This document shows, in pieces, positions 1 to 64,000 of a DNA stretch of 64,000 nucleotides. Location: positions 85,183,588 to 85,247,587 of the forward strand of contig CM066987.1 of the NCBI GenBank assembly GCA_033977485.1. The letters run 5' to 3'. The DNA is from Hydrangea macrophylla. Lineage: Eukaryota; Streptophyta; Magnoliopsida; Cornales; Hydrangeaceae. The translations under genes were made by a program, and so were the position numbers. Numbering within the stretch: position 1 is the stretch's first letter; each line of letters begins with the position of its first letter. The notes beneath the pieces are model-generated. The model saw only the letters and a program-made list of their open reading frames with translations. It did no database searches and had not been told where the DNA came from.

Positions 1-839
1 CGATAACTGAACTCCAACGCAAAAGAACATATCCGAAGCGATAACTAGACTTGTATGGTGTACTAATGTCCCTCTACCGTCAGCATTCGTAATCATATTC
101 AGGTAATCGGATAACTGTTACTATCAACCTGAATCATGATTACTTCTTGTATTCCTTGAGTCCCATTCACCTCTCATGATTACCAAACATGTTGATAACT
201 CTTATCAACAAGACTGCAGTACTCAGTAATCGACTTGGTGACATTCTCAAGGGAATGCTTACTCTGAAACAGAGGGTAGATTCTATCTTGACAATGCATG
301 TACACAACCCTATGAACATGACATACCCAAGATACCCAGGTGTTGATCTTTTATAGACCTCACTGATTGGTAAATCAAAGCAGTCATATCCACAGTCTGT
401 GTTCATAATCGTCTCAAGATTGAGAACACGTACCTTATACAAGTTATGAGTTCCTATTGACTGTTTGACAGTCTTAAGCGTCAATAGGAAACTCAGGTCC
501 GTCAATGCACTATAAGCACTAGCATATCAACTAAGAGCTACACTCTAGTGATTGAGATTAATCACTCCATCCAATGGTAGTTAATTATGCTACAGTGTAG
601 ACTTGATGAGGTATCCAGTCTCATCATCCACTGTGACACATTCTAAGTATTAAAAAATAGTAATTCGTATCTCACTTGTGTGCATCTCATACACACACGA
701 ATTACTTACTATAATACTTAAGGATTAACAATCATCTCATGAAAAGAACATACACAATAAAATGTAAAGCTGATATCCATATATTAAAATGTCAATGTCT
801 CATACAGAAAGTAATGGTTTGAGGGCACAAACCCAACAA
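1..839 (-). mobile_element. Ty1/copia LTR, partial
   Basis: Read on the minus strand, the LTR starts TGTTGGGTTTGTGCC at 839 and runs leftward out of the window. It is the reverse complement of the first ~800 bases of the copia LTR at 15056-16512, with scattered substitutions (very roughly 85-90 percent identical by eye). It is therefore another copy of that family in the opposite orientation. It cuts into the tandem-repeat end of Tat-A at 840, so it inserted there after Tat-A. Whether it is a solo LTR or the end of a complete element cannot be seen. Confidence 0.85.
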
Positions 840-844
840 TCGGG

Positions 845-1680
845 ACTAACATAAGTTTGAAAAGATTGCCATTGAGTACTAGTATTAGATGCCATAGAGG
901 ACTAACACGAATGATGCTTCCATTGAGGACTAATGCTTATGTAAAGAAGCTACCATTGAGGACTAATGCCTTTGTAGAGAAGTTTCCATTGAGGACTAAT
1001 GAGGGATTGTCATTGAGGACTAACAAGGATTGCCATTGAGGCCTAACAGAGATATCCATTAAGGACTAACGGAAATTGCCATTGAGGACTAACAGAAATT
1101 GCCATTAAGGACTAATGAGGGTTGCCATTGAGGCCTAATAGAGATTGCCATTGAGGACTAACAGGAATTGCCTTAGAGGACTAACACAGATGATGCTGGC
1201 ATTGAGGACTAATGCAAATGATGCTGTCATTGAAGACTAACACAAATGATGCTGCCATTGAGGACTAATGCAATGTTGCCACTGAGGACTAATACCGTTA
1301 ATGCTGCCATTGAGGACTAATGCTTAGAGAAGCTGCCATTGAGGACTAATGCTTAGAGAAACTGCCATTGAGGACTAATGCTTAGAGAAGCTGCCATTGA
1401 GCACTAACGCTTAGAGAAGCTGCCATTGAGGACTAACGCTTAGAGAAGCTGCCATTGAGGAGTAATGCTTAGAGAAGCTGCCATTGAGGACTAATGCATA
1501 GAGAAGCTGCCATTGAGGACTAATGCTTAGAGAAGCTACCATTGAGGACTAATGCTTAGAGAAGCTGCCATTGAGGACTAACGCTTAGAGAAGCTGCCAT
1601 TGAGGACTAATGCTTAGAGAAGCTGCCATTGAGGACTAACGCTTATGAAGAGAAGACGCCATTGAGGACTAATCAACATG
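845..1680. repeat. 29-bp tandem array in Tat-A 3' region
   Basis: About 28 copies of a unit containing CCATTGAGGACTAATGC. From about 1310 to 1640 the period is exactly 29 bp and copies are nearly identical. Leftward, units vary in length (about 24-30 bp) and sequence, suggesting older or less homogenised copies. Short frames through it (for example 857-1039) are by-products of the repeat. Confidence 0.93.
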
Positions 1681-1925
1681 GTAAGATATTGGTCAATAGC
1701 CACTCAGGGGCTTATAAGCAAGAACAATAGTCAACAGCCTTTCAAGGACTTATGTTGGGAAAGTGACAATTAACAGCCCTTTGGGGGACTTATGTTGCAA
1801 AAATGGAGACCAACAACCTTGCAAGGACTTATGTTACGAAAGCGATAATCAATAGCCCTTTTGGGGACTTGTGTTGCAAAAGCGACAATCAACAGCCCTT
1901 TTGGGGACTTATGTTACAATTTTAA
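1681..1925. repeat. ~40-bp tandem array, Tat-A
   Basis: Five to six degenerate copies of a unit containing 'caacagccctttgggggac' followed by 'ttatgttgcaaaagcgaca'. It directly follows the 29-bp array and shares no obvious sequence with it. Confidence 0.85.
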
Positions 1926-2275
1926 TTCCAAAAATTGAAAGTCGGTCAGACTTAAATCAAATCAATTCATTTCAATTTCTTAAATCAAGAGCCAATCAGA
2001 CTTAAATTAATTCAACTTTTCAAAATCAAGAGTTAATCAGACTCTATTCAACTCAGATTTTCAAAATCAGGAATCAATCGGACTCCATTTATTTCACTTT
2101 TCATATCAGGAGTCAATCAGACTCGAATAAATTCAATTTCACCAAATCCGGAGTCATCTTGACTCAAATCAAGTTCAAATTCCACTTATCAGGAGTCCAT
2201 CAGACTTAATTCAATTTCATTTTCTAAAATTAGGAGTCAATCAGACTCAATTCGATTTATTTTCTAAACGAGGCT
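1926..2275. repeat. ~50-bp degenerate array, Tat-A
   Basis: About seven copies of a unit with the core 'aggagtcaatcagactcaa' separated by AT-rich 'ttcaatttca' spacers. It is the third unrelated monomer type in a row in the same element. Confidence 0.8.
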
Positions 2276-4640
2276 CAAAGAATATGAATAGAGTTGATAG
2301 AAAGGAATGATTTCATGCATTTGCGACCTTTAGAAGAAACATATCGGTTCTGTCAAAAGAGGGAAGTCACCTTTGCCCCTAGTCTTGGACTCTTCTTATA
2401 TTGCCACTTTAGCATTATGTTGTGATAGTGTTCGAAACCTCTGCTCATATCGCTCTTGGGATGCTCATGAAGTCTTTTCAAATCTTTATTCATCATCTTA
2501 AACCCACACATTTGAGACCATTTATTGACTCATCAAAGGAGGACAGACATGACAAAGCCAGTTACTCAAGATGACTGACTCAAACTCTACATTCATTATG
2601 AATCAATGTGCTTTCATTATAAATTTATATATCATCTCACCTTTCATTTATTCATCATCTTACAAATGGTAATGCTCTGCTGATAAATCTAAACTTTGAA
2701 AACTTCCCCTTTTTGATTTAGCGAATTATTTGCCCATCTAGAATGTGCTTCAAACTAGTGCTTTAGCTTATAGAATGAAAGACACTTTATTTCAATCCTT
2801 TCAAAACAAACTCAATTACTTGAGAACTTGCCTCTGGCATAGAGAGTTTTTGGCAGACAAAGTTTGCCCCTAGTCTTAAGGGCAAATAGACTCATCCAAG
2901 GGTTTTGAGAACATGATGGTACAGGATGCCTGTAGTGCATTTACTCCCAACCTAGAGGTAATCATCATGAATACGGTGGGCTGAAGCGGGAAACCCAATG
3001 CTGATGGGCAAACTTTGTTTGCCCCTGGTTTGGTAATATATATATGGCTCAAGGCAAACACAAGTTTGCCCCTAGTCTGAAGGAAGGAAACCAAAGGTGC
3101 AAAGGGTGATGCTTTTGGTTTAGGAATGGTTATAGACCAAGAACCTTGGAAGGTTCGCCTACTTATCCCCAAGTGGGAATCAGGTCCAAAGTAGTTCGGC
3201 TGAGCCTTGAAAGAGAAATATCACGTGGTGCAATGATGTTTGTGACCGAACCGCACTGGCTGCCTACGTATCCCCAAGTGGGAATCAGGTCAAAACGTAG
3301 TTCATGGACTCTGGAGGTCTTAAAAGAATAAGGCTTCAAGAATTTGTGGGCTTTTCGAGCCATGTTTTCATTTGGGTCCAATGAATGCTTTTTTCTGAAA
3401 TGGGTTGCTTGTGGTAGCCTTTGAATAGGAACATGAACTACTTCTCCCATTTATGCATTTTTTTCTTCTTCTTTTCCTCTTTTCTTCCTTCTTTTTTTCT
3501 TTTCCTTTTTTTTTTTGTTTTGGGGCGGTTGATTCTTTTCACCTTATCACTAGCCAGTCAATCTTTATAAATCTCATAATATATCGTGTTTTAATCATAC
3601 TCTATCATACTCTCAAAACAATATCAGCCCTCCAAATTACTCTTTATTTTTCTCAAAGATACCTTTGCATTGTTTTAGGCCCACTTAGCCATTGAGCCTC
3701 TCACAAAATTTTGATACTAATTGATACTTTCAAATCTCTCTTTCCATTTTCAATTTCATTTCTTTGTTGAGAACAATACAAAGCCTTGGGATAATTCATG
3801 TACCAATGATGTACTTTGAAGTGCTCAAGAATTCTCAATCTTATTTATTCTCTGCTTTTTCCTTTCTTTTCTCTATCTCACTCTCTCTTATTCGCTTCAT
3901 GATTTTGACTGGCTAGGATTCAGATTTTGAAATCAACACACATCTTATTTTTGCTATAACTTTTGCCTAGGTGCCCTTTTGGGTTTTCATCCTAGCGAGC
4001 TCGTTCTATTTTTTATTCTTCTTCTCTCTTTTTTATTTTTTCCTTTTTTGTGCTCTCACTTTTGCCTAGGCGCCCTTTCGGGTTTTCATCCTAGCGAGCT
4101 CTTTCTTTTTTCTTTTTTTTTTGGAAGAAGTTTATTTAAAATATTTGGCTACCATCAAGGATCAAGTTATGGCTTTGGACTGGTTGGGCTCATCTTTTAG
4201 GCTTGGTATTTGAGAAAAGAAAAAAAAAGGATGATGAGCAAGCTTCAAGTTCCGAGTTCATCTTTTCAAGATTGAGCAAGAGCATCTTTAAATTCTTAAA
4301 GTAAAGCTAATCAATTCTCTACTCCTCCTTGATTTTGGCACAAAATTTGCTTTGATCACTTGGGGATCCTTTTCAATTCAAAGATTTATTAACAAAGTAT
4401 TTTCCATGATGATTTTTTTTTGGCTTGATGATCCATTCATTCACGACTTAGCACACTGAATCAAGCAAAATGAGACTTTATTCAACTAGTAGAGAAAGAG
4501 GATTACATCACTCGAATCGATAAAAGACTTGAAAAAAAACTCGATAACCAACTGACTTAAAGACTCGACTGGACTTGACACTTGACTCCTACTTGACCTG
4601 AATCAATTACCAGACTAGACTTAACATGATCTCAACTGGA
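2276..4640 (-). other. Tat-A spacer replacing pol
   Basis: No credible coding region. It holds two 'tttgcccct' stretches (about 2860-3080), two copies of the CTACGTATCC/ACGTAGTTC dyad (3157-3200 and 3258-3305), T-rich tracts (3450-3520, 4000-4120) and two copies of 'gcctaggtgcccttttgggt' with a following 'cctagcgagctc' (3965-4010, 4065-4105). The same phrases in the same order occur in Tat-C (54880-56700), so this is element sequence and not unique host DNA. Confidence 0.7.
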
Positions 4641-5727
4641 GTGTCACAGATGATTTTCAATTTATTAAATTTCCAAGAGCATCCACATTTACTTTAGCAG
4701 TAGTAGTTCCAAACACTATCACCTCACTGGCATCATTTGAACCTTCGAGTTCACTACTCCCCAATAACATGTGTCATAACTCCTTTCTCAACCAGGCTTC
4801 AAATTTCATGCTTCAATCTCATACAATGGTCAGTATCATGACCCAACATCTGGTGATTAGCACAATACTGGTCAATGTTATATCCCTTTGGGATGGGGTC
4901 AGGCACGGGTTGTGGATCCAACTTTTTCAAGTATCCTTTTTCTACTGCCTGTTCTAATGCCACACTCAATGGTATTCCGAATCTAGCGGACTCTCCATGT
5001 CGTCCCTGAATAGAACTTGACCGATTACCTTTTTGATAATGGCCCTTCCGTTGAGGTGGTTATGCCAAAGTGTTAACATCGGATTCTGGCCCTACATATT
5101 TGTTCACCTGATTCTCTATTTTGATTACCCCTTCGCGGATAGCGTCTTCAATTCTTGTCCCTACATCAAAAACCTCAGCAAAAGTGTTAATTGATTGGAA
5201 CCTCATCTTCTCTTGGTAAACCGACTGTAAATTTTTCATTAGCATTCTGATCTGCTCTTTTTCAGACGGCCTTTGAACCATTATGGTTGCTTTACCCCTC
5301 CATCGGCTTAAAAACTCATCGTAGTGCTCAAACCACTGGGTTGGAAAGCCCCAATGCACATCCGTTTATGACTGCGAGGATTATCGGTACCATCAAACTT
5401 GTTAAAAATTGGCATCTTGAAACCGACAGGCAACATTTCCCGCACCCCTTCATACAATCCCTCTAGTTCAAGCAAAAAAGTGTCAACTCCTTGAGCCTTG
5501 AGGACTACCCTTTCAAGTTTCTCTACTTTCTCACCCATTATTTTCTCTTTCTCAGCTCTTTCTTTCTCTATCTTTTCCTTTTCTACCCTCGACATTTCAG
5601 CTCTTTCTGGATCATCAAACCAATCTTCATCCCTAACAGGTGGAGGAGGATCAACAACTGGCGATTGTCGTGCCATTATCTCCATCATGGCCATCATGCG
5701 GTTCATGTTTTTGGCCTGTTGTTCCAT
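4640..5727 (-). pseudogene. Tat-A gag remnant
   Basis: Minus-strand reading from 5727 matches the Gag of Tat-B: an N-terminal MNRMM motif, an acidic WFDDPE segment, a Glu/Lys-rich coiled-coil-like stretch, then KFDGTDNPRSH and a break near 5350. The frame shifts and about 60-70 residues present in Tat-B (the LTGAALSWYL region) are missing. It resumes with SRWRGKATIMVQRPSEK down to 5060. A third frame from about 5050 to 4690 encodes a C-terminal piece with a zinc-knuckle-like YCANHQMLGHDTDHC followed by MRLKHEI, matching Tat-B's knuckle. Gag packages element RNA into virus-like particles; this copy cannot make a full-length protein. No protease or pol follows. Confidence 0.85.
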
Positions 5728-7112
5728 AATTGCCTTAACTCTTCTACTTCCCCAGTATTCCCTTTGTGTGCCATTTTAACTAAAATCATCGAAAAACAAC
5801 CCAAGAAGGTTAGAAGTGTCCTCACTAGGGGATCTCGTTGTTCCACTCTTTCAACATTGATAGGTAAAAGGTCCGCATGCAGAATTGATTTTCAAGAGGC
5901 AAGGAATTTCAAGGAATTTTGAGGAACTATTGGATTACTTTGATCTTGACTGGAAAGAGGATGGTGTAAATTGTATTCTACATGCATATAATGCTTTGAT
6001 GATTTGATGTGGCTAAATGCATGCACCGCGCACATGGTACACATATGAAATGCAAGTGTGTGCGTGCCTACTCTATATGCCAAAGAAAAGGAAAAATTCT
6101 ACTCCTAACATATAATCACATAAGCATATAAAATCTCCATTCATGTTAAGTGCGCTAATTTCTCCTTTCATTGTGATATTCACTATTCTTTCAATGTTTG
6201 GATATTTCGTTTGAAAATCATGGTGGGATCTTTCAAATTCTTAAGATGCTTTCCTTTGAAAGTAACAACATTTCTTAATAAAAGATGATTGGGTTGAAAC
6301 TTTGGTTTGAAATCCATTTGAAAAGCATTTCTCCCAAAAACAATTTCCATGATTTTTGGATTTTTTTTTTCTTTGAAGATGATTATGTGAAAATATACCT
6401 CAAAAAGGGCTGACCTGGAATTTTAATCAAAAAGTGAACTCCAAGGATTTTTTTTTTTTGAAAGAGCAATTGAATATTTTGGAATAAAGATGGAAAAATT
6501 TTGTTTGCTTTCAAAGATGGATTCAAAATTCTTTGGGTAGAAGGGTCACATGATCGGATTATCATCGTACTTTTCATGAATTCGGATACATACAAGGTCA
6601 ATGATGCTTAGCTAAACATGATATAAGAAGTGTAACCTTATAATCAAAATTTGGCATGTTCTCAAATGTCATAAGACATGAACAGGAATTGCTCAAAAGT
6701 GATTAAGAGGTTGTACATCCTACATCAAGCAAGCATCGTCATCATCTCAAGTAATCCCTTTCGGGCATACAAATCTCCCTAGCACATAATCTTAATCAAG
6801 AATTTGATTTCCTAGATTGAAAGGTTCTATAGAAGCTATCATGCAAAAGCCGGGTTTTGGTCAAATAAGGGACCCTTGACACACACCCGATAGGATGCTT
6901 CATATACCAACACATGGTACGAGATTAAGGGTGATCACACGGCCCCATGATGGCTTGACCGACCGCGTTGCCTCGAGCCTCCAAGGTCATAGTTCATTGC
7001 AATCGACTGGCGAGACATGCAAGTGCAATGCAACTGGCACACAAAAGTTAATTGATTCGATTAAAATGATGCTTTCAAGTCTAATCCTCGAGTGAACCCA
7101 AAATCAAAAATT
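5728..7112 (-). other. Tat-A leader (untranslated)
   Basis: AT-rich sequence between the primer site and gag. It aligns with the Tat-B leader (45860-46984), for example around 6540-6600 versus 46410-46480 and 6880-7020 versus 46740-46900. No coding signal of its own. Confidence 0.7.
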
Positions 7113-7162
7113 CTGGTCTGCAAAACCAGAGATTCTGGGTTCGATCCCCAGCAGAGTCACCA
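7113..7162 (-). other. Extended primer-binding site, tRNA 27-76 copy
   Basis: Plus-strand sequence folds as the 3' part of a tRNA: anticodon stem CTGGT/ACCAG with loop CTGCAAA, 5-nt variable loop, T-arm CTGGG/CCCAG with loop TTCGATC, 7-nt acceptor strand CAGAGTC, then A-CCA. Its reverse complement directly follows the 5' LTR, as a minus-strand primer site must. The usual PBS covers only about 18 nt; this copy extends to tRNA position 27. The Tat-B copy (46985-47034) has a G where this one has A next to CCA. Confidence 0.85.
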
Positions 7163-7168
7163 GATTGT

Positions 7169-7280
7169 GGATACCGGCATTTGGGCCCACTTTTAATTCT
7201 AAAACAATTTCTTTCAAATTCAAATTCAAATTTGAAAGAAATTGTTTTAGAATTAAAAGTGGGCCCAAATGCCGGTATCC
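7169..7280. repeat. Perfect inverted repeat, 52-bp arms
   Basis: Bases 7169-7220 are the exact reverse complement of 7229-7280, with an 8-base loop (caaattca). The outer end lies 3 bp inside the LTR end. In element RNA it would form a 52-bp hairpin immediately 5' of the primer site. The Tat-B LTRs and the solo LTR lack it. Confidence 0.97.
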
Positions 7281-9970
7281 AAATCTTCCTCAAAAAAAAA
7301 ATTCAAATTCAAAACGAGTCGCCACTTAATTTTTTTAGGAAAATTAAGAAACCAATTTTTAAAAGCAACCGATCTTTTGCGAAACCAAAGATAATCTGGG
7401 TCCGGGGATTATGGAATGAGAGGGGAAGGAGCCCGACAGACTAAAACACCCCCTCTCACCCTATCTCATGATAGGCCTCTACTCAACATCCTTTTAATCC
7501 AATTAGTAATCTAAGTGTGCCCTCAACTAATACATATATACATATACATTACAAAAGCACATTGAAAAGGGTGTAAGAATGCTAACGATAAAATATCATT
7601 CATAAGCCACATAATTCAAGTAGCAAGCAAAATGATGTACAAGTAGGGAACTAGAGAACTTACCCAGGATCCAGCCACGAAATGGAAAACGTGCAATGCA
7701 TACAAAGAATAGAAATCCTAGGAAAAATGTCTCTAATTACATATACACATAAGGCAAGACCTAAGCTAAGGTGTCGCACATGGAGTCAAAAATCAATGAA
7801 ATCAACAAATGAAATAAACTAAAGAAGAGATGAGAAGTCATACCTCCAAAGCGCTACAAAACAGGAGTTAGTTCACATGATTCACATAATAATATGACAT
7901 CAAATAATCAATCCTAAATCTCTAGCTTAGATCTATCAAGCATGGAAAGAATTGACAAAACTATGAATTCCTTTTGATTAGTTGGAGTCATAGCACCTTT
8001 ATAGATATATAAGCCTCAACTAGGAGCCAATGTAATGTCCATATAGGGTTCTATAATCCCAACAAGATCATAAGGAATCCATGGTTATGTTCAATTAGGT
8101 TCAACTAAGTCCAACTTTATCCAATAACTAGTTCTAATCATAAGCATCAATGTACATGAATGAATGAATGAATGAATATGAACAAGATCGAGATATGAAT
8201 TTATTCACTAATTTGGATCACTTAGCCTAGGATTTAAGCTAAATTATCATTATTCAAAACATAATTTGGGTCCCAAGACATTAGGAAACCATTTAAGTTA
8301 AAATCAATGAGACTAGACAAAAACAGTGACTGTTTTTCCTAAATTACAAAGAGCAGACCAAATTTTAAAAGGTAGAAAAATCATACTTCCAACGGTTGGA
8401 TCTTAATGATTTTTAGATATGATATGCCTCTAAGCGTCTAGTTTCTAACCCAAAAAGAAAATCAAGGTTTGAACGGTTAGATCTCTTGGAATGTGGAAAA
8501 CACTAGACATCACTCAGGAATTCGCAACTCTCTATCCAAAGATCTTGTACGATTTTCTAAAAATAGAAAAAAAAATGAGAAACACTTAGATCTTTTTAGG
8601 GTATCTTACTAACACATTGAAATACTTAGAAAAAATTACTTTGGGTCAAGAAAGATCAATTAAGGTTCTGATTTATTATTTTTAAAATGGGCATACTGTT
8701 CTTGAATTTTGGACAGAGAATTGCTTGTTTTGAAATCACAAGACCAAACCACCTTAGACATGGAATTTCATCAAAACAAAAATCACAGAGGTACTTAAAT
8801 GGGTTATGAACACCCCCAATTGGTCTCATCTAATTTAAAATGATGTATTGCTTGTAAGGCTTTGATCACAGTTGGTTTATGGATTCACTGCACCTTTGTC
8901 AAATTGATGTTCATATTTCGAATCAAACTTGATCCATGATTCTAGAGAGAACTAGGATCAAGTATGATTATGATCATTGGAGTAAATAATGAAACATGAA
9001 GAGATTCATAGATTTAGCATTAATGGATTTCTATCATAGATCTCATAGCAAGAGAATCCTAAGGTCTTACTCAATCTTATGAACTCTTGAATATTCAAGT
9101 TCCCTAGATTTCAACAAACAAACTATGAAAACTTACATCTAAATCCTCTCTCAAACATATGATCCTTGAGAAAATTAGAACTATGATATACTATTCTCCT
9201 CTCAAATTAATGGTCCTTGGAGACTCAATGAGACCCAAATCTACTCAAATCTCTATGGAATATAGTATGGATTCCATAAGATTCCTAGTAGGAAGATCCA
9301 AGTCATGAGCTAAGACTTGAACCCAATCAACTATGTGTAGATATGATCATGACAAATCTTAATCCCCATATAAATCATAGGATCATAAGGGACTAGAGGA
9401 TCAAACTCAAAGAGATCTAATGAGATATTGAAGATCTCATAGATCCTATGAGAAGAATATAAACAAAAGAAATGAAATCAAAGGTTATTTGAAAATTTCA
9501 AGTCAAGACTCTTTTAATCTTAAATCCAAAGCTCTATTTAGACCCAAATCAATGAAAATAACACATGATCATTCAATCACAAATTCTATGTGGTGTGTGA
9601 TGAAATGAGGCAAGAAGAGAGGTTTTGAAAATGTGTAAAAATCCTAGATCTATGAATTTGTGATTGAATTATGTAGAATAAGTATAGAATAAGAATTTAA
9701 CCTCTAGATCTTCTCAAGATTTGATTGATTTGGAGAGATCCAAGCCTTACAAGCAATACTCTTCTTCTTCTTCCTTGAAGCTTCAAGGTTCTTCAATGGA
9801 GATTTGAGGAGTTGGGTGAATTGGGTAGGATTTCTATAGGGTTTTGGGTTTCTCTCTCTATATTTCTCTAAGAACAAACTTCATCTTCAAAATCCAGCCT
9901 CTCTTTCTAAGATTCAAGTCTCATCTTCCTAGATTCAAGTCTCTAACCTCTCAAAATGAGTGAAAATGGG

Positions 9971-9980
9971 GTTTTTATAG
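9971..9980 (-). promoter_or_regulatory. Tat-A LTR TATA box
   Basis: Minus strand reads CTATAAAAAC, about 170 bases downstream (in element sense) of the GC-rich hairpin cluster. The same arrangement is seen in the Tat-B and solo LTRs. Confidence 0.6.
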
Positions 9981-10149
9981 ACTTTCATTATCTTAGGGGC
10001 TAAGATAAGGGTAGGTAGATCAATTAGGGATGGTGGAGCATGGTTTGCATGACCTAGGAGTAGTAAACACGTATACAAAAAACGGCATCGTTTGGTGCAT
10101 TCATTTGATCAAAGATTGAAATAGAATTTTGACTTAAAAATGAAAATTA

Positions 10150-10262
10150 GCCCAGGCCGGCACTCGATGAAGATGGAACGGCACCACTGAGTGCCGCGTG
10201 GCACTCGCTGAGTGCCACAGCGGCATTCACTGACTACCGTTCGGGCACTTTGAGTGCCACTG
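10150..10262. promoter_or_regulatory. GC-rich hairpin cluster in Tat-A U3
   Basis: A GC-rich island in AT-rich surroundings, built of GCCG/CGGC half-sites. It includes a perfect 17-nt hairpin GGCACTC-GCT-GAGTGCC at 10200-10216. Similar clusters occur in every Tat LTR of this type in the window and upstream of both Tat-B antisense genes. Confidence 0.75.
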
Positions 10263-11151
10263 CAGAGTAGTTCAGCACTATTCACAGCAATTCAACACCT
10301 TAATTTCATTTCATGTCATTTAAGTAAATGTATTTACTTAAGACATAAAATGTAATTACGAAAATACCCCCCATTTGGATTCAAGAAAATTATCTAAAAA
10401 ATTAAAATCCTTAAGGAAAAAAGGTTAACTCTCCCTCCGAAGGCAAAATTTTCAACTCCTGCACAATTTTTCTTAAAGACCTTTCGATTTCTCCATGTCC
10501 CCTTTCATTTAAAAATTCTTAAAAATCATTTCTAGCATAAGGGAGACCCAATGAACATTTACCGGGACTTTTCATCTTGAAATTCGAAAATCTAACGATT
10601 GACTCCCTTTTGACCCGTTGCCTTTTCACTGGGTCAACTGTTGACTTTTTTTTCGGAGTTTATGCTGAATTTCTTTCCTTTTGAAAAAAATGGTTTTAAG
10701 ATGCTCCGAGGACAATGTCGTGTTTCTATACATGTTCAAAACTTATGGTCTACAAGGTGACGGGTAGATGAGAATTTTGGTCTTTTTTGGCTGAAAAAGG
10801 TGATTTTGAACCGAGATTCTTCTAGGAAAAAAATCAGATTGCTTGTAAGAGTCTTGATTCCGACGAGACATATTCATCATTGATCTCCAGAGGTAAGTCC
10901 CCCTAAGTTTAATAGTTCGGTCAAAATTGGGGTGTCTATAGTCATAACTTATTTTGCAAAAGTTGCATAGTGGAAAAGTCATGATTAATCAAAAAATCGA
11001 GTATTGACTACCACACGGAGGCTTTACTCTTTTGTTTTGATATTCCGGCGACTTTGTTTTAAAATAAGAGTTTTAAAGGATTCTTTTATTTCAAACTGTC
11101 AAATCCTAATATCCATATTTATTTTGTTTTTTGATTTTTCAGTAAATCATA

Positions 11152-12001
11152 ATGTCTGGATCTACATTTAGTCCACTTGTCTTCATACTCACTCAAAACA
11201 CGTTAACTGGAAATAACTACACCGAATGGAAATGAAACATTGACATTGTTTTAACTGCGGAGGATCACATATACGTCCTCACCACCCCATGCCCTGAAGA
11301 ACCTGCGGCGAATGCTTCGGCAGCTGCCAGACGCGAGTTCGACAAATGGAAGAAGTCGAATGGAATGGCTCGTTGCTACATTCTGTCCTCAATGGCTGGT
11401 GTGTTGCAACACCAATTCCAATCAAATAATTCTTCTAGTGACATTATCGAATCCCTGAAAAAGATGTGTTGGGAAGCATGGCAAGCCTACCAGGCAGGTA
11501 GCTATGCAGAAGATAATGAGTGCTAAGATGTCAGAAGAGACTCCAGTCAAAGAACATGTTTTGAAAATGATTGGTTATTTGAACGAGCTGGAGACCCTAG
11601 GTGCCAACATCGATGCACAGACCCAAGTTGATATGATCCTCAATACGTTGTCGCCATCGTTCGCTTAATTTAAACTAATTATAATATGCATAAAATGGAT
11701 TTCTCAATGAGCGAATTAATGAGTTCTTTACAGGCAGCGAAAGGGGTAATCAACCTGGAGGCAACATTCTGAACATTGAGAAAAGCTCTTCCTCTTCCTG
11801 ATCAACTCTGAAAGGTAAGAAAGGGAAGAAGAAGGCTAGCACTGGTGGTCCAAGTTTTGGACTGGTCCCTAAGATTACAAAATCTAAGGGAAAAGGTAGG
11901 GGCAAAGGGAAGGTGGGTGGCCAAGACAAAGGAAAGTGTTTCTAATGCGGTGAAAAGGGCCACTGGAAGAGGAACTGTCCAGAATTCTTAGCTACAAGAG
12001 T
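11152..12001 (+). pseudogene. Copia gag, broken
   Basis: Starts ATG at 11152 (MSGSTFSPLVF) and hits an in-frame TGA at 11233 after NNYTEWK. Beyond it, the reading resembles copia Gag of the UBN2 type (GMARCYILSSM, later LNELETLGANID). Near the C end a CCHC zinc knuckle is recognisable (C-F-stop-C-G-E-K-G-H-W-K-R-N-C), itself interrupted by TAA at 11943-11945. There is at least one frameshift between 11470 and 11700. Gag would coat element RNA; this copy cannot be made intact. Confidence 0.85.
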
Positions 12002-12002
12002 T

Positions 12003-15000
12003 CAAGGTATGATTGAATCACATGTGATTGAAGTAAATTTTATTACGGATACTTCAAACACTTGGTGCATTGATTCTGGTGCGATTAACCATATCTGTAA
12101 TTCATTGCAGGGGTTCAGATCAACCAAGATATGCAGTGATGGAAAAATCACACTTACTCTAGGTTCTAGCGCAACCGTATTTGCGGTTGCTATAGGAGTG
12201 GTAGTTTTAGAATTTGAAGATAGTAAGACTTTAGTTTTATCAGATGTACTTTGCATCCCTTTGATGAGACGTAATTTAATTTCTGTTTCAGATTTATCGA
12301 ATAAAAATTATTCTTTTCATTTTGGAACAGAAGTTGTCATTAAAAGAAATGGTTCTTTTATATGTTCTGGTGTTAAAACTAATGGCTTACATGTATTACT
12401 CCCAATATTTCTAAAGATTCTTGTATGGAACTTAATAACCCAATGGTAATTGTACCATTTGAAAGAAAGGGACCTTCCACTAATCCAACAAGGCTTTGGC
12501 ATATGAGGCTTGACCATATCAATCTGAATAGGATTGGTAGACTAGTCAAAGAAGGGGTCTTAGGCGATTTGGTTCTTGGACAATGGAAGTCTGCGAGTCT
12601 TGTTTAGAGGGCAAGATGACCAAAAAGTTCTTTCCTGCAAAGGGCAATAGGACCAATGCATTATTGGAATTAGTTCATACTGATGTGTGTAGACCAATAA
12701 ATATTAAAGCACGGGGTGGTTATGAGTATTTCATAACATTTACTAATAACCACTCTAGGTATGGATATGTGTACCTAATGCAGCACAAGTCTAAAGCCTT
12801 TGAAAAGTTCAAAGAGTTTAGGGCCGAAGTGGAGAAGCAATTGGGCACACATATCAAGGCCATTCGATCTGGTCGAGGTGGCGAGTACCTCTCTAATGAG
12901 TTTATTGATCACCTCATACAGAATGGGATTCTGTCATAATTGACTGCCCTAGTACGCCTCAGCAGAACGGTGTATCGGAGAGAAGGAATCGGACTCTTTT
13001 AAACATGACTAGGTCGATGATGAGTTATTCTGAGTTGCAATTATTCCTTTGGGGTTTTGCTTTGGAAATCGCTGCTTACATAATAAAGCTAGTACCAAGC
13101 AAATCTATTCCCAGGATACCACGAGAGATGTGGATTGGACGCAAGCCTTCTTTACAACATCTCTGGATATGGGGGTGTCCGGCACATGTGCTGAAAGGAA
13201 AGATGAGCAAGTTGGATTCTAGATCGAAAGTATGTTACTTTGTGGGGTATCCAAAGGGTACTTATGGATGGCATTTTTATGATCCAAGAGATCAGAAAGT
13301 ATTTGTTAGTACAAATGCTATTTTCTTGGAGGATGATTATATCATGAACCATAAACCTAAGAGAAGGATAGATCTTAGAGAGATAGAAGGAGAGCCCTCA
13401 GTCCTACCCGCAATTGATAACGATGTAAGTCAAGAAAATACCACTTCTTCATCTATTTCTGCACCAGTACCTTGTCGTAGTGGGAGGATTATTAGCCAGC
13501 GTGATAGATACATGTTCTTAGGAGAATTTTTTGAAGCTGTCTCCATAGAATCTGAATCTGATCCTACCACGTATGAAGAGGCCATGGCAGATGTAGACTC
13601 AGCTTATTGGGTTAAAGCTATGAAGGCTGAATTGGAATCTATGGATTCCAATTAGTTCTGGGATCTTGTAAAACTTCCAGCCAATATTAAACCCATTGGT
13701 TGTAAGTGGGTCTATAAAAGGAAATGAGGATCTGATGGAAAGGTTGAGACCTTTAAGGCAAGGCTTATAGCGAAAGGTTATATTCAAAGAGAAGGCATTG
13801 ACTATGAAGAAACCTTCTCGCCGGTAGCCAAGCTCAAGTCCATCAGAATACTCTTATCCATTGCTACATGCCTAGATTATGAGATCTGGCAGATGGACGT
13901 CAAGACTGCATTCTTGAATGGCAATCTTGAGGAGGACATCTATATGTAGCAGCCAGAAGGGTTCATAGCTGGTCGGAAAGGTAACTTGGTATGCAAGTTG
14001 CAAAAGTCCATTTATGGGCTTAAGCAAGCATCCAGAAGTTGGAATATTTGTTTTGACTAAGCAGTCAAATCGTTTAGTTTCATACAGAATCTGGATGAAC
14101 CTTGTGTATATAATAAATGTGAAGGACAAGTGGTGGCTTTTCTAGTTCTTTACGTTGACGATATTCTACTCATTGGGAATGATGTAGCAGCATTGTCAAC
14201 GGTTAAGGTTTGGCTAGCTAGTACTTTGATATGAAGGATCTAGGAGAGGTGAGCTATATTCTTGGGATAAAGCTCTTTCGGGATCGTAAGCGAAAGATAA
14301 TGGGATTATCTCGAGTTGGTTATGTTGATAAAGTGCTAACTAGGTTTTTAATGGATAATTCGAAGAAAGGTTCATTACCTTTCAGGCATGGTTTAGAGTT
14401 CTCCAAGGGCTAGTGTCCTAAGATATAGGAGGAGAAGAATCGCATGGCAGGAGTTCCCTATGCCTTGGCAGTGGGAAGTCTCATGTATGTGATGTTGTGC
14501 ACTTGACCAGACATCTGCTTTGGCATTGGCATGGTTAGCAGGTATCAATCGAATCCAGGTCCAGAGCACTGGACAGCCATTTAGCACATTCTTAAGTACT
14601 TGAGAAGGACTAAAGATTACATGCTTATGTACGGCGGTAATGAGTTAATTCTAGTAGGATACACTGACTCAGATTTTATGTCAGATAAAGATTCGAGGAA
14701 ATCAACATCCATACATCTCTTTACCTTGGGAGGTGGTGCTGTTAGTTGGAGAAGCATTAAACAGAAATGCATTGCAGACTCAACTACAAAAGCTGAGTAT
14801 GTGGCTGCTTGTGAAGCGGCAAATGCTCAGTCTAAGGAGCCAAGGAATCACGGAAAGGGAAAGCACATAGAGCGGAAACATCATCTAATTCGAGATATTG
14901 TTCAACGTGGAGATGTGACTGTCACCAAGATTGCCACCATTGACAATCTTGCGGATTCGTTTATAAAGGCCTTGCCACAGAAGGTCTTTGATCATCATCT

Positions 15001-15040
15001 AGATAGTCTAGGTCTTAGATGTAGTTCTGAATGGTTATGA
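12003..15040 (+). pseudogene. Copia pol, broken
   Basis: Domains in copia order. Protease has WCIDSGAINHIC (Asp codon 12072-12074). The gag-pre-integrase segment is LWHMRLDHINL (about 12497). The integrase core has HTDVCRP and ITFTNNHSRYGYVYL (12670-12780). RT has MDVKTAFLNG (about 13895) and YVDD (about 14150). RNase H has TDSDFMSDKDSRKSTS and DSTTKAEYVAACEA (14660-14820). The reading changes frame around 12425, 12583 and 12940. Stops fall at 13653 (TAG), 13725 (TGA), 13948 and 14058, and further stops near 14411 and 14582. It would encode the enzymes for copying and integrating the element but is dead. Confidence 0.92.
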
Positions 15041-15044
15041 GTGC

Positions 15045-15053
15045 AAGTGGGAG
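15045..15053 (+). other. Copia polypurine tract
   Basis: AAGTGGGAG followed by TT and the LTR start TGTTGGG; it would prime plus-strand DNA synthesis. Confidence 0.75.
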
Positions 15054-15055
15054 TT

Positions 15056-16512
15056 TGTTGGGTTTGTGCCCTCAAACCATTACTTTATGTATGAGACATT
15101 GACTTTATAATATATGGATAACAGTTTTACATTTCATTGTGTATGTCTCTTTCATGAGATGATTGTTAATCATTAAGTATCAGAGTAGATAATTCGTGTA
15201 TCTATGAGATGCATTCAAGTGAGATACAAATTACTATTCATTGATACTTAGAACTTGTCACAATGGATGATGAGACTGGATACCTCATCAGGTTTACACT
15301 GTAGCATGATTAACTACCATTGGATGGAGTGATTAATCTCAATCACTAGAGTGTAACTCTTAGTTAACATGCTAATGCTTATAGTGCATTGACGCATCTG
15401 AGCTTTCCTATTGACGCTTAACACTGTCAACAGTCGATAGGAACTCATTACTTATATAAGGTACATGTTCTCAATCTTGAGACGATTATGAACACAGACT
15501 GTGGATATGACTGTTTTGACTTACTAATCAGTGAGTTCTATAAAAGATCAACACCTGGTTATCTTGGGTATGTCTTGTTCACAGGATAAGCATTCCCTTG
15601 AGAATGTCACCAAGTTGATTACTGAGAACTACAGTCTTGTTGATAAGTAGTTATCAACATGTTTGGTAATCATGAGAGGTGAATGGGACTCAAGGAACAA
15701 ATGAAGTAATCATGATTTAGGTTGACAGTATCAGTTATCCGACTACCTGAATATGATTATGAATGCTGATGGTAGAGGGACATTTGTACACCATAAAAGT
15801 CTAGTTATCGCTTCGGATATGTTCTTTTGAGTTGGAGTTCACTTATCGTTTTATAGTGGAGTAAACATTAACTGACCAGCTGGTTAGTTTGCTGATCAAA
15901 GAGTTTGGTTATGGAAATTACCAACTAGTCTGAGCCAACAATAAAGAGCCTAGGAGGTCCCACTCTTAGCTCCGCAAGGAAAGGCACATGAGGATTATGT
16001 CAAGATAGGTTTGATTGATCGAACTAGTTTCGATCGATTGAAGTCTTGACATGTTCGATCGATTGAAGGTGTTTCGATCGATCAAAGGTTCGATCGATCG
16101 AGGTAACTTCGATCGGTCGAAGGTTAAAGTCGGTTTTGAAATTTATAAATAGGGCAGCTATGTTCAGGGTTTAATAATCGTCGTTTTTCCTATACGAAAG
16201 CTGCAGAACCTGTTTAGGGCTTCCCAAACATTCCTATCCTCCGTATAAGAGATCCCACCATCTTTAGTCTCTCTAGGAAGCATTCGCGGGAAACATAAGG
16301 GTGAAGACAACCTAGTGGAGGCTACTGCATCATCAAGAAGTTTGAAGATTTCAGAATTGGGTTCAAGACACTAAGGTATAATTCTTGTTCCCTCTTATAT
16401 GCATCTATAGAGATAACAAGTAGTAGATCCGTGCTACCAAAAAGTTTTTGTAACTTGTTCTTTCCGCTGCACGTTTGAAATAGTTTTAAACCCATTTTTC
16501 CATCATTTAACA
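15056..16512 (+). mobile_element. Copia 3' LTR
   Basis: Starts TGTTGGGTTTG after the PPT. The end is placed at TTTAACA (16512), which mirrors the TGTT start; CATCA at 16505 is an alternative. The first ~800 bases match the inverted LTR at 1-839. A TATA box (16142-16151) is preceded by a cluster of CGATCGATCG palindromes. No 5' partner is in the window, so neither a TSD nor an age can be read. Confidence 0.82.
16016..16151 (+). promoter_or_regulatory. Palindrome cluster plus TATA box, copia LTR
   Basis: Five or six copies of TTCGATCGATYGAA-like palindromes lie between 16016 and 16123, ending 19 bases before TTTATAAATA at 16142-16151. The spacing suggests binding sites next to a core promoter. 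Confidence 0.65.
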
Positions 16513-16656
16513 TTACCACTTTCTATAATTTTTGTACTATGGGTAGGATAGTAAAACTATGTCTATTTATTTTTCAGGGTAACCTAAAAAAAATGACCAG
16601 CAACTCTAAAATCCAATTTCTTTTTCTTTTAAATTCTAAACCATAATAAATTTTTC

Positions 16657-16695
<39 letters not shown>
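16513..16695. repeat. AT-rich junction ending in (G)37
   Basis: About 145 bases of AT-rich sequence without recognisable content, then 37 consecutive G at 16659-16695. The G run forms the abrupt edge of the next copia remnant. Homopolymer length may be affected by sequencing error. Confidence 0.8.
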
Positions 16696-16697
<2 letters not shown>

Positions 16698-18500
16698 AAA
16701 CTCAAACATACAAGCGTCACATACTCGATTTCCTTCCCATTCATAATTTAAAAAAATAGTCTTTGAATTGCCTTACTACGAAACCAATCAATAAATAGAC
16801 CGTAGTCTAAAAGACTTACATTCACAACAATATGGAAAGTATGGAATTATTTAGCATACTCCTGACCATATCCACTATAGTACGAATATACCTTTTTGTT
16901 GCACCATTCTACTAAAATGTACCCAGTATAGTGCATTGCTTTTATGTCATGCCTTTCATTGAGGTTAGCAAGTAAGTCAACGTGCTGACCCGATTCATTA
17001 TTCTTACCATAAAATTCACCACCTTTATCCTTCTAACGATTTTTACCTTTCTATCTAACTTTCTTTTAACCTCATTAATGAAAATTTTACGGGCATTCAC
17101 TGACTGAGGTTTATAACATAATAAGTAGATACAATCATAATGTGAAAATTCATCGCTGAAGGTGATTAAATAATTTTCTCCACCAAAAAATAGGGTGTCA
17201 AATGGTTCACAAATATCAGTATGGAAACCTTCAAGGAAACTTGAACTTATTGTGGCATCTTTCTTGGCGTGTTTGGTTTTCTTTCACTTAATACATTACA
17301 CATACCCACGTAGATCAGTAAAATCTAGGTTCAAGAGAACCCATCCCTTACTAATCTCTCTAATCTTTCTCTAGAATTGTGACTCAGTGCCACAAGTTAT
17401 GGAACCTTCCATTAAACAGGCTACACTTAGTTTCAACATTATGACTCAAGAAAATAAGAACTCCAATAAAAATATTTTCAAACTTTAGTCGGTAAACTAT
17501 CATAAAGAATATCATCACCAACAAAAGAAATACTTTTATGTAAACTGAAACTGTTCTTCTTAAATTTAAAGAGTAGTCATTGAGATCAATTATAGACAAG
17601 AAAATTAAATTTACTGAAAACTTAAGGAACATAAATTGTCTGAAACAAACCTAAATGGTGACCAGTGTATAAAAATAAATAAAAGGTCCCAATGATGTCA
17701 ACTTGATCTTTAACCCAATTCCTTAAATACGAAACTTCCATTTGGATTTATGGTTTGGATTATATGGAATCCATTTTCTTTTGAATGTGAAATACCCATA
17801 ATAGTACTACAGTCAATCCACCAATAATTAGAAGGAACTTCAGCAAGTTTGATTCAATACATACATACGCTAAATGCTTACCTTTTCTTTCAAACCATCG
17901 TTTCGGGCAGTCTTTTTTTTTTTTTTTTTTTTACAGAAGTCATACTTATCATTCGGTTCCTTCTTATAAGCCTAAGTAGGCCCATAAACCTTGAGTGGTC
18001 CTAACTTTATCCCTTTTTCGGGCTTCCTCCATTTTTCTTTCAGCTTCTTGACTTACGGGATTAAGTGGATGATGTTCTTATTACTTTAGTCTTGCCTCTT
18101 TTTGAACAAGCATAATGTCCAATTCATTTACATTCACTTATGCATGATAGTGTTTGCAATGAATTTGAAAGGACCAATACCGAGGAGGTAAGGAGTTTAA
18201 AATATATTGCACAAGAAACAAATCATCCACATTCATCCCTAAAACCTTTAATTAATGTAGTATTTGTAATTTCAGGAACAAATTCAAGCATCCTTAGTCT
18301 ACCATCAAATTGCTTGGTGGTACGGTCAATCATTAATTAGTGTCCCAGCAAGGGACTAATTAATCCTCAGGTAATAAAAATTGACTCATGTTAAATTTTA
18401 TTATCATTCGCATAAGCATACAACTTAGTTTGTTCAACTTTCCCATGCCTGTTGTAAAAGTCTTTCCTTTTACACTGCTTAAATTGGTAAGAGCAGGCGA
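16696..18500 (-). pseudogene. Second copia element: gag, protease, integrase remnants
   Basis: The minus strand, read across several frameshifts, shows copia domains in order. Gag carries LGMNVDDLFLVQYILNSLPP-like sequence (about 18210-18260) and a KDCPKRWFERKGKH knuckle tail (about 17880-17920). The protease region reads NYWWIDCST (about 17815). A pre-integrase RLGH-like stretch lies near 17385. The integrase core has HTDICEPFD (about 17190-17228), YLITFSDEFSHY and a GGEFYGKNNESG segment (about 16990-17030). Nothing corresponding to RT or RNase H follows; the element stops at the G tract. It differs from the copia at 10941-16512 in sequence and orientation. Confidence 0.82.
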
Positions 18501-19507
18501 TTTCTTAGTTAGGAGTGACAAATCTAGATCTAGAATATGTAAGGGGAACTGAATTTGTTCTCACAAGTTTAAAAAATTCAACTCATTATGAAGTTGGACA
18601 AACAAAGTGTGCGAATGCAGTGAAATGGGAACTGATCACTACAGTTAATTTAAATGCTCACAACATTAGGCTTCGAGTTATTAATATAATCATATGTCAA
18701 AATAAAATACATATTTTAACAAAATTAGTAACACCATGATTCACCTTTGGGTTAATCTAATAGTGTACTAATCAAGCTATTATGGTGATTCCCTTTCACC
18801 TGATAGGACTAATTGGTTATGTGTTAATAATTAGGTACATCTGCTACCTTTGGGTATCCAGTATTAGCCTCATAAAAATACCAATCAATTATCCTGTCCC
18901 AATTCATTTATCACTTGAAAGTGGTGCACCTTTGGGCCTACCTAATATTCTTGTGATAAAAGAATTGCTATTTGCAATGTCACTATAACTTAACCCTTGG
19001 GTTGGCATTAAGTTTCATCATGTGACTAATAATTCATGAAACATTCTAGTTGGGCCACTTTGGTGGCTACCAACCTATATCATAATATAAATTAAAAATC
19101 ACTAATGACATTGCATAACATTATTGGGAAATAATAAAAATAATTAAAATTATTATTATTTCAATCTATTTCAGATTGATCATCAAAAATACATAACTAT
19201 GAGCAATAATATTGGTGTCAAACAATAAATGATTCACAGAACTCTTAATATATAGACATACATCACTGATAGATGAATTAGATACACCAAAAGCAAAAGA
19301 TTTAATGGTGCAAAGAGTTCTAGAATGACTACCAGATTCAACAGAATTTTCTTGGTGCCCGTGAACTTGATCAAAGCATGTTACCACATATATATATATA
19401 CACATGCGAATCATATATCTTGATCAAACGGCTTTATAAATATTTTATTTTATTTGAAAAATCTGTTACTCGTCTTTAAAGAATATCATGATGATTCTTA
19501 AACTCGG
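18501..19507 (-). other. Leader and undetermined part of second copia
   Basis: AT-rich, no sustained coding frame. Phrases such as 'cctttgggt' recur five times between 18740 and 19070 as weak, irregular repeats. Position between the primer site and gag suggests untranslated leader plus a decayed gag start; I cannot exclude an unrelated insertion. Confidence 0.45.
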
Positions 19508-19519
19508 GCTCTGATGCCA
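19508..19519 (-). other. Copia primer-binding site
   Basis: Minus strand TGGCATCAGAGC, one mismatch from the usual initiator tRNA-Met site TGGTATCAGAGC. It lies two bases inside the LTR end at 19522. Confidence 0.85.
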
Positions 19520-19521
19520 CA

Positions 19522-19974
19522 TGTAATATAAAATATTAAGCGTTAAACACTTGAAACTTAATCATTAGCCCAAGAACTAGAACTATCATGATTTTTTACC
19601 CATAAACATTATGCGGAAATAAATCGTATATATATTGCGTACCTGAATCCATGATACAGCATTCAAAGAGATCAAATCGTGATGTTGAATTCTTCAGCTG
19701 CTGCAGTGGGAAATGGTTCCTCTTTTTTGGCCTCTGTGCTTTCATTTAGGGTTTCAATTAGAGACACTATTAGTTGATGGGAAATCAACTCTAAACTTAT
19801 CTTTTATAGGCAGAGAGAGGACCAGTTTTCTTATACTGCTTTATTTCCACTTACCCATCATAGTAGAACTGTTTTAGGAAACCACTTCTCGTTTGACCAA
19901 TAAGATAATAGTTTTTAAAATTTGACACATAATATTATTAATCTCAATATGTATGGGATATATTATGTGCGACA
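19522..19974 (-). mobile_element. 5' LTR of second copia (about 453 bp)
   Basis: On the minus strand it starts TGTCGCACATAATAT at 19974 and ends ATTACA at 19522, next to the primer site. A minus-strand TATA box (CCTATAAAAG) lies at 19801-19810. The start is inferred from the TG rule alone because no second LTR is in the window. Confidence 0.65.
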
Positions 19975-19997
19975 TAAAAAAATATCTTACGTTGTAA

Positions 19998-21267
19998 TGT
20001 CGAAATTTTAAGAAATTCAAAACTACTTCAAAAATCTATTTTTTCAAATCTCTACTACTTCTAAAATTCTAAAATCAATCGGGATCAAATCCTGCACTTC
20101 CTATGTCCCATTTTAAGCCATCATAATGCCGAAATTTTCAAAACTCACAAAATTACTCACAAGATTAAATCTCATACGTTTATAACCCACACTTTTAATT
20201 TACTTGGGACTCTGTCCCCCACTTTCAAATCACTTTTCAAAAAATAAATTTTGGTATTAAATCCCACACTTTCAAATCACTTTTCCAAATCTTGGGATTA
20301 AATCCCCTACTTTCAAATCACTTTTCAAAATAATTTCGGGGATTAAATCGTACATCTTTCAAATCACTTTTCAAAATCAATCCCACACTTTTAAATTCCC
20401 TTACTTTTAAATTACTTGGGACCATTTTCCACACTTTTAAATCACTTTCCTTCACTTTAAAATACTTGGGATCATTTCCCATACTTTCAAAATACTTGGG
20501 ATCATTTCCCACACTTTCAAAATACTTGAGATCATTTCTTTTTTTTTTTTTCAAGATCATTGGACTAAGTCCTGCACTTTCAAAACAAGACTTTTGGTTA
20601 AAGTTTGGAACTACGCCGTCAAAGTCTAAAGTTTCCGGCTACACCACACTTTCGGTTAAAGTTTGTAACTACTCTGTCCTAGGCTAAAGTTCCCGGCTCC
20701 ACCATACTTCACTTCTGATTTTGTCAGTCTTGACAGGAAAATCGCACCTTACTTCTAGTTTTGTTACCTCATGTCGAGGAAAATAAGAAAACTAAATCCA
20801 CTTCACCTTTTTAAATTCCTCCCTTAATAGGGAGAACTACGCACGACCTGAGTCTCGATCAAACTCGAGATACGTAGGCAACCCACAAAGGGTTTGGTCA
20901 CACCAAACAAAAACCCACTTCCCACTTTTCTGATACAATTTTACTTTCACTTGACTTAAAAGTCAATATGACACCAAAGTAGCGTGGTAACCCTTTCGAG
21001 GAATGTTTAGGGGTGCCTAACACCTTCCCCTAACTTAATCGAGCCTTCGAACCCTTTCTTTGGTAAAGCAGATCATTTTTATAAAGTCCCACATTTTAAA
21101 ATGGGCCTTTTACTTTACTTTAAAATCTTTTAGACGACCTACACGTCTTTAAACCAGTTAGGTGGCGACTCTGTAAAATTGAATAAGGGCCCCTTCACTT
21201 TTTAAAGAAAACTTTTAAAACCCACATCCTACATCCATCTTGCCTGGGCCATTTTCAGGGTACGACA
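19998..21267 (+). mobile_element. Tat-like LTR, plus orientation
   Basis: Starts TGTCGAAATTTT and ends GGGTACGACA, giving matched termini TGTCG/CGACA. The last third resembles the U5 of the Tat LTRs here ('ggtggcgactct' at about 21161, compare Tat-B 'gtggcgactca'). It contains the GAACTACG...ATACGTAGGC dyad (20830-20885) and a 'ggggtgcctaacaccttccc' phrase. The first half is made of degenerate 'tcccacactttcaaatcact' repeats. Flanking five-mers do not match, and neither a PPT nor a PBS adjoins, so I call it a truncated or rearranged LTR, not a solo LTR. Confidence 0.6.
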
Positions 21268-22536
21268 GATCTCTGGACCTTTGATGTTAATAATGAGGGA
21301 GATGAGAGCACAGACGATGAGATGAGATCTATGCCGGTGAGTGAGAGGGAAGATGAGGGGAAGAGGAAGAGGAAGATGAAGATGGTGTTTGGGGCAGCTC
21401 TGATTAGGGTTTTCTTTGTTTTTATTTTGTTTCTTGGGCTAAGTAAAAGTCAAGATTGTTTCCTTGGGCCAAGTAAAGTAAGTATTCTGTTATATCTATA
21501 ACGTATATGTACAAGTTTTTTTTTTTTGCATTTGTGTTTTGTTTCTTGGGAAAAGTAAAGTCAGCGTCTTTTTCTTGGGGTAAGTAAAAGTTAATTTTAT
21601 TTTTCTCTTTCTTCATTATGACTATGTCAGGTCATATGTTTATACATATATCTATATATAACTGAAATAATATCGGTTCGGTTCCGTCGGTTGCAGTTTA
21701 ATATCAACAAAAATCGAGATCGAAAATCAATTTTTTAGCTAATCAAAAACCGAAGCCGACCGTTGCATTACATAAACCGACCAAAACCACTCGATTTGGT
21801 CGATCGGTTCGGTTTTTTCGGTCCGACTTACACCACTACTTCTGCCACACACTTCCAAAAGAGAGTTGCTTTGAAATTTGTTACTTTCAAAAGTTCTTTG
21901 GAAAAGAACTATATTCGAAAACTCTGATTTAGAAAAAAAAAATGCTATCAAGACTTTTTTTCTAAATAAAAAAATGGAAATAATTTCTTGGTTTGGAAAA
22001 ATCAGAAAAAAGCTATCTATTTCATTCATTGATTACTCTCTTTGTACTTACATATTTAAATTTAGTGCACTCACACATTTTACATTTATCTCTTTTGTTC
22101 ATTTACATTTTGGTGAAGCCAATTTTTGTTTGCTCACTTTGGTGAAAATGATGGGATGCTCAGTGAAGATGGGATCATGACTTTCATTGATTGACATTTG
22201 TTAGTATATACTTAGCCATAGGGTACTAGACACTAAACCATAGGTTTCCTTTTAAACTCATGGTTGGGTATTCATTTTGGGTTTTTGTAAGAAAAAACCA
22301 AAACAAAAAAATGAGGGGATAGGAAAACAAATACACTATAGGGGGAAAAAAACCATAGCCAAGTTTTATTTTTAACGTCTAGATTTTCAAATTTTGAACT
22401 TTTTAAATGACAGTGTGCGTATGTGGATGTGTGAAAATGCATGTGTGGCGTCTGAACCACAACCATGTGTATGTGAAACTCTAAGGCTACATTTGGATCA
22501 ACTTAGACAAATTTCCAAATAAAAGCTTCCAATTAA
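21268..22536. other. Unassigned AT-rich region
   Basis: No credible gene. A GA-rich stretch (21290-21390) could be low-complexity exon or UTR debris. A segment rich in CGGTTCGG/CCGAACCG (about 21655-21835) resembles the inside of the hAT-like MITE at 57365 but lacks clear termini. The rest is AT-rich with homopolymers. Confidence 0.5.
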
Positions 22537-22820
22537 GGCTTAGTTTGGCCCCCATGTGGCTTTTTAAAAGGAGCTTATGAAATTTATTACTAAGTTCTTT
22601 GATAATTTTATACAATTGGCACACTACTCTTCAAAAAGACATCATGAAACTAAAAAGCAACCGTGGGCTTTTAAAAGCTCCATTTTAGAGCTTTTAAAAG
22701 CTCCTTCCAAAAAAGCCCTAAGTTCAATTTTTGCAAAGCTCATAAACTAGTTACCAAATGAATTAACATTAAATTGTGCTTTAAAAAAGGAGAAGCACCA
22801 CGTGGGGGCCAAACTAAGCC
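22537..22820. mobile_element. Tourist/Harbinger-like MITE
   Basis: 284 bp with near-perfect terminal inverted repeats: GGCTTAGTTTGGCCCCCATG at the left and, inverted, GGCTTAGTTTGGCCCCCACG at the right. TAA trinucleotides flank both sides (22534-22536, 22821-22823), as expected for PIF/Harbinger target duplications. It has no coding capacity and would need a transposase supplied elsewhere. Internal 'aaaagctcc' motifs are repeated. Confidence 0.85.
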
Positions 22821-23405
22821 TAAATTAGGATGCCCAACTACAATTTTGATAAATAAAAACTTTGAACTAAAAACATTCAATTAAATTAGGATTATGTCAC
22901 ACCCGTTCCAGAAATCATTCTTTTAAATTGCATATTTGAGATTTTGTGAATTATCAATGTTATTTGATAATGGTGTATGAGGTTGACTGTGGGTCAACGG
23001 TAAGGTGTCAGTGAAGACACGGCAACCTGGAACTTCATATTGCATTGGCATGGTTAAATGACATTTATATAATTTAGATGTTATTTGACTTTATCTGGTA
23101 TTGTGTGAATAGTAACTTTACCTGTGTAGAGTAATTTCTACTAGTTTTGATATTATTCTAGATTGTTTTGAACACTGTGGTGAGAGCGTGAGTGATGCAT
23201 TGCATAAAAAGGTAGGTGGTATAGGGATTCCACGAAAATTAGTTTTGGATCCTTATTATGGACCCAAACGGAACTTAGCCAAAAACGTTTATAAATTTTA
23301 GTTTTCACTCATGAAATAATAAAGTAGACGTTTAAGACATTTCGGGAGATAATTAGGAGTTTTGGAAACTCGTGGGGGAGGTAAACGTAATTTCTGGAAG
23401 CTGTA

Positions 23406-23415
23406 TCTATAAATA
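23406..23415 (+). promoter_or_regulatory. Tekay LTR TATA box
   Basis: TCTATAAATA; conserved in the second LTR at about 50489-50498. Confidence 0.65.
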
Positions 23416-24527
23416 GATAAGCTTGAGATTTTCATTAGTAAAACTTTCTAAAAATATCTTTAGAGGAGAGAGAAAAGGGAAATTTGGTGGCTACGAGCTT
23501 CACGACACCGATCGACGATCGTTCGTCTGTCAATTTTTCTCCAGATTCGAGATTTGAACTCCTCGAGGTAAGATCTTCATTTTGATACCTCTTAGGCCGC
23601 GTTTGGCTAATTTTTTTTGAAAATCTAATTTTTAGAAATTTGGGGAAAACCCAGTTAAACTTATAGGAATCGCGTATAATTTGAGATCCGACGTTTATTC
23701 GGGCCTCTAGTCGATCCTTCAAAGTTTTAGAGAAATCGCACGAGGTATGAATTTTAGATCTATGAAATATATGGAAATTACATGTTTTGAATATCGAGTT
23801 TGATATTTTGGATCCGAACGAAATTCATGTATTAATTAGACCCGTTAATTATGCACGTGAAACTGTGATAAAAGCATGTATAACTGTTTATGTGAGCATG
23901 CTATGTGTCTACTTGGGTCAAAGGGGAGTTTGGTGCAATTTCATCTGGGGGTAAGCTCCTCGAACCTTAAGGATTGTGATTTTGATTATGGTTGTGTCTG
24001 GTATGGAGGAAGGCCCAACCAGGACACGGTACCTGGTATGGAGGAAAGCCCAACCAGTGTACAGGGTGCGTGGAAGAGCGTGCCTTCCACGACATCGGTT
24101 TCATTTTCTGGTTAAATGCATACCACTCACCCTAGAGACTATTTTGATGTGTTTCAGATGCTTAAATATGGATTGTCATATAAGCATACATTTAGAATTA
24201 TACACTTAGCATATAGCTGAGCAGGGGAGCTTTATTCCGTTGCAGGTGATAAGAAGCGAGGAAAGAAGAAGCGTGAGGAGTGAGGCTGAGGAATGCCGGG
24301 GGAGAATCACCTCTTGTTCATACTTTTATTTTCAAATCCAACTTGCAATAGGAATTGGAATTATAATATGTTATGGTATGAATCTTGGCATGGGTTGAGA
24401 TCTTATAATATGTAATACAATTCCTTTAATTTATGTTTTGATATGTGAAGATATGGTTGTGTTTATATGGTTTTGAATTAGAGAAACTTTGGCTTGAAAT
24501 GCTAGAAATTGTGCAAACCTGGGAGGG

Positions 24528-24815
24528 ATTAGTCAACTAGTTCAGCAACACAGTCGACTAGACCCCTATTTTTGACTAAAAACCTTTCAATTTTCAAGGG
24601 GCTTCAGTCGACTAAAGGAGGTATCAGTCGACTGGTTTCTGCACGAAAATATGGCATTCTACATGCATAGTGTCCAACCGACCGGACCAGGTAGCAGTCG
24701 ACTGAAGATTCGAGGCTCCAGTTGACTAGGTCCCTGACACAGTCAACTGGACCGGGCTGGGACACTTTTAGAACCTTCTATTTTAGGTCTCAAGTCGACT
24801 CGGTAACTGCCACAG
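24528..24815. repeat. AGTCGACT palindrome cluster
   Basis: At least five exact AGTCGACT octamers plus one- or two-base variants (AGTTGACT, AGTCAACT) at irregular spacing. The homologous cluster is at 51608-51905 in the other LTR. Confidence 0.85.
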
Positions 24816-25009
24816 TCTATGGGACCTCTGTTTTTCAAAATGATTTCTTTTGTAAGCATTTCGATTGGGCAAAACTTTTTATAACTCTGGCTTTAATAGA
24901 TTTTACTTATGTTTTCCACTGGTATGTTACTTTAATGGAATTGGATGAGCCTTCGTGGCGTGCCATGTGTCCTATTTCCGCGCGTAGCAAGATGGGTCAT
25001 GAAATTTAG

Positions 25010-25021
25010 TGGTATCAAAGC
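25010..25021 (+). other. Tekay primer-binding site
   Basis: TGGTATCAAAGC, one base from the initiator tRNA-Met site TGGTATCAGAGC, five bases after the LTR end. The second copy at 52096 has the unmutated site. Confidence 0.9.
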
Positions 25022-25209
25022 TAAAGGTAACAAAACTTTGGGAACATTCGACACCGAGTAAAGTGTTGAGTGATTTGGCCTACATTCTAGATTGCATCCA
25101 TACATGGTAGAGATGTTTGATGCATATGGCATGTGGTTGTATATGTATAGAATTGTATATTTTCATACATGCATGGTGTTTATGCTATGAAAGTATCAGG
25201 AGTGAACAA

Positions 25210-26195
25210 ACATGAGTGACAGTGACTTATCGCCACATACCTGACGTATGAATTAAATGACAAAAATGATTGGGAATATGGGAGACATGATACGAAACAT
25301 AGCGGAGCGATTGCCTCCAACACCTCCATTTGAGCCAGCACTGATAGCTGTGGTACATGTGCCTTAGAATAGGGGTATGAGATCTGTGTCTGAACAGTTT
25401 ACTAGAAAGAAGCCAACGGAATTTCAGGGAACAGATGACATAACGCTAGCGGAGCATTGGGTCATGGACATGGAACAAATTTTTTGATCTATTCCAATGT
25501 CAGATAGGGAGAAGATCGGGAATGTAAGTGATGTATTGAGGGTTAAAGCCTAGAACTGGTAGATAAATATTCTAAATCAAGGGGCACTGATTACGTGGGA
25601 AGGGTTCAAGGCAGAGTTCAATCACCGATTCTTTCAAGGGCTGCCCATAATGCGAAAAACAGAGAGTTTGATAATCTTAAATAGGGGTATATGACCGTAA
25701 CTGAGTATAATTCCAAGTACAACGTGATATTGCGGTTTGGTAAAGGTTCAGTGCCAGAAGAAGAAGATAGAGCAAGGAAATTTGAAGAAGGTTTAAGAGA
25801 TAACATTCATTTAAGGGTGGAGACCTACAAACATTCAACCGTGGTAGCGGTGCAACAAACGGCACTGGTAGCCGAAAGTGGGATGGAATGATCGAGACAG
25901 AGTCAGCAAGGAAAGCGAGGTTATGAGGGTCACCAGAGTGGATCTTTTAAGAGGCCGTTTTCACGAGATTCTGGTTCCAGCTTTAGTGATTCTCGAAGAG
26001 TACCTAGTAATATACCATTGTGTCCGCTTTGCAACCGACCATACACTGGCCGATGTTTTCTGACTAACTCCCAGAGTAGGATAGAGGGAGAAATAGTGTA
26101 GGTTCTGCATCCTATCCGCAACTCAAGTGTTTTGACTGCGATACCTTGGGCCATCGAGCGAAGGATTATCCGAGGAAGCGTCCTCAATAAGGGGC
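25210..26195 (+). pseudogene. Tekay gag, broken
   Basis: Reads as a retrotransposon Gag through many stops and shifts: LAEHWVMDMEQIF (about 25449), VLRVKA, ALITWEGFKAEFNHRFF (about 25587), YNSKYNVILRFGKG, EEDRARKFEEGLRDNI (25760-25805). A zinc knuckle follows at about 26125 (C-F-D-C-D-T-L-G-H-R-A-K-D-Y) whose last cysteine is replaced by tyrosine. No complete protein can be produced. Confidence 0.85.
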
Positions 26196-26279
26196 AAGTT
26201 GGATGGCTTCCAGTGGTTCGAAACCTTAGCAGTCAAATGAGAGGAGACCAGAAATAGAACAGAGTGAGGGGAGATCTTT

Positions 26280-29110
26280 TCATATGAACCCTGGGAGATC
26301 TTGTATGTTTGCACTTAGCACACACACTCGTTGATTCAGGATCTACTTATTCGTTTGTATCTCATAATTTGTTGGACATTTGAATGTTAAGTCCGCGCCA
26401 CTAGGATATGATTTATCCATTGTCGTGCCGCTTAAGTAACCCAGTAATAATGTCCACAATATATAAGAACTGTGAGGTCAAACTAGGCGAGAAGTTGATG
26501 ACCGTAGACCTTATATAGATTGTTGTGAACCATTTCGATGTATTACCGAGAATTGACGATCTATTTGATGAACTTCGTGGGTCACGAGTATTTTCCAAGA
26601 TCGACTTGAGATCGGGCTACCATCAGTTGAAAGTAAAGGCTGAATAAGTTGAGAAGATAGCTTTCAGACGCGTTATGGACATTACGAGTTCCTAGTTATG
26701 CCATTTGGAGTTTCCAATGCACTAGCCGCATTCATGGATCTTATGAATCGAGTCTTTAGGGACTACATGGACAATTTTATAATAGTGTCTATCGATGATA
26801 TTCTTATTTACTCGCCGAATGAGATGGAGCACGAGAATCATTCGAGATTGATACTTCAGAGATGGCATGGTGAGATAAGCAACTATTCAGGAAATTAAAG
26901 AAGTGTGAATTCTGGTTATCTAGCATTACTTTTCTTGGTCATACGATTGACAAGAATGGAGTTTCAGTTGATCCTTATAAGTAGAAGTTGTACCTAATTG
27001 GCAGAACATCCGTATTCGAAATCTAAAGTTTCTTAGGATTTGTTAGATACTATCACCGTTTTATTGATAATTTGTCAAAGATATCATTTCCTATGACAAA
27101 GTTGATGAGAAAGAGCGTTACTTTTGAATGGAGTCAAGAATATGAAGACAGTTTTCAAGAGTTGAATTTGCGATTGACGAGACCACCTATCTTGACAATA
27201 CCATCTGGAACTGAAGGGTTTATGATTTATAGTGATGATTCGCATCAAGGCTTGGGATGTGTACTTATGCAAGGTGGCAAGGTGATTGCTTATGCTTCTA
27301 GATAGTTGAAGACACATGAGATAAACTATCTAACTCATAACCTTGAATTGACCGCGATAATCCATGCTTTGAAGATTTGGAGACAGTACTTGTACGGGGA
27401 GAAATATGAGATCTTCACGGACCACAAGAGCTTGAAATATATTTTCACACAACGGGATTTGAATATGAGACAGAGAAGATGAAGGATTATGATCTTTCGA
27501 TTGAGTATCATCCGGGAAAGGGTAGCGTAGTAGCCGACGCTTTAAGCTGAAAGACGACAAGGAACTTAGCCGACGAGCTAACCCAGCAAAGAGAATTGGT
27601 GAAAGAAATGGAGTGTTTGGAGTTGGATTTGATCCCAGAGACTAGTGGTGGCTTAATGATGGTGATCATAGCTCACCCAAACATTATTGATGAAATCAAA
27701 GCAGAACAATTTCACGATCCCTACTTGTGCAAGATAAGAACCTTTGGGAAAATGACATGGATTTATGTTGCGACAAGGAGTATTGATACATGGGAATCGA
27801 TTGTGTGTGCCAAACGTAAAGAGCCTGAAAAAGTAACTTTTGGAGGAGGATCAGAGCACCAAATATTCAGTCCATCCAGGAAATAATCAGATGTACCAAA
27901 ATTTGCGAGAGAACTTTCGGTGGAAAGGTATGAAGATGGAAGTTGACAAGGTTGTGTCTGCATGTTCGACATGTCAACAAGTCAAAGTAGAGAGACAAGT
28001 ACCTGCAGGATTACTACAACCATTACCTGTATCAGAGTGGAAATGGGATGAGATTACAATGGACTTTGTTTCAGGATTTCCACGATCATTTAATAAGAAT
28101 GATAAGATTTTGGTTATAGTTGACAGGTTGACAAAATTAGCGCATTTTCTACCAATCAAGACGACTAAACTATCCAAACTAGTAGAGTTGTATGTGAAAG
28201 AGATTGTGAGACTACACGGGGTTCCAGCAGTGATTGTATCAGATCATGATAGTAGTTTAACATCGAGGTTTTGGGGAAGTTCGCAAGAGGCTATGGGTAC
28301 GAAGCTATGTTTCAGTACTGCATTTCATCCTCAGACCGATGGAAAGTCAGAGCGCATGATTCAGATGTTAGAGGATATACTTCGATTGTATGTTCTAGAC
28401 TTTGGGAATGATTAGGAGAAACATTTATCGTTGATTAAATTTGCCGATAATGGAAGATTTCAGTCAAGTATTGGAATGGCACTGTATGAAGCGTTGTATG
28501 GACGTAATTGTCGATCACCAGTTTGTTGGACCAAAGTTGGAGAAAGGAAGTTAATAGGACCTGAGATAATACAGCTGACTACTGAAAATGTAAAGTTGAT
28601 ACAAGAGCGACTTAAGGCAGCTCCGAGTCGTTACAAGAGTTATGCGAACTCAAAGCGACGACCGATGATATTTAAGGTAAGAGATTTCGTATACTTGAGA
28701 GTATCGCCTTTGAAAGGCATTATTCAATTTGGAAAGAGGGAAAAGTTAAATCCGAGATACGTAGGACCTTTTGAGATCCTAGAGAGAGTAGGACTAGTGG
28801 CTTATTGATTGGCTTTATCGGCAGAGTTGGAGCATGTGCACAATGTTTTCCATGTATCGATGCTGAGATGATGTATGTCAGATACAAGTAAGATCATGGT
28901 ACCAGAACCGTTGCAAATCCAAGAAGATTTGACTTACATAGAGCATCTAGTAGAAATCTTGGATAGAAAGGAGCAAGTGTTGAGAACAAAGACGATTCCG
29001 ATGGTAGAAGTGCTATGGCGTAGTCATATGGTTGAAGAGGCTACATGGGAAAGTGAGGAAGAAATGAGGAAGAAATATCCGTACCTGTTCGACGTACGAG
29101 GTATAAGTTT
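26280..29110 (+). pseudogene. Tekay pol with internal deletion
   Basis: Protease LVDSGSTYSFV (about 26325). A jump near 26540 takes protease FDVL directly to [14 protein letters not shown] continues with [15 protein letters not shown] (about 26597) and SIDDILIYS (about 26790). RNase H includes GFMIYSDDSHQGLGC (about 27216). The integrase zinc-binding region shows CSTCQQVK (about 27963); the core has TMDFVSGFP, IVDRLTKLAHFLP, HGVPAVIVSD and FHPQTDGKSER (28050-28360). The C-terminal chromodomain-like segment is VEVLWRSHMVEEATWESEEE (about 29005). In chromoviruses this tail directs integration into marked chromatin. Stops and frameshifts occur throughout. Confidence 0.92.
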
Positions 29111-29126
29111 GGGGACAAACTTCCTT

Positions 29127-29141
29127 TTTGGAGGGGAGAGC
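29127..29141 (+). other. Tekay polypurine tract
   Basis: TTTGGAGGGGAGAGC-like purine run directly before the LTR start TGTCACAC at 29142. Confidence 0.8.
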
Positions 29142-29144
29142 TGT

Positions 29145-29149
29145 CACAC
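29145..29149. other. Tat-B target site duplication, left copy
   Basis: CACAC, repeated exactly at 49981-49985 on the other side of Tat-B. The duplicated bases belong to the first 8 bp of the Tekay right LTR (TGTCACAC). Confidence 0.93.
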
Positions 29150-32096
29150 TGTGGATATCGCAGGTTGACTTACCCACAGCTTTTCAAAAATCTATTACTT
29201 AAAACAAAATGAGTCGCCACTTAATTTTTAAAGGGAAAATTAAGAAACCATTTTAAAAGCAAACTGATCTTTTAGAAACCAGAGATTAACTAGGTCCGGG
29301 GATTATGGAATGAGAGAGGAAGGAGCCCATCGGACTAAAACACCCTCTCTCATCCTATCTTGCGATAGGCCTCTACTCAACATCCTTTTAATCAAATTTA
29401 TTAATCTAAGCATGCCCTCAACTAATACATATATACATATACATCACAAAAAAAAATGTCCAAAGGGTGTAAAATTGCAATTGACAAAATATCATTCAAA
29501 AGCCACATAATTCAGGTAACAAGCGATATGATATGCAATAAGGCACAAGTGAACTTACCCGGGGTCCAGCAGCGATAATAAACGTGCAATGCATGCGATT
29601 AAATAAAAACCTAGGAAAAGAGTCTCTAATCCATATATACACATAAGGCAAATCTTAACTCTAAGGTGTCGCGCATAAGGTCGAAAATCAAATAAAAATT
29701 AAGGAATTTGATAAACTAGAGAGGGATTGAGAAATCGTACCTTAATAGCGCTACAAAACAAAGGGTTAGTTCACATGATATGTAAAACACGATGTTAGAA
29801 ATAACGATCCTAAATTTCTAGCTTACATCTATCTAATGTAATTAAATCCAAAGCAAATAAGTCTTAATTATAAGTGTCAAACCATATGGATGAATATGTA
29901 CATGGGCAAGGATAAACTATGAGATACTTTTGAACCTTGAATTCAAGCTCAACTAATCGTTATTAAAGCATGGTTTAAGCCTTAGGTCATAAGAAAGTCA
30001 TTTAGGCCCTTATTTACAAAGTAAGTCAAATGTGTCATAAAAACTCTAAAAATTGCAGAGAGCATACCAGAACTTAAAAGAAATAAAAAACACGTCTATT
30101 ATGGTTTGATGTTGATGAAATTTGGACACAAGATGCCTCTGTCAGTCTAGTTTCCAAATCAAAAAGAAAATCAAGGTTTCAACGGTTAGATCTCCGGGAA
30201 TATGGAAAACACTAGGCATCACTCAGCATCTTACAATCTCCTGTCCAGAATTCTTACACGATTTATTAAAAATAGTAAAAAAATCAGAATTGCTTTGTTC
30301 TTTTTAGGGTGACTTCCTAACACATTAATATACTTGGAAAAAATTATTTTGGGTCATAGAAACTTTGTTAGAACTCTGATTTAATTATTTCAAAAGAGTG
30401 TTGCTGTTCTGAAACTATTCTGAAATTCTGGACAGATTGTTGTTGCTTCACAAAAACCATGATCAAACCATTCTAAACATGAAACCACCTCAAAACAAAA
30501 ATTACAGTGGTAGAACAATGTGTTATTGACACTTTCCCGTTGGTTTCACTTGATTTCAACGGTTAGATTTCGAACTAAAAATCTTTGATCAAAAACAGTT
30601 TGTGGATTCACTGTTTTTTTATCTTGCTAGTTCAACTTTTATTTGGTAACTCCAACTATTAAACCATGAAGTTGGGTTTAAACCAAACCATTTCTCCTAC
30701 CCTTTGATGGCCATGGGAGACTACAAACCTTTGTTCTTCATAGATTTCAAATGAAATATGGATTGACTTCATGAAATCTCAAGATGATGAACCCAAACTA
30801 TAGAGATGAGTTTAGACCCACAATACTTTCTCCTACCACTTGATGGTCATTGGAGATGAAAGTGCAACTAATACTTGGTAGTTTTCAAAGGAATATGGAA
30901 ATGATTCCATGAGACACCAAGTTTAGAGGATCCAAGTCATGAACATGGACTTGGGTCCTATCTATGTGAAATAAAGTGATGATCAAGTTTTGACTCCCAT
31001 GTAGAGCATGAACTTACATGAGATTCAAAGGATCATGCTCAAGAGATCAATAGAGATATTTAAAAAAAATCTCCAAGACCTTTGAGAGAAGAAGATAGAC
31101 AAACAAAAGAAAGAAGTAAAAGACTACTAAGTTTAAAACAAAGAAAGATGATGAAATAGTCTAAGGTTTAAAGATTTCAAGGGAAGAAAGAGTAAGCTAA
31201 CAATCTAGGTTTAGAGGATCACCTCCAATTTATCCTCAAAGTTTTCTTTTGAAGATTATCCAAACTCTCCTTCAAGCTCTCCCAAAACTCTCCCTTTTCT
31301 TTCTCAAATGTGGGTGTAATGGAAGTGTTTTTTTTTTGTATATGTTTCCCCCCAAATGCCCTTTTTTTTTTCTCTTTGTCCTCTTTACAAACAAGATCCC
31401 TTCTCTTTTATAGGCAAAAACACCAGGTATTTTTGGTGAATTTCGGAGCAAAAAACAGGTGTAATTCTCTCATTTGGTGGTACAATGTGTACTTTCTGCA
31501 ATTAGACAGACTGCTGCCCAGCGCGGCAGTCAGAAACCTGCCGCGGCAGTACGTGAATGCCGTTGCGGCACTTAACATCTGCCGTAGCGGCACTTCGCAA
31601 GTGCCGCGCGGCTCTCATTGATTGCCGCGGCATTTAATTAATTGCCGTGTTTTCGTCAGTCTTACTTTATCAGTTTTTTGTTCTTATCTGCATGCGCATA
31701 CGTATTGCACTGCAAAATACAGACTTAAAAAGTGAACGGCAGTCAGAAACCTGTGGCGGCACTCGGGGAATGCCGCTGCGGCAATTTCTGACTGCCGCGC
31801 GGCACTCATCGAGTGCCGCGGAATCCGCCGTGTGCCGTTTTTTGGTGAGATTCCCCTTTTAGGTCTTTTCTCTTTTTGAAACAAATTATTTTTGAAGATC
31901 CTTTCCAAAAAATCATGTCTTTGTTCTGAATTCCCCTAAATACCTGGTATTTTTCCTCTTTCTGTGAAATTTTATCGCGTTTTAGGAGATTTTCTGAAGA
32001 GCTTGGAATACTTCAATTTTTCGGTCCTTGTCATCATCAGATACGGAGGTGACACTCTCCTAAATTCGACGTTAGGTCAAAATTGGGGTGTCTACA
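29150..32096 (-). mobile_element. Tat-B 3' LTR (2947 bp)
   Basis: TGTGGATATC...GTGTCTACA on the plus strand, that is TGTAGACACC to GATATCCACA in element sense. U3 holds the GC-rich hairpin clusters (31500-31640, 31735-31835), then a minus-strand TATA box near 31406-31414. The rest is long R/U5 with no coding frame. Confidence 0.95.
31500..31835. promoter_or_regulatory. GC-rich hairpin clusters, Tat-B 3' LTR U3
   Basis: Two blocks dense in TGCCG/CGGCA. Perfect 17-nt hairpins lie at 31589-31605 (GGCACTT-CGC-AAGTGCC) and 31801-31817 (GGCACTC-ATC-GAGTGCC). The 12-bp palindrome TGCCGCGCGGCA begins near 31793. In element sense they lie about 100-450 bp upstream of the TATA box. Confidence 0.8.
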
Positions 32097-32110
32097 GTTT
32101 GCCCCTCTTC
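32097..32110 (-). other. Tat-B polypurine tract
   Basis: Minus strand GAAGAGGGGCAAAC immediately before the 3' LTR start TGTAGACACC. Confidence 0.88.
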
Positions 32111-32547
32111 GGCAGAGCTTGTGGAGCAACGCGTACCACAAGTGAATGTCGAAGCCTGTGTGAAGACAAGCCTTTGACCAGACCGTCGAATTTAGGTAAA
32201 AACAAAATGCGTTGCAAAAAGAGAACATGCGCGGGGCAATGGTTCACGCTGGTCGTGCTCGATGATGAGCTGCCTTCGTATCCGTTCAGGAATCAGACCA
32301 AGACGTAGTTCGGGTCAAGGGTCAAACATACACAAGCGCGAATAGTCATACGGATGAATGCACTTATCTTATCGTGATGCACGTGCTCAAACAATCTGGT
32401 GCTTTCTGAATTAACCTGGTTATGTAAATGTCATGCTTATCATATTTTCCCTATGTATGACGCGCATTTCGTGGCGTGTTAGTCAGGGAAGATTATCTAT
32501 GCGAGAATCTGTCACAGGAGTCATGAGAGCGCTTTTGATTTGATCAC

Positions 32548-33556
32548 GAAGGTCAACGCAAATCCGTTGCGAGAACCGGGAATATAAATCCGTTATATTC
32601 TCAAACGAGGGTCAACGCAAATCCGTTGCGAGAACCGGGAATATAAATCCGTTATATTCTCAAAAAGAGGGTTATTCGCAAATCCGTTGCAAAAACCGGG
32701 AATATAAATCCGTTATATTCTCAAACGAGGGTTAATCGCAAGTCCATTGCGAAAACCGGGAATATAAGTCCGTTATATTCTCAAAAGAGGGTTAATCGCA
32801 AGTCCGTTGCGAAAACCGGGAATATAAGTCCGTTATATTCTCAAACGAGGGTTAATCGCAAGTCCGTTGCGAAAACCGGGAATATAAGTCCGTTATATTC
32901 TCAAAAGAGGGTTAATCGCAAGTCCGTTGCGAAAACCGGGAATATAAGTCCGTTATATTCTCAAAAGAGGGTTATTCGCAAATCCGTTGCGAAAACCGGG
33001 AATATAAATCCGTTATATTCTCAAAACGAGGGTTAATCGCAAGTCCGTTGCGAAAACCGGGAATATAAATCTGTTATATTCTCAAAAAAGAGGGTTAACG
33101 CAAGTCCGTTGCGAAAACCGGGAATATAAATCCGTTTTATATTCTCAAAAAGAGGGTTATTCGCAAATCCGTTGCGAAAACCGGGAATATAAATCCGTTA
33201 TATTCTCAAAAAGAGGGTTATTCGCAAGTCCGTTGCGAAAACCGGGAATATAAATCCGTTATATTCTCAAAAGGAGGGTTATTCGCAAGTCCGTTGCGAA
33301 AACCGGGAATATAAATCCGTTATATTCTCAAAAAGAGGGTTATTCGCAAATCCGTTGCGAAAACCGGGAATATAAATCCGTTATATTCTCAAAACGAGGG
33401 TTAATCGCAAGTCCGTTGCGAAAACCGGGAATATAAATCCGTTATATTCTCAAAAAAGAGGGTTAACGCAAGTCCGTTGCGAGAATCGGGAATATAAATC
33501 CGTTATATTCTCAAAAAGAGGGTTATTCGCAAATCCGTTGCGAAAACCGGGGAATA
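32548..33556. repeat. 60-bp tandem array with paired hairpins
   Basis: About 17 copies of a 59-62-bp unit. Each unit has two dyads. One has arms GAATATAA/TTATATTC and loop ATCCG or GTCCG (example 32580-32600). The other has arms TTCGCAA/TTGCGAA and the same loop (example 32975-32993). It lies in the 3' untranslated region, about 450 bp inside the PPT. Confidence 0.95.
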
Positions 33557-33859
33557 TGAGTTTGGGCCCGCAGGCTCGAATGTTGCGATTTTCAAAATTG
33601 GGAACCCAATGGGCCCAAATATCTTAATTTTCATAAATTGGGCGACCACGAGCTCAAACATCTCCAATTTTCAAAAAAATGGGGCACAGAATGCTCAAAT
33701 ATATATATATTTTTTTGAATTCCAAAATTTGTAGTCAAAGTGTACCTATAAAACGACCCTGAGGGCCAAAAGCGCAATGGGGGCAATTTTTGGGGCCTCA
33801 AATTCAATTTTTGGGACTTGATTTGAATTTTTGGGGGGAATGTAAATATCTTTGAACCG

Positions 33860-33998
33860 CCATAATCGCGGCACACGCGGATTTCTGCGGCAGTCCGTGA
33901 CTGCCGCGCGGCACTCACGGAGTGTCGTTGCGGCACTCGGCGAGTGCCGCGCGGCAGTTGACTGACTGCCGCGCACGGAAAAATGAGTGCCGCGTTGA
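33860..33998. promoter_or_regulatory. GC-rich hairpin cluster upstream of PMD gene
   Basis: Contains GGCACTC-GGC-GAGTGCC (33932-33948) and two CTGCCGCGCGGCA-type palindromes, in the same style as the LTR U3 clusters. It ends about 230 bp before the ATG at 34230. No clear TATA box follows. A promoter role is inference. Confidence 0.6.
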
Positions 33999-34229
33999 GG
34001 GGCAGTGGCTTTAAACCGCCGGGGTTCTCCTCCCATTCTCTCATTCTCTTCATCTCGAGATCTCTCTGGAGAAAATTTTCCCTCATTCTTTCTTTGCCTC
34101 TATATCGATCCACGACATTCACAGGTTAGTTTTGCTAGATCAGAGCTTGATTAAACTTGTTTATTTCAATGTTTTTTCCAATTTTTTTACTAATCTACGC
34201 GTGGATTCTCTCTTTTTCTCCGACAGATT

Positions 34230-36971
34230 ATGGCGAGTGGTTCAGGGCGCAAGAAGAGGGCTAGGTATACTGCCACGCATCACCCAGACGCCACGCTTTT
34301 ACTGAGGGATCCTGACGAGCATCTGTCGGCCCGCGCGTTCAAGCGCGAGGTAAACACTCTTATTCTCGTATTTCTCGTATTCCTTTCTCGCATTTCCTTT
34401 CCTGTGTGGATATATCGTAGGGTTGCCATAACTTTAGATACCCTGTTCCGAATGACATGCTCGTGGTGTCTTGAACGCCCCATTTCATGCCCCTTGCAAA
34501 GAAGTTTTTATTTCGAAAATAAACTGGATGTTATGTTGGAATTCTTTTGAACACTCATCCTTTTATTTGTTACTATTTTCATTTCTTTCAACTTTTAATT
34601 TTCATCAAAGGTTTTGAAAATCAAAAATTTCAAACATCCAATGTCCATGAATACACGATCCTGAACCTTCTCCTGTATCTTATTACACTTGTGAATTTCT
34701 CTGAATGTTCCAGACGCCCTTATTTTTGGATTCAGAACCTTATATATGCATGTATTTCAAAAATGCGGACAAACTACTTTTTCTTTTTCCTTTTCTTTTC
34801 GAAACCTTGCTATAACATTGAATGTTTTTCTTTTATTCATTTCAAACAATTGTGAAATCCTTTATGAACACTTCTGGACTTTTCATTCATTAATTATTTA
34901 TTCGCTGTTGTTGCTCTCTTCTTTATCTATCCCCTAACAAAAAACTTTTATTCTTTCCTTGCAGCTGCAGCCAAAGGTGTTGAAGGGGCACGGCAGCCTC
35001 GCCCACGGCCATGAGTGGTATACAGAGCTGAGCCCGACTGTGAGGGCTTTGGTGGATGCCGCAGGGTTTGGAGACTTCGTCAAGCTTTTGACGAAGAGCT
35101 CCAACGACCTTCAGCAGATACACGCACTGGCTGAGCGATGGTGGGATACTACGAGTAATTTCCACTTCTCTTTCGGCGAGATGACGTTGACCCCGCTGGA
35201 CTTCTCGATGATTACGGGGATTCCATTCGGGGGAGAGCCCCTGCGGCATCTCACGGACCAGGAGTGGGATCAGATGGAGCCGCTGCTAGGAGTGGTCCCG
35301 GAGGAGACCCTGGTTACAGCTCGGTGGTTCATGGATACCTTCCGGGGAAAACCCGGCTTTTCGGACGAGCAGATGGCCCACGGCTTTTTGATGTACGTGC
35401 TGGGGTGCTCTTTGTTGAGCACCAAGGGCGACCGGATTTCTGCTCCCCTGGTGGCGTCGCTGGAGCATCTGGATCGGGTCACCGAGTTTGATTGGGCTGG
35501 TACAGGTTTAGCTATCCTGTACAGTCACATGAGCGTCATCTCCCGGGGTAAGTCGACAGCTACCGGCGGGTATTGGAGAGCGTGGGAGGTACATATATAT
35601 TTTATTTATTTTTCACATTCCATCGCTTATTTACTCTCAGAAATTTATTTGCGTTGCGATACTAATTTCTCCTTTCTTTCTCTCTTTTTATTACAGATTT
35701 GGTCCCATGAGTATCTCCGCATGATGTCTCCTGAGACACGTGCTGCGGACGCCCTCGTCATGCCCCAGGGGCTGAAGTGGGCGAAGGACAGGGTCGGGCG
35801 GAAGACCGGGGCCCACGACTTTGTTTCGTTCAGGAATTTCCTGACGAACCTACGGGAGGAGCATGTACAGTGGCAGCCGTGGCTCAGGGCGCTACCCGAG
35901 GCTAGCGCGGGGATTCAGGCGTCGGCCGGGTATGACCCGATGAGACTGCTACTCGATGGTAGGTCAGAGGGCATGGCGTGGTACTTGGGAGAGAGGGTGA
36001 CCAGGCAGTCTATAGCGGCTCCCAGATTCTTTGTGCCGTTCCCTCCTCCCGAGTCTATGAGAGCTACAGACACTCTTCAGGGCGGCGACTACTCGGCTGC
36101 TCTAGCCGGCTTCGGTATCCACGGCTTCTTGGACGACCCTGACGGTTATGCGGCCTTCCGTGCCGCCAAGCTGATGCCGGACTTCCCGCTGATGGAAGTG
36201 ACTCGGGTGAGTAAATGATTCCTTTATTATTTTTGTGAGTTCTTCCTTTTACTCTTAACCCATGTTTTATTACTTTTGTTGGCAGCATGTCCCTGCTGCG
36301 CCCCGCCCCCCTGGCCTACCTGAGTGGGACTGGACCATGTCTACCGTCTCATTTGGCGAGCCCCATGTGACGACGGTCCCCCGACTCTCCCAGGGCACCC
36401 CTACCATTCCTATTCACTATGATCTTGTCCCGCGCGCTTACGCGGAGGAGGGCCTGGCGTACGCCCATAGCGTGCGACAGTGGGTTCTTGGGCGCGAGTG
36501 GATGGTAAGAAATTCATTCTCACCCCTATCTTTGATTGGAATTGTATCTCTTTTTACTGATCTTTATTTCTGTTTCTTGTTTTCAGGCCGAGGGAGCTCG
36601 AGCGACCGCCGCGGTTCAGTCGAGGGCCCTGGTATGATCTCTACCCTTTCCATATTCTTAGCATCCCGAATTTCTTTTCAATGATTTTCATGGACTCATC
36701 CCTTCTCTTCCAGATGGAGGAGAACAGAGTCTTATCTCAGCAGGTGGGGCAGCTCCAGCATCGGCTTCAGCAGTTTGGCATCTCTTTCAGCGATGCCCCC
36801 GGAGGTAGCGGTGCTGGGCGTGGCGGAGGCGTTGGCGAGGGCACTAGTGGTGGCAGGGGTCGAGGCAGCGGGCGTGGAGAGAGTGGAGGAGGCAGCGGGA
36901 CTGAGTCAGAGGAGGAGCCTCTCAGACGCACGACTCGCCAGACTCGCGGCCGGGGTCGGGGTCGGAGTTGA
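34230..36971 (+). CDS. Plant mobile domain protein gene, six exons, antisense to Tat-B
   Basis: Exons by GT-AG junctions: 34230-34349, 34965-35588, 35697-36206, 36286-36504, 36587-36631, 36714-36971; all introns are phase 0 and the product is 591 residues. Residues 1-40 hold a basic GRKKRAR motif that may be a nuclear signal. Residues about 60-420 form the plant mobile domain: ALAERWWDTTSNFHFSFGEM, then LTPLDFSMITGIPFGG, and YWRAWE joined to IWSHEYL across intron 2, which supports that junction. Exon 6 starts with a short heptad-like stretch (EENRVLSQQVGQLQHRLQQF) and ends in a Gly/Arg-rich tail. Host PMD proteins of the MAIN/MAIL type act in the nucleus in gene and transposon silencing; PMD domains also occur in transposable elements. 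No stop or frameshift is seen, so it may be functional. Its role for the element is unknown. Confidence 0.88.
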
Positions 36972-37575
36972 TCCTGCTTATATTTTTGCTTTCTTTTGAG
37001 AGGATTCTTTTATTGTACATATTTGGGTGGATGACTGTATAAATATACAAATATGCTTTATTTTGATGGCTGCTTCCTTTTATTATGCTTTCTGCTTTAT
37101 TCACCGTATGTATGACCATAGCTTGGTCCAAATTTTGCCGTATGTGGGACCATGGCTTGGTCCCGATTTTATTTCTATCTTTGAATGCTTCTGCTTCTTT
37201 TACTTATTTGATATATACAAATGAATGAAATGAATGAATGAATGTATGAATTTGCACGTGCTGCATGATGCGCACGTTTTATTGCTTCTTAATTAATTTT
37301 CTGTTTGCAGGTGGGCTGATCGTGTTACAAACAGATTCTGGCCAATGAAAAACTCAGAAAGGCACTCGGTTAAGCCTCCACGGCACTCAACGAATGCCGC
37401 AACGGCAGTCAGTGAATGCCGTGCGGCACTCACGAACTGCCGCGCGGCACTTCATGGAGTGCCGCTGTACTTTATCGAGTGCCGCGATCTAGTGGGCAGC
37501 TCTTTTTCCCTACTTATACCCCTCCTCTTCTAACACTCCGCAAAACATCTCTCTCTCTTTCCACCCTCCTTTCAA
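36972..37575 (+). promoter_or_regulatory. Intergenic region with GC-rich hairpin cluster
   Basis: 3' flank of the PMD gene, then an AATG microsatellite (about 37220-37247). A GC-rich cluster at 37358-37488 (CTGCCGCGCGGCACTT, and a GGCACTT...GAGTGCC-like hairpin) follows, then a TATA-like TACTTATACC at 37511-37520, 56 bp before the next ATG. The layout, cluster then TATA then gene, repeats that of the LTRs in mirror orientation. Confidence 0.6.
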
Positions 37576-38667
37576 ATGGCCCCCATTAGCTCCCAAACTC
37601 TCTTCCCATGGATGGATACCCTCTCAGGTATTGAGAGGCTCAATTTTGAATGCTTCAGATTGAATGATCTCTTCTCTTTCCGGCACATGAGCTTGAACGA
37701 GGGCTTACTGCGAGCTGCTATTCAGTGTTGGGACCCTGCTCTCAACGTCTTTCGTTTCGGCTTTCAGGAGATTTGTCCTTTGTTCGAGGAATTTAGCGCT
37801 ATTCTCCACACTGATCCTTTTGCTGAACTGGCGGTTCCTCAGATTCAAGTTGGGTATGTCCGCGACTTGGCCACTCTTCTCCACATATCTCGAAATGCGG
37901 CAAGTTCTTTTGTTCATGATGGGCAGATCGACTTCGAACGCCTTTCTTCCGTTTATGCTCCTATAGGGGACCCTTATGATGGTGAGCATCAGATCATCCG
38001 GCGTAGTGCCTTGTCGGTTGCTATGCTCTCTTACTTTCTCTTCCAGTCATCTTCCGACATTCTCATATCCATCGCCTGCGGTTTGCGGGAGATGAAGAGT
38101 GCTGTTATGCTAGTCCTTGGTGAAACTCTGATCGGGCTGGGCCATGCTCATGCTACTGGGGTTATGTTATCTGCCGGGGCACCTTTTGTTCTGCAAGTTT
38201 GGCTCATGGAGCGCCTTGATCTCTTCATTCACCCCTCGCATCTTCGTGGGCCGTTTTCTTATGATCGCATGGAAATCCATTGCTTATTCCAATCTGCCGA
38301 TGCATGGCTCGGTTGGCTCCAAGGCCTCTCTTCTGGTGACATTTGCTGGATCTGCCCTCAGTGGACTCATCGTTCTGTTGCTGTACGCCTCCCTGGGCGT
38401 CCTGGCATCTGGCTGCCGGGTTTAAACGCTACGACTTTCTACATTCCTGACCGAGTTGTCCGTCAGTTCGGACTTTTGCAAGATACTACTGAATCTGTGG
38501 CTGCTGATTTCACCAGGGGTTCTACTCTGCGTCCTCCCATTGTGAAGGCTTTCATAGAGGCTTGGTCGAGTAGGATGGCTGCTCCGTGCTCGAGGGTCCC
38601 TGCTTCGATTGTGCCCACTGCCCAGTATCTTCTGGAGATCCAGGCCTTGGTTGTGAGACAGACTTGA
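37576..38667 (+). CDS. Second antisense gene of Tat-B, PMD/DUF7745-like
   Basis: Uninterrupted 363-codon frame from ATG at 37576 to TGA at 38667, codon-biased and richer in G+C than its flanks. The start is supported by an 'aaATGGCC' context and an upstream TATA-like box. Residues about 30-80 (FRLNDLFSFRHMSLNEGLL, QCWDPALNVFRFG, EICPLFEEFSAIL) resemble a family annotated in plants as DUF7745 and related to the plant mobile domain ('W-D-P ... F-x-F ... E-x-x-P-x-x-E-E'). A later IPDRVVRQFGLLQ segment also fits. No catalytic motif, signal peptide or membrane span is visible. It is transcribed toward the pol stop at 39200, leaving 530 bp between the convergent genes. The family call is from memory; the biochemical function is unknown. 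Confidence 0.78.
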   Translation: MAPISSQTLFPWMDTLSGIERLNFECFRLNDLFSFRHMSLNEGLLRAAIQCWDPALNVFRFGFQEICPLFEEFSAILHTDPFAELAVPQIQVGYVRDLATLLHISRNAASSFVHDGQIDFERLSSVYAPIGDPYDGEHQIIRRSALSVAMLSYFLFQSSSDILISIACGLREMKSAVMLVLGETLIGLGHAHATGVMLSAGAPFVLQVWLMERLDLFIHPSHLRGPFSYDRMEIHCLFQSADAWLGWLQGLSSGDICWICPQWTHRSVAVRLPGRPGIWLPGLNATTFYIPDRVVRQFGLLQDTTESVAADFTRGSTLRPPIVKAFIEAWSSRMAAPCSRVPASIVPTAQYLLEIQALVVRQT

Positions 38668-39199
38668 TGAGACACGTGCATAATAAAACAGACGAAAACA
38701 GAGAAAAGTTGTCCCTTTCACAAAACTTTCTGACGGACCCTGCCTACTCTTTTACGCTTTTCGAATGTGATTGACTGATGTTGTTATCTTTAGGGAAATT
38801 TCTAGCATGTTTAATCAAAGCGCTCAACCTTTCGATTAATCTTTTATGAAGAATTCTCCTTTTAATGTTTTTATTCGGCTCCGTACTTCGCTTTTGTTTT
38901 CCACTCATCCTTTTCCATGAATTCTTATTTGTTTCTTTATAGTACTTATTCTGACAGCCAGGTGACCTGAAGGATGGTTTTATTTCTGGGTTCTTCGGCT
39001 AGCAAACGAAGTTTGCCCCTGGTTTTAGGGCTTCGAAGTGATTCCGGGCAAACGCCAGTTTGCCCCTAGTTTAGCACCTTTTTTTTTTTTTTTTTTTTTT
39101 TTTTGAAATGACCGAACCAAGTTGGTTGCCTACGTATCCCCTAGCGGGAATCAGGTCAAGCGTAGTTCATCAAGGTAGGAGGCTTTGAAAGAAATGGTT
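38668..39199. other. Convergent 3' flanks of antisense gene and pol
   Basis: Noncoding. Contains a 'tttgcccct' repeat pair (39010-39070), a T run of about 28 (39077-39104) and one CTACGTATCC/ACGTAGTTC dyad (39129-39170). The poly-T on the plus strand would be poly-A in pol-sense RNA. Confidence 0.75.
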
Positions 39200-42100
39200 T
39201 CAAGCAAAGTATTTCTTGAGGCGATCGAGGTTAATTGGCTGTTTAAATTCAACCCCGTCCAGGTCCATGAGATAAGCCACTCCTCCCGAAAGGAGGGTCT
39301 TAATGATGTATGGTCCGACCCAGTTGGGTTTGAATTTTCCTCTGGGGTCATAAACGGGCACTTTTAGTTCTTTGAGGACCAGGTCACCCTCAGCAAGCTT
39401 CCTTGGGCGGACCTTTTTGTTGAAAGCACGAGCTATCCTCTTCTGGTATCCCCGAGTATGGTTTATTGCGGTCAACCTCTTTTCATCAAGCAGCATCAAT
39501 TCCTCATATCTTCCTTGTATCCATTCTGACTCCGTCACTTCACATTCTGTCAAGACTCTGAGAGAGGGTATTTCCACCTCGACTGGAAGGACTGCTTCCA
39601 TCCCGTAGACCAACGAGTATGGCGTAGCGCCCGTTGAAGTCCTTACTGACGTCCGGTACCCCCATAAGGCAAATGGCAGCTTCTCATGCCAATCCTTATA
39701 TGTATCTGTCGTCTTCCCCAAGATTGCTTTAACATTCTTATTCGCTGCCTCTACTGCTCCATTCGTCTGGGGCCTATACGGGGATGACTGATGGCGAGTG
39801 ATTTTATATTTCTCTAAGAGCGGGATAACTTCCCCCTGGAAATGGCTACCATGATCGGAGATAAACTCGTTCGGGACTCCATATCTGCAGATTATGTTCT
39901 TCTCAATGAAACTCACCACATCTTTGGCTTTCAAGGTCGCATACGAGGCTGCTTCTACCCATTTTGTGAAATAATCGATCGCCACGATTATATACCGGTG
40001 CCCATTGGAAGCCTTTGGGACTATCTCACCAATGATATCAATCCCCCATACAGAAAATGGCCAAGGGGTGGTCATGCTATAGAGGTGCGACGGTGGGGTG
40101 TGCATCAAATTTGCATGGATCTGACACTTGTGACACCTTCTAACATATTCACAACAGTCTTTGTCCAAGGTCGTCCAATAGTACCCTTGTCGGATGATCT
40201 TCTTTGCCAGCATGTGCCCGTTCATATGGGGCCCGCATACTCCCTCATGTATTTCCTCCATCATTCTCTTAGCTTCCCTCCCATATAAACACTCCAAATT
40301 ATACCCGGTATAGGACTTCTTCCATAGTTTATCTGCGTAGATCACGAATTGAGCGGCAAATCGTCGTATCGCCTTCTTGTCCTTTTCTGAGGCTCCTTTG
40401 GGGTATTCTCCTTCTTTAATGAGCTTCCATACGTCCACATACCAAGGCATTTCATCTTCTCTCTCTATGGCTGCGATCATCTCAAATGACGGTTGATTCC
40501 TTACTTCTATGGACAGCGGAATCATGACAATTTTGGAAGGGATTTGGATCATCGAGGCTAAGGTAGCCAGAGAATCGGCTAGTTGGTTTTCTTCACGAGG
40601 GAGGTAGTAGAAGGAAATCTTTTGGAATTGCGCTTTCAGACTTTCTAGATAGTCATGGTAAGGTCTCAACTTCTCATGTTTTACCCTCCAATCTCCTCGG
40701 ACCTGGGATATGATCAAGTTGGAATCTCCGAAGACATCAACCCGTCCGACTTTCAAAGCCAAGGCCGCTTCCATTCCAATTATGCAGGCTTCGTACTCTG
40801 CGGTATTGTTGGTTGAGTCGTATTTAAGTTTGACAGCCAATGGGGTAGGGACCCCGTCTGGTGCCATGAGAATGATTCCGACCCCGTAACCTAACTGGTT
40901 GGCTGCTCCATCAAAGTACATTTTCCACAACTCTTCCTTCACTTCCATTATTCCCTCATCTGGGAACTTGAAGTCTCCCTTATCCTCAGATTCTACAGCG
41001 AGGTCGGCTAGAAATTCGGCGACGGCCCTTCCTTTTACAGACTTGGAGGTGACATATCTGATATCGAACTCAGCCAGCATCATGGTCCAACGGGAAATCC
41101 TACTGGTCAAGACGGGTTTTTTGAATAGGTATTTTAACGGGTCCATCCGGGAAATTAGGATCACGGGGAAGGCTAACATATAGTGGCGGAGGCGACGGGT
41201 ACACCAAACCAAGGCCCAACAGGCCTTCTCCAAGGGCGAATACTTTAACTCATATCCGACCATTCTCTTACTCAGGTAGTAAATGGCTTTCTCCGCGTGC
41301 CCTTCCTCTCCTTCTTGGGCCAACATACATCCCATTGAATCCTCGGATACAGAAAGATAAAGTAACAGGGGTCTCCCAGGTGAAGGTGGTGACAAGACAG
41401 GTGGGTTCTGGAGGTAGGCTTTGATTTTGTCGAAGGCCTGTTGACACGGGGCATCCCATTTGAATCTCTCTCCCTTTCTGAGTAGTTTAAAAAGTGGGTC
41501 GCAGGTCAAGGTGAGTTTGGAAATGAAGCGGCTGATGAACTGTATTCTCCCCAAGAATCCCCTCAGTTCTTTCTCGTTTTTTGGTGGCTGCATTTCGGTT
41601 ATTGCTTTTATCTTGGTAGGATCCACCTCTATTCCCCTCTGAGTAATAAGGAAACCTAATAACTTCCCGGTGGTGACTCCGAATGTTCACTTTTGCGGGT
41701 TTAGCCTCATTTTGAACTCCCTCAATCTCTCAAAGAATTTTCTCAAAGCCTCAAGGTGCCCTCCCCTCTTTTTGGATTTCACAATCATATCATCTACATA
41801 CACCTCCACCTCCTTGTGGATCATATCGTGTAGCAAAGTGGTGGCAGCCCTTTGATAGGTTGCACCTGCATTCTTAAGTCCGAATGGCATGACCCTATAG
41901 CAATATGTCCCCCATGGAGTGATGAAAGTGGTTTTCTCCCTATCCTCGGGCGCCATGAGGATTTGGTTATATCCAGAGAATCCATCCATGAAAGATAGAA
42001 GCTCGTGCCCTGCAGTGTTGTCCACCAACACATCGATGTGGGGCAACGGGAAATCATCCTTAGGGCTTGCCTTGTTTAAATCTCGAAAATCAATGCAAAC

Positions 42101-42643
42101 CCTAACACGACCATCTTTTTTTGGGACAGGTACAATGTTGGCAATCCACTCAGGGTACTCGGTGACCATCAAGAATCCAGCTTTTAATTGCTTTTCAACT
42201 TCCTCTTTCACTTTAAGTGCCCATTCGGGCCTCATTCGCCTCAACTTTTGTTTTACGAGTTTCGAATTAGGAAAGAGGGGGATGTGGTGTTGGACTATTT
42301 TTGGATCGATACCTGGCATATCATTATAAGACCATGCAAAAACATCTTTGAATTCATTTAATAGACTGATTAGTTCTTTGCTTTCTTTATTGCTAAGTGT
42401 AGAGCCGACGAAGACATTTTGAGGATTGTTCTCATTTCCAAGATTAATTGTTAGGGTGTCCTCAATGATTTTACATGCAGATTCTTTTTCTTTTTCAATT
42501 AGTTTTTGCAGTTCAATAGGTATTTCATGATCATCACATTCATCACATTCATTAAGCGCGTTCGAGTAGGCAGAATCAGTCATACTTTCATTGATTTTCT
42601 TTGGAGTGATTACAACGGACATAGAAATTGAAAGACGCCTCAT
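39200..42643 (-). CDS. Tat-B pol (RT, two RNase H domains, integrase) with one internal stop
   Basis: One frame of about 1147 codons, same frame as gag-pro, broken only by TGA at 41687-41689, where related sequence has a cysteine codon (…LNPQK-stop-TFGVT). RT carries IDFRDLNKASP, FMDGFSGYNQ and YVDD (near 41800). The native RNase H (LLLYLSVSEDSMGCML) has lost its first Asp. It is followed by a second RNase H of the Tat type (MYFDGAANQ, NNTAEYEACI, VFGDSNLII, ENQLADSLA; about 40950-40560). The integrase has HMNGH...CHKC, then catalytic Asp in WGIDIIG, Asp in ISDHGSHF and Glu in GAVEAANKN. No chromodomain. It makes and integrates cDNA in the virus-like particle and nucleus. The GTG at 41626 is not a real start. 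If the TGA is genuine, this copy is dead or needs readthrough. Confidence 0.9.
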
Positions 42644-45600
42644 TTAGGCCATTACAGACTCTGGGTGTGGGGGGAACCTATCACTAGACTCAAAAACCCA
42701 CTCTTTCTTGTGCTCTCCTCCCAGGCCAGTAATAAAGTATTCTTCCGGACCCCCTGTCTTGGTCATTTTCTCCATCTCTTCTTCCTCAGCCTTTTCTTCC
42801 TCACCTTCTTCACTTTCGGCGGCTTCCTCCACTATGCCCTCGACGTATTCACCTTTGGTCTTCCAGGGATCCTCCTTCACGACTTCTGCGTTTCCTTCGC
42901 CTAACAGATCTTTCATGACAGAACCGTCCAGCATACCAACCCAGTCCTTGGCAGCAACAGATTTTTCAGGTACTTGCAAAAATGGGTCTTTGTACCCAGA
43001 AAATTCATGGGAGAAGAAGATCTCGAACCCCGGCTTCATGCATTTGTCTTTTTGGTCCATCCATGGTTCTGGGAAACCACAGAATGGGAAATCCTCTCCT
43101 TCCTTCACAAAATACCCGTTGAGGGTCTTCAAGTAAGGATCCAGCGGTGCGTTGACGGCCTTCTTCTTGGTTCTCAGCTCCTTCTTTGTTGGTTGATACC
43201 CGAGACCGTGAGTGTGAGTTTGAGTAGGGATTCTTGGGGCCTCCGGCAGGCCTTGAAGGTTCTTCCCCAACCCCAATCCTGGAAAGAAACCCATCTTCTT
43301 CATGATTCCGGCGACGACTGGACTAGCATATTGATCAAAATGGGGCGGTAGGGACTCTCCCGACTTTCCTTCTTCTATCGCGCCGATGAACTCGAATCCT
43401 CCCATTTTTGCTTCTTCTTCTTGTAGCTGTAGCTCTAGGACCGGTGCGCTTGACGATGCTTCAGATGATCGAACCCAACTGTCTCCGAGGATATCACAGA
43501 CTTTGTTTTCCCAGACATACTGAACTTTTTGATGAATCGTCGATGGGATAGCGCCCAAACTGTCCAACCAAGGTCTTCCCAGCAGCAGATTGAAAGAAGC
43601 GGGGATATCGATGATTTGGAACTCAGCTTCCTTGTCCATTGATCTGATAGCAAGGTTAAGAAAGATGATGCCCATGACTGTCCTTTGGGTGTTATCATAT
43701 GCCCGGACCTTTTGTTGAGACGGCACAAAAGAAGATTCATCCAAGCCCATTCGTTTGGCTGTGCGGAAAGGACACACATTAAGAGCAGACCCGTTGTCAA
43801 CGAGACAAGCGGGTACGGTGTTCCCCAAACATTCAACAGTGATGTACAAAGGCTTATTGAGCATGGGCCCTCCCGGTGGTAAGTCATTTGATGAGAAAGC
43901 AATAGCCAAAGTCGGGATTTTATTGATCAGCCCTACAAGGTCTTCCGGGGTGGTGTCGATAGACACGTCAGACTGATTAAGGGCGTCTAGGTCCGCCTGC
44001 CTATGACGTTTGGAGGCAACCAGCAATCCCCAAACAGTAATGTTAGCCTGAGTCTTCTTCATCTGCTTGAGGACTCTATCCTCTTCTTCTTCCTCGTTCA
44101 TCTTTCCTTTCCCTTTCTCCAGCTCCCTCCCCGGGTGATCTTCTTCTAATTCATGTGGCTTGAAGTGCCTACCAGACCGAGTCAAGTGGTCAATTTCTTC
44201 TTTTGCCCAGATATCGTCGGTTTCTGAAACGGTCTTTGGGCCCTCTTCTACCTCTTCGTCGCTTTGGTACCATAGATCATCTTCCCCTACCAGGCCTATG
44301 TTCCGATCATTGCTTTCTTGGACCCACCAATCTGACTGCTCCGTTGCTTCATTCTCCCATATCCCTGGCTGGCTTCCAATCATACAGATTTCCAGATTTT
44401 CTGGTAACTGATAGAACTTCCTTGGTTCCCCGACCTTGGTGATTAGCTTGGACGGATCGAATGTCACTTCTTCTACTCCCAAGAAGTAAAGACCCCGCGG
44501 CGGCGGTACGGCACGATGGTTTGGCAGTGGATTCTTGGTGACATTGGGAGCCTTGACAGGTGGCTCGGATATCACTTTGTTGTCAATGAGGTCCTGTATG
44601 TCATGCCTTAACCTCATGCACCGATCGGTCGAGTGGCCCTTTTGTTGGTGATATTTGCAGTAGAGATCTCCTTTGAAGTACGGCGGGAGTGGACTCGGCG
44701 GGGGTCGAGGTTCCAGCTGGCGGAGATGCCCTTTTGCTAACAGCCTGTCGAGGGCGGTTGATAATGATACTCCCAAATCTGAAAACTTCCTCATTGGCTT
44801 GTCTTCCCCTCCCCTTGGATGACTTCTGGTGATATCGAATTTCTTCTCCGGCTCGCTAAGCGCATTGACATCGGTGGGGCCAGAGTGACCCCCCGAATGC
44901 CCTCCATTCGACCCATAACTAGGCCTTCGATATCGGTTCTGTGGTTCTTCCTTCTTGATTGTTTCTTCTTGGATTGCATCTTCGATTCTCGTCCCTACAT
45001 CGAATACCTCAGCAAAGGTATTGATTGACTGGAATCTCATCTTCTCCTGATAAACTGGCTGTAGATTTTTCATCAACATTCGGATTTGGTCCTTCTCGGA
45101 CGGCCTTTGTACCATTTTCGCAGCTTTTCCTCTCCAACGGCTTAAGTACTCAGCAAATGATTCTTTGTTCCCCTGCCTGGTTGTTTCCAAATCTCGGACA
45201 GTAACATCCAAGTCCTGATTGTATTCGTACTGTGCCACAAATGCCTTAATCATCTCTTCCCATACTCTGGTTTTGCTTGGTTCGAGAGTAAGGTACCACG
45301 ATAGGGCAGCTCCCGTTAAGGTTTGTTGAAACAGGACAGCCATCATGGTAGTGCTCAACCCACTAGGCTGAAAAGCTCCTATGCACATTCGGACATGACT
45401 GCGGGGGTTGCCTGTGCCATCAAATTTATCAAAGACGGGCATTTTAAAACCGGCCGGCAGCGTCTCATGGACTCCGTCGTACAACCCTTCCAATTCCAAC
45501 AGATAGGTATCCACCCCTTGCGCTTTGCGCATTACCCTCTCTAATTTTTCTATCTTCTCGGTCAGCAGCTTCTCCTTCTCATCTTTTTCCCTGTCTCTGT

Positions 45601-45859
45601 TGGCTCTCAGTGCATCATTCCAATGTGCCTCTTGGTCGTCGAACCAATCTCCGTCTCCTCCTCCCATAGGCGGGTCTATAATGGGTGGAATTACATGCGG
45701 CGGCAGTCGGCGATTCAGCTCCTCTATCATTCCCATCATTCGGTTCATGTTTTCAGCCTGTCTTCGCATCTGTTCTGCCTGCTGCTCAACTAGTACCCTC
45801 AGCCCGGTCATCTCTTCATTGTTTCTCTCTTCAGCCATGTCGACGTATCCTCTTCTCAC
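42644..45859 (-). CDS. Tat-B Gag-protease polyprotein with G-patch-like segment
   Basis: 1071 codons with no break. ATG is at 45859; a second ATG seven codons later (MAEERNNEE) may be the true start. Order: coiled-coil-like N terminus; capsid-type region (KFDGTGNPRSH, LTGAALSWYL, QGNKESFAEYLSRW) about residues 140-260; atypical zinc knuckle YCKYHQQKGHSTDRC near residue 405; acidic linker; retropepsin with CLVDNGSALNVCP (Asp about 688; DNG instead of the usual DSG/DTG) and FNLLLGRPWL. A G-patch-like stretch (IMKKMGFFPGLGLGKNLQG) follows near residues 850-870, then a Glu-rich tail. Gag packages RNA and the protease cleaves the polyprotein. It ends TAA at 42646-42644, immediately followed by ATG in the same frame as pol. 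Confidence 0.92.
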   Translation of the reverse strand: MRRGYVDMAEERNNEEMTGLRVLVEQQAEQMRRQAENMNRMMGMIEELNRRLPPHVIPPIIDPPMGGGDGDWFDDQEAHWNDALRANRDREKDEKEKLLTEKIEKLERVMRKAQGVDTYLLELEGLYDGVHETLPAGFKMPVFDKFDGTGNPRSHVRMCIGAFQPSGLSTTMMAVLFQQTLTGAALSWYLTLEPSKTRVWEEMIKAFVAQYEYNQDLDVTVRDLETTRQGNKESFAEYLSRWRGKAAKMVQRPSEKDQIRMLMKNLQPVYQEKMRFQSINTFAEVFDVGTRIEDAIQEETIKKEEPQNRYRRPSYGSNGGHSGGHSGPTDVNALSEPEKKFDITRSHPRGGEDKPMRKFSDLGVSLSTALDRLLAKGHLRQLEPRPPPSPLPPYFKGDLYCKYHQQKGHSTDRCMRLRHDIQDLIDNKVISEPPVKAPNVTKNPLPNHRAVPPPRGLYFLGVEEVTFDPSKLITKVGEPRKFYQLPENLEICMIGSQPGIWENEATEQSDWWVQESNDRNIGLVGEDDLWYQSDEEVEEGPKTVSETDDIWAKEEIDHLTRSGRHFKPHELEEDHPGRELEKGKGKMNEEEEEDRVLKQMKKTQANITVWGLLVASKRHRQADLDALNQSDVSIDTTPEDLVGLINKIPTLAIAFSSNDLPPGGPMLNKPLYITVECLGNTVPACLVDNGSALNVCPFRTAKRMGLDESSFVPSQQKVRAYDNTQRTVMGIIFLNLAIRSMDKEAEFQIIDIPASFNLLLGRPWLDSLGAIPSTIHQKVQYVWENKVCDILGDSWVRSSEASSSAPVLELQLQEEEAKMGGFEFIGAIEEGKSGESLPPHFDQYASPVVAGIMKKMGFFPGLGLGKNLQGLPEAPRIPTQTHTHGLGYQPTKKELRTKKKAVNAPLDPYLKTLNGYFVKEGEDFPFCGFPEPWMDQKDKCMKPGFEIFFSHEFSGYKDPFLQVPEKSVAAKDWVGMLDGSVMKDLLGEGNAEVVKEDPWKTKGEYVEGIVEEAAESEEGEEEKAEEEEMEKMTKTGGPEEYFITGLGGEHKKEWVFESSDRFPPHPESVMA

Positions 45860-46984
45860 TAACCTTGCTGTAGGACCTCTAAACCACCCTTGGTTTGCTA
45901 TTTTTGCTCCTACAATAAATTTTGGAAATTTCTTTTTAGAAAAACCTTTTTATCTTTATCTTAGCAAAACCTTTATTTTGAAAGTCATGCGGATGCAATG
46001 CATGTGTGTGTGTGTGCCTACTCTATATGCAAAAGGAAGGAAAATTCTAGTCCTAACACATAAAGCACATAATCACATAGAATCCTTACCCATGTCAAGT
46101 ACGATGATTTCTCCATTCATTGCGATCCTCTTTACCCTTCGATTTTAGCGTTTTCGAAATTTATTCGAAAAGCATTTCTGATGAATTCTTTTAGAAAACA
46201 ATTTTCAAAAATTTTGGATCGCGCTTTTCAAAAAAGTGATTGGTTTGAAACTCTTGTTTTGGAAAGTACCTTAGCGGATGAATAACCTTGGTTTGGCTTT
46301 TAATCAAAAAGGTGAACTGCCAGAATTTTTGGAAAAGTGAAAAAAAACTTTGGAATAGAGATGGCAAAATCTGTTTATTTTCAAAGATGGATTTAAAATT
46401 CTTTTGGGTAGAAGGATCACATGACAGGATTATCACCGTACTTTCCATGAATTTGGATGCATACAAGGTCAATGATGCTTAACTAAACATGATATAGGAA
46501 GTATAATCTTATAATCAAGATTCGGCATGTCCTCCAAATGTCGTGTAACACGTGGAGAAATTGCTAAAAGGTGATTAAAAGATTATTCATCTTTCATCAA
46601 GCAAGTATCGTCATCATCTCAAGTAATCCCTTCTGGGCATACAAAACTTCCTAGCACATAACCCTAATCAAGAATTGATTTCCTAAATTTGATAGGTTCT
46701 ATAGAAACTACTATGCAAAGGCTGGGTTTTGGTCAAATAAGGGACCCTTGACACACACCCGATAGGATGCTTCATATACCAAAACATGGTACGAGATCAA
46801 GGGTGATCACACAGTCCCATGATGACTTGACCGACCGGGTTGCCCCGAGCCTTCAAGGTCATAGTTCCGTGCAATCGACTGGCTGGACATGCAAGTGAAA
46901 TGCAACAGGCACACAAAGATTAATTAATTTGATTAAAAGGACATTTTTCAAGTCTAATCCTCAAGCGAACCCAAAATCAGAATT
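45860..46984 (-). other. Tat-B leader
   Basis: AT-rich, aligning with the Tat-A leader. No coding frame of note. Holds the sequence between primer site and gag where packaging signals are expected. Confidence 0.75.
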
Positions 46985-47034
46985 CTGGTCTGCGAAACCA
47001 GAGATTCTGGGTTCGATCCCCAGCAGAGTCGCCA
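46985..47034 (-). other. Extended primer-binding site, tRNA 27-76 copy
   Basis: Plus strand contains exactly 50 nt that fold as a tRNA 3' part: 17-nt anticodon arm (stem CTGGT/ACCAG, loop CTGCGAA), 5-nt variable loop, 17-nt T arm (loop TTCGATC), 7-nt acceptor strand, discriminator G, CCA. The 18-nt core in element sense is TGGCGACTCTGCTGGGGA, the type assigned to tRNA-Arg in Tat/Ogre elements. The anticodon formally reads GCG (Arg box). It lies three bases inside the 5' LTR. Confidence 0.9.
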
Positions 47035-47037
47035 GAT

Positions 47038-49980
47038 TGTGGATATCGCAGGTTGACTTACCCACAGCTTTTCAAAAATCTATTACTTAAAACAAAATGA
47101 GTCGCCACTTAATTTTTAAAGGGAAAATTAAGAAACCATTTTAAAAGCAAACTGATCTTTTAGAAACCAGAGATTAACTAGGTCCGGGGATTATGGATGA
47201 GAGAGGAAGGAGCCCATCGGACTAAAACACCCTCTCTCATCCTATCTTGCGATAGGCCTCTACTCAACATCCTTTTAATCAAATTTATTAATCTAAGCAT
47301 GCCCTCAACTAATACATATATACATATACATCACAAAAAAAAATGTCCAAAGGGTGTAAAATTGCAATTGACAAAATATCATTCAAAAGCCACATAATTC
47401 AGGTAACAAGCGATATGATATGCAATAGGGCACAAGTGAACTTACCCGGGGTCCAGCAGCGATAATAAACGTGCAATGCATGCGATTAAATAAAAACCTA
47501 GGAAAAGAGTCTCTAATCCATATATACACATAAGGCAAATCTTAACTCTAAGGTGTCGCGCATAAGGTCGAAAATCAAATAAAAATTAAGGAATTTGATA
47601 AACTAGAGAGGGATTGAGAAATCGTACCTTAATAGCGCTACAAAACAAAGGGTTAGTTCACATGATATGTAAAACACGATGTTAGAAATAACGATCCTAA
47701 ATTTCTAGCTTACATCTACCTAATGTAATTAAATCCAAAGCAAATAAGTCTTAATTATAAGTGTCAAACCATATGGATGAATATGTACATGGGCAAGGAT
47801 AAACTATGAGATACTTTTGAACCTTGAATTCAAGCTCAACTAATCGTTATTAAAGCATGGTTTAAGCCTTAGGTCATAAGAAAGTCATTTAGGCCCTTAT
47901 TTACAAAGTAAGTCAAATGTGTCATAAAAACTCTAAAAATTGCAGAGAGCATACCAGAACTTAAAAGAAATAAAAAACACGTCTCTTATGGTTTGATGTT
48001 GATGAAATTTGGACACAAGATGCCTCTGTCAGTGTAGTTTCCAAATCAAAAAGAAAATCAAGGTTTCAACGGTTAGATCTCCGGGAATATGGAAAACACT
48101 AGACATCACTCAGCATCTTACAATCTCCTGTCCAGAATTCTTACACGATTTATTAAAAATAGTAAAAAAATCAGAATTGCTTTGTTCTTTTTAGGGTGAC
48201 TTCCTAACACATTAATCTACTTGTAAAAAATTATTTTGGGTCATAGAAACTTTGTTAGAACTCTGATTTAATTATTTCAAAAGAGTGTTGCTGTTCTGAA
48301 ACTATTCTGAAATTCTGGACAGATTGTTGTTGCTTCACAAAAACCATGATCAAACCATTCTAAACATGAAACCACCTCAAAACAAAAATTACAGTGGTAG
48401 AACAATGTGTTATTGACACTTTCCCGTTGGTTTCACTTGATTTCAACGGTTAGATTTCGAACTAAAAATCTTTGATCAAAAACAGTTTGTGGATTCACTG
48501 TTTTTTTATCTTGCTAGTTCAACTTTTATTTGGTAACTCCAACTATTAAACCATGAAGTTGGGTTTAAACCAAACCATTTCTCCTACCCTTTGATGGCCA
48601 TGGGAGACTACAAACCTTTGTTCTTCATAGATTTCAAATGAAATATGGATTGACTTCATGAAATCTCAAGATGATGAATCCAAACTATAGAGATGAGTTT
48701 AGACCCACAATACTTTCTCCTACCACTTGATGGTCATTGGAGATGAAAGTGCAACTAATACTTGGTAGTTTTCAAAGGAATATGGAAATGATTCCATGAG
48801 ACACCAAGTTTAGAGGATCCAAGTCATGAACATGGACTTGGGTCCTATCTATGTGAAATAAAGTGATGATCAAGTTTTGACTCCCATGTAGAGCATGAAC
48901 TTACATGAGATTCAAAGGATCATGCTCAAGAGATCAATAGAGATATTTAAAAAAAATCTCCAAGACCTTTGAGAGAAGAAGATAGACAAACAAAAGAAAG
49001 AAGTAAAAGACTACTAAGTTTAAAACAAAGAAAGATGATGAAATAGTCTAAGGTTTAAAGATTTCAAGGGAAGAAAGAGTAAGCTAACAATCTAGGTTTA
49101 GAGGATCACCTCCAATTTATCCTCAAAGTTTTCTTTTGAAGATTATCCAAACTCTCCTTCAAGCTCTCCCAAAACTCTCCCTTTTCTTTCTCAAATGTGG
49201 GTGTAATGGAAGTGTTTTTTTTTGTATATGTTTCCCCCCAAATGCCCTTTTTTTTTCTCTTTGTCCTCTTTACAAACAAGATCCCTTCTCTTTTATAGGC
49301 AAAAACACCAGGTATTTTTGGTGAATTTCGGAGCAAAAAACAGGTGTAATCTCTCATTTGGTGGTACAATGTGTACTTTCTGCAATTAGACAGACTGCTG
49401 CCCAGCGCGGCAGTCAGAAACCTGCCGCGGCAGTACGTGAATGCCGTTGCGGCACTTAACATCTGCCGTAGCGGCACTTCGCAAGTGCCGCGCGGCTCTC
49501 ATTGATTGCCGCGGCATTTAATTAATTGCCGTGTTTTCGTCAGTCTTACTTTATCAGTTTTTTGTTCTTATCTGCAAGCGCATACGTATTGCACTGCAAA
49601 ATACAGACTTAAAAAGTGAACGGCAGTCAAAAACCTGTGGCGGCACTCGGGGAATGCCGCTGCGGCAGTTTCTGACTGCCGCGCGGCACTCATCGAGTGC
49701 CGCGGAATCCGCCGTGTGCCGTTTTTTGGTGAGATTCCCCTTTTAGGTCTTTTCTCTTTTTGAAACAAATTATTTTTGAAGATCCTTTCCAAAAAATCAT
49801 GTCTTTGTTCTGAATTCCCCTAAATACCTGGTATTTTTCCTCTTTCTGTGAAATTTTATCGCGTTTTAGGAGATTTTCTGAAGAGCTTGGAATACTTCAA
49901 TTTTTCGGTCCTTGTCATCATCGGATACGGAGGTGACTCTCTCCTAAATTCGACGTTAGGTCAAAATTGGGGTGTCTACA
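47038..49980 (-). mobile_element. Tat-B 5' LTR (2943 bp)
   Basis: Nearly identical to 29150-32096. Differences counted by eye include a 1-bp deletion near 47193, T-run length changes near 49215 and 49250, and about 14 substitutions. TATA box on the minus strand at 49291-49300 (GCCTATAAAA); GC-rich hairpin clusters at 49390-49520 and 49620-49715 lie upstream in element sense. Confidence 0.95.
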
Positions 49981-52090
49981 CACACCCATTCCAGAAATAA
50001 TTCTTTTAAATTGCATATTTGAGATTTTGTGAATTATCAATGTTATTTGATAATGGTGTATGAGATTGACTGTGGGTAAGCAGTAAGGTGTCAATGAAGA
50101 CATGGGAACCTGGAACTTCATATTGCATTGGCATGGTTAAATGACATTTATATGATTTAGATGTTATTTGATTTTATCTGGTATTGTGTGAATAGTAACT
50201 TTACCGGTGTAGAGTAATTTCTGCTAGTTTTGATAATATTCTAGGTTGTTTTGAACATTATGGTGAGAGTGAGAGTGATGCATTGCATAAAAAGGTAGGT
50301 GGTATAGAGATTCCACGAAAATTAGTTTTGGATCCTTATTTCGGACCCAAACGAAACTTAGCCAAAAACGTTTATAAATTTTAGCTTTCACTCGTGAAAT
50401 AATAAAGTAGACATTTAAGACATTTTGGGAGATAATTAGGAGTTTTGGAAACTCGTGGGGGAGGTAAACGTAATATCCGAAAGCCGAATCTATAAATAGA
50501 TAAGCTTGAGATTTTCACTAGTAAAACTTTCTAAAAATATCTTTGGAGGAGAGAGAAAATGGAGATTTGGTGGCTACGAGCTTCACAACCTTAATCGACG
50601 ATCGTTCGTCTGTTTTTTCTCCAGATTCGAGATTTGAACTCCTCAAGGTAAGATCTCCATTTTGATACCTCTTAGGCCGCGTTTGGCTAATTTTTTTTCA
50701 AAAATCTAATTTTTAGAAATTTGGGGAAAACCCAGTTAAACTTGTAGCAATCGCGTATAATTTGAGATCTAACGTTCATTCGGGCCTCGAGTCGATCCTT
50801 CAAAGTTTTAGAGAAATCGCACGAGGTATGAATTCTAGATCTATGAAATATATGGAAATTACATGTTTTGAATATCGAGTTTGATATTTTGGATCCAGGC
50901 GAATTCATGTATTAATTAGGCCCGTTAATTATGCACGTGAAACTGCGATAAAAGCATGTATAACTGTTTATGTGAGCATGCTATGTGTCTACTTGGGTCA
51001 AAGGGGAGTTTGGTGAAATTTCATCTAGCGTAAGCTCCTCGAACCTTACGGATTGTGATTTTGATTGTGGTTGTGTCTGGTATGGAGGAAGGTTCAACCA
51101 AGACACGGTATCTGGTATAGAGGAAGGCCCAAACAGTGTACGGGGTGCGTGGAAGAGGCGTGCCTTCCACAACATCGGTTTTATTACCGGATGAATGCGT
51201 ACCACTCACCCTAGAGACTATTTTGATGTGTTTTAGATGTTTAAAATACGGATTGTCATATAAGCATACATTTAGAATTGTGCACTCAGCATATAGCTGA
51301 GCAGTGGAGCTTTACTCCATTGCAGGTGATAAGAAGCGAGGAAAGAAGAAGTGTGAGGAGTGAGGTGGAGGAATGCCAGGGGAGAATCACCTCTTGTTTA
51401 TACTTTTGTTTTTAAATCCAACTTGTAATAAGAATTGGAATTGTAATTATAATATGTCGTGGTGGGAATCTTGGCATGGGTTAAGATCTTATAATCTGTA
51501 ATAGAATTCTTGTCATTTATGTTTTGATATGTAAAGATATGGTTGTGTTTATGTGGTTTTGAATTGGAGAAACTTTGGTTTGAAATGCTGGAAATTGTGC
51601 GAACCTAGGAGGGATTAGTCGACTGGGTCAGCGACACAGTCGACTAGACCCCTATTTTTCACTAAAAACCTTTCAGTTTTCAAGGGGCTTCAGCCGACTG
51701 AAGGAGGTATTAGTCGACTGGTTTCTGCACGAAAACATAGCATTCTACATACATAGTGTCTAGTCGACCAGACAAGGTACCAGTCGACTGAAGATTCGAG
51801 GCTCCAGTCGACTGGGTCCCTGACACAGTCAACTGGACTGGGCTGGGACACTTTTTAAACCTTCTGGTTTAGGTCTCCAGTCGACTTGGGAACCGCCACA
51901 GTCTTTGGGACCTCTGTTTTTCAAAATGATTTCTTTTGTAAGCATTTCAATTGGGCAAAACTTTTTATAACTCTGACATTAATAGATTTTACTTATATTT
52001 TCCACTGCTATATTACTTTAATGGAATTGGATGAGCCTTGGTGGTGTGCCACGTGTCCTATTTCCGCATATAGCGGGATGGGTCATGACA
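49981..52090 (+). mobile_element. Tekay right LTR, remainder
   Basis: Resumes with the duplicated CACAC (49981-49985) and CCATTCCAGAAATAATTC, matching 22901 onward. TATA box near 50489-50498, AGTCGACT cluster 51608-51905, end TCATGACA at 52090. Together with 29142-29149 it forms a full LTR. Confidence 0.9.
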
Positions 52091-52237
52091 TTTAGTGGTA
52101 TCAGAGCTAGAGGTAACAAAACTTTGGGAACGTTCAACGTCGAGTGGAGTGTTCAGTGATTTGGCGTACATTCTAGATTGCATCCATACATGGTCGAGAT
52201 GTTTGATGCATATGGCATGTTTTGCCCAATCGAAATG
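52091..52237 (+). mobile_element. Tekay leader duplicate and chimeric junction
   Basis: TTTAG plus PBS TGGTATCAGAGC (52096-52107) and about 110 bp matching the leader at 25005-25135, ending abruptly after 'atggcatg'. The next 19 bases (52219-52237) are the reverse complement of 24857-24875 inside the Tekay LTR. After that, unrelated Tat-C sequence begins. Confidence 0.8.
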
Positions 52238-52679
52238 TGTCTACTGGGCTAACGTTTGATTTTCTTTTAAAACTTGTTTTAGTACTTTTCATATGATCTA
52301 GAATGATCTCGAAACTTTTCGGCAAATTTGGATGATTTTGGTCAAACCCTAGTCAAACCTAGTCAAACCTGGGTAAAATCAGTCAACAGGGACTTTCCGA
52401 GAACTTTCGGACTTCCGGGGGTCTCTGGGAGCTGACCATTTCATCTGATTTTGCTTGAAAACTAATTTTATTACTTTTCTTACAATGTAGCGTGTTTTTA
52501 GAACTTTTGGTCCAAATCTGGGAGTGTTTGAGGCATTTTGGTCATTTATACCACTTTCTGAGTATTTTGAGAGATAGAACTAACTTCCAGGAGTCCTTTT
52601 TGAGTCTTTTTTTATCATTGTGAACCACCAAGCTATGGATCTCCTAAATCTGATAGCCGAAAAAATGGGGTTTATACAG
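52238..52679 (-). mobile_element. Tat-C 3' LTR fragment
   Basis: On the minus strand it begins TGTATAAACCCCATTTTTTC at 52679, right after a PPT, and runs about 440 bp before ending at the Tekay junction, so most of the LTR is missing. Its partner LTR start lies beyond 64000 and cannot be compared. Confidence 0.65.
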
Positions 52680-52694
52680 TTTACCCCTCTTTTG
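52680..52694 (-). other. Tat-C polypurine tract
   Basis: Minus strand AAAAGAGGGGTAAAC before TGTATAAACC, closely like Tat-B's GAAGAGGGGCAAAC. Confidence 0.8.
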
Positions 52695-53299
52695 CATGAA
52701 CTTGTGAGGCAACGCATATCGCAAGCGAGTGCCAAAGCTTTGAAGAGACAGGTCTTTTGGAGGCTATAGATTTAAGACAAAAAGCGTTGCAAAGATGCAA
52801 TGATGAAAATCATGACGCTGAGGTCGGTGCTGGTTGCGCTCTTCGTGATCTGCCTACGTATCCTAGGGGAATCTGACTAGGACGTAGTTCGGGGCACAAA
52901 GAAACAAACACATGCAAATGCACAACAATCAGGCATCCATATATGGGGACAATGCTATGCAATGCATGGGTGTGATATGAGTTGTGTCCTGAGTCCTATC
53001 ATATCTAGTATTCTGATCCTGGTATGAGGTAGTATTGTAGGTGTGCCGCTCCGAGTGGGCTTATGAAATACAAGAGTTGCGTCTAATGGAATCGTATCAG
53101 ATTGACAGCACGGTGATAAGCATAATGTGTTCAAGTGAATGTTGATTTGAGAGTGATAGGTCGCACAATGTGACTAACACAAAGAGAATGAACATATTAT
53201 AGATTAAATGAGATTGATGAATTGAATGTACTTTTGATCAAGAACGATGAACATGGCTTATTTTTAGTGAGAGTGACGGTAAACTAATGATGATTAACG

Positions 53300-53920
53300 A
53301 ATTGCCGATGTACGAATCGAGATGACAGTCGATAGTGAACTACTATGATTGTCATGGATTGGATCCACGGTTGGACTAACCGTGATCAAAAGAACTGACG
53401 ATGTACGAATCGAGATGACGAGTCAACAGTGAACTACTGTGACTGTCATAGATTGGATCAACAATTGGACTAACCGTGATCAAAAGAACTGACGATGTAC
53501 TAATCAAGATGACGAGTCGACAGTGAACTACTACATCTGTCATGGATTGGACCAATAGTTCGACTAACTATGATCAAAAGAACTAACGATGTACGAATTA
53601 AGATGATGAGTCGACAGTGAACTACTGTGACTGTCATGGATTAGTTCAACAGTTGGACTAACCATGATCAGAAGAACTGACGATGTACGAATCGAGAACG
53701 ATTCGACAGTGAACTATTGTGACTGTCATGGATTGGAATAACGATGTACTAATCGAGACGACGAGTCGACAGTGAACTACTGTGACTATCATGGATTGGA
53801 TCAATAGTTGGACTAACCGTGATCAGAAGAACTGACGATGTACTAATCGCGATGACGAGTCGACAGTGAACTACTGTGATTGTCATGGATTGGACTAGCG
53901 ATGTACTAATCGATAAGCCT
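53300..53920. repeat. 94-bp tandem array, Tat-C
   Basis: Six to seven degenerate copies, period about 94 bp, some shortened. The unit contains 'gatgtacgaatcgagatgac', 'cagtgaactactgtgactgt' and 'ggactaaccgtgatcaaaag'. A small dyad ACAGT-gaact-ACTGT is conserved in most copies. The monomer is unrelated to those of Tat-A or Tat-B. Confidence 0.88.
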
Positions 53921-56820
53921 ACTGGGGATAAAACTGAATTTGCTAGGGATGAAATGACTCTTTTGAGGGCCAATGGAGTAAGTGATTGTACTGAAGATGA
54001 ATTGAACTTGTTGGAGGAAAAATATCTCTTTTGGGGACAATGCTACTAGGAGTGAACTAATTATGTGGGGAAGGTAACAACCCTTTCTGGGATGAAAATG
54101 GTTTCTTCTGAGGAGAGGATGTGGTTTTGATTGAGATACACCACATTTGTTCAGGAAACTTTTCTAGAGATAAACTAGCTCTGTAGGGAATGTCTTTAAT
54201 GGGGATGAGAAGATTCTGCTTAGGAGGGGATGGTTGCACTAGAAAATCCGCTGGGGATGAAGGAAATTTGTGACATGATTTTGGTTTGGTTGCTGGGGAA
54301 CTGGAGGAAGATTGCCAGTGGATCTTACGGACTGACTTATGACTGCCACTAATGCTCAAGATTCTTGGGACACTTATCATGTTGTAGCCTTGATAAGGGC
54401 AGTAATGGTGTTTGGAACTTCTACTTGTATCCACAGGTTTTATAATTGGGAATCACTTTAAACCCATACATTTGAGACCATTAGGACAAATGGACTTGAC
54501 AGGAACAACGATGACAAGGAAAGTTAGATTGGTTTGTATGAACCTTGAACTCTGATACAGTTTTGATCAGATTATTACTGAAAGAATAATTGACTTGACA
54601 AAAGTAACGACACGAAGCGCCCAAATTGCTATAATTCAATGCATGTGTCTTTATCATAAATGATGTACCACTTTTCTTATATGTGCACTTCTCATCTTTT
54701 TGGGTTAGCACTCTGTTGATAAATCTAAGCTTTGAAAGCTTCTCCCTAAAGTCTAGCCAATTATTTTCTTATCCAAAGTGTGCTTTGAATTAGTGCCCTA
54801 GCTTTGAGAATAAAAGATACTATATTTTAAAGTTTTCAAAACAACTTGGTGACTTGAAAACTTGCCCTTGGTGTGAAGGGGTTGTTAGGCAAACAAAGTT
54901 TGCCCCTAGTTTAAAGTGTAGGAAGTGGAATTCATAGGCAAACGAGGTAGGTGACCAGTTTGCCCGTAGTTTGGACGGTGGTTCATTGGAGGTTCTGGGC
55001 AAACGAGGTAGGTGACCGAAGTTTGCCCCTTGTATGAAGGGCAGATAGTAAAATTCAGGTAAACAAGGCGAGTAGCCAAAGTTTTCCCCTAGTATGGAAG
55101 GTGATTTTTGGCTTAAGGTAAGGACCGCGACTTTTAATCTCTCATATGCTCATAACTTTTGCCTAGGCATTAGTGAAGTGACCTAGCGAGCTCTTTTCTC
55201 TCTTTTGTTATTGCTCACTTTGGATTTAGCTCTAATTTTTGCCTAGGTGCCCTTTCGGGTTTTCAACCTAGCGAACCATCCTTCTTTTCTTGTTGAACGT
55301 CTGCCTATGTACCCCCGAGCAGGAATGATGTCGAGCGTAGTTCAAGAAAAGGTCTTACAAGAATAGGGAGCTAATTATGATGGCGTCAACCAAACCGATG
55401 CGATTGCCTACGTATCCCCAAGTGGGAATCAGGTCGATCGTAGTTCAAGTCAAGGCTTTGAAAGAAGAGGGGTTGATTTTGATGGGCACGACCGAACCAA
55501 TGTGGTAGCCTACGTATCCCCAAGCGGGAATCAGGTCGAGCGTAGTTCAAGTTAAGGCTTTGAAAGAAGGGGGGTTGATTTTGATGGGCGCGACCGAACC
55601 AGTACGGTTGCCTACGTGTCCCCGAGCGGGAATCAGGTCGAGTGTAGTTCAAGTCAAGGGTTATGAAAGTTTTTCAAACCAATCATCAGAGAAGTTCAAA
55701 CTTGGGTCACTTGTGGTAGCCTTGAATAAGAGGATTCAGTTTCGATCTCCCTTTCTTTTCTTTTTTTTCTTTTTCTTTTTGTTTTGTTGTGAAAATTGAT
55801 CCTTTTCATTTTCGCCTAGCTAGTCAATTTTTCTATTCACATAGTTGATTCATGTGAGATCTTTTGATCGCAATCTCTGTGCATGTCAACTCTCAGAAAT
55901 TTGTTTGTGGTCATTCCGAGCCCTTTGAAACATGATCTAGGCACGTTCTAATGATGTACCTTGAAGTGTACAATTCTTTGTATCACCAAAATTTTCTTTC
56001 TTTCATTTCCTCCATCATTTTGATTGGTTAGGGTCAGATCTTGGAAAACAATACCTTTTTAGTTCTAACTTTTGCCTAGGTGCCCATTCGGATTTTCAAC
56101 CTAGCGAGCTTTTCTTTTCTTTTCTTTTCTTTTCTTTTTCTTTCTCTTTTTTTTTTTGAAGGGAAGAAGAAACTCACTGAATTGTTTAGCTACCATCTAG
56201 GACCAAGTCTGCATTACTTTCAATAGGACAGATTTATATGGCTCTCAATTGGATTGGGCTCAAAGCTTTGAAATGGTGGAAAAGGGTGTTGGACAAGCCC
56301 CAAGTCAGTTCCAAGTATGTATTTTCGAGATTTGAGCAAAAGCATCTTTAAATTTCTTAAAGTAAAACTAATCAATTCTCGGTTCTTCTTCGGTGTCAAC
56401 GCAAATTCGACTCTGACTTTTCAAGATTTTTTTTAATGCAAAGATATATTAGCAGAGTAATATCCATGGTATTTTGAAAGGTCACACTTTCGGTTCAGTG
56501 ATTCATGCATTTATGACTAGACACATCAGGTTAAGCAAAATGAGATTTCATTCTATCAATAGAGAAGAATTACATTTCTTGGTACAGACTCAACTGAACT
56601 TGAAAATAGACAGACTTGACCATAAGACTAAACTCGAAATAGACTTGACATAGAACAGATTCGACTAGACTCAACCTGGTCTCAAATGGAGTGTCATGAT
56701 GACTCGCTTATTCTTTTCTTCTTTTTTTTAAAAGAGCATCCTCATTTGGTTTTCTAACAAAAGTGCTAATCACCATCACTTCACTTGCACAGGTTCAACA
56801 TTCATGGGCCTTAGCATAGG
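53921..56820 (-). other. Tat-C spacer
   Basis: No credible gene; the 125-codon minus frame at 54057-54434 shows no domain. It shares phrases with Tat-A's spacer in the same order: 'catttgagacca' (54470), four 'tttgcccct'-type stretches (54890-55100), 'gcctaggtgccctttcgggt' (55240, variant 56075) and T-rich tracts (55740-55800, 56110-56160). Confidence 0.7.
55308..55655. repeat. CTACGTATCC dyad repeats, about 100-bp unit
   Basis: Four copies (starting about 55309, 55407, 55508, 55609) of a unit holding CCTACGTATCCCCAAGCGGG, 'aatcaggtcgagcgtagttc' and 'aaggctttgaaagaaggggg'. CTACGT and ACG(A)TAG-like arms pair around the centre. Confidence 0.85.
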
Positions 56821-56829
56821 GGATCATTT

Positions 56830-56990
56830 GAACAGATAAGCCAGGGGCTTTAGGTTCGATGAAGCTGACATTTTGGTTGACATAGGGTTGGATGGGTGAT
56901 GGCTTGATGATTTTCTGATCGACGAGGTCTTGGATATCATAGAGAAGGCGCATGTAGCTGTCAGTGTCATGGCCTGGACCTTGGTGGGTT
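56830..56990 (-). pseudogene. Tat-C gag scrap
   Basis: Minus strand encodes GPGHDTDSYMRLLYDIQDLV followed by DQKIIKPSPIQPYV, matching the zinc-knuckle region of Tat-B Gag (GHSTDRCMRLRHDIQDLI). The knuckle cysteine is tyrosine here. Nothing else of gag is recognisable. Confidence 0.75.
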
Positions 56991-57364
56991 TATGATGGTC
57001 TGGGCAAGCCCACGAACAAGATAACGAATCTAGGGAGGTACAAAAGTGCCCTTACTTGGGACTTCGATAGAAGTAAAAGCCCAAATTGGAATAGAGGCGA
57101 AATACTTCTTATAGACTCCTAGTGGGGACAGATGATTAGAATTTTGAATGATTTATTGATGTTAACCGATGACGGTTGCAGTGTGTATATGACTTCTATA
57201 CAATGATTGTGATGAGTGAGGACGATGACATGTATGCATTTGATGTGTAGGATTGACGCGTGAGACGGACGAGACGTGCGTGCATGCGAACTGACATGAA
57301 TTGTGTATGCACTTGAGACAAGCATGCGGATGCAAGCCCTAATCTATATGATGCCCCTACTTCT

Positions 57365-57868
57365 AGGGGTGGGCAAATAGTTTAGTTAACCGAAATTCGA
57401 ACAAAACCGAACTAAAATTTTCATTTCAGTTCAGTTAATTCAGTTAAAAATTTTAGTTCAGTTTTAAACCGAACTATATTTTTTCTTTAGTTCGATTTTC
57501 AGTTGCACTGTCCTGAACCGAACTGAACCGAACCGAAAAACTGAATTTTTTTAAGTTTATACATTATTAATGTATTTTTTATATTCAACTATATATATTA
57601 CAAAAATATAAGTATATTATATGTAAGTAAATATAAACATATGTTTATTGTAATATGAAAGAAAAATGGGAATAAAAACATATAAAAAAGTTGTGAAAAA
57701 AAAAAAAGAAAAGAAAATATAGTTTTTTAAAAATTCTGTTAACCGAATTTCCAAATCAAACCGAACCAAAATATAATTCAATTCAATTCAATTTCAGTTC
57801 CCATTTCTCCAAACTGAACCGAATTTGTCCGAACCGAACCGAACCGAACCGACCGAATGCCCACCCCT
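57365..57868. mobile_element. hAT-like MITE
   Basis: 504 bp with terminal inverted repeats AGGGGTGGGCA/TGCCCACCCCT, flanked on both sides by CCCTACTTCT (57355-57364, 57869-57878). Inside it is rich in CCGAACCGAA and in long AT runs; no coding capacity. TIR type suggests hAT, which normally makes 8-bp duplications; part of the 10-bp match may be pre-existing target sequence or a shifted boundary. Confidence 0.82.
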
Positions 57869-58057
57869 CCCTACTTCTAACATATATCAGTTAAGCAAGT
57901 AAGGTCCTAGTCATACAGAATCTGCTAACCTTTCTTTCTAGTATGATCACCAATAGGAGAGAATTGGAATTTTCTAGAAGAAATATGGAATTTTTGGGAT
58001 ATTCAGGAGATTCGAGAGGAGTTTATGGGAGAAGCAGGGATTTCTGGGAAATCTAGG

Positions 58058-61000
58058 TGTAGACACCCCAATTTTGACCTAACATCGAATTTAGGAGAGT
58101 GTCACCTCCAAGTCCGATGATGATAAGGACCGAAAGATTTGAAGTATTCCAAGCTCTTCAAAAAGTTCTCCGAACGCGATAAAATTTTCACAGAAAAAGA
58201 AGTACCAGGTATTTAGGAGACTTCAGGTATAAAACATCACTTTTGGAAAGGATCTTTGAAAATAAGTTTTTTTTTTGTAAGAAAAAGGAGAGAAGAAAAG
58301 ACCTAAAAAGAGGAAATTTAACAGAATCCGGCACACGGCAGTTTTTACGGCACTCAATGAGTGACGTACGGCACTCACAGACTGCCGGACCGGCACTCAT
58401 CAATTGCCGCCAACATTTTATGACTGTCGTTTGCTTATAAAGTCCGTATTTTGTGGTACAATACGTATATGTATGCAGATAAAACAAAAAACTGATAAAG
58501 TAAGGCTGACATAAACGCGACAATCAATAATTTTGGCGTGGCTCTCAGTAAGTGTCGCGCGACAGTTATGGAATGCCGCCGCGGCATTCACGAAGTGCCG
58601 TTCTGGCATTTACTGAGTGCCATAGAAAACTTCTTGACTGCCGTTAGCTCCAGCAGTCTGCTTTTTTCAGAAAGTACACATTGTACCACCAAATGCTGCA
58701 TATACAGCTCTTTTTTACTCTGAATTCACTGAAATTGCCTAGGTATTTTTGTCTATATAAGAAGAGGTATCTTCATTGAGAAAAATATGGGGAGGAAGAG
58801 ACCAAAAGAGAAAAAAAATATTGGGGGATTTTGAGAGGAATTTAGGAGCACTTTTGAAAGAAGAACATCTGGGTGGAAGAGAGAACATTGGGAGGAGAGT
58901 TTAAAGAAGAGCTTGGAAGATCTTCAAAATATAGAAGTTTGAGGATAGTTGGAGGTGATACTCTACTCTTGTTAGTTTTCTTTTATGGATTTAGAGCACT
59001 TACTCTCTTAGTTTCCTTGATTTTATTTCCTCTTTTGTTTATACTTTTCTCTTGAGATTCTTGGAGATCTTCAATATCTCTCTTGAAAGCTCTTGAGTTT
59101 GATCTTTTGAATCTCATGTAAGCTTATGCTTCACATGGGAGTCAAAGTTTGATCATTACTTCACTTTGTAAACAAATAGATGGATCCAAGTCCATATTCA
59201 TGACTTGGATTCTCTAACTTGGAATTTCATGGGGTCTTCTATATATCCTCTTGAAGTTCATGAGCTAGTTCTTTGATTTCTTCTTCTCATTTTCTTGTTT
59301 ATGTTTTTCTCTTGAGACTCTTGGGGATCTTCCACATCTCACTTGAATCTCATGAGTTTGATCTTTTAGTCTCATGTAAGCTTATGATTCACATGAGATT
59401 TAAAGTTGATCATCATTTTAGTAAGAACAAGTAGATGAATCCAAACCCCTACCATGGTTTAGGTCCTCTAAGCTTGAGTTTTCATGGAGTCTCCTTATAT
59501 TCCTTGAAAACTCATGAGTTTTAGTCATGTCTTGATTTCCAATGACCATCAAATGGTAGGAGAAGTGGTTTGGTTTAAACCCAACTTCATAGTTTAATGG
59601 TTGGGGTTAACAAATAAAAGTTGAACTTGACAAATGAAAACAGTGAGTTCACAAACTGTTTTTGATCAAAGATTTTTAGTTCAACATCGAACCGTTGGAA
59701 CTGAATGAAACCAACGGGAAAATGTCTATAACTCAAAGTTTTACTACTGTAATTTTTGTTTTAAAGAAATTTCATGTTTAAAGTGGTTTGGTCATGAGTT
59801 TTGTGAAGTAACAATAATCTGTCCAGAATTTTAGAACAGCAAATCCGTTTTAAAATTAATAGATTAGAACCTTAACAAAGTTTCTTTGACTTCAAATAAT
59901 TTTTTATATGAGGTTTAATGTGTTAGGAAGATACCCTAAAAAGAACAAAGATTTCTGATCATTTGCTATTTTAAAAAAATCAAATAATATCTCTGGACAG
60001 AGAGTTGTACATCTCTAAGTGATTTCTGGTTCTTGCCCTTTTTCCAGAGATCTAACCATTAAAACTTTGATTTTCTTTTTGATTTGGAAACTAGACTCAC
60101 AGAGGCATCTTGTGTCCAAAATTCACCGACATCAAACCATAGGAAGCATGCTTTTTCTTTTTTTAAAGTTCTGGTCTGCTCTTTGCAATTTTCAGAATTT
60201 TATGACACATTTGACCAACTTTGTAAATAATGGTCCAAATGATTCTCCTATGACTTAGGGCTTAAACCATGTCTTAGTAATGATTAATTAGACTTAAATA
60301 CAAAGGATAAATGATCCAAATCAATGAATAAATTCATAGTTAATAGCCTACTCTTGTTCATATTCATGAATTCATATACATTCATCCATACATGTTGATG
60401 CTTGTCATTAGGACTTGTTTTAGCTAGAGCATGTTACTTAAGATTCTATAATATATCTCGTTTAAAACATGTGGACTAACCCTTTGTTTTGTAGCACTAT
60501 TGAGGTACGATTTGTCAACCCCTCTCTAGTTTATTGCATTATTTGATTTTAATTGATTTTTTACTTCAAGCGCGACACCTTAGAATTAGGACTTGCTTTA
60601 CTTGTATATATGGATTAGAGACTCTATTCCTAGGTTTTATCTACTTACATACATTTGCACGTTTAATATTCACGGCTGGATCCCGGGTAAGTTCTCTAGT
60701 TCCCTATTTGCATATCATATTGCTTGCTACTTGAATTATGTGATTTTTGAATGATATTTTATCACTTGCAATCTTACACCCTTTAGACATGCTTTTGTAA
60801 TGTATACCTATACATATGTATTGGTTTAGGGCACATTTAAATTAATAAATAGATTAAAAGGATGTTAAGTAAAGGCCTATCGCGAGATAGGATGAGAAGG
60901 GGTGCTTTAGTCCGATGGGCTCCTTCCCTTCTCATTCCATAATCCCCGGACCTAGTTTAATCTTTGGTTTCGCAAAAGATCAGTTTCCTTTTGAAATGGT

Positions 61001-61118
61001 TTCTTAATTTTTCCTTTTAAAAATAAGGTGGCGACTCATTTGTTTTTTAAATTGATTTTGAGAAAGTATTTTAAAAGAAAAGTTGTGGATAAAAAGAAAG
61101 AAGATTGCGATATCCACA
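58058..61118 (+). mobile_element. Tat solo LTR (3061 bp), plus orientation
   Basis: Starts TGTAGACACCCCAATTTTGA, ends GCGATATCCACA, flanked by perfect CTAGG duplications (58053-58057 and 61119-61123). It is homologous along its length to the Tat-B LTRs but clearly diverged. It sits in Tat-C's internal repeats ('tctgggagaaat'), which continue on both sides. A solo LTR is what remains after recombination between the two LTRs of a full element. Confidence 0.93.
58328..58761 (+). promoter_or_regulatory. U3 hairpin clusters and TATA box of solo LTR
   Basis: GC-rich clusters at about 58328-58420 and 58535-58640 (for example GCCGCCGCGGC) with more mutations than in Tat-B, followed by CTATATAAG at 58753-58761. 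It repeats the cluster-then-TATA layout of the other Tat LTRs. Confidence 0.6.
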
Positions 61119-62048
61119 CTAGGTGATTTAGACAGAGCTTCTAGAAGAAATAGGTATTTTCGGGTGAGTTGCACAGAGTTTCTGGGATTCTGGGAGAAGT
61201 TTCTAGGAAAATCAGGGATTTCAAGGTTTCTGGGAGAAACATGGATTTCTGGAAAATCTAGGCGGATTGGATAAAGTTTCTGGGAGAAACTGGCATATAT
61301 GGGAGTTTCTGAGAGAAATAGGAATTTCAGAGTTTCTGGGTGAAACAAGGGTTTCTGGGTAACTTGGTCAGAGTTACTAAGGGAGGCAGTGATATCTGGA
61401 TAGTTCGGGCAGTGTTTTTGGGAGAAATAGGTATATTTGACAGGAGCATGTGACGATGGTGATCATACTATCTAGCAAGTTTTCATACTCCTATGTCTTA
61501 GGACCAACAAACAAGGTTTGCAGTGTAAATCTTTGTGAGCACAGAGCAGACATCCTTATCATGGTGCCTAGGCAGGTCAATTCAATGTGATCACATGTGA
61601 GTGATTGCCTTGGAAATCATAGGAAAGAGGTTCTGTTCTATACCACATAAGTATCTACATCGCGCAAGTAAAGCCCACCAGAGCATACAGCAGTTATATC
61701 ACATTGTCCTATCTGAATATCTGAAAAGATAAATCAACAGTCCTATGAAAGGTTCTACAGGAATCTATATGCAAAGGCTGGGTTTAGTTAAAGAGGGTCC
61801 GTTGACGAGAGTTCCAATATACAGTACGAAAGTTTTTCCTGTTTTTTGATATACCTTGGAAGGTACTGTATCAACAGTGACTTGTGCCCTGGCACAGCAA
61901 GACCTATACAATGTCAACGTCGCGTTTCAAACACAGTCGGAGGGAAAATGCAGGAGTGCAATGCGGTGAACCAAACACAGTAAAAAGATGATTTTAAGGA
62001 TGCTTCTTATGAGTCAAACCTTTGTATTTTTTATTTTTAAAATCAAAT
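61119..62048 (-). other. Tat-C leader
   Basis: Begins with irregular 'tttctgggagaaat' repeats (to about 61440) continuing those at 57940-58057, then sequence similar to the other Tat leaders (for example 'caaaggctgggttt' near 61771, compare 46717). No gene seen. Confidence 0.65.
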
Positions 62049-62065
62049 CCCGAGCAGAGTCACCA
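62049..62065 (-). other. Tat-C primer-binding site
   Basis: Plus strand CCCGAGCAGAGTCACCA: the acceptor and part of the T arm of the same tRNA as in Tat-A and Tat-B, but without the anticodon arm. Confidence 0.8.
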
Positions 62066-62068
62066 GAT

Positions 62069-64000
62069 TGTGAACACACGGCCTCCGGGAGCCCACCCCT
62101 CCCCCCCCCCCCCCCCCCCTCCCCGTTCTTTCCCAGGGTTTCAGAATTGATTTTCCTTTTGAAATTTTTTGAAGAAAAGAAAAGAAAGTCTATGAAAACG
62201 GATACAGAGTCTCCACTTGGTCTTTAAGGAACCAAGAAACCTGATTTTGACTCATCCAAGCGGATAAAAGGGCATTAGGCCTTCATAACCAAAGAACTTG
62301 GCTCGGGGTTTTGGTACGAGAGAGGAAGGAGCCTTTGTCACGACTAAAACACCCTCAACGCACCCTGCCTCTCGACGGGCCTCAATTAGCATCCAAATAA
62401 TCATCTTATACTATGTTTGGTTTGATAATTAATACTATGATAGTACATTACATCATACAAGAATCTTGAAATAGAACATCAAAAGATAAGATATCATTCA
62501 TAAGATCTAAGCCAAGTATCACACAATGCAAAGTGAAGGATCACACAAAATAAACTTAGGAAAAACGTCTAATCACATATCAAGTAATCAAGTTTTCCTA
62601 ATCTAAAGGGGACATGAATTGTTCTTGAAACAAATAATCATAGAAAACAAAATATGCTTAGCAAGCTAGGATTTATGCGTGTCGATTCTTGAGAAAAGAA
62701 GATCTCTCAATCCCCGAAACAGATGAGAAAGGAAGATTAGATTGGGGGGAGCATGAACGTGTGATCATGTTCATTCCTTATAATCTTCTTAGATTAGGAG
62801 TCACAAAAATCCCAAATTTTGCATTGATGCAATGTATGATCCTAGAATGTGCAAAGGTAGTGGTGTGCTTGTGTTCATGAATTTCTCTAAAGTGATTTGA
62901 GACCATGAAATATGTATGAATGTATGAAGAAAATCATTATAGGATGTGTACAAATGTAGTATGAACTACTTCCTAAGACATGGGCTAATTTGGATTGTAT
63001 GTGAACATCTAATCAAAGAATGAAAGTTAAAACATGCTTACTATGAATAGTGGACAGAACATTGAGCTGATTTTGTAAAAATAGAACAGTAAGGTTAGAA
63101 ATGTTTTTAATTCATGATTTTTTTATGGCAATCATCCTTATTGTGACTAAAACACATGTCAAAAAGCCAAATCAACATTGAAGTTACAGATTGAGAGAAA
63201 TCATATAAACAAGAGAGGTCATTCAAAAACAGAGTTCGCACTGTCAACTGAAATGTAAACAATATTAGAAAATAAAAACAAAACATTTAGTAGCCCATAT
63301 TAAACATAAAGTTCCCTAAGACACTGAAGTGTAAGTGAAAAATGAGTTGGGACCATCTCTTTGTAAAAGTTTTCTGAAAAATAAGTTAAAAGCCAACTAA
63401 GCTGCTGTGACAGAGAAAATAGAATGTCTGGAAGGAATGTTTGGATCAAAATGGAACACTTCCAAGTGTTTTTAAATCAAACCAAAACTCTTAGGTGTTC
63501 TCTAATGAGTTAAAAAGACTTTTCAAGTGGTCTTGTAATCATCCATTGAGTATTGAACTCAGAATGACATTTTAAAGTTGAAGAACTCACTGTTTTGAAG
63601 ATTTTGAGAAAACAAATGTTTTGTTTCTTGAAATCAAAATGAGGGATTTATGAGGGGTTTTGAAAAGGAGATTTTGAGAGTGCATTTCCAGAACGAAATG
63701 GAGATTATAACCACTTGGAATATCAATATCAAACTCACCTCAAGAACTTCCAAGATTGTTGGAGAGCATTGTTGGTTTTTTATCATAACTTCAAGAATAC
63801 ATAAGAATGTATTGAAGTTGGAATCAACATCTATCAAACGTGTTTTTGAGATCAAGAGCTACTATCCATAAGGATTCACTCACCTCAAACACCATATCAT
63901 CATCCAGATGAGGATGAACTAGTAAGTAATCAAAGAAAAATCAAAAAGAAATGAGGTAAGAAGAGATGAACATATATATTGAGATATTGGACTTATAGCT
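62069..64000 (-). mobile_element. Tat-C 5' LTR, runs off the window
   Basis: In element sense it ends CCGTGTGTTCACA at 62069, three bases from the PBS. Further in it shares the 'gagaggaaggagccttt' and 'aaaacaccctc' phrases of other Tat LTRs (62320-62355). A run of 19 C lies at 62101-62119. No coding frame; the U3 end is outside the window. Confidence 0.78.

Follow-up and report, generated by a model that had tools for sequence, protein, structure and literature searches.

An intron-bearing gene for a plant mobile domain (PMD) protein is carried on the antisense strand of an Ogre/Tat LTR retrotransposon of Hydrangea macrophylla, and the substitution pattern shows purifying selection on its coding sequence in the copies compared. 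Together with a second antisense gene, which encodes a DUF7745 protein, it may form a pair of maintained accessory nuclear regulators of the Ogre/Tat family, perhaps acting via palindromic arrays, a reading in which our confidence is evenly balanced. The window that we analyzed, meaning the whole stretch of 64,000 nucleotides, is C6:85183588-85247587; the genome searched was that of H. macrophylla (2.22 Gb in 19 contigs) and all copy comparisons are drawn from this one genome.

Results

Structure of the PMD gene and its product

The PMD gene (34230-36971, plus strand) is composed of six coding exons, each a multiple of 3, and is antisense to gag-pol, being located between the pol frame (end at 39200, minus strand) and the LTR at 29150-32096 (Table 1). 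All five coding introns are of the GT-AG type and of phase 0, with T-rich acceptors, and the six exons join into a 591-aa frame without a stop. This is the structure described in the initial annotation, whose coordinates are exact, and the continuous PMD protein that it expected is found as well: the 591-aa product matches the PF10536 profile with E 7.9e-33 and 114.5 bits, above the curated cut-off of 34.9, which places it in the PMD family. The match extends over residues 74-320 and profile positions 1-254 of 347, so that the final quarter of the profile is unmatched. In the protein, a basic start (RKKRAR) is followed by the PMD core and a Gly/Arg-rich tail. Gypsy-only PMD-A clades were described previously (PMC5418596), and the gene studied here is likewise carried by a gypsy element.

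On the 5' side of the gene there is a TATA-like box (TTTAAA at 34010), a CT-rich leader and a probable 5'UTR intron. The borders of the latter are kept across the copies described below (donor GTTAGT in 30/30, acceptor ending in CAG in 30/30), and the intron at 34125-34226 is likely to be real. Combined with the array that precedes them, these features may act as the gene's own antisense promoter and would yield a spliced mRNA. Normal read-through of intron 2 as coding sequence was considered and rejected, since 5 of 30 copies have an intron 2 of 107 or 109 nt, a length that would break the frame. AlphaFold2, run on exons 2-3 read through intron 2 (16 sequences), gave a pLDDT of 35.5. A sequence search of the PDB returned a pair of engineered repeat proteins, whose best E was 1e-7 and of which no stretch passed by itself, and Gly-rich chance matches, and a search of viral contigs for relatives confirmed none.

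Table 1. Features of the retrotransposon and its antisense genes, in window coordinates.
Feature	Position	Strand	Remarks
Whole LTR retrotransposon, Ogre/Tat type, 20,831 bp	29150..49980	-	CACAC flanking both ends
5' LTR	47038..49980	-	palindromic array 49408-49722; TATAAAA 49297-49291
3' LTR	29150..32096	-	palindromic array about 31524-31840
Tandem repeats, unit about 60-61 bp	32541..33581		between 3' LTR and PMD promoter
Palindromic array, 5' of PMD gene	33885..33992		ends 17 nt before TTTAAA at 34010
Probable 5'UTR intron, PMD gene	34125..34226	+	borders kept across copies
PMD exon 1	34230..34349	+	joined frame
PMD exon 2	34965..35588	+	joined frame
PMD exon 3	35697..36206	+	first residue = PMD profile position 181
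PMD exon 4	36286..36504	+	joined frame
PMD exon 5	36587..36631	+	joined frame
PMD exon 6, Gly/Arg-rich tail and stop	36714..36971	+	joined frame
Palindromic array, 5' of DUF7745 gene	37361..37484		about 30 nt before TATA-like stretch 37515
Second antisense gene, DUF7745 (PF24924), one exon, 363 aa	37576..38667	+	profile match
pol (RT, RNase H, second RNase H, integrase)	39200..42643	-	in-frame stop within RT, 41687-41689
gag frame (Retrotrans_gag, G-patch)	42644..45949	-	frame and profile matches

The host element

The element is bounded by direct repeats (29150-32096 and 47038-49980) that are 99.4% identical over 2947 bp and have the TG...CA ends of an LTR pair, and the target duplication CACAC is found on both of its sides. 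Insertion is recent because the K2P distance of the LTR pair is only 0.0044 (0.44%; 7 transitions and 6 transversions in 2943), a dating that covers the window copy only. The primer binding site looks like a match to tRNA-Arg, which we take to be an Ogre trait. In the profile search, the minus-strand order is gag, RT, RNase H, second RNase H and integrase, with pol profile spans of 102-206 (RT_RNaseH), 262-375 (RVT_3), 471-523 (H2C2) and 542-638 (rve). The second RNase H between RNase H and integrase assigns the element to the Tat lineage (Ogre/Retand), as the initial annotation had it, and the same domain order is given for angiosperm Tat elements (PMC6317226). An extra PMD ORF, present here by profile match, was reported in 57% of Ogre elements (PMC6317226).

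One in-frame stop (42644-42646, minus strand) separates the gag and pol frames, at the place where an intron is the Ogre trait. In-frame stops are thus seen at this border and within RT (41687-41689, minus strand), while the antisense genes are open; because of these two stops the window copy is probably not autonomous. The gag frame (42647-45949, minus strand) ends in a G-patch match (E 6.8e-5, 23.1 bits, cut-off 22). Elsewhere in the window, 3152-10258 holds remnants of a related element (pieces of gag, leader and LTR, at 71-86%) and an array-like stretch at 10158-10258, and frames at 11946-15040 and 27837-28415 resemble, as judged by eye, Ty1/copia and gypsy integrase pieces.

Introns through transposition

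A 36-base pattern spanning the exon2/intron2 border was matched, with up to 3 mismatches, at 122 places in the genome, and GT adjoins the exon in each of the 100 listed of these 122 matches. For the joined exon2/exon3 junction, a pattern of the same length gave 0 matches in a whole-genome search. Three copies, the window copy among them, have different sequences adjoining their left LTR ends and are thus separate intron-bearing insertions. It is therefore well supported by these searches that the introns survive transposition, as was initially claimed, since the gene is antisense to the genomic RNA: the PMD splice sites sit on the opposite strand, so the genomic RNA should stay unspliced there, and reverse transcription would copy the gene with its introns, as expected from known biology. 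The converse case is known from intron reporters, in which an intron placed in the element's own sense orientation is removed by splicing in the course of the element's life cycle (PMC12786077).

The initial annotation had also suggested that a spliced gene can be mobilised whole. The gene is indeed intact inside the element, but it was not picked up by one element and is resident in a large family. Capture of a host PMD gene by chance between LTRs, or one event of gene transduction, would fit its intron-bearing, gene-like structure and the existence of other PMD genes in the genome. Such an origin is extremely improbable in view of the 122 places that carry the exon2/intron2 border and of at least five LTR-PMD-LTR triads with the same spacing among the matches listed; moreover, transduced genes occur in one or a few copies (PMC7264820), which is not the case here. 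The 122 border copies rule out a single capture or a chance nest, and an old capture at the root of the element family is possible.

Copies of the PMD gene and selection

For the comparison of copies, 40 of 3445 candidates from an exon-2 similarity search were scored (96-100% identical) and the best 30 were fetched with the whole gene (L009-L038, where L009 is the window itself). They are close relatives picked by exon-2 similarity, and the numbers below describe constraint and not independent trials. Of the 30 copies, 29 have GT/AG at all five introns, and all 30 have the same donor and acceptor hexamers at introns 1-4. The frame is open from ATG to stop in 23/30; of the seven broken copies, four have a stop, two a frameshift and one a last exon that is cut short. 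Variable sites at codon positions 1, 2 and 3 number 42, 42 and 99, of 592 each (L019 left out). Over all exons of the 23 open copies dN/dS is 0.17, a value not near 1 and in keeping with the intact gene initially described, and it is 0.195 in exons 3-5, which had no part in choosing the copies. Mean divergence reaches 10% in intron 1 and 12% just downstream. The exons differ less (exons 1-3, 1-2%; exon 4, 3%; exon 6, 6%), and introns 2 (1.1%) and 3 (0.2%) are no more divergent than exons 2 and 3. In nine copies intron 1 is 14-34% different from the window, and its borders are unchanged.

One explanation for the intact frames is that the gene is dispensable to the element and is still whole only through the youth of the insertions. 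The LTR difference of only 0.44% in the window, the close relationship of the copies and the broken state of 7/30 fit this idea, which we nevertheless find improbable: it is opposed by the dN/dS of 0.17 with its third-position excess, by the much larger divergence of intron 1 and the downstream stretch than of the exons (introns 2 and 3 excepted), and by DUF7745 alleles at dS 0.6 with dN 0.05-0.06. Another hypothesis is that the product that matters is antisense RNA, forming dsRNA with the genomic RNA, and not a protein. Such element transcripts could form dsRNA (PMC7264820), and yet constraint at the codon level and kept splice sites make this explanation quite improbable.

The divergence along the copies is uneven. 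Compared with the window, the copies L014/L053 and L015/L054 differ by about 1% across most PMD exon bins (7% at 36.3 kb), by 6-22% from about 36.9 to 39.1 kb, and by 1-2% again in pol. The 14-34% difference of intron 1 in nine copies, given above, stands next to bins that differ by no more than 6.5%. Sharp jumps of this kind are located at 36870-39150 and 34270-34860 (compared in L010-L018 and L049-L057). They look as if they came from template switching between related elements, and because divergence jumps up and back along the copies, elements of this family must exchange segments.

The second antisense gene

The 363-aa frame of the second antisense gene matches PF24924 (DUF7745) with 34.7 bits (cut-off 26). 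Against the PMD profile it scores 24.9 bits, under the 34.9 cut-off, and hhalign of DUF7745 with PMD gives an E of 0.0019 but a probability of only 14%. Its stretches LQVW..ER and Y.P.R...QFG..QD align with PMD, and the protein is probably a distant PMD relative. Ten DUF7745 copy stretches were fetched, among which 6 are open, 3 are broken and 1 is non-homologous. Two open copies stand at dS 0.6 from the window with dN 0.05-0.06, giving a dN/dS of 0.09-0.10, a sign of strong constraint between these alleles.

Palindromic promoter arrays

The arrays consist of palindromic GCGGCA-TGCCGC units, and many of their half-sites form pairs, each a palindrome some 21 bp long. The element holds 42 half-sites (CGGCA[ACG]T or A[CGT]TGCCG), compared with a Markov mean of 4.6 and a maximum of 11 in 50 runs, and 41 of the 42 fall in four arrays: in both LTRs, 5' of the PMD gene and 5' of the DUF7745 gene. 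The distance from the array end to the TATA-like box is about 17 (PMD), 30 (DUF7745) and 110 nt (LTR). Each PMD copy has 6-9 half-sites, kept in all 30, and the 8 DUF7745 stretches counted have 7-8. Two other LTRs were examined; L061 kept its array and L059 lost half of it. A 30-base array pattern gave 1174 matches in the genome, and its reversed control gave 0. Among the first 100 matches listed, 94 were entered and make up 82 arrays, 39 of them with a partner within 25 kb. The pair distances among the matches listed are 1.7-2.2 or 15.7-18.2 kb in 25 of 27 cases, as in the window, and at least five full LTR-PMD-LTR array triads keep the same spacing.

Tests of constraint on the arrays are mixed, with two of three in favour. 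In the DUF7745 array, 1/40 half-site columns vary as opposed to 15/80 spacer columns (p 0.009; p 0.02 with the window left out). Between the window element and an older LTR relative (58-61 kb), 78/90 half-site bases are identical vs 151/231 in spacers (p 1e-4); this relative, at 58058-61059, is in the opposite orientation, is 72-79% identical and keeps 8 half-site matches. The column count of the PMD array (11/45 half-site vs 13/69 spacer columns variable, p 0.83) shows no constraint, and mean diversity there is 0.016 in half-sites vs 0.040 in spacers, with 8 of 113 circular shifts as low.

These results bear on what the arrays may be for. They could be sites of a host factor, or hairpin or methylation sites spread by recombination, in either case unlinked to the antisense proteins, and to this we give close to an even chance. 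LTR elements in general use host promoter factors, segment exchange among the copies is plain, and the column count in the PMD array shows no constraint. The location of arrays 5' of all three TATA-like boxes, with constraint in two of three tests, speaks against arrays that have no role, and does not single out the binder. To our knowledge PMD is not known to bind DNA, which counts against a mechanism through the arrays.

Another way in which the PMD protein might serve the element, put forward in the initial annotation and also in PMC8616336, is as a decoy or counter-defence that would compete with host MAIN/MAIL PMD proteins or their partner PP7L. The PF10536 match fits such a role, as do the silencing of TEs by the host proteins MAIN and MAIL1 and their binding to PP7L (PMC7156037). 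It is opposed by the host DOWN motif (CATGCAGTTT, MORC1 promoter, PMC9899485), which is unlike the arrays, and on balance competition of this kind seems unlikely. A link between the arrays and the DOWN motif was itself considered and rejected, the sequences being unlike.

An intron site common to other PMD genes

Three other PMD genes of this genome (L039, L042 and L044), with about 26-31% identity to the element PMD, have a phase-0 intron at the same residue as intron 2. L042 and L044 are near-identical, and the exons of L039 and L042 end at PMD profile position 180. Over the 10 loci compared (L039-L048), the intron is present in 3 and absent in 1 (L046), and 6 were not settled by the pattern used. 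The long uninterrupted PMD frames L001-L003 run straight through the site. Intron 1 has a similar placement in other PMD genes, where exact alignment is impossible. L040 and L043 adjoin MULE transposase domains. At C13:8652593-8965236 there is a cluster of long PMD frames (L001, L002, L004 and L005) of 445-794 aa, two with an internal stop, in which L001 and L002 are without an intron at the common site. Judging from the shared position, descent of the element PMD and of the other PMD genes from one intron-bearing ancestor would be the likeliest explanation, and parallel intron gain at one site is possible.

Discussion

Our proposal is that the PMD gene would be a resident functional accessory gene of the Ogre/Tat family. 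We suggest this because splice sites are kept in 29/30 copies, frames are open in 23/30 and dN/dS is 0.17; because the codon-position pattern is 42/42/99 and the intron 1-4 hexamers are identical in 30/30; because intron 1 diverges by 14-34% in nine copies between unchanged borders; and because 122 unspliced borders are found vs 0 joined junctions, with three different left flanks. The DUF7745 gene is included because its dN/dS is about 0.1 at dS 0.6. The two proteins would act together in the nucleus, where they may regulate the element or release it from silencing, with the arrays 5' of the three promoters as the most likely route; a role of the arrays is suggested because 41/42 half-sites are promoter-proximal and those of the DUF7745 array and the LTR are better kept than spacers. 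Against the proposal stand the half-site columns of the PMD array, which vary as often as its spacers, the L059 LTR that lacks half its array, the choice of copies as close relatives by exon 2, and a window copy with an in-frame RT stop.

This kind of gene, a PMD extra gene in gypsy/Ogre elements, is known, and among the atypical domains of gypsy consensus sequences PMD is the commonest (PMC9289625). Extra genes in antisense orientation were also described in LTR elements (PMC7264820, PMC11963269), and counter-silencing by an element PMD was already put forward (PMC8616336). What is new is the spliced antisense structure, the intron 2 site common with other PMD genes, the DUF7745 gene and the arrays at three promoters, the last three of which go beyond the initial annotation; in the literature searched, which covered few subscription papers, we found neither a spliced antisense PMD gene nor these arrays described.

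In PMD-carrying Ogre elements and in the PMD-A clades, as here, a PF10536 protein is the extra gene of an angiosperm Tat-lineage element (PMC6317226, PMC5418596). The available parts of these sources make no mention of a multi-exon antisense gene, whereas here there are five coding introns, a DUF7745 gene and arrays. Antisense extra genes such as that of Grande (PMC11963269) are similar in position and orientation, and Grande also has its own promoter and a nuclear protein; they belong to other protein families, and the word 'intron' is absent from the available text of PMC11963269. Introns also persist in the spliced LTR elements Ogre and EVADE, but there they serve subgenomic RNAs of the element, while here they lie on the opposite strand (PMC12786077). 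VANC of VANDAL21 (PMC5735166) would be comparable in its way of working only, as an element-encoded protein with dense short-motif arrays in non-coding parts. VANDAL21 is a DNA transposon with an unrelated motif and protein. Host MAIN/MAIL and MULE-borne PMD proteins share the PMD domain, with an intron at the same site in L039, L042 and L044 (PMC7156037, PMC5418596). According to these sources they lie outside LTR elements, and L039, L042 and L044 may be host or MULE genes.

The structure described here shows a way for a gene with introns to remain functional within an LTR element, namely in antisense orientation to the genomic RNA. Surveys that look for one long ORF (250 codons in PMC6317226) would catch only single exons of such genes. 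The arrays common to the promoters turn a vague idea of counter-silencing into a question of binding. It is conceivable, though rather unlikely, that the two antisense proteins of the PMD superfamily, one of them the product of an ancestrally spliced gene, recognise the arrays in the LTR and in their own promoters and would relieve silencing or adjust output in trans in all array-bearing copies. If this is true, they would be the retrotransposon equivalent of VANC, and the intron site common to PMD genes would mean that PMD already had introns when it passed into retrotransposons or out of them. PMC5418596 left open whether gypsy elements gave PMD to hosts or received it from them, and the intron position that the element PMD has in common with other PMD genes offers a lead on the direction of this transfer.
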